Below, one piece after another: positions 1 to 24,626 of a stretch of DNA of 24,626 bases. Within the stretch, counting starts at the first letter, position 1. Each line of letters opens with the position of its first letter. This DNA comes from a virus. The translations under genes were made by a program, and so were the position numbers. The notes under the pieces were generated by a model. The model searched no databases. It was not told the origin of the DNA and saw only the letters and a program-made list of their open reading frames with translations. The DNA lies in the IMG/VR virus record IMGVR_UViG_3300032249_000144, positions 1-24,626 of that record; one strand, given 5' to 3'.

Positions 1-253
1 AATAGGCTGCTGACATTTTGCCCTTGGCAATGTTCTTAGCATGACGAGCTTTGAATGATGCTTGTCTTGCTGTTGGCTTCTTATCACCTGATACACCCTG
101 TTGCCCAAAGCGAATTGTCTTCACTTTGTCTCCAACCTTTGCAACCACAACATGAGATTTCGTTGGGTGTGATGGAGTTTTCTTTGGCTTATTAAAACCT
201 GATACACCTGCCGCCTTTAGGCGAGAGTCTGGTTTACTTTTTCTTTCCGCCAC
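1..253 (-). CDS. Conserved basic phage protein, 3' end cut by window edge
   Basis: 84 residues are visible and the frame runs off the window at position 1. I chose the GTG at 251-253 because the reading frame from it (MAERKSKPDSRLKAAGVSG) is open throughout and begins like relatives of this family. It overlaps the preceding gene by 20 bases. The protein is rich in Lys, Arg, Gly and Ser. It carries the segments KSHVVVAKVGDKVKTIRFGQ and FKARHAKNIAKGKMSAAY, which I recognise from a small protein found near structural genes in many unrelated phages; in relatives the C-terminus usually continues with a few more residues such as WANKVKW. Its function is not known to me. The strong positive charge suggests nucleic-acid binding or a packaged virion component, which is inference. 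No ATG alternative exists upstream in this frame within the overlap. Confidence 0.75.
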   Translation of the reverse strand, partial: MAERKSKPDSRLKAAGVSGFNKPKKTPSHPTKSHVVVAKVGDKVKTIRFGQQGVSGDKKPTARQASFKARHAKNIAKGKMSAAY

Positions 254-404
254 TCTTCTTGCCCTTCTTGGACATTCCTGCCTCTGACATTGCAATAGCA
301 ACTGCTTGCTTGCGAGATTTAACTACAGGGCCCTTTTTAGATCCTGAGTGAAGAGTTCCTGATTTGAACTCCTTCATAACCTTCTTGACCTTTGCTGGCT
401 TCAT
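234..404 (-). CDS. Lys-rich small phage protein (DUF6496-like)
   Basis: 56 residues, about 16 of them Lys. The pattern VMKEFKSGTLHSGSKKGPVV then SRKQAVAIAMSEAG then a Lys/Gly tail matches the DUF6496 type of small phage protein: a short helix, a loop with GS-rich residues, then a conserved RKQA-AIA-SEA helix. The function of this family is unknown to me. The start codon overlaps the stop of the Ntn hydrolase gene by one base (TAATG), so translation is probably coupled. It sits with other Lys-rich reading frames at the end of the capsid operon. A role in DNA condensation or as a minor virion protein is inference from charge and position only. Confidence 0.75.
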   Translation of the reverse strand: MKPAKVKKVMKEFKSGTLHSGSKKGPVVKSRKQAVAIAMSEAGMSKKGKKSGGKKK

Positions 405-1111
405 TACTTCTTCTTGCCCATCTTCTTAGGCATAGCCTTCATCATTGGCTTGCCAGACTTCTTCGCTTCCATCTTGGCATCTTTCATACCCTTTGCTGAG
501 TATGGGAATTCTTTCTTTCCGACCTTTGGCATTTGCTTCTCCCTTTGAGTTATGACTTTGACTTTCCCACCGCTGTTTATATCAAACGAGATGGAAATCT
601 CTATTGCCTTACGAGCTTCGTTAGCTGCTGTTCTTGTGTTCGTTGGGGATAGTGTGGCTCTGGCTAATGCACCAAGTGCATATGAACTTCCAGATCCAAC
701 TCCGTATATTCCACGGTCATCTCTTACCCAAGAAAAGTCATTATCAATTTGATAAATCTTTCCTCGAAGGCAGATCAATGCATCAAAACCTGATCCATCT
801 TTGGGGTCGTTATCGGCAGTCTTAGGCGATGGGTCGTATCCATAATCTGCGTATGCTTGCTTGAGTGATGGCAATAAATCTGTCATCATAAATTTATCTA
901 GGTTCACACCTCGTGGAATCTTAGGAGCATTCCAACTGTGTAGGGCTATATCCCCGGCGATTGCATCGCCAGCAAAGGCGATTACATACTCACCCTTTTC
1001 AACTACCTTATCCATACCGGTAGCAATAAACTTCTGATCTGCACCAACTATCAGGGATTCGGCTGCGATCAATCCCCAGCCTTTACCTTGAATCCCGATT
1101 ATGGTTGTCAT
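404..1111 (-). CDS. Proteasome-beta/HslV-like Ntn hydrolase
   Basis: 235 residues. The N-terminus is Met followed by Thr-Thr (TTIIGIQGKGWGLIAAES), which after Met removal gives the N-terminal Thr nucleophile of proteasome beta and HslV peptidases. Further matches in order: Lys35 in MDKVV, close to the catalytic Lys33 of the family; a YVIAFAGDAIAGD strand-turn at 42-54 like the HslV FAGG segment; and GSGSSYALGA at 139-148, equal to the HslV GSGG-YA signature, with Ser140 at the Ser124 position. The usual Asp17 is replaced by Glu18. After residue 190 comes a Lys/Met-rich tail of about 45 residues that peptidases of this family lack. AAGGA precedes the ATG by six bases. It lies downstream of the major capsid gene, so a head maturation protease or a protease acting on host proteins are both possible. 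No HslU-type ATPase is visible in the window. Confidence 0.85.
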   Translation of the reverse strand: MTTIIGIQGKGWGLIAAESLIVGADQKFIATGMDKVVEKGEYVIAFAGDAIAGDIALHSWNAPKIPRGVNLDKFMMTDLLPSLKQAYADYGYDPSPKTADNDPKDGSGFDALICLRGKIYQIDNDFSWVRDDRGIYGVGSGSSYALGALARATLSPTNTRTAANEARKAIEISISFDINSGGKVKVITQREKQMPKVGKKEFPYSAKGMKDAKMEAKKSGKPMMKAMPKKMGKKK

Positions 1112-1113
1112 GC

Positions 1114-1386
1114 TCAGTCCTTAAATGAGTTGTTGGTTGAGTCGAATGCCTTACCGGCTATGTTGCTTAGTTCGACTGCACCACGAATATCCTTCATGTT
1201 TGTTGTCGCTGGTTCAATGCCTTGATCGATTGCAGACTTGTATGCGTTTAATTCCGCATCCCACTTCTTCTGTGACATTAGACGAGAACTGTTTGCATCT
1301 CCGGTATTAACCTGTAGACCTGATTGCTTTAAGCAATCACCCCAGTTAATGTGATCCTGAGTGGGGCATCCTGTTCTGCATCCCAT
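1114..1386 (-). CDS. Small capsid-region protein with N-terminal Cys motif
   Basis: 90 residues. The N-terminus MGCRTGCPTQDHINWGDCLK has three Cys (3, 7 and 18) and a His. A similar CP-x-H-x-W-x-x-C start is familiar from small proteins next to phage capsid genes, but I know no function. The rest is helical and polar (KKWDAELNAYKSAIDQGI), ending in SFKD. The spacing of Cys and His could bind a metal, which is inference. The start overlaps the stop of the 103-residue gene by one base (TAATG), and the stop lies two bases before the Ntn hydrolase start, so the three genes are likely translated from one message. Confidence 0.75.
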   Translation of the reverse strand: MGCRTGCPTQDHINWGDCLKQSGLQVNTGDANSSRLMSQKKWDAELNAYKSAIDQGIEPATTNMKDIRGAVELSNIAGKAFDSTNNSFKD

Positions 1387-1697
1387 TAAACTATCTCCAC
1401 TAAAAATCCGTTATGGGCTATGTTTGAATCAGAGTCGGCCTGAGCTTGAGTTCTGATCGGAAAGCCTTGTCCTACAAGAATATTCTTTGTTGCTTCATTT
1501 ACTATGTGACCTCGCCCACCGAGGAAGACATAATCGTAATCTCTTAGTTCATCTTCTGTTACTGCTCTGGCCAAAGTCATTTGGCCATTATCGATAAGCA
1601 CGGCTACCCCTCGCTGGGATACAACTCTACGCCACCACTTGTCGGCTAATGGATAGCCTTCCATTACCTGCGGTGGATAAAATGTGTAATTTGCCAT
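1386..1697 (-). CDS. Hypothetical protein downstream of the major capsid gene
   Basis: 103 residues. I do not recognise the family. The sequence is mixed alpha/beta with aromatic N-terminus (MANYTFYPPQVMEGYPLADK), a predicted beta-rich core (GVAVLIDNGQMTLARAVTED) and a Gly-rich turn (YVFLGGRGHIVN). There is no signal or membrane segment. A clear ribosome site, AAGGAG, lies five bases before the ATG. It is the first gene after the hairpin that follows the capsid gene and is probably part of the same operon. By position it could be a head-completion, decoration or head-to-tail protein; this is inference. Confidence 0.75.
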   Translation of the reverse strand: MANYTFYPPQVMEGYPLADKWWRRVVSQRGVAVLIDNGQMTLARAVTEDELRDYDYVFLGGRGHIVNEATKNILVGQGFPIRTQAQADSDSNIAHNGFLVEIV

Positions 1698-1718
1698 GAT
1701 TCTCCTTGTTAATAGAGA

Positions 1719-1742
1719 GGGAGGCAGGTTGCCCTGCCCCCC
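1719..1742 (-). terminator. Hairpin after the capsid gene, possible attenuator
   Basis: The inverted repeat pairs GGCAGG (1723-1728) with CCTGCC (1733-1738) around a four-base loop, and after one A/C mismatch continues with GGG (1719-1721) against CCC (1740-1742). On the minus strand it follows the capsid stop directly. The downstream T content is weak (TCTCTATT), so it is more likely a leaky terminator or an mRNA-stabilising 3' hairpin than a full stop. Such a structure would let capsid message exceed that of the genes behind it. Confidence 0.5.
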
Positions 1743-1757
1743 TCAACTAATGCTCTA

Positions 1758-2681
1758 CTAGAGAGCTGATCCGCCTGTTTCCAAACGAACGACTGCTGCA
1801 TCACGGAAGATGCCCCAGCCACCGAAGTACTTCCAGCCGAGGGCTGACTTACGGCGAAGGATGTCGATCTGAGGAGCTACGACTGTTTGCACATCGTAGA
1901 CATTAGCCTCAAGAAGAGCTTCCTTACCGACTGCAACTGCTGAGTAAACTCGAGCAGAAGATGCACCGGATGTTGCTGAAGGAACACGAGATGTCTGAAC
2001 AACTTGGAAGCCTTCAAGAACACCAATGGTGCCTGTCAATAGGTTTCCAACATTTTCAGTTGTGTACTTGTGGATGTCCACAAATCCGCCTGAACCAGTC
2101 TCGGCACGAAGGTCGAAAGCTTGGCGTGGGTGGATGAACAATGTGTAAAGGTCGCCAACACGAGGTTGAGCGTTAGCTTCAAGAAGCTCTGTTTGTGCCT
2201 TACGAAGCATTGTTGTTGAAAGAACATCTGAAGCTGTAAGTGTAGCTGTTGATGTACGGCTTCCACCGTACTTAACTACTGTTCCAGATGTTAGTGCTGT
2301 TGCAACTAGCTGATCCAAAGTATCAGCAGCGTTGTAAGCAATCGCATCACCGATCATGGTGTCGATAGAAGAGAATGAAGCCATATTGACCTTCTCTGTC
2401 TGCTCAACAGCATTACCGTATTCAGTAACAGTAACTGTTACCTGTGATGGGTTTGCTAATGCAAGAGGTGTTACATCAGATGTTTCTGTTAAAGCTGTGG
2501 TTGCTGCTGCCAAGTTAGCATAAACTGCAAACTTGAGAGTAGTTCCCGGGTTGGTGAGGGCTACTGGTCGTACATCTGCGACTGAACGCATGACAGGAAG
2601 TGAGCGGAGTGCAGCTCTTACATATGTGTCATATGCATTGACTACTAAGTTGCCTACACCAGAGATTTGAGTGGTTGCCAT
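1758..2681 (-). CDS. Major capsid protein, probable N4-gp56/P22 coat type
   Basis: 307 residues, a usual size for an HK97-fold coat protein. Features pointing to this: a helical start with conserved-looking ALRSLPVMRSVADVRP; the beta segment GTTLKFAVYANLAAATTALTE, similar to the strand before the E-loop in N4-gp56-like coats; SQVTVTVTEYGNAVEQTEKV; then helices and a C-terminal domain with AVVRLETGG. The protein is Ala, Thr and Val rich with no membrane segment and few Cys, as expected for an abundant virion protein. It comes directly after a coiled-coil scaffold-like gene, the standard phage order. The family assignment rests on reading the sequence and not on a search; the role is firmer than the subfamily. 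Confidence 0.85.
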   Translation of the reverse strand: MATTQISGVGNLVVNAYDTYVRAALRSLPVMRSVADVRPVALTNPGTTLKFAVYANLAAATTALTETSDVTPLALANPSQVTVTVTEYGNAVEQTEKVNMASFSSIDTMIGDAIAYNAADTLDQLVATALTSGTVVKYGGSRTSTATLTASDVLSTTMLRKAQTELLEANAQPRVGDLYTLFIHPRQAFDLRAETGSGGFVDIHKYTTENVGNLLTGTIGVLEGFQVVQTSRVPSATSGASSARVYSAVAVGKEALLEANVYDVQTVVAPQIDILRRKSALGWKYFGGWGIFRDAAVVRLETGGSAL

Positions 2682-2702
2682 TTACGGCACCGCCTTTCTG
2701 GG

Positions 2703-3176
2703 TTAGTACCCAGCTTTACCAAGATCTGTAAATAATTGCTTTAATGCATCAGGCCCCTTTGCAGCGGCCTCATCCATCTGGGCTTGAATCATCTGTTCAC
2801 GATCAGCACTAATGCCACCGTCTACAGTTGCTTGAGCCTTTTTGTAACTGTCTACAAAACTTTCTGGTATTGCTGAGTTTGTTTGGTTGGTTTGTGACAC
2901 ACCGAATACATCTCCGTATTCTGTGAGCCATGACGACAACGATTCCTCCGTGAGGTCGATGTCCTGTGGAATGAAAGCCGAAATCTTCGGATTCACTCCT
3001 CGAGCTGTAAGGACTTCTGAGATAGTTCTCTCTCGTTTTTCTTTACGCAAATTTTGAAGCTCTTCCTGAATTTCCTTCAGTTGCTTCTCTTTTGCCTTAT
3101 TGGCCTTGCGTAGTTGTCCGAGAACATCGTTCGAATCAAGTTCGAAGTCATCCTCTTCCAGTTCGTAATTGGACAT
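2703..3176 (-). CDS. Probable capsid scaffolding protein
   Basis: 157 residues. The first 20 residues are very acidic (MSNYELEEDDFELDSNDVLG). Residues 20 to 52 form a clear charged coiled coil (KANKAKEKQLKEIQEELQN). The middle holds LTARGVNPKISAFIPQDIDL, a segment also found in many phage scaffold-like proteins, and the C-terminus is helical and contains Gln/Ala-rich stretches. Size, composition and position just upstream of the capsid gene fit an internal scaffold that shapes the prohead and leaves it. No protease domain is visible in it. AGGAC lies four bases before the ATG. The assignment is by architecture and neighbourhood. Confidence 0.75.
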   Translation of the reverse strand: MSNYELEEDDFELDSNDVLGQLRKANKAKEKQLKEIQEELQNLRKEKRERTISEVLTARGVNPKISAFIPQDIDLTEESLSSWLTEYGDVFGVSQTNQTNSAIPESFVDSYKKAQATVDGGISADREQMIQAQMDEAAAKGPDALKQLFTDLGKAGY

Positions 3177-3337
3177 TTGTCCTACTCCCTTTTCATGTTA
3201 GTCGCTGGCCACAATGCAATCGGGGAAATGCATTGGCTCCAACTTCCGGGTTTATACTCATCTCAAGTTCCGGCATTTCTAGAGATGGAGTGGGTGTCCG
3301 GGTCTCGAACCCGGATGATTGCCAATCACCCTATTAC
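3177..3337 (-). other. Structured intergenic spacer before the scaffold gene
   Basis: This is by far the largest gap inside an otherwise overlapping operon. It holds a tRNA-like element at its upstream end (3286-3331), and an inverted repeat CAATGCA / TGCATTG at 3212-3218 and 3229-3235 with a ten-base loop. Between them, on the minus strand, lies TATAAA (a possible -10) without a good -35. The spacer may separate expression of scaffold and capsid from the large virion proteins upstream, through processing or an internal promoter; this is inference. Confidence 0.5.
3286..3331 (-). other. tRNA-like acceptor/T-arm element (or tRNA 3' fragment)
   Basis: On the minus strand there is a perfect T-arm: CCGGG, loop TTCGAGA, CCCGG (3298-3314). 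It is followed by an acceptor-like ACACCCAC and then TCCA, like the end of many bacterial tRNA-Gly genes. GGGTG (3327-3331) can pair with CACCC (3292-3296), closing the element. Between the closing stem and the T-arm is only a small hairpin, TGATTGGCAATCA (3316-3328). There is no D-arm and no room for a normal anticodon arm, because the LysM stop codon lies just upstream. So it is not a complete tRNA gene. It may be a 3' tRNA segment acting as an attachment site, or a minihelix that RNase P could cut. Both readings are inference. Confidence 0.45.
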
Positions 3338-4930
3338 TTAAACTGTTTTAACTCTTAGTGCCTTAGATCCGATACCACTTGTGCCACCGAATGCTGCTGC
3401 ACCTGTTGCCTTAATTCGTGCTGCTTGTGCTTGTGCTTGGACATCTCCACCGAACTCGGCAGCGATTGCTTCTTTGGCTCCAAAGTTCTCACCATAGATA
3501 GCAGCAAGGTTTCCAGTTGTCTGGAGTTCACGCTGAACCTGTGAATACTTTTGGCGTTGTGATCCATAGCCAAGAGATCCTGCACCGTAGGTCTGAGCCA
3601 TATTTGCCTCTTCTGCTGTTAGGCCTTCGATAAGAGCTGCTGCTGTATTCATGTTCTTTCCAGCAATCTGCTCAAGGATTCCCTGACCCTTTGCTGGATC
3701 AATCATGTATGCAGTAAGAGCTTCGTCACCGATACCGTATAGATCCTTAAGTTGCTTACGAACATTGGAATCTGTGCCTGTAGTTACAAAGTCACGATAT
3801 GCCTGAATGATGTTTGCAACATCAACATTGGTAAGGTTGTTCTTTAGGAAAGATTGGAAGTCTGTTGTCTGATCGTAAAAGCCTGTTGGCATATTGTATG
3901 AAGTTAATACCTTCTGGTATTCATCTTCCATTCCAACGATTGTCTTCTCATCTAGTGCCTTATAGCCTTGAGCTAAACGAGCCTCATTGACCTTGCCAAA
4001 GCGTTCGTAGTAAGACTTGGTGTTAATCAACTGAAGGTAGAAACCTTCTGAAGTTGTAGGGATTTCATCAAATGCCTTGCCAAAACGATCTGTGCCTTTG
4101 CCAGCAAAGATTGCAGCAATGTCATCTCCAACCTCTTTAATACCCATCTGGGTAAAGCGTTCCCGGATAACATCGAATGCTGACTTACGCTGGGCTGCTA
4201 CCTGCTCTGCCTTTGCAGTTTCAAGTTGCTTTTGTTGTGCAGCAAGCATCTTCTGAAATTCTGCATTTTGATTAGCAATAGCAGCTTGAATAAGTTTATT
4301 TACATCTTCTGCACCTAGACCTGCTGCTGCTTCTGGAGCAGGAATTGTGTCCTTTGTGCCATCATCGTATTCAGTAATCTGGACACGGTTTGCACCAGAT
4401 CCTGAGAAGTATTGACGAAGAATCTTTTTGCCAGTTGTTTTTGTTCCAATAACTTTCTTAGTGCCATCGCTGTATGTGACGGTAAATGTTCCATCACCGT
4501 TATCTACTCGAGAAACTTCGGTTACACCAGTAGGTGTTTGGATTCCACCGGGAGTTACAGTCTCGCCAGTAGCAGTTGTGTAACCTGTTTCAGTACGAGT
4601 TGCACCTACTGGGATTGGGCCAGTAAACATCGTTGATGCATTTTCCGGAGTTACTGGTGTAAAAGTAGTAACTCCGCCGGCAACCGGAGTTGCGGATGCT
4701 GCATTGATTCCCTCAAGGGTAGTTGTGTTTACTCTCCCAGTTACCTGATTACCAGAAGTTGCTGCTGAAGGAAGTGCTACCTTAGTGTTGTTAAAGATAA
4801 CTGTCTGTCCTGCTTCGGCACGAGCAGCCAAGACCGGGTTAGCTGCAAGGATTGCAGCAACAGTAGTGCCATTAGCCTTTGCAATACCTGAAAGGGTATC
4901 GCCGGACTTAACCGTATATTTTTCTGCCAT
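3338..4930 (-). CDS. LysM-domain virion-associated protein
   Basis: 530 residues. Residues 4-48 are a LysM peptidoglycan-binding domain: YTVKSGDTLSGIAKANGTTV, then AAILAANP and the closing GQTVIF. A Thr/Gly/Val-rich region follows to about residue 200, probably extended or beta-rich. A coiled coil at about 215-245 (FQKMLAAQQKQLETAKAEQV) leads into a long helical C-terminal half with no catalytic motif that I recognise. No signal peptide is present, so the LysM is not for a secreted host-side enzyme; a virion protein that touches the cell wall during entry fits better. The start overlaps the stop of the 602-residue gene by one base (TAATG). It is the last of four large proteins made in series. 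Confidence 0.8.
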   Translation of the reverse strand: MAEKYTVKSGDTLSGIAKANGTTVAAILAANPVLAARAEAGQTVIFNNTKVALPSAATSGNQVTGRVNTTTLEGINAASATPVAGGVTTFTPVTPENASTMFTGPIPVGATRTETGYTTATGETVTPGGIQTPTGVTEVSRVDNGDGTFTVTYSDGTKKVIGTKTTGKKILRQYFSGSGANRVQITEYDDGTKDTIPAPEAAAGLGAEDVNKLIQAAIANQNAEFQKMLAAQQKQLETAKAEQVAAQRKSAFDVIRERFTQMGIKEVGDDIAAIFAGKGTDRFGKAFDEIPTTSEGFYLQLINTKSYYERFGKVNEARLAQGYKALDEKTIVGMEDEYQKVLTSYNMPTGFYDQTTDFQSFLKNNLTNVDVANIIQAYRDFVTTGTDSNVRKQLKDLYGIGDEALTAYMIDPAKGQGILEQIAGKNMNTAAALIEGLTAEEANMAQTYGAGSLGYGSQRQKYSQVQRELQTTGNLAAIYGENFGAKEAIAAEFGGDVQAQAQAARIKATGAAAFGGTSGIGSKALRVKTV

Positions 4931-6738
4931 TATGGAATCACTCCGAATCTCGAACCGACATCAACTAAGATGCTGTCAGCTTTAGCTCTTGCGTTGGCTG
5001 TGTATTGCCAACGACTATCTTTGTATAGGTCTTGCTCGAACTGCCACAATGGAGTGACTGTTGATGAAGTCTTGTCTCCGACAGTTGTTGTTGAGCCAAT
5101 CATTGCTTTACGAACAGTTGCATCCTCTAGATCTAATGAACCTTCTGGCACCTCAAGGATACGAGAGATTGCACCGATGTAAGGGCTTGCGATAGATAGT
5201 GGAGACTCTCCATTAAGGATTCGATCACGGAACGCTGGGAAGAGTTTGACTGCTTCCTGACGAAGGTTCTCTTCAATCTGCTCGTTAGATGTATCTCCAA
5301 GAAAAACATTCTTTGCAAGGTTATCTGCTGCTGCCGCAGTAAGGGCCAAGCCAAACTGACGATACTTGGTAGTAACCATAATCTTGTTGGAGTTAATCTG
5401 TTGCTGGACTTTAGGCTGAGATAGATACTGGTCAGTCCGGCGAAGCTTCTTCTCAAAGTCGCTGATATTAGATGAACTAATAAGAAGTGTCTGGAATTGC
5501 TTATCATCTATCTTAAAAGCAGATGAGGCAATCTCAAGGTTTTTACGATAGATCTCGATGTAGTCAGCAGCAGCCTGAGCAAAGGTATTTCCTGCACGGA
5601 TAGAGTTAGCAACATCTGGCTTAACTGTATCCAACTGGAACTGAGCAATGGTCTTTAGGCCAATGTCATACTTGATCTCATCCATGCTCTTGACTTTGGC
5701 AAGATATTGATCTCGGTAAGTATCTTTAGTTGCCTGATCTAACTTAAGACCATTGGCAAGTTCGGCTGCACCAATAAGTGCATAAGTTCTTTGATTGACA
5801 TCTTTAGCCCAAGCAGTTCCTGAAAGGTATGCCTCAACATTGGCAGCAGACTCATTGAGTCGTGCCATGTTCTCAAGCTTCTTATAGATGTCTGGGTAGT
5901 TAGCCTTAAAGTAATCGATAAGATACTTGCTACCGTATTCACCAAGCTTTGATTGCTGTTCTGGTGTCAAGGCATTTGGATCTATAACGATTCCACCTTG
6001 ATAGGTTTTACCGCCAGCAGTTCCTGTAAATGGCTTACCGTTCTTTAGGTATGGCTTGTCAGCGGTTCCCTTACCGGTGAATTTATCTCCACCGCCGGTA
6101 TTACCTCCGGTGTTTCCACCAGTATTGCCACCTGTGTTACCTCCGGTATTACCACCTTTGTTGCCACCTGCTTGATCGACAACAGTTTCACTACCAACTA
6201 CTTTAGCCTGTGATGCTGAACCTTTTGCTGTGTATGGTTCTGGATCAATGTTGTTTGGAATTCCATCGCCATCGGAATCTACTACGGTTCCAGCAGCAGT
6301 TCCGCCTGCTTCAGGTGTTGGTGTAGTTCCAACTGTTACCTTTCCAGTCTTTGTATCTAACTTAGCAGTATTCTTTGTAAGACCAGTCACTTCTTTTAGA
6401 AGAATATTCTGTTGTTCTACTGCTTGGTTGTAAAGTTTTTCTAAACGCTTAAGTTCTCTTTCATCACCGGGTGATGCTGTATTTGTTGCTATGTTTCTAA
6501 CGATGCGATTGATGCCAAATAGGCTATCTGCAATAGATTGCTCGAGTGATTGGATACGATCATTCTTCTGGCTAACTACAAACTTGACTGCTTGATCGTA
6601 TTGGCTTGCTGCCTTTCGGGCAGCATTGGCTTTAGCAGCAGCTTCTGACTCTGCCTTAGCCTTAGCGGCTCTTGCCTTCTCAGCTTCAAGAAGTGCATTG
6701 ATGTCAATAGTGCCTTTAGGCTTTACTGGATCTGCCAT
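4930..6738 (-). CDS. Large virion-like protein with calcium-loop motif and GGNT repeats
   Basis: 602 residues, family not recognised. Residues 15-70 and 90-120 are charged helices likely to form coiled coils (EAEKARAAKAKAESEAAAKA). Residues 154-168 read DSDGDGIPNNIDPEP, a thrombospondin-type-3-like calcium loop. Residues 191-214 are one GGNK and five GGNT repeats, a flexible linker. Residues 220-600 are mostly helical, with no catalytic signature seen. The layout (coil, calcium loop, flexible linker, helical body) suggests a structural or ejected protein with two parts able to move apart. Start and stop both lie in TAATG overlaps with the neighbours, so it is probably made in fixed ratio with them. 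Confidence 0.75.
   Translation of the reverse strand: MADPVKPKGTIDINALLEAEKARAAKAKAESEAAAKANAARKAASQYDQAVKFVVSQKNDRIQSLEQSIADSLFGINRIVRNIATNTASPGDERELKRLEKLYNQAVEQQNILLKEVTGLTKNTAKLDTKTGKVTVGTTPTPEAGGTAAGTVVDSDGDGIPNNIDPEPYTAKGSASQAKVVGSETVVDQAGGNKGGNTGGNTGGNTGGNTGGNTGGGDKFTGKGTADKPYLKNGKPFTGTAGGKTYQGGIVIDPNALTPEQQSKLGEYGSKYLIDYFKANYPDIYKKLENMARLNESAANVEAYLSGTAWAKDVNQRTYALIGAAELANGLKLDQATKDTYRDQYLAKVKSMDEIKYDIGLKTIAQFQLDTVKPDVANSIRAGNTFAQAAADYIEIYRKNLEIASSAFKIDDKQFQTLLISSSNISDFEKKLRRTDQYLSQPKVQQQINSNKIMVTTKYRQFGLALTAAAADNLAKNVFLGDTSNEQIEENLRQEAVKLFPAFRDRILNGESPLSIASPYIGAISRILEVPEGSLDLEDATVRKAMIGSTTTVGDKTSSTVTPLWQFEQDLYKDSRWQYTANARAKADSILVDVGSRFGVIP
6097..6168 (-). repeat. 12-base tandem repeat coding GGNT units
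   Basis: Six consecutive 12-base units encode GGNK once and GGNT five times. The units differ at third codon positions, so the protein repeat is kept while the DNA has drifted. Slippage here could change the linker length without breaking the frame. Confidence 0.85.
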
Positions 6739-7532
6739 TATCGGACACCCGCAATCTTCGCTATAACATCGCCGTATGAATTAAGAGTCTTGTTGACTGC
6801 TTCTGTTTCTAACTCTGGGTTAGCCATGATTGCCTGTTCAACTACTTGACTTTTGCCAGCCATCGATAGGCCTCCAGTTGTTGTAGTTGAGTATTGACCC
6901 GGTGCTGTCTGTGTCTGTGTAGTGATTGAAGGGTTAGCCTTCTCAGCAGATGTAAGAGTTTGAAGCAGTTGATTGTATTCAGCATCACGAGGATCACGAC
7001 CAAGTTTTGCACGAAGTGCATTCTGAACGATTGCTTGTGCTTCTTCTTTGGTTGAGATGCTTGAGACTCTTTGAGTTGTTGTTCTTGGTTCTCCACCACC
7101 ACCGGATCCAATGGCTGCTAACTTCTCTTGCCATGTTCGACCACCATCAGCATTGGCTTCACCCAATAGTTTCTTAAATGCATCTGTGTCAGCTTTGCCC
7201 CAATAGGCAGTCTGGAAATCAGACTTAGCAAGTTGTCCACCTTGAATCAAAAGAGCTTTAACTTGGTTCTGATCTGATAAAGATTTAATCTGTTCTCCAA
7301 GAATCTGATACACCTGAAGATCTGAAACTTGATATAGGGCAGAATAAATCTTGCCAGTTACATCTGTTTTCTTACCAGTCCTTGGATCAGTAAAGACAAC
7401 ACCCGGGCGGAATACACCAGTTCCTTGTGCAGGATATGAGTTGCCGCCACCTACTGAAGGGGCAGCATAAGGATTAGTTCCTGATGTCTTTTCCAAGGAA
7501 TCATCGATTCCATTCTTGTTTAGATCAACCAT
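6738..7532 (-). CDS. Virion-operon protein with N-terminal calcium-binding loop
   Basis: 264 residues, not recognised as a family. The N-terminus MVDLNKNGIDDSLEK is a DxNxNGxxDxxE loop as in EF-hand, dockerin or thrombospondin-type-3 repeats, which bind calcium. A Gly/Pro-rich linker follows (about 15-50), then mainly helical sequence with the segments QILGEQIKSLSDQNQVKALL and NALRAKLGRDPRDAEYNQLL. The second of these resembles a short helical repeat seen in other phage proteins that lie beside internal virion proteins. No signal peptide or membrane segment is present. The gene sits between the 1969- and the 602-residue genes with TAATG junctions on both sides. A structural role is inferred from this context. 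Confidence 0.75.
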   Translation of the reverse strand: MVDLNKNGIDDSLEKTSGTNPYAAPSVGGGNSYPAQGTGVFRPGVVFTDPRTGKKTDVTGKIYSALYQVSDLQVYQILGEQIKSLSDQNQVKALLIQGGQLAKSDFQTAYWGKADTDAFKKLLGEANADGGRTWQEKLAAIGSGGGGEPRTTTQRVSSISTKEEAQAIVQNALRAKLGRDPRDAEYNQLLQTLTSAEKANPSITTQTQTAPGQYSTTTTGGLSMAGKSQVVEQAIMANPELETEAVNKTLNSYGDVIAKIAGVR

Positions 7533-10500
7533 TAGTTATTTCCTGTCTCTGTTGCAAATACACGCCAGTACATTACAGAGAAATCTGGGTGTTCGGAGAT
7601 TATCTGGTAAGCAGTTTGGTCTAACCATTGTGCTACATTTTCAACAGCTTTACCTGTAAGTGTCTTGTATCCTGCTTGTGCAACAGAATTCAATGCTGAC
7701 TCACGAGCCTGTAAGAACTTAGCCAAGCCCTTACCTGATTCGGTTTCAGCAAACTTAGGATTGCTAAGAGCCTGAGTTACCTCCTTGACAAGTGTCTCAC
7801 GAGGAACACCTGCTGCACGGAAGTCTGGCTGTCCACCGAAGTCATCATCCATTGCTGCCTTACGAGTCAAGTAGACCTGATGGGCTTGCTTTGGATCTGC
7901 ACCCTGTTGGATAGCGATGGCTTCATCGCTTTGTAACTTAGCCTTACGAGCTGTGTATACATAACGAGCCGCTTCCATCTGCATTTCAGCAGGTGATAAC
8001 TTAAATCGCTGGCCACGCTGTGCTTGCCATTTAGCAAATTCTTGTGAGTATTGTCCACCGGGGAAGAAGAGGGCAAACGCATTTGGTACTGCATTGGCAT
8101 CTTTACGGTTATTTGTATAGAAATTCCAAGCTTCATCAGTAGGAGTGATACCACCACGAGATCCAGATACCAGAGCAAAGAGTGCTGATTCGCCATACTT
8201 GTCAGCCCACTTGGCTACAGCAATTTCATAACTGTCTGGGTTGTTTGCACGGATCTGTAAGAAGTCATTAAACATAAGAGCCTGAACATGAAGTTCACCC
8301 TCTTTGTCCTTAGCAAGAATCTGAGGTGCAATAGATCCGGGAGCCACATTCTGTGTGATACCACGCCATAAGGCGAGGACTCGATTAACTCTACCTGCAT
8401 CTTCAAGAAGCTTTGCTTGTGCTTCTCCACCAAGTGGGAAGTCTCCATAGTTACCAGTTGATGCAAGATATGTCATCAATGGTCGAAGAGTGGAAACACT
8501 CTTCTCTTCAAAGGAGTTAATACCTAAACCGTAAAGAACTCTTTGGGCCCAAGCAGGTGTAAATGATTCAACGATTCCAGTCTTACCTTCAGGGGCTCCG
8601 AATGGATAGATCACATCACGGAGTTGATCTGCTGCCCAACCTTCTTGGCTCTGGATTAGTCGACCCAATGAAAGTTGAATTGCAGGGCCTACACCCGGTA
8701 GCAATTCATTACTGAATGCAAGGTTCAAAGATGGAATTGAAAGCGATGTTGGCATCGATGGAACCGCTTCACCGGTTGCTGTTGAAAGCATCCAGCCAAG
8801 TGCATTACCGGCTAGAGGGATAACCATACGAGGATCACCATAGGTTGGATCCTTGTAGATAAATCCTTGGCTTGGGTCATTCCAGTTCTGGCCAGTCCAT
8901 TCGTAAATGACACCAGTCTCTGGATGAGTCAAGAATTCAAAAGCGTTAGCAGCTTTGTAAGTACGAGCCTTGCCTTGTAGGCGGAAGGTATTGGCTACAT
9001 CTGTGCCAATCAACTTACTCCAAGTGGCAATAGTGTTACCCCACGCTGCTGCGAAAGGAGCCACTAAACGAGCTGCAACTGCATACTGCTTCTGTCGCAT
9101 TGCATCGTAGTAAAGCTTCTGTAGTTTATTAGCAGCAAAGTTATTTGCGATTGTATGCATATCATCGGCAGCAAGTCCTCGATCATCGAGTGTCTTAATT
9201 GCTTCACGCATACGAACCAATGCTGGGTTTTCAAACCCTGCCTTAAGTCCAAAGACTTTGATTCCACGAAGTTCCTTTTCTGCGATAGCAAGGATCTTAG
9301 TAGCCTCATCTTTAGTCATAAGGTTTAGGTTCTCTGCAACACCGTTCCAGTATTGCTGCTTAAACTCTGGGCCAAGTGCTGCTCGCTTTTCAATCGATGC
9401 AGAGACTTGGAAGAACTTAGATGCTGCTCGATCCCATTGACCCTTGAAGGATGCAACGGCACGAACATCATCTGTTGGAAGCTTGAGTTGGCCGATAGCC
9501 TTTGAGATGTCTGTTGAATCAACATATCCCTTAAGGATATTGGCAAGCCATACATCCTTTGACTGGGTTCCCTTTGGATTAAATCCGGGAGTTCTCTTGC
9601 CATCTACTGCAACCATTGCTTTACCAGAGATAAAGTCACGCAACTCTTGGCGGCCACCAGATAGATTATCAACACCTTCTGTGACTACCTTAAAGTAATT
9701 CTCCATAGCTTGACGAGCAATAGCCTCATCTGCATCAAGCATCAATGCACGATTGAGTTCATCAACCTTGGCAATCTGTGTACGAAGCAGGATTCCCTGC
9801 TCTGTCTCAAACATAAAGTCAACAATGAACTTCTCGTAATCACGAGATAGATCCATTCCTTGTGCTTGCTTCTTAGCAACAAAAGCTTCTGCTTCTTTGA
9901 ACCAAGGAGTAATCTTTCCATTGGCACCCTTGACTCCACCAGTAAGACCACCGGCAACTAGACGAGCCATTGCTGATTCACGGAACTGAAGGATTGCTCC
10001 GGCCCATGCCCGATTGAATCCTCGTTCTTCTGGTGTAATGAAACGCATACCGGTAGGCAGGATCTGTGAAAGACCACGAGTGCCTTGGCCCATACCAACA
10101 CCGATAGATCGAGACATCATTACGGCAAACTTATCTGCATCTGCAAGTGCTGCTGACTTAAAGCCGATTGCATCCATCTCTTCAACCGCTTTGTTGAAGT
10201 TTGTGCCAAAGACTGTATTGTCGAATCGAGACCATCGAGTAGCAAACTTAGCGATTGCATTACCCTCTGGGTTAGCCATCATCATTGCAGCAAACTGCAA
10301 TGGGTGATTGAACAAGGTTGTAGATCCACCAAGGAATGAACGAACCTGCATATCACCAACATTTCGTAGGATGTATGAAACACGACCTACGAGAACTGTT
10401 TGCTTGAAGAATGAGTCAAAGAGATCAGTAGTTACTGTTCTAAGTTGCTGTGCATTCTGTGACTGGGAGAAAAGGTTTCTTGTTTTTCCTGTGAGCTGAC

Positions 10501-13441
10501 GGATTGCATCGATGTCAGGCCACTTGATAAAATTTGCAAGTTGAGAGTCAATGAGTGGATCAAGCTGAGTGAACTTCTGGGTCTTTCCAGCGATCTTAAA
10601 TTCTCGTGTTCCGATGTCCTTACCAGCAACTTGTGCCAAGAACTTTCGGTTAGCATCTGCTTCTTTCTTAAATACTCGAGCCGCATCATTAAGCATACGG
10701 ATTTGTTCTTCTGTTAGGTTAGGAGCCTTCTCCTTAACCAAAGACTTAAGTGTGTCAATGAATACATTGAAGCGTTCAGTCGAGGTTGTAGCTGCCATCA
10801 TGGCCTTAATGGATGTCTTCTGTAATTCAGCAGATGCCTTAAGGAATGGCAAAGTGTCATTCATTTCCCTAACCAATGTATCTACATCGTCTAGGTGAAT
10901 AAGATTTCTAGTAGGTGCAAACCGTGTAAACGGTGCAGTTACTTTGTTGCTTCTTAGAAATGCTCGTGCATCGTTTTCTGCATTAAGCAGGAAGTTAGCA
11001 AAACCTTCATGGTGTAACTTCAATGAGTTAGGTGCATAGAAACTTGACTGGAATTGGATTGCACGAGATTGAACTGCAAGTCCAACTCTTGTTCCACGAG
11101 ATAGTTCTAGGCCAACTTCACCGGCAAGTAATCCCATAACTTCTTTTTCAGAAGTAGCAGCAGCCAAACGCTTGGCTAGATCAACTGTGATGTTGCCATT
11201 CATTGCTCGCCATAGATCATCGTATTGTTCTGGGCCGTAGTGGATAGCAATAAACTTTGCAGCGTTCTGACCCATTGGGCCAAAGAATGCTTTAGCAGCT
11301 TGCTGGTAATCAAGGATCTGCTTACCACCTATGGTCATAAGACCAAACTCTGCTTCCATTGCTAGAGCCTTGCGACCTCGTGCCTCTTCAAGAAGCATAC
11401 GAGCCTCATCATCAGATTTGACTCGATCTTGAACATACTTAAGTCTATTTCTCCAAGCTTCTTCAGCCTTGGCAAGTTCCTTTTGGACACCTTTTGTAAC
11501 CTTACCCTGCTCGGCAAGAGCTTTATTTATATCGGCAAGTTGTTCCATGACTGTAAGGCGAGGTGCTGCTGCACCTTCGACTAGCCCTGTAACCTGCTGG
11601 GTAATTGCACCCTTAGTTGTAAGTGCTTGAACACCAAGATCGTTGATGTCAGGTGAGTTAATAGCATCAGCCTTGAAGCGACCAAAGTCAGAAATCTTTG
11701 CATCGAATGGATCTACTGTCCGTGGGAAGTAAGCGTATCCGCCACCACCCATACCACGAGTAGCACCAACATTTTCAAATCCTTGGATACCGGATCTTTC
11801 GTATGCTGCAAATAGTTGTTCTGTAATTCCAGCCTTCTGTGCTGACTGAATAAGTTCTGCGTGTGTTGCACCGGGTGTATCGATTACATCGAGAACACCT
11901 TGCAGTTTAGATTCTTGGATACCAGCAGCAGTTCCAATATCGATAAGGTTAGAACCAATCTCGTTAGATACACGAGTTGCTTGTGGTGAATCTCCAGCCT
12001 TGATAAGACCTGTCCACTTGATAAGGCGTGGCTTCTGCTTTGCTGCTACACGAACTACAGCATCTACGCCATTGCGGATGCCTTGAGTTGCTGCACGATC
12101 ACCCTTCTTAAGGGCTGCTTCTTCAAGTGTATGAATAAGTCCGGGAGCCAACTGTTCTTGTTCAACAAGTGTTTCTCCTGCACGAACTACTTCATCAAAA
12201 CCTTTAGCATCAAGAATGCTTTGAACTGCTGCTGCACGACCAGCAGTATTGAGTTCAATACGGTGAGCCATAAGGTCTTCAGCCTTACGAGCTTGTCCAA
12301 CGAGTTGACCCTTTGTTTCAGTTGCAGCCTTAAGACCTGCAATTAAAGTGTCACGCTGTTGACGGAGTTGTCCGTTTTCTGCATCTAATAAATCTGCTTC
12401 AGACTTTGCTTTGTAATAAGTCTGGTATGTATTATCTACCTGTTCAGAGATAGCATTTAGATCATCTTGGTGTTTGATGATGTCTGCTTCAAGCATATTG
12501 ATGTCGCCTGCTGCTGCTCGTGCTTCTGCACGAACTTTTGTAACATCACCCATAATGTCTTCGACATCACGAGCCACAGCCTTGATCGGTGCTGCCTTCG
12601 CTTCTGCTGCACGAGCTGCGGCCTTTGGCCCAACACGAAGTGTTACGCCAACCTTTCCAGCTTCTTTACCGATCTTAACTAAACCTACACCGGGAACATA
12701 AGTAAGTGGGTCTGCTGCTAGATTAAGAACGAATCCTGAAATGGCTTGGAATGTACGAGCTGCTTTAGTCTCTGGGTTATCGAATAGTGCTTGTGTAAGT
12801 CCACTTGAATAAGTCCAAGGAACTCCACCCTTCATCGTAGGGCCAGCAGCAATCTTTGCATTAAGTAATGCTTTACCTACCGCAGAGTTTTGATCTGCAC
12901 CAAGAAAACCAGTACCTACATCAATCTTGCCTGTTTTGAAAAGGTTGATAAGAGCTTGACCTGTTTGAGTCTCATCAAAAACATTCATGCCACCCTTGCC
13001 AGATACACCGTTACGAACGCTGGCTTCTAGCATTTCAAATGGTGTAGATAAAAGCATGAAAGCAGTACGAGTAAGTGGTGCTAAGAAGTCAGCAGGTGAA
13101 CCCTTCTTTGCAGAGTTCTGCTCTTTCAACTTAGCAGCAGCAGCAATGGCTGCGTTACGCTGTGCATCAATCAATGCTGATCCATCGAGTGTAGTCATAG
13201 CATTGGCTGTATTGCCACCAATAACAGCACCAGACTTTGTAAGACCCATGACCGTGCCGACAGATGCAGCAGGGTAGGCCTTAGCCATAGCAGCTAACTG
13301 CTTGGCAAAGTCTGGACTTAAATACTTAGATTGCTGGGCCTGAATGTATGTATCGTAAGCTGCTGTTCCTTCTTGAGGAATTGAACTTAACGATGCACCG
13401 AGACTACCAGCACCAAATGTGCCTCCGGTTTTTCCTGCCAT
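7532..13441 (-). CDS. Giant 1969-residue virion-like protein
   Basis: 1969 residues, a quarter of the window. I find no certain catalytic domain by eye. The first 270 residues are Ala/Gly-rich with hydrophobic helices (AFMLLSTPFEMLEASV near 127, ISGFVLNLAADPLTYVPGVG near 235). A long coiled coil spans about 290-385 (NMLEADIIKHQDDLNAISEQ). The rest is mostly amphipathic helix, broken by a more hydrophobic part near 1500-1600 (AWGNTIATWSKLIG, MVIPLAGNALGWML). Large, helical proteins with membrane-active pieces that follow the portal gene in short-tailed phages are commonly internal proteins ejected with the DNA, so this is my preferred reading. A tape measure is less likely because no tail-tube gene is seen. 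TAATG junctions bound both ends. Confidence 0.8.
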   Translation of the reverse strand: MAGKTGGTFGAGSLGASLSSIPQEGTAAYDTYIQAQQSKYLSPDFAKQLAAMAKAYPAASVGTVMGLTKSGAVIGGNTANAMTTLDGSALIDAQRNAAIAAAAKLKEQNSAKKGSPADFLAPLTRTAFMLLSTPFEMLEASVRNGVSGKGGMNVFDETQTGQALINLFKTGKIDVGTGFLGADQNSAVGKALLNAKIAAGPTMKGGVPWTYSSGLTQALFDNPETKAARTFQAISGFVLNLAADPLTYVPGVGLVKIGKEAGKVGVTLRVGPKAAARAAEAKAAPIKAVARDVEDIMGDVTKVRAEARAAAGDINMLEADIIKHQDDLNAISEQVDNTYQTYYKAKSEADLLDAENGQLRQQRDTLIAGLKAATETKGQLVGQARKAEDLMAHRIELNTAGRAAAVQSILDAKGFDEVVRAGETLVEQEQLAPGLIHTLEEAALKKGDRAATQGIRNGVDAVVRVAAKQKPRLIKWTGLIKAGDSPQATRVSNEIGSNLIDIGTAAGIQESKLQGVLDVIDTPGATHAELIQSAQKAGITEQLFAAYERSGIQGFENVGATRGMGGGGYAYFPRTVDPFDAKISDFGRFKADAINSPDINDLGVQALTTKGAITQQVTGLVEGAAAPRLTVMEQLADINKALAEQGKVTKGVQKELAKAEEAWRNRLKYVQDRVKSDDEARMLLEEARGRKALAMEAEFGLMTIGGKQILDYQQAAKAFFGPMGQNAAKFIAIHYGPEQYDDLWRAMNGNITVDLAKRLAAATSEKEVMGLLAGEVGLELSRGTRVGLAVQSRAIQFQSSFYAPNSLKLHHEGFANFLLNAENDARAFLRSNKVTAPFTRFAPTRNLIHLDDVDTLVREMNDTLPFLKASAELQKTSIKAMMAATTSTERFNVFIDTLKSLVKEKAPNLTEEQIRMLNDAARVFKKEADANRKFLAQVAGKDIGTREFKIAGKTQKFTQLDPLIDSQLANFIKWPDIDAIRQLTGKTRNLFSQSQNAQQLRTVTTDLFDSFFKQTVLVGRVSYILRNVGDMQVRSFLGGSTTLFNHPLQFAAMMMANPEGNAIAKFATRWSRFDNTVFGTNFNKAVEEMDAIGFKSAALADADKFAVMMSRSIGVGMGQGTRGLSQILPTGMRFITPEERGFNRAWAGAILQFRESAMARLVAGGLTGGVKGANGKITPWFKEAEAFVAKKQAQGMDLSRDYEKFIVDFMFETEQGILLRTQIAKVDELNRALMLDADEAIARQAMENYFKVVTEGVDNLSGGRQELRDFISGKAMVAVDGKRTPGFNPKGTQSKDVWLANILKGYVDSTDISKAIGQLKLPTDDVRAVASFKGQWDRAASKFFQVSASIEKRAALGPEFKQQYWNGVAENLNLMTKDEATKILAIAEKELRGIKVFGLKAGFENPALVRMREAIKTLDDRGLAADDMHTIANNFAANKLQKLYYDAMRQKQYAVAARLVAPFAAAWGNTIATWSKLIGTDVANTFRLQGKARTYKAANAFEFLTHPETGVIYEWTGQNWNDPSQGFIYKDPTYGDPRMVIPLAGNALGWMLSTATGEAVPSMPTSLSIPSLNLAFSNELLPGVGPAIQLSLGRLIQSQEGWAADQLRDVIYPFGAPEGKTGIVESFTPAWAQRVLYGLGINSFEEKSVSTLRPLMTYLASTGNYGDFPLGGEAQAKLLEDAGRVNRVLALWRGITQNVAPGSIAPQILAKDKEGELHVQALMFNDFLQIRANNPDSYEIAVAKWADKYGESALFALVSGSRGGITPTDEAWNFYTNNRKDANAVPNAFALFFPGGQYSQEFAKWQAQRGQRFKLSPAEMQMEAARYVYTARKAKLQSDEAIAIQQGADPKQAHQVYLTRKAAMDDDFGGQPDFRAAGVPRETLVKEVTQALSNPKFAETESGKGLAKFLQARESALNSVAQAGYKTLTGKAVENVAQWLDQTAYQIISEHPDFSVMYWRVFATETGNN

Positions 13442-13824
13442 TAACGCTTCTCATAATCTAATCTTTGTCCTAATCGAACCAAGTCTGGATCTGGATATAG
13501 GGCAATAAGTTGACGGACAAGTGTGGCAGTTTCGTCAGGTGCTTGTGGTGGGATAGGTAATACTTCATTACCCGGGCCAGCACCAAAGGCTGCACCGAAT
13601 GTAATCTCTTGATCTACATTTGGGTTTGGTGTAGAAAAGTTTCTGTTTGGCATAGCAGGTGCTGCGATCATAGGGCCCATTCCGCCACCCATTGCACCTG
13701 TTTCAGTTGCTGCTAATGGAACTCCGGGAGCAGTTTGTAATTGTGTGAGTTCTGTGTTCTCACCGTATGCTCCACCGGTAATGGATTGTGCTGCCTGCCT
13801 ACCAATGTATGGGCCTTCAGCCAT
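13441..13824 (-). CDS. Small Pro/Gly/Ala-rich hypothetical protein
   Basis: 127 residues from the chosen ATG at 13822-13824 (MAEGPYIGRQ), which has GGAGG six bases upstream. A start seven codons earlier (MKKWRLK) is possible but has no such site. Residues 30-95 are low-complexity, rich in Gly, Ala, Pro and Met (GAMGGGMGPMIAAPAMPNRN), and probably disordered. The last 30 residues form an amphipathic helix (ETATLVRQLIALYPDPDLVR). Not recognised. Its start overlaps the preceding gene by eight bases and its stop overlaps the giant gene by one base. It may assist the portal or the giant protein; this is inference from position. Confidence 0.7.
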   Translation of the reverse strand: MAEGPYIGRQAAQSITGGAYGENTELTQLQTAPGVPLAATETGAMGGGMGPMIAAPAMPNRNFSTPNPNVDQEITFGAAFGAGPGNEVLPIPPQAPDETATLVRQLIALYPDPDLVRLGQRLDYEKR

Positions 13825-14056
13825 CTTTAGCCTCCATTTTTTCAATGTCTTGTGTCATCTTCTCCCACATATACTGCTTCTTTGCTTCGTTTACAGAATG
13901 TGAATGGATAATCTTTGTTATCAATGAGAAGAAATCTGCGAATGAATAACTTATTTTATATAGTAAATCTGCTACTGCGTAAACAAAATCTATCTTCTTT
14001 GCAGGGCGAGCCAACACAAACATATCATCGAGTTCATCGAAGTTATCTTCTGACAT
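13817..14056 (-). CDS. Small hypothetical protein with hydrophobic helix
   Basis: 79 residues. An acidic start (MSEDNFDELDDMF) is followed by a hydrophobic aromatic stretch (FVYAVADLLYKISYSFADFF) that could be a membrane-associated or amphipathic helix, and by a basic, helical C-terminus. AGGAGG lies eight bases before the ATG. I do not recognise it. It lies in the portal-to-giant-protein interval, where phages often keep small head-tail joining or assembly proteins; that link is position only. Confidence 0.65.
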   Translation of the reverse strand: MSEDNFDELDDMFVLARPAKKIDFVYAVADLLYKISYSFADFFSLITKIIHSHSVNEAKKQYMWEKMTQDIEKMEAKDG

Positions 14057-14077
14057 TGACTCGCCCTCCTAAGATTG

Positions 14078-14224
14078 TTACTTAGCTTTCTTTCCTGATG
14101 CTGATGCTGGCTTTCCTGTTTCGCCAAGCTTCTGCATTCCTGCCTTGCCTGATGCAGACTTCTTACCCATGATTGGGCCAAGAACTAGAGCCTTAGCTAC
14201 TGCACCCTTTTTTACTCCGAACAT
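14078..14224 (-). CDS. 48-residue Lys/Gly/Ala-rich basic peptide
   Basis: The frame starts at the ATG 14222-14224 with GGAGG six bases upstream and stops with TAA at 14078-14080. The peptide begins MFGVKKGAVAKALVLGPIMG and continues with KKSASGKAGMQKLGETGKPA, ending in KKAK. It has about 11 Lys, no acidic residue apart from one Glu, and no clear fold. It is in the operon directly after the portal gene. Small basic peptides in this position are common in phages of environmental origin, but I know no function. Its composition resembles the basic tails of the proteins at 1-1111. Confidence 0.65.
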   Translation of the reverse strand: MFGVKKGAVAKALVLGPIMGKKSASGKAGMQKLGETGKPASASGKKAK

Positions 14225-14244
14225 ATTGCACCTCCAGATGCGTG

Positions 14245-15999
14245 TTAAGCCGCCCCAGTTAGGGAAGCTAAAAGATCTGCCATCGGTGGGGTTCCACCTT
14301 GTGCTAGATCAGTTCTACGAGAATACTGGCCGGGGCCAGATACCATTTGGGAACCGGCAGCCGGGGCCGCTCCCGGAACCCCCATAGGGGGTTGCGAAGC
14401 ACCGGGGGCCATCGCAGTCGCTGCCGGTTGTTCTACTGGAGCAAACGCTTTAGCAACGATTGACTCCAATGCTTGACCTTTTGCTCGACCTTCAATGATG
14501 TCGGCGAGCCTCTTAACAGCTTCTGTTGGATCCCCACCCTGAGTAGCAAGCATTGGGATTGCGTTTGCATATTGTGCTACTGCGGTTCTTAATGAGTCAC
14601 GAAGTTCTTCGATGTCAATTCGTTGTTCTTCTTGTGTGACATTGATTGAGAATGGAAGATTGCGGCGGAGGAAGTCACGAGAAATCAACTTATCTCCACG
14701 AAGTTGCAATCCAAAGATTGCGGCACGGTTAGGATCTAGTCCTGCCATGAGTCCATACTGGACATCTACTGTGTAATCACCGTTGATGTCTTTCGATGGT
14801 GTGTATTTTAATTCGTATGGTGTTCCGTCATCGGATCCACGAATAGTTTTCTGAGTTGAACCGAATACTTGCTCATCTACACAGAATGCAATACCGATAA
14901 GATTTACAAAGAAGCGAGCAAAGACTGCCTGTGCTGCCTTGATCTGTGAATCGAAGCCACCCATAAGGGCTTGAACGCCACGACCTGTAACGATAGATGC
15001 ATCGATCTGACCTGTTCGGCCTTCTGGATAACGAGAACCCATACGGAGTTCACGCTCAAGTGCCTGTGATTCAGCAAAGACTCCGTTAGGAAGTTCGATT
15101 GGAACTCTACGGATTCTCTCTGGTGTATTAGATCGAAGCAAAGCATCTGGGCCAAGGGTAAATTCTTGGACATCTGGTGGAATAGCGATAGGTGCATTGA
15201 CTGACTTCTTCGCTGCTTCAAGCTGAAGGAGTGCAAATCGAGCCTTAGCCATCTGAACTGGTAGGACATCATCGAACTGACCACGAGTTTGACCATCAAC
15301 TGTTGGTCGTTCTGCTACATCTACAAGGATTTTGCCTAGAAGATTAGGGGTATTAGATAGAACTAGGTTATCTAATTCCGGTAAAAAGATTAAATCTTGA
15401 TACTTATCATGGTAGCGAACCATGGAAATCGTAGACTTCATACGATACTTGCTGTTGATCTGAGCCTTATACTCTGGATACTGTAGGGATAGAGACTCTG
15501 AATCAGACATAATGATCTGAGCCATAGCAACTACTGAGCCAAAGCGATCCTTTTCAAAGTAAAGACCGAAAGGATTAAGCATACGAATGCGTGGATTGTT
15601 GGTATCAAAGTCAATCTCCACCATACCTGCTGCAAAGCCATAGGTGTAATACCAGTCTGCTGCCTGATACATCTGAAGTTGTAGATCAGACTTATTGGCA
15701 TAGTGGTTGGCAATGCGTGTACGAATCTCAGCCTTTCTACGAGCTGAGTCGGAAGTCATGTTGGATGAGGCACAGTTAATTGCTGGAAGAGGGGCAGTTA
15801 CCTCGGCAAGGTCACGAGCTGCAATGTCAACCATGTTAGCGATGAGTGGCTTCGGATACTCATCAGAGAACTGACCGAAGAAAACATCTTGCATACGACC
15901 TTGACGGACAGCAAGAACATCTGCCATACGGCGATCACGATCCATGTTGCGTGTTTTAAGGCGTTCAACCTTAGCTGCAACTTCTTGAACTGAAAGCAT
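14245..15999 (-). CDS. Portal protein (head-tail connector)
   Basis: 584 residues from the ATG at 15997-15999, chosen because AGGAG lies a few bases upstream; an ATG 12 codons earlier overlaps the terminase gene and lacks a site. The protein would form the dodecameric ring at the DNA-entry vertex. It follows TerL, has the right size, and shows portal-like sequence: an N-terminal helix, YYTYGFAAGMVEIDFDTNNP with the wing-like beta region, MLNPFGLYFEKDRFGSVVAM (a portal segment that reads the tail path), and helical stem and crown parts at 300-460. The last 60 residues are rich in Pro, Gly, Ala and Met and likely disordered. The portal subfamily is uncertain. Confidence 0.85.
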   Translation of the reverse strand: MLSVQEVAAKVERLKTRNMDRDRRMADVLAVRQGRMQDVFFGQFSDEYPKPLIANMVDIAARDLAEVTAPLPAINCASSNMTSDSARRKAEIRTRIANHYANKSDLQLQMYQAADWYYTYGFAAGMVEIDFDTNNPRIRMLNPFGLYFEKDRFGSVVAMAQIIMSDSESLSLQYPEYKAQINSKYRMKSTISMVRYHDKYQDLIFLPELDNLVLSNTPNLLGKILVDVAERPTVDGQTRGQFDDVLPVQMAKARFALLQLEAAKKSVNAPIAIPPDVQEFTLGPDALLRSNTPERIRRVPIELPNGVFAESQALERELRMGSRYPEGRTGQIDASIVTGRGVQALMGGFDSQIKAAQAVFARFFVNLIGIAFCVDEQVFGSTQKTIRGSDDGTPYELKYTPSKDINGDYTVDVQYGLMAGLDPNRAAIFGLQLRGDKLISRDFLRRNLPFSINVTQEEQRIDIEELRDSLRTAVAQYANAIPMLATQGGDPTEAVKRLADIIEGRAKGQALESIVAKAFAPVEQPAATAMAPGASQPPMGVPGAAPAAGSQMVSGPGQYSRRTDLAQGGTPPMADLLASLTGAA

Positions 16000-16007
16000 T
16001 TTTCTCC

Positions 16008-17861
16008 TTATGCCAAACGGCGATCTGCGGCCCACTCATCAAGGTTGATGACCTGTCGCTTTTCGGCATCTGCTCGGGTGAGGAATTCATTGTGTACGAA
16101 CTTTCCGCCATACTCACCAAACTGGCAGATCTCTCTTGCTCTAATCTCGCAGAACCAGAGGGCCATAACAAGGTCTGTCTTGTTCTTAGTCTCTGGCGAC
16201 CATGTTACTAACTGGTCAATAAGTAATCGGATGCCTTCGTGTCGATCTGAAGGCAAGTGCATCAAGTTATCTCGATGGTGCTTACCATTGGATTCAACGC
16301 TTCCAAACAAGGAAGCCATTGCAGCGACACCAAATCCAACATCCCACTTATTTCTAGAAGTAGTGTGTTCCCGAAGAAGCACACCACGACTTGCTAACCA
16401 TTGCCGTAAATTCTCATCCTGTGTCAGATAACCCTGAAAGGCGTTTCGTTCAACCATCCATTCCGATGGTTTGTACTTTTCCGTAAATGTAGTGATGAGA
16501 TCACGGATGGCTTGCGGTGACGGTTTAGTTATAGTCGCAGCATCGAGGATATATCTTTTCTTTCTCCTACGATCTACAGCTACAACAACTGCCGCCGTAT
16601 CACCAACTATCGCTGGGTCAAGCCCTGCGATGATGGTGAGACCTTCTACTGTCTCGGGGTGTCCGGGATTGCCCGGAACGATTGGCCCGATCATTCTCAT
16701 TCTGTCGATAGAACCTTTAACGCAAGTCATGTTGAAGGTTGAGTCTTCATCAACATCTGCTTGCTGGTAAACCATCGACCAAGTCTTTGGGTCTAATGCA
16801 CTTCTACGCATGGATAGATACTTGCCATCCCAGCGTGGGTATAGACCGTCTTCGTCTGCCTCTTCATCGCTGCCCTGCCAAGGGCGGTCTGATTTAGGCC
16901 AAAGTGTTTTCCAGTCCTTCTGGTCTTCTGCAAACTCTAAAACTGCTGGCATGGCCAGATATGTCCAAGGTGATTTACCTGTTGGGTAGCGTTCACCGTT
17001 ACGAAGTTCTCTATAGAGGTCAATGGAATCTACTCGAGTTCCAAGAACTAAAAGCTTGCCGGTAGGCCCGAGACGAGTAAGGACTTCCTGTTGAATCCAA
17101 CGAATCTGTTTTTCGTATTCGTGGGAGTTCGACATAGTCACACAGTCGTCTAGGATAATCAGGTCTGCTCTCGCACCGTATACCTGTCCTCCGATACCGA
17201 TTGCTTGAATCGTAGGATCCTTCTGGTCTGAGTCACGCAGTTCGTCTCCGAGGTAGACTTGCGTAGCCTGCCATGTGGCTGACTTAGACTTGAAGCCTGA
17301 GCCAGCAGCGTAAGCGAGTTGTAGCTTCTGCCACGATGGGTGAGTCAAACGCTGTTTAATAGCGTAGATAAATTCTGTTGCCTTCTGCTGTGACTTCGAG
17401 ACAATCATGATACGGACATTGGGATCCATACAGATCCGGTAGACCGGATAGTCAATCGAGGTAGTCATCGACTTGGCGTGTTCAGGGGGCACATTCACCA
17501 GAACATACTGGGGGCGGCCTTGCTCAAATTGCATAGAGCTATGCATCCACTCAGGTTCATTACCTTCAAGAAGGTTGATGATATTCATCTGATGTGGAAA
17601 GGTGTCTGCTTCCAGATACTCCTTGCGGAAAGTACGGAAGTCCATCTCGAGGGATTCCTCAGACTGGATGCGGCCATGCTTTGATCTAGCAGCACGAACC
17701 TTATCTACAGTCTCTTTGAATTCTTTATCCGTGGAGCGGTAGTAATCCCACAGCTTTGCTGATCTGCCGACCTGCCGCATGGCATCTTCGACTGTGCAAC
17801 CCTCTGTAATCAGACGGATTACTTTTGCCTTGATCTTGGCTGTCTCTTCTTGTTTACTCAT
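16008..17861 (-). CDS. terL: Terminase large subunit with N-terminal HTH
   Basis: 617 residues. It pumps DNA into the prohead and cuts it. The ATPase part shows a Walker A-like VPPEHAKS at 124-131 and Walker B LIILDD at 234-239. The RNase H-like nuclease shows GLDPAIVGDT with Asp415, WMVERNAF with Glu471 and KTDLVMALW with Asp563, the usual three acidic residues. Residues 8-58 (VIRLITEGCTVEDAMRQVGR and following) look like the helix-turn-helix of terminase small subunits, and no separate small subunit gene is seen. I chose the ATG at 17859-17861 because AGGAGAG lies just upstream; an ATG 29 codons earlier has no site and its extra residues are unlike the family. The stop is eight bases before the portal start. 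Confidence 0.93.
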   Translation of the reverse strand: MSKQEETAKIKAKVIRLITEGCTVEDAMRQVGRSAKLWDYYRSTDKEFKETVDKVRAARSKHGRIQSEESLEMDFRTFRKEYLEADTFPHQMNIINLLEGNEPEWMHSSMQFEQGRPQYVLVNVPPEHAKSMTTSIDYPVYRICMDPNVRIMIVSKSQQKATEFIYAIKQRLTHPSWQKLQLAYAAGSGFKSKSATWQATQVYLGDELRDSDQKDPTIQAIGIGGQVYGARADLIILDDCVTMSNSHEYEKQIRWIQQEVLTRLGPTGKLLVLGTRVDSIDLYRELRNGERYPTGKSPWTYLAMPAVLEFAEDQKDWKTLWPKSDRPWQGSDEEADEDGLYPRWDGKYLSMRRSALDPKTWSMVYQQADVDEDSTFNMTCVKGSIDRMRMIGPIVPGNPGHPETVEGLTIIAGLDPAIVGDTAAVVVAVDRRRKKRYILDAATITKPSPQAIRDLITTFTEKYKPSEWMVERNAFQGYLTQDENLRQWLASRGVLLREHTTSRNKWDVGFGVAAMASLFGSVESNGKHHRDNLMHLPSDRHEGIRLLIDQLVTWSPETKNKTDLVMALWFCEIRAREICQFGEYGGKFVHNEFLTRADAEKRQVINLDEWAADRRLA

Positions 17862-17870
17862 ATCTCTCCT

Positions 17871-17887
17871 CGCCAGCTTCGCTGGCG
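17871..17887 (-). promoter_or_regulatory. Hairpin at the terminase ribosome-binding site
   Basis: CGCCAGC (17871-17877) pairs perfectly with GCTGGCG (17881-17887) around a three-base loop. In the message it ends one base before the AGGAGAG site of the terL start. A stable stem here could limit or time translation of terL, or protect the 5' end. Its effect is inference. Confidence 0.5.
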
Positions 17888-17991
17888 TGGTCGCCAAAGA
17901 TTTTTCATTGGGTTTAGCGGTTCTGAAAAAGAACAGACTACTGGGCATTTACTAGGGGCTTCTAGGTCGCCTTTGCTCGCTAGGGCTCGCT

Positions 17992-18040
17992 CCGGCTCCC
18001 TAGAGCCGGTGTAGTCGTCTAATTACTTTAGCAAGTAATT
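17992..18040. repeat. Two adjacent perfect hairpins
   Basis: CCGGCTC (17992-17998) pairs with GAGCCGG (18003-18009), loop CCTA. AATTACTT (18021-18028) pairs with AAGTAATT (18033-18040), loop TAGC. Both have four-base loops and no T run on either strand, so they are probably leader RNA structures or protein sites and not terminators. They lie in the likely 5' leader of the virion operon. Confidence 0.55.
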
Positions 18041-18052
18041 ATCCTCCTACTA

Positions 18053-18083
18053 TATATAAGCCGGGATAAATGGGTTTTATCCC
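18053..18083. promoter_or_regulatory. Inverted repeat and possible minus-strand -10
   Basis: GGGATAAA (18063-18070) and TTTATCCC (18076-18083) form a perfect eight-base inverted repeat with a five-base centre, typical of a dimeric repressor operator. Next to it, on the minus strand, TATATA within TTATATATAG could serve as the -10 for the virion operon. No good -35 hexamer is seen, which would fit a promoter that needs an activator. Confidence 0.4.
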
Positions 18084-18094
18084 ACACTATGCCC

Positions 18095-18110
18095 TGTGAT
18101 TTGTATCACA
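18095..18110. promoter_or_regulatory. Perfect CRP/GlxR-type operator
   Basis: TGTGATTTGTATCACA matches TGTGA-N6-TCACA at all ten fixed positions. In actinobacteria this site is bound by the CRP homologue GlxR/Crp together with cAMP. It lies roughly 55 bases upstream of the start point expected from the TATATA at about 18053-18058, a distance used by activators of this family. It suggests the virion operon listens to host cAMP; that link is inference. Confidence 0.6.
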
Positions 18111-18549
18111 TTCTATCTATTGTGTGTAAAAGTGCAGGTCAGAGCCTATTTTACAGCTCGAGATCCTATCAAAAATATTTTTCTGGGTACATATATACAG
18201 GGGCCCCAGCCGTTTTAAGCACTCGGGTCAATTTGCCACCCCTGCGTGTCGAGCCCCCCTATGCCGATAACTAACATTATGTAAACCAACATTTACGGCG
18301 TGTCGGGGAGACATGGATCAAGGCCGGCCGGCCGGAGCTAGGGCCATTTAAAGGATCCGGATCTTTAAGATCGCCTAAGATCTAGGGCATGGATCCGGGG
18401 AGCTTGCAAGCTTGCCGGGAGGGATCCGGGCCGCAACTCTTCGAGCTTGCATCGATGGCCGCCGGGAATAGCTCGAGGATCCGGGGCCATGCTCCGGGAT
18501 AAGCTCGCCGGGGATCATCGACACGATAAAAAATAGTTTCGAAATAAGC

Positions 18550-18578
18550 TTGACTTTTTAAGCTGTATTCGTGATACC
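18550..18578 (+). promoter_or_regulatory. Sigma-70-type promoter of the plus-strand cassette
   Basis: TTGACT (18550-18555) is followed after 17 bases by GATACC (18573-18578), or after 16 bases by TGATAC, close to the actinobacterial -35/-10 pattern. It is the best promoter in the gap and stands 58 bases before the first cassette ATG, next to the first hairpin and leader. Confidence 0.55.
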
Positions 18579-18592
18579 ATCGGAGGCAAACC

Positions 18593-18638
18593 CGGCCGCA
18601 TCAAACCGGCCGCCTAGTAGTAAAGGATCAAGCTAATG
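18593..18638 (+). promoter_or_regulatory. Hairpin plus repeated leader, copy 1
   Basis: CGGCCG at 18593-18598 can pair with CGGCCG at 18607-18612 (loop of eight). The leader CCTAGTAGTAAAGGATCAAG follows from 18613, and its AAGGA serves as ribosome site for the ATG at 18636. Three other units of the cassette have the same arrangement. Confidence 0.7.
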
Positions 18639-18950
18639 TCTCTTATCATCATCCCATCGAATACCGATCTCCTCGAAGCTTCGAAGATCATCATCGATAA
18701 TCGCCGGCTTCAAGCTCTCGAATCATCCCTCGATCATGCGATCCGGGCTCTCGAGCTTCAAATTTCGGAGCTTGAGAAAGCTTCTCTCATCGATGGCGTA
18801 ATGCAAACCGGCATAATCGCCACCATGGCCCGGGAATCGATCGACACCTACCGAAAGGCGATCGAAGCTCTCGAGGAATTATCCGGGAAGATTTACGATC
18901 ATTTAACCGGTTACGGATCCGAAGAATACCGGGAAGCTGCGAGCCGGTAA
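18636..18950 (+). CDS. Helical hypothetical protein, first gene of cassette
   Basis: 104 residues. Apart from a short beta-like start (MSLIIIPSNTD) it is almost all helix, with heptad-like Leu/Ile spacing (LESSLDHAIRALELQISELE) suggesting a coiled-coil dimer, and an acidic C-terminal helix (YRKAIEALEELSGKIYDHL). No Cys, no membrane segment, no HTH that I can defend. Not recognised. The ribosome site is the shared leader AAGGATCAAGCTA. It is a unit by itself: the next gene has its own hairpin and leader. Codon choice is extreme (ATC, GAT, CTC, TCG and GAG dominate), following the DNA signature of the cassette. Confidence 0.75.
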   Translation: MSLIIIPSNTDLLEASKIIIDNRRLQALESSLDHAIRALELQISELEKASLIDGVMQTGIIATMARESIDTYRKAIEALEELSGKIYDHLTGYGSEEYREAASR

Positions 18951-18957
18951 CCGGTAG

Positions 18958-19035
18958 GCCTCGAGCTAATACCTCGAGGCTCTCCGGGTGCTTACTCTGG
19001 CATCGATTTAACCTAGCGAAAGGATCAAGCTCATG
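18958..19035 (+). promoter_or_regulatory. Hairpin plus repeated leader, copy 2
   Basis: GCCTCGAG (18958-18965) and CTCGAGGC (18973-18980) make a perfect eight-pair stem with a seven-base loop just after the first gene's stop. The leader TTTAACCTAGCGAAAGGATC starts at 19007 and leads to the ATG at 19033. The stem lacks a T run, so it is more likely a processing or stability element than a terminator. Confidence 0.7.
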
Positions 19036-19344
19036 TCATTAGCTCATTACTCTACGATCGAAGAGATCGAAGCCGATCACCGGTCAACCGGTGGCCATTT
19101 CTTCGATGCAGCTTCGAAGCGATTTTTTAATTCGAGGATCGGAGCCGCCGTCTACGGTGGCCGATTCTTCATTACCTCCGAGCAATTCGATCGAGATCAA
19201 TCTCCCCGGCTCTACACGATCCGAGAGTGCATTAATGGCCGGATCGAGGATCTCGGAGAATTTCAAGCTTACGCCACCGGGGCCGCAGCTCGAGCCGCTA
19301 TCCGTAAGCATCTCGAGAAGCTATCGATCGAGGCCGCAGCATGA
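19033..19344 (+). CDS. Small conserved phage protein (DUF7447-like)
   Basis: 103 residues. The pattern GGHFFDAASKRFFNSRI at 20-36, then YGGRFFITSEQF at 41-52, RLYTIRECINGRIEDLGEF at 59-77 and a final Ala/Arg helix is that of a small protein found in many phages of actinobacteria and proteobacteria, which I believe is DUF7447. The molecular role is unknown to me. The fold should be a small beta sheet with a C-terminal helix. Translation starts from the second copy of the leader, and the stop overlaps the next start by four bases (ATGA), opening a chain of four coupled genes. Confidence 0.75.
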   Translation: MSLAHYSTIEEIEADHRSTGGHFFDAASKRFFNSRIGAAVYGGRFFITSEQFDRDQSPRLYTIRECINGRIEDLGEFQAYATGAAARAAIRKHLEKLSIEAAA

Positions 19345-19577
19345 GCCGGGATACCGTATCGATCGCCGAGGCGATCACGCTTCCGGTGGGCTCCCGGGAT
19401 TATGTCGCCGGATGGTATAACTCTCCGGCTTCGAGCGTGTCGATCGTGGCGGCGAAAGGATACGCCGCCGATCCGGATCATCAAGCGGTAACCCTCGAGC
19501 TTGATCTTCGAGCTGCTCGAGGCCTTGTCCGATTCCTTATCGATGGGATCGCCGCCATCGAGGGAGCGAAGCGATGA
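19341..19577 (+). CDS. Small hypothetical protein
   Basis: 78 residues. Residues 1-55 look like mixed beta strands (VSIAEAITLPVGSRDYVAGW, then SSVSIVAAKGYAAD) and residues 53-75 form a helix (LDLRAARGLVRFLIDGIAAI). Not recognised. ATGA overlaps on both sides tie it to its neighbours. No membrane segment, Cys or catalytic motif is seen. Confidence 0.65.
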   Translation: MSRDTVSIAEAITLPVGSRDYVAGWYNSPASSVSIVAAKGYAADPDHQAVTLELDLRAARGLVRFLIDGIAAIEGAKR

Positions 19578-19759
19578 GGGCCGCAGCTCGCCGGATCCTA
19601 GGCTCGCCGGTTTATCGCCGGCGATGGGCCGGGGTAATCGGTGGGATCGTGTTATTCGCCGGGATCGTATGGATCTCCGGCCATGTATGGTGGACAGGAT
19701 CCGGATATTGTTTCGGGGATCTCATTAGCTGCTATTTCCCGGGGGAGGTGAAGAAATGA
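19574..19759 (+). CDS. Single-pass membrane protein
   Basis: 61 residues. A basic N-terminus (MRAAARRILGSPVYRRRW) is followed by a hydrophobic helix, AGVIGGIVLFAGIVWISG, and a short aromatic tail with two Cys (WWTGSGYCFGDLISCYFPGE). The positive-inside rule places the N-terminus in the cytoplasm. The two external Cys could form a disulfide. It could be a holin-like or superinfection-related protein, but its one helix and lack of typical features do not decide this. GGAG lies seven bases before the start. ATGA overlap on both sides. Confidence 0.65.
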   Translation: MRAAARRILGSPVYRRRWAGVIGGIVLFAGIVWISGHVWWTGSGYCFGDLISCYFPGEVKK

Positions 19760-19932
19760 GCGATGGCGTGAAGCGGATCACCGTAGCGATCTATTATGAT
19801 CCATCGAAGCGTGATCTATTGAATGGAGATTTATCTCGCCGCCTCGAGGGCCTCGAATGGTGGATCACTACCGAAGAGAAGCTCCCGGAGGGTAAGCTTA
19901 AGGTGTTAGATCTAACGCAGCTTAAGGATTAG
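19756..19932 (+). CDS. 58-residue hypothetical protein
   Basis: The frame starts at ATG 19756-19758, overlapping the previous stop by four bases, with GGAGG seven bases upstream, and ends at TAG 19930-19932. The protein starts MSDGVKRITVAIYYDPSKRD and has two Trp in tandem (LEWWITTEEKLPEG). It looks like a small beta-alpha-beta domain. Not recognised. The start is supported by site and overlap, and base composition matches the neighbours, so I consider it real. Confidence 0.65.
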   Translation: MSDGVKRITVAIYYDPSKRDLLNGDLSRRLEGLEWWITTEEKLPEGKLKVLDLTQLKD

Positions 19933-19954
19933 CTATCGATAGTTAGCTTCGAGG

Positions 19955-20034
19955 GCTCGAGCTTACCGGCTCGAGCTTTCGGAGATACCGATCGCCGGTA
20001 TCGATTTAACCTAGTAGTAAAGGATCAAATTATG
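19955..20034 (+). promoter_or_regulatory. Two hairpins plus repeated leader, copy 3
   Basis: GCTCGAGC occurs at 19955-19962 and 19969-19976 and can pair with itself (loop TTACCG). GATACCG (19984-19990) pairs with CGGTATC (19996-20002). The leader TTTAACCTAGTAGTAAAGGA begins at 20004 and leads to the ATG at 20032. It separates the four-gene chain from the next unit. Confidence 0.7.
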
Positions 20035-20439
20035 TCTAGCTTCACCGAAGAATTTATGAAAGAAGCCGATCGCCGGGGCTCCGGGGATATCGTTCGCTCG
20101 ATGCTCGATTCGGGCATGCTAATGGTGATCGATGCAAGCTCGGGAGATACTCTCGGGGATGCATCTAAGGCCATCCCGGAGCTTAAGGCCGGGCCTCGAT
20201 CACTATCAACCATCGCCGGGGAGATCATGGGCTCACCATGGTATCGATCTAACGCCTCGATCTATGCTCGAGATTATATTCAAGCGATGCAGCTATTGAA
20301 TAAGATCACCGATCAATATTTCGCAGATTCGGCCGAGAGTGTTGTCCGATACGCATTAAGCAACATGTCAACATGGCGAGGGGATCAAGCTCGAGCGATC
20401 AAGGCCGAGCTTAAGGATCTACTTAAGGGAGCGAAATAA
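20032..20439 (+). CDS. Helical hypothetical protein
   Basis: 135 residues, mostly helical. The N-terminal helix (FTEEFMKEADRRGSGDIVRS) is acidic and basic by turns, the middle has a short hydrophobic stretch (MLDSGMLMVIDASSGDTL), and the C-terminal half is a bundle-like region (DYIQAMQLLNKITDQYFADS) ending in basic KAELKDLLKGAK. Not recognised. It starts from the third copy of the leader. Its stop touches the next start with no gap, so both are probably translated together. Confidence 0.7.
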   Translation: MSSFTEEFMKEADRRGSGDIVRSMLDSGMLMVIDASSGDTLGDASKAIPELKAGPRSLSTIAGEIMGSPWYRSNASIYARDYIQAMQLLNKITDQYFADSAESVVRYALSNMSTWRGDQARAIKAELKDLLKGAK

Positions 20440-20715
20440 ATGGGCCGTAATTTTGCCGCCGATCTAGCATCTAACCCGGATCTAACCCTCGAGAGATCTC
20501 TCTCGATCCATCTAACCGGTAATCACTATCCGCCGGTGCCTCTCTCGATGGTGGATCCATGCATCGCCGCCATTAACGCAGCTAAGGCCCGAGAGTGGAG
20601 CAAGCTTATCGATCTACCGGCCGGCATTAAGTGGCGAGGTAAGGATCAAGCTCCGGTGTCTGCCCTAATCGAGGGCCATCACCTCGAATGCTTCATCGAT
20701 AGCGAGGAGGATTAA
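20440..20715 (+). CDS. Small actinophage-type conserved protein
   Basis: 91 residues. The segment GNHYPPVPLSMVDPC at 27-41 followed by AIEAA-like helix, then LPAGIKWRGKDQAPV at 59-73 and IEGHHLECFID at 78-88, matches a small protein I know from many actinobacterial phages, where the NHYPPVP motif is highly kept. No function is known to me. The conserved His and Cys residues could bind a ligand. GGAG lies eight bases before the ATG, inside the previous gene's end. This gene is one of the reasons for proposing an actinobacterial host. Confidence 0.75.
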   Translation: MGRNFAADLASNPDLTLERSLSIHLTGNHYPPVPLSMVDPCIAAINAAKAREWSKLIDLPAGIKWRGKDQAPVSALIEGHHLECFIDSEED

Positions 20716-20718
20716 ATT

Positions 20719-20868
20719 ATGGCGAGAGAATTCGAGATCAATAAGATCGAGATCTATAGGGTCTCGGCCGAGAGTGAGGCTAACGCCATCGATAAGATTA
20801 AGGATCTTGATAGCTCCGCAGCTTATGGGGTTACTTACCGGGCAACATGGGCCGGGCCGGCAACATGA
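20719..20868 (+). CDS. 49-residue hypothetical protein
   Basis: ATG 20719-20721 with GAGGAGG eight bases upstream; stop TGA 20866-20868. It begins MAREFEINKIEIYRVSAESE and contains ANAIDKIKDLDSSAAYGVTY, so a strand-helix-strand mini domain is likely. Not recognised. The next gene starts inside its stop (ATGA). Confidence 0.6.
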   Translation: MAREFEINKIEIYRVSAESEANAIDKIKDLDSSAAYGVTYRATWAGPAT

Positions 20869-20993
20869 GCGAATGCATGAATGAGGGCATGATCCCATGC
20901 TCACTCTTTCACGATAGCGATCTTAAGAATTGTTATCTTACTTTCTGCCTCGATTGCGGTAAGGATATCGCTCGAGATTGCGGATCCGTTTAG
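20865..20993 (+). CDS. 42-residue Cys-rich, possible zinc-binding peptide
   Basis: ATG 20865-20867 overlaps the previous stop; stop TAG 20991-20993. It has six Cys among 42 residues (4, 12, 23, 28, 31, 39); the clearest part is CYLTFCLDCGKDIARDCG. CLDCG is a usual zinc knuckle, so it may bind one metal with Cys 12 or 23 and Cys 39 as partners. This is inference. Too short to assign; it could act as a small regulator or inhibitor. Confidence 0.6.
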   Translation: MSECMNEGMIPCSLFHDSDLKNCYLTFCLDCGKDIARDCGSV

Positions 20994-21012
20994 CTCGATC
21001 TAACCATAGTGG

Positions 21013-21088
21013 GGCCCGGGGCATTAGCTCCGGGCCTTGCCATGGTGAGATCGCCTCGCCTAACCTAGAAGATAAGGATCAATTCATG
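21013..21088 (+). promoter_or_regulatory. Hairpin plus repeated leader, copy 4
   Basis: GGCCCGG (21013-21019) pairs with CCGGGCC (21030-21036), with a ten-base loop. The leader CCTAACCTAGAAGATAAGGA begins at 21058 and is followed by TCAATTC and the ATG at 21086. This decides the start of the gp88-like gene. Confidence 0.7.
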
Positions 21089-21898
21089 CGTAGTCTAATC
21101 AATATAAGAGAGAGGGATCCCTTACCGGATCCCGGCTCGATCTCCGGTCTCGATGTCGCTAAGGCTCGGAGGTTAGCGGCGGATAGTTTCGCCGCCTATG
21201 GCATCAAGGTGCCGAGCTATTTAATCCGATCGGATAGTAATAAGAAGCTAAGTCTCGAGGTGCCGGGTTATTACGGTATCGCCGGGCTAACCCTAACGCC
21301 GGCAGCTTATGGCCCGGCCACTACTTGCAAATTCTTCACGCATTGCAAGGATCTATGCGTTCTTACGCATGGCCGGGGAGCATTCGAGAGTGTGATCCGG
21401 GCTAGATCTGCCCGGGTATCGCTGCTTATGGATCAACCCGAAGCCGCCGCCATTCTATTAGCTCACGATGTCGATCGATACTCTCGAGCATTCGGTAAGT
21501 GGGGCCTCCGATTAAATGTCGCCTCCGATCTAGCGTGGGAGATCGCCTCGCCATGGTTGATCGATCGAGCTATCGCCGGAGGTGCCGCCGTCTATGATTA
21601 TTCGAAGCGATGGGATCGAGATCCCGAGCCGGTGCCCGGGTATCGATTAACCTTTTCGGCCGCCGGCCATTCGATCGAAGAGATCCGGGCTAAGGTATTA
21701 ACCGGAGCTAATGTCGCTATCGTAATGCCGATCGATAAGGGATCTCCGGTGCCGGATCGATGGCATGGGATACCGGTTATCGATGGAGATCTTCACGATC
21801 TCCGGGCCCTCGATCCTCGAGGGGTAATCGTATCGCTGCGAGCTAAGGGTAAGGCGATCCATAAGATCGGATCGAAGCTTATCTATGAGGTGGCCTAA
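21086..21898 (+). CDS. Phage gp88-like conserved protein with Cys cluster
   Basis: 270 residues from the ATG at 21086. The frame is open further upstream, but the upstream part overlaps the Cys-rich gene and the hairpin, and the conserved leader AAGGATCAATTC sits directly before this ATG. Matches to the mycobacteriophage gp88-like family (as I remember it): Cys81-x5-Cys87-x3-Cys91 in TTCKFFTHCKDLCVLTHGRG; LRLNVASDLAWE; VYDYSKRW; YRLTFSAAG; NVAIVMPIDKGSPVP; PVIDGDLHDLRALDPRGVIV ending with LRAKGKA. The three spaced Cys suggest a metal or Fe-S site. Mechanism is unknown; a role in replication or DNA metabolism has been suspected for such proteins, and I do not assert it. Confidence 0.75.
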   Translation: MRSLINIRERDPLPDPGSISGLDVAKARRLAADSFAAYGIKVPSYLIRSDSNKKLSLEVPGYYGIAGLTLTPAAYGPATTCKFFTHCKDLCVLTHGRGAFESVIRARSARVSLLMDQPEAAAILLAHDVDRYSRAFGKWGLRLNVASDLAWEIASPWLIDRAIAGGAAVYDYSKRWDRDPEPVPGYRLTFSAAGHSIEEIRAKVLTGANVAIVMPIDKGSPVPDRWHGIPVIDGDLHDLRALDPRGVIVSLRAKGKAIHKIGSKLIYEVA

Positions 21899-22050
21899 TG
21901 ACTTATGGATGCGGAGCTTATTCATGCGTGAGCTGTTATCCTTACACTTACCGCTGCGAATGCGGCAAGGATTACCCGGAGCCGATACCGAATGGGCAGA
22001 AGATCCCCGAATGCTCCGAATGCGGAGCGATCTCGGAGGTAATCGCTTGA
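21898..22050 (+). CDS. 50-residue zinc-ribbon protein
   Basis: ATG 21898-21900 overlaps the previous TAA by one base, with GAGG seven bases upstream; stop TGA 22048-22050. Cys pairs at 20/22 (RCECGKDYP) and 39/42 (ECSECGAIS) give a zinc ribbon of the CxC...CxxC type. Two more Cys near the N-terminus (5, 10, 13) may add a second site. Such ribbons usually touch nucleic acid or partner proteins. Exact role unknown. Confidence 0.7.
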   Translation: MTYGCGAYSCVSCYPYTYRCECGKDYPEPIPNGQKIPECSECGAISEVIA

Positions 22051-22175
22051 TCGGTTTCGGTTTATTCATTCTAATATTCTTCACCTTACCGGTGGGAATT
22101 AGCGAGGATCAACCCTTGCTAATCGTGATCCCGATCGTGGCATTTATAGCTGCGATCATGATTGGAGATAAATAA
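22047..22175 (+). CDS. 42-residue two-helix membrane peptide, TTG start
   Basis: The chosen start is TTG 22047-22049, four bases overlapping the zinc-ribbon stop, because GGAGGT lies six bases upstream, an ideal distance. An ATG far upstream in the same frame would overlap the zinc-ribbon gene wholly and has no site. Sequence: hydrophobic IGFGLFILIFFTLPVG, a short charged loop SEDQP, then LLIVIPIVAFIAAIMIG and a DK end. Two membrane helices with a short loop and a gene position directly before a cell-wall lytic enzyme make a holin-like role plausible; this is inference. Confidence 0.6.
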   Translation: MIGFGLFILIFFTLPVGISEDQPLLIVIPIVAFIAAIMIGDK

Positions 22176-22577
22176 ATGCTTCATCGCTTCATGCTCGGAG
22201 CGGTTGCCATGGGGTTAGCTTTAACGCTAACCCCTCGGGAGCCGGTTATCGTAATGATCCCTCCGGTAATCAAACCGGAGCCGGCATTCGTGTCGGATAT
22301 TGAACTCACCGACCTACCTTTAGCTTGGCAAAAACTTGCCAAGTGTGAATCCAATGGTCGACTTAATGCTGTCAGCGGCACACGCAAACAATTTCAGGGA
22401 GCATTTCAGATTGAGTTCCCCCGGACTTGGGTTGCACATGGTGGCAGCAGCGGCACCCCAGCGAAGGATGCCACTCTAAGAGAACAGTTCCATGTAGCTC
22501 TTCATATCTATGCTGATCGTGGCTTCAAGCCATGGCCATACTGCGGCAAGTTCCTCAAAGAAGAATACGGAAGATAG
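22176..22577 (+). CDS. Rpf-like cell-wall lytic enzyme with N-terminal hydrophobic segment
   Basis: 133 residues. Residues 1-17 include a hydrophobic stretch (MLHRFMLGAVAMGLALTL), a signal peptide or anchor. Residues 50-124 are a transglycosylase-like Rpf domain: AWQKLAKCESNGRLN with Cys57 and the catalytic Glu58, then FQGAFQIEFPRTWVAHGG, and the closing GFKPWPYC with Cys123, the usual disulfide partner. Such domains cleave peptidoglycan and are typical of actinobacteria and their phages. GGAG lies eight bases before the ATG, which follows the membrane peptide's TAA with no gap. The base composition of the gene changes sharply at codon 40 (about 22290): the first part belongs to the palindrome-rich cassette and the catalytic part does not. 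It may act as endolysin or virion-borne wall enzyme. Confidence 0.85.
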   Translation: MLHRFMLGAVAMGLALTLTPREPVIVMIPPVIKPEPAFVSDIELTDLPLAWQKLAKCESNGRLNAVSGTRKQFQGAFQIEFPRTWVAHGGSSGTPAKDATLREQFHVALHIYADRGFKPWPYCGKFLKEEYGR

Positions 22578-22619
22578 TGATACAATAAATGTAGTGGACT
22601 TGATCCTCCACTCTAGGTG

Positions 22620-22653
22620 CTAAGGCCCTCCTTCGGGAGGGCCTTAGTCTTTT
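22620..22653 (+). terminator. Strong intrinsic terminator of the cassette
   Basis: CTAAGGCCCTCC (22620-22631) pairs perfectly with GGAGGGCCTTAG (22636-22647) around a TTCG loop, followed by TCTTTT. It ends the plus-strand cassette. A smaller hairpin, AGTGGA (22593-22598) with TCCACT (22607-22612), lies just upstream. On the minus strand no T run follows, so the converging operon may not stop fully here. Confidence 0.9.
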
Positions 22654-22834
22654 ATGTCCTTGGATTATCTACCGAATAGAAACCACCGGCCTTGAATACC
22701 GTAGGCGTTGCTGTCCATACTCGAGACATCATCAAACCGCAATCACATTTAGGTGCAGCTTCTTCCTCTGTCATTCTGCGTTCAATCTCAACGCTGATCC
22801 CACACTTACTGCAACTGTATTCGTATGTAGCCAT
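22652..22834 (-). CDS. FmdB-type zinc ribbon protein
   Basis: 60 residues. YEYSCSKCGISVEIERRMTE at 4-23 with Cys8/Cys11, then Cys30/Cys32 in KCDCGLMMSRVW, and the end PTVFKAGGFYSVDNPRT follow the FmdB family layout (ribbon plus FK-GGFY motif). The second pair is CxC, where most members have CPxCG. Family members are presumed regulators that bind nucleic acid; true function is unclear. The start overlaps the preceding stop by one base (TAATG). It is the last gene of the minus-strand early block, and its stop lies within the T run of the terminator. Confidence 0.8.
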   Translation of the reverse strand: MATYEYSCSKCGISVEIERRMTEEEAAPKCDCGLMMSRVWTATPTVFKAGGFYSVDNPRT

Positions 22835-23310
22835 TAGTTATTGTAACTCCCTCTGAATTTTCTTAGACTCTCCTCCGGTACGCAATAGATCTCTGGTCTA
22901 CGCCAGTCAGGTTTATCCAACCACTCCGGGTTCTTTGCTTCTGCACCCATGATCCAACCAATCAGCTCGTAGTTAGGCATACCACCTCTAACCAATACGA
23001 ACTTAATATCATCTTTAGCATCAGGTCTAACAAGTAATCTACCCTGCTCATGCTTTGTGTATTTAACATCGATGTTCGGTTCAATATCTACACCACCTTG
23101 ACCGAAGGCACCGCCCCAGTAGACACCAAGATACTTAGCTACTGCTATCTCAGCACCGCAACCATCTACATCGAGAAGGATTCTCTGCCAAGGATCCATG
23201 TCTTGCAACCCACGCATCTGCACATTCTTCATCGTAGATACATAGCGTTCAATCGCTGTGTTAGCAGCGAGAACTACCTCGTATCTCTCAAGAACTATCT
23301 TTAGACCCAA
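22834..23310 (-). CDS. Possible PD-(D/E)XK nuclease-fold phage protein
   Basis: 158 residues from a TTG start (23308-23310), with AGGGGGG about eight bases upstream; no upstream ATG exists because the previous gene occupies this region. Glu54 in GAEIAVAKYL, then VDIEPNIDVKYTKHEQG with Asp81-x-Lys83, and the beta strands IKFVLVRGGM and YELIGWIMGAEAK, match the order alpha-E, beta-D, DxK, beta of restriction-nuclease folds, and the whole sequence resembles a phage protein I have seen with GWI-G-EAK endings. The nuclease call is a reading of pattern only; a non-catalytic member of the fold is possible. Alternatives: resolvase-like or host-DNA-degrading function. Neighbours are a sigma-like factor and a zinc ribbon. 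Confidence 0.55.
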   Translation of the reverse strand: MGLKIVLERYEVVLAANTAIERYVSTMKNVQMRGLQDMDPWQRILLDVDGCGAEIAVAKYLGVYWGGAFGQGGVDIEPNIDVKYTKHEQGRLLVRPDAKDDIKFVLVRGGMPNYELIGWIMGAEAKNPEWLDKPDWRRPEIYCVPEESLRKFRGSYNN

Positions 23311-23942
23311 GGCGTTGGCCCCCCTAAGTGATCGATGATCTTTCTTAGTGAGCCTTGAATCTTTCTATCTACTGTTGAATCACTTATGCCCATCTCTTCT
23401 GCTATCTCAGACAAAGTCATTGGGCTATTGGAATACCTATTGCGTAACATCACCTGCTCATCTGCATCCAGCAGATCTATTGCAGATCTAATATCAATTA
23501 CTACGGCCAAGATATTGCCACCCTCACTTGGAACTGATGGCTTGCGTGGGGTGCCATCGTCTACCTTGTCAACCATTACTGCACCGTATGAATCAAACTC
23601 AAATGCAACTGGCAACATCTTGGCTATCGTTATCGTGTCGTAGAAGAACTCATCGCCGGTTGAATAGCCAAGCTTTGCGGCCTTCTCTTTCCTTGCATAC
23701 TTCTCAACTGTCCTGCGGAATCGTGCCATGATCCGCCTTGCTACCCACTTAGTCTCATCCTTACTTACCTCGTAAGCCTCATCCAACATCTTGGCTAAGT
23801 GAGGTCGCTTAAGAACATAGACTCGAAGCTCTTGAATCAGATCCTCTTTATCTACATAGCCAGCAAACCTGCGATGGATGTGTGCTGCGGATATATGCAC
23901 GAGATCTTCAAGGTGATCCTCAGCACGATCTTTCTCTTGCAT
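23301..23942 (-). CDS. Sigma-factor-like transcription protein
   Basis: 213 residues. The N-terminal part has a region-2-like helix (YVDKEDLIQELRVYVLKRP at 29-47), and the C-terminal 56 residues are a region-4 HTH: LDADEQVMLRNRYSNS, then LSEIAEEMGISDSTVDRKIQ and SLRKIIDHLG. A middle linker (about 60-150) is basic then variable (TVEKYARKEKAAKLGYSTGD). Phage sigma-like proteins redirect host RNA polymerase to phage promoters or replace a host sigma factor; whether this one has a full region 2 is uncertain. It starts in a TAATG overlap with the membrane peptide gene. It could be the regulator for the late operon, whose promoter has no clear -35; this is inference. Confidence 0.75.
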   Translation of the reverse strand: MQEKDRAEDHLEDLVHISAAHIHRRFAGYVDKEDLIQELRVYVLKRPHLAKMLDEAYEVSKDETKWVARRIMARFRRTVEKYARKEKAAKLGYSTGDEFFYDTITIAKMLPVAFEFDSYGAVMVDKVDDGTPRKPSVPSEGGNILAVVIDIRSAIDLLDADEQVMLRNRYSNSPMTLSEIAEEMGISDSTVDRKIQGSLRKIIDHLGGPTPWV

Positions 23943-24043
23943 TAGTCCTCATCTTCTAGCTCGATGATGGCATCCATCACGAACTTAGCAACGAAGAACA
24001 CCAATGTAATTACAAGAGTTGCAATTAAAAAAAATTTCTTCAC
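23942..24043 (-). CDS. 33-residue single-pass membrane peptide, GTG start
   Basis: The GTG at 24041-24043 overlaps the preceding TGA by three bases, and the stop TAA at 23942-23944 overlaps the sigma gene start by one base. The peptide has a Lys pair, a hydrophobic helix (KKFFLIATLVITLVFFVAKF), and an acidic tail (ELEDED). Too short for a family. The tight junctions on both ends support it as a real gene. Confidence 0.6.
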   Translation of the reverse strand: MKKFFLIATLVITLVFFVAKFVMDAIIELEDED

Positions 24044-24480
24044 TTGTTCTCTGGCCACTTTCCACGAGTAACCATCATGGCAATGATGCAATAGTTAGCA
24101 AGATCTTTGAAGGAATCCTCAATGGATTCATGCTGTGGCTTCTCACCGGATGCAAGTAGATTCTTTAGTCGTTCAAACTTATCACCCATACGAACCATCA
24201 ACCCATTGATAGGGCCACCGTATGCATTGTTGATATTGCCCGGGCCGTAGTCTCTTTGCTTACTGATAAGTAGGTTGCCAAGCTCATCGATAATATCCCA
24301 CGAGTCAGCAACGAACTGATTCATCACCGGGTCTGCGGTAGTTGAACTACTATCTCGAGGGCCAAAGGCAGATCCGGGTTTATATTTAGACTTAGGACTT
24401 TTAGGCCGAAGCTTTCCAGTAAGTCTTTCAAACTCTGCATCGTCATTGGATCTATTGATTCCGTACTCATACTCGCTCAT
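24040..24480 (-). CDS. DUF1599/MazG-like nucleotide-metabolism protein
   Basis: 146 residues. After a poorly ordered N-terminus of about 50 residues comes a helical domain with the family motifs: KQRDYGPGN at 74-82, GLMVRMGDKFERLKNLL at 93-109, and HESIEDSFKDLANYCIIAMM at 117-136. The Glu/Asp residues of these helices usually bind magnesium and a nucleotide, as in the MazG and dUTPase-like all-alpha fold. DUF1599 (nucleotide modification associated domain 1) has been linked to base metabolism, but the reaction is not proven. The gene overlaps the primase end by 14 bases. The extra N-terminus is longer than in many relatives. Confidence 0.75.
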   Translation of the reverse strand: MSEYEYGINRSNDDAEFERLTGKLRPKSPKSKYKPGSAFGPRDSSSTTADPVMNQFVADSWDIIDELGNLLISKQRDYGPGNINNAYGGPINGLMVRMGDKFERLKNLLASGEKPQHESIEDSFKDLANYCIIAMMVTRGKWPENK

Positions 24481-24625
24481 CTATTCCCAGTCTCCTTCGT
24501 AGCCCATCTAAACCCTCATCTAATACTATAGAGTTTACATCACTTCCGAGTGGAAGTGGTATCAATTCTGCGTGTTCAACTTCTTGTAAAACTTTCTCGG
24601 CCAACTCCATCCCCGGATTAGATCC
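24467..24625 (-). CDS. C-terminal end of a primase/TOPRIM protein (partial)
   Basis: Only the last 52 residues are in the window; the start lies beyond the right edge. The end of the sequence reads MELAEKVLQEVEHAELIPLP, LGSDVNSIVLDEGLDGLRRR and LGID. A helix after a GN-like turn, a strand ending in LP, then G-DVN is the usual finish of a TOPRIM domain in phage DnaG-like primases. The catalytic part is not in view, so this is a pattern-based call. The stop lies 14 bases inside the next gene. Confidence 0.5.
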   Translation of the reverse strand, partial: GSNPGMELAEKVLQEVEHAELIPLPLGSDVNSIVLDEGLDGLRRRLGIDERV

Positions 24626-24626
24626 A

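Follow-up and report, generated by a model that had tools for sequence, protein, structure and literature searches.

The window, meaning the whole 24,626-nt stretch of IMG/VR virus record IMGVR_UViG_3300032249_000144 that was analysed, belongs to the genome of a freshwater actinophage, of which a 4-kb stretch, predicted to be one end, uses a restricted vocabulary of four-letter palindromes. This island of distinct word usage, referred to as a dialect, is an exchangeable cassette located between the terminase gene and the transglycosylase gene (Table 1).

Table 1. Features of the island and its neighbourhood (positions in the window).
Feature	Position	Strand	Basis
Dialect island, coding and non-coding	18245..22290	.	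Maximum-likelihood segment and word counts
Terminase large subunit, divergent neighbour, outside dialect	16008..17948	-	
Predicted genome terminus / start of direct terminal repeat, beside left island edge	18190..18320	.	Homology to FlowerPower
Non-coding leader, rich in dialect words	18310..18635	.	Word counts
104-aa protein, without family	18636..18950	+	
DUF7447 protein	19033..19344	+	Pfam E=4e-18
78-aa protein, without family	19341..19577	+	
Small predicted membrane protein (..ISGHVWWTGSGYC..), kept at locus across dialects	19574..19759	+	
58-aa protein (..LEGLEWWIT..DLTQLKD), orthologs in differently written cassettes	19756..19932	+	
135-aa protein, phrog_13953, function not assigned	20032..20439	+	
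91-aa protein	20440..20715	+	
49-aa protein	20719..20868	+	
GP88-family protein, 270 aa, basis of tree	21086..21898	+	PF17338, E=8e-22
Transglycosylase (Rpf-like); dialect ends at 22290, 24 nt ahead of conserved domain	22176..22577	+	

A first-pass annotation of this DNA had marked an island at 18310-22290, which proves real, although its limits were slightly too narrow in comparison with the maximum-likelihood segment, whose right edge falls inside the transglycosylase gene. The excess of GATC, TCGA, AGCT and CCGG claimed there persists in sliding-window statistics after correction for composition: together the four words reach 66–101 per kb within 18.5–22 kb, and 73–101 per kb in the segment 18245-22290, where composition predicts 16–17, and the remainder of the window carries 9–23 per kb, the flanks of the island being normal. 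The annotation had also raised the case of the same signature running over the full phage genome; it is absent from the rest of the window and of longer relatives. Observed to expected ratios are 7.3 for GATC, 5.8 for TCGA, 4.4 for CCGG and 3.8 for AGCT, with GGCC, TTAA and CATG at about twice expectation and no ACGT, GTAC, GCGC or CGCG at all (for GTAC, 0 vs. 0.26 in the flank). All 4-bp palindromes pooled stand at 1.95 times expectation; palindromes are thus enriched here, as had been noted, and not under-represented as in phage palindrome avoidance. The reported shortage of AC, CA, GT and TG steps is likewise present (AC/GT 0.45 and CA/TG 0.63 of expectation), as is the near absence of CAG/CTG (0.19) and GAC/GTC (0.20), and the asymmetric words ACTG, CAGG, CGTC and GGAC each fall below 0.1 of expectation. 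The vocabulary holds 1031 distinct 6-mers in 3.4 kb of island, compared to at least 1346 in every flank window and 1651 after shuffling; extra strand-sharing within it is modest.

The dialect is a property of the DNA and not of codon choice, as the words are equally common in the three codon phases (84, 85 and 95) and are present in the spacers, where their density is 82 per kb compared to 89 per kb in coding DNA; the annotation had made both points, that non-coding DNA shares the signature and that codon preference does not account for it. Recoding the island proteins with flank codon usage gives 84 words (maximum 101) and shuffling the island codons with the proteins kept gives 153 (maximum 177), against 264 observed, and since the bias is not confined to coding frames, a codon-usage island was rejected. 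Two further candidates were rejected on the other dialects found at the same locus: reading at the RNA level, because their non-palindromic words are mostly equal on both strands, and avoidance of DnaG primase sites (CTG/GTC), which does not fit them.

The same dialect is found in 27 relatives whose GP88 is 74–100% identical, and along the GP88 tree words gained and lost number 147:144, where the null gives 65:305. Recent singletons also indicate word maintenance (18:5 vs. a null of 3.9:25.8), homologs with DNA identity as low as 73% show word turnover at equilibrium, and word ratios are almost constant at up to 27% divergence, GATC lying at 5.9–7.6 times expectation in 12 islands. The dialect is therefore actively maintained, with lost words replaced, a pattern in which selection and region-specific mutation are not separable from sequence alone. 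Mutation or repair confined to the region, for example by a special polymerase or a recombination path at the genome end, could set such a word equilibrium without selection, and would account for coding DNA and spacers being biased alike, for recent substitutions that already preserve words, for the greater share of transversions among island singletons than among flank singletons, and for synonymous divergence between close pairs that is similar in island and flanks. It is nevertheless quite unlikely, as a separate bias would be required for each cassette on near-identical backbones, the palindrome losses confined to the islands of relatives would be left unexplained, and a 7-fold excess of GATC with CAG at 0.2 exceeds the mutational biases known to us.

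Different dialects occupy the locus in phages whose flanks are nearly identical; it is thus the cassette, and not in any obvious way the host, that the dialect tracks. In most islands the inner edge lies 0–24 nt before the transglycosylase domain, with island lengths of 3.35–4.84 kb; as the edge tracks the position of a gene and not a fixed distance, a cassette is expected rather than a timed injection step. For L015, dS is about 1.75 in the flanks and 0.36 in GP88, indicating that cassettes move between backbones. Such movement would fit a passive relic of transfer; however, this reading, together with cryptic simplicity made by slippage, is extremely improbable: the equilibrium turnover and near-constant ratios described above contradict the annotation's suggestion of passive transfer from a genome with the same signature, the sharing of the dialect by 27 relatives with gains equal to losses excludes a recently transferred island whose foreign signature would decay, and local word clustering beyond a Markov-3 model is absent from the window island (z=1.2 vs. 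simulation), by which slippage was rejected. The search for genomes bearing the signature, as had been proposed, gave no cellular locus among the GTDB dialect-string matches listed, which were mostly from high-GC genomes lacking the signature, and a GTDB scan with the GP88 alignment found no relative.

In many lineages k-mer bias is maximal in the 4 kb upstream of terminase, and the lineages with other dialects at this locus use mostly non-palindromic words. Losses confined to the island were scored in 26 lineages, the lost palindromes being normal in the flanks; among the lineages outside the window clade, 24 of 270 palindromes were lost vs. 65 of 5044 other tetramers (OR 7.5, p=5e-12), compared to only 2 of 221 and 3 of 219 palindromes in control flank blocks. 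It is conceivable, though unlikely, that the words were selected as dense sites for a phage or host DNA-binding protein or for host methylation at GATC, TCGA, CCGG and AGCT that would label the end, as clustered Dam sites do at the P1 pac site. This would supply the preference beyond avoidance discussed below, the words are exact 4-bp palindromes with no symmetry past 4 bp when dyad extension was checked, similar to the sites of type II methyltransferases, and the island adjoins terminase and the predicted terminus. The mostly non-palindromic words of other lineages argue against such sites, however, and a density of about 90 words per kb, sustained for 4 kb, far exceeds known site clusters. 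Inspection by eye of the ORFs >100 aa from three longer relatives turned up no methyltransferase, and a phage methyltransferase was rejected on this basis as the cause of the words; relatives of other dialects carry methyltransferase-like genes downstream.

The intergenic DNA aligns with Streptomyces phage FlowerPower, whose deposited sequence has an exact terminal repeat of 253 bp directly upstream of its terminase, and by homology to its ends the island would form the terminal 4 kb of the genome. As the genes at this end, opposite the terminase-proximal one, are transcribed inward, the island end would most likely enter the host first. The explanation placed first, although we give it slightly less than an even chance, is that the island is an early-gene cassette at the first-entering end, kept by selection in a small vocabulary that dodges host restriction. 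Double-stranded island DNA would be exposed before phage takeover, selection would limit its words, and host systems that restrict specific sequences (R-M, BREX and the like) would meet few or no targets there; the locus probably carries special vocabularies because host restriction enzymes encounter this DNA before any other. Each cassette lineage has its own vocabulary: most relatives have purged several 4-bp palindromes from the locus only, and the window clade has instead removed asymmetric words (NCAG/CAGN and GACN/NGAC almost entirely), its genes and spacers being rebuilt from 4-bp palindromes. Palindromes appear safe in the host of this clade, as its flanks do not avoid them, and the reuse of few words, each common to both strands, means that fewer different recognition sequences are present. 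Entry order, the exact genome end and restriction as the selecting agent are the parts of this model that we infer.

Forbidding as many as 50 of 136 tetramer classes in an avoidance model raises GATC only 2.7-fold vs. 6.8-fold observed, so pure avoidance was rejected as the whole cause and a positive preference is needed. A survey of phages in which Type I and III sites were not systematically avoided (PMC6286503) also counts against the model, as do the inner edge that tracks a gene, the different dialects of phages with nearly identical flanks, the modest strand-sharing, and the lack of such an end in T7, lambda, FlowerPower and two Vibrio relatives of T5. The annotation had suggested decoy sites for restriction enzymes; a cause linked to restriction is indeed favoured, but in the form of avoidance with a restricted vocabulary. 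An end loaded with recognition sites that titrate host enzymes is very unlikely, even though the enriched GATC, CCGG, AGCT, GGCC and CATG are exactly the words missing from cultured Nanopelagicales phages, as cutting the early-gene end should be lethal, the host probably does not cut words that the window-clade flanks do not avoid, and the loss of asymmetric words would be unexplained. A possible but rather doubtful alternative is that lineage-specific dialects of phage genome ends are a self-maintained, cassette-borne identity, in which a host defence, or a phage-encoded reader directed at competitors, would read short words on incoming dsDNA and near-identical phages would switch by swapping the whole 4-kb cassette.

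A literature search suggests that the phenomenon is undescribed in searchable papers, with nothing on palindrome-enriched early regions. Under the favoured restricted-vocabulary explanation the dialect would be a variant of restriction-site avoidance, which is generally assessed across entire phage genomes; should selection focus on the first-entering kilobases, whole-genome counts would miss the strongest signal. The end vocabulary would, if this is true, be a readable record of the sequence-recognising defences met in uncultured hosts and a case, spanning several genes, of DNA-level selection that outweighs the choice of codons and even of amino acids, and the idea of first-step transfer (FST) known from T5 becomes testable from sequence alone across many phage families.

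In comparing the island to known systems, the leading regions of conjugative plasmids are first-entering DNA with anti-restriction and anti-defence genes, as is proposed for this locus, and to our knowledge no comparable word dialect has been seen in them. Phage restriction-site avoidance (PMC6286503) concerns the same word class, and 4-bp palindromes are indeed purged from this locus in relatives; the window differs in that the effect is limited to a single 4-kb region, where palindromes are as much as 7-fold enriched and asymmetric words have been removed. The cultured Planktophila phages LanE43-AprE7 and AprF5 (OX376640, OX376641; PMC10202952) are of the same family as the window phage (terminase 49% identical) and share the locus beside terL, WhiB and sigma genes, and AprE7 encodes the anti-restriction protein ArdA at the locus syntenic to the island; both, however, have no dialect there, and neither holds any GATC, AGCT, CCGG, GGCC or CATG in 39 kb.

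T7, lambda and FlowerPower have no comparable dialect end, and neither do two Vibrio relatives of T5. The bias of T5 is weaker (KL 0.07 over 9 kb vs. 0.25 in the window island), with neither general 4-bp palindrome enrichment nor extra strand-sharing, and first entry is recorded for T5, whereas for the island it is deduced. T5 FST DNA resembles E. coli (r=0.56, vs. 0.08 for the adjacent T5 DNA tested), which would fit a leading end that copies host chromosome words, as camouflage or by descent from host DNA; for the island such mimicry is improbable, given its bias (sd of log ratio 0.96, twice the 0.45 of E. coli), the different dialects of near-identical phages and the GTDB result above. Similar to the island, T5 FST DNA is terminal, carries early genes and is annotated as entering the host first, and the first 30 kb of T5 hold 0 EcoRI sites vs. 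10 expected. It also has its own strand-symmetric word usage, as in the island (GCGC 53 vs. 14 expected, AGAG 12 vs. 64), which in tetramers shows no correlation with that of the following 17.5 kb tested (r=-0.02), gives way to flat usage after about 12 kb, and agrees with that of the corresponding region in relatives from Klebsiella (r=0.81) and Serratia (r=0.84).

The window, which spans an entire IMG/VR virus record (24,626 bases), carries an island with a restricted short-word vocabulary, here called a dialect. GATC occurs 112 times in the island against 15 expected, together with TCGA (89), CCGG (87) and AGCT (59); GGCC, TTAA and CATG are each about two-fold enriched, and ACGT, GTAC, GCGC and CGCG do not occur. 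The most depleted trinucleotides share an A adjoining a C, with CAG and GAC both falling to 0.2. The first-pass annotation had proposed a palindrome-rich island at 18310-22290, poor in CAG and GAC, and this is borne out; the signature is also not genome-wide, since the window shows ordinary word usage outside this segment. ACGT, GCGC and CGCG are wholly absent outside the island too (1-17800 and 22700-24626), which is ordinary restriction-site avoidance.

Layout of the window around the dialect island
Feature	Coordinates	Strand	Remark
Structural genes and terminase	up to 17,948	minus	
Dialect island	18,245-22,290		maximum-likelihood segment
Small genes	from 18,636 up to the transglycosylase gene	plus	
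Transglycosylase gene	22,176-22,577	plus	

The dialect is a feature of the DNA level. Starts of the four words GATC, TCGA, AGCT and CCGG number 84, 85 and 95 in the three codon phases, and their density is 82 per kb in spacers versus 89 per kb in genes, in agreement with the earlier claim that non-coding DNA shares the signature. The island proteins are encoded with 264 words, far above any synonymous recoding (84 with flank codons, 153 when the island's own codons are shuffled), which bears out the earlier claim that codon preference is not the cause. Neither dyad symmetry beyond 4 bp nor excess local clustering of words was found in the island.

Active maintenance keeps the island dialect in place. 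With the GP88-family protein (PF17338) encoded in the island as query, a search returned 27 contigs (protein identity 74-100%), all 27 carrying an island of the same signature, with normal adjoining DNA wherever the contig reaches past it. Across 12 islands tetramer ratios are near-identical (GATC 5.9-7.6, for example), even though identity between GP88 genes falls as low as 73%. Parsimony places 968 substitutions on the GP88 tree, with 147 word gains and 144 losses, versus 65 and 305 expected if these substitutions fell on matching sites picked at random, a null in which amino-acid constraint is considered only as codon position. Singletons among near-identical islands agree in direction (18 gains and 5 losses versus 3.9 and 25.8 expected), with imperfect polarisation as several sequences are near-copies. 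All environmental sequences are metagenomic consensus, and word-count cells are non-independent among close relatives, which this tree test and the cross-lineage test below partly remedy. A region-specific mutation process that sets the dialect is a live alternative to selection.

Streptomyces phage FlowerPower, whose terminase is 44% identical to the window's, has in its deposited record exact 253-bp terminal repeats directly upstream of the terminase gene, and within a conserved intergenic block the repeat boundary aligns with about 18.2 kb of the window. From this alignment, we infer that the island would be the terminal 4 kb of a linear genome. Inward-transcribed genes at a genome terminus are the usual arrangement of the first-entering end; if the terminus alignment holds, the island genes would run inward in this way and the island side would probably enter the host first. 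Islands differ in length (3.35-4.84 kb), yet in most of them the inner edge falls 0-24 nt short of the conserved transglycosylase domain, which marks it as the limit of a cassette and not a set distance.

The island is indeed a cassette, one among several dialects at this locus. The related loci L032, L033 and L035-L037 match the window at 95-98% identity in their terminase-side flanks and have different DNA past 18,39x, with a second edge at 22,314 in L033; these cassettes encode orthologs of some island small proteins in unchanged order with different words. L033 has 99 ATTC/GAAT against about 26-33 expected, L042 favours CGAG, CAAG and AATC, L046 favours CTTC and TCGA (with TAA 32 versus 134), and L054 (terminase identity 57%) favours AGAG, CTAA and GGTA. 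Non-palindromic words are mostly even between strands (ATTC 49, GAAT 50; AGAG in L054, at 88 and 25, is the exception), an indication that in these other dialects selection acts on the DNA as a double strand. Three-mer relative entropy is elevated in the 4 kb upstream of the terminase in many family members and is at background beyond. In L015, where flank dS is about 1.75 versus 0.36 for GP88, the cassette moved from one backbone to another. Methyltransferase-like genes (DPPH-motif and C5-cytosine types, recognised by eye) lie beside the transglycosylase gene downstream of the island in L105, L110 and L107, and DnaN-like proteins are encoded within several islands of this group of other lineages. 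One 47.6-kb contig (G001, loci L112-L114) carries a virion gene block twice, at about 1-11 kb and 40-47 kb, probably an assembly artefact.

The evidence best fits selection for few recognition sequences in the DNA that is exposed first. A small vocabulary at this end would present fewer of them; the island has 1031 distinct six-mers in 3.4 kb (both strands collapsed), versus 1651 in shuffled sequence, and no flank window has fewer than 1346. Palindromes would supply words common to both strands by construction, and the saving from strand-shared words at k=6 is 5.4-10.2% in islands versus 3.1-6.6% in flanks. Modelled avoidance alone falls short of the observed enrichment, so re-use of safe words, or a positive role for palindromes, would have to be added; a dense binding or methylation role for the palindromes is itself a live alternative.

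Two cultured Nanopelagicales phages of the window phage's family, E7 and F5 (OX376640/1), were obtained on Planktophila LanE-43 (PMC10202952), and their 39-kb genomes completely lack GATC, AGCT, CCGG, GGCC and CATG. Type II pressure against exactly these words is therefore likely in such hosts, and their absence suggests that Planktophila hosts may possess several 4-bp type II systems. E7 (L321) encodes at 423-773, minus strand, an ArdA anti-restriction gene syntenic to the island locus (Pfam E=1e-8; PHROGs), with no obvious counterpart in the ORF list of F5 from the same host strain. Across 26 lineages, a loss was defined as a tetramer normal in the flank and gone from the 4-kb terminal region. 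Outside the window clade (relatives with the window-type island), such terminal-region-only losses fell on palindromes with an odds ratio of 7.5 (24 of 270, versus 65 of 5044 for the remaining tetramers; p=5e-12), and palindrome losses in control blocks elsewhere were 2/221 and 3/219. The window clade is the opposite, with asymmetric tetramers lost from the island; there is no avoidance of GATC, CCGG, AGCT or GGCC in its flanks, which suggests that these words may be safe in its host.

In the unrelated contig L299, 4 kb of DNA ending at the terminase gene hold TCGA 42 times versus 6 expected and GATC 31 times versus 6. This 62% GC phage fragment has its dialect at about 2000-6100 (words TCGA, GATC, CGAG and AAAA), with DUF932 and DUF7227 genes in it, directly upstream of the terminase. 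In the 45.9-kb phage G009 (L315-L317; IMGVR_UViG_3300021255_003234) an extreme dialect is genome-wide, with a 3-mer KL of 0.13-0.32 in each kb; its 9.6-kb locus L294 has CAG 17 versus 315 expected and CCAG 0 versus 83. The ends of T7, lambda and FlowerPower show no such word bias, nor is bias raised in the equivalent region of two Vibrio relatives of T5. In T5 itself (L141, 1-10219), the first 10 kb is annotated as first-step-transfer DNA, which enters first. Its word usage is partly E. coli-like (0.56), and host mimicry is a live alternative for the dialect as well. This usage is strand-symmetric in both coding blocks and differs from that of the following 17.5 kb tested (r=-0.02). It recurs in the corresponding region of two other phages, Sealy of Klebsiella (0.81) and Kamaji of Serratia (0.84).
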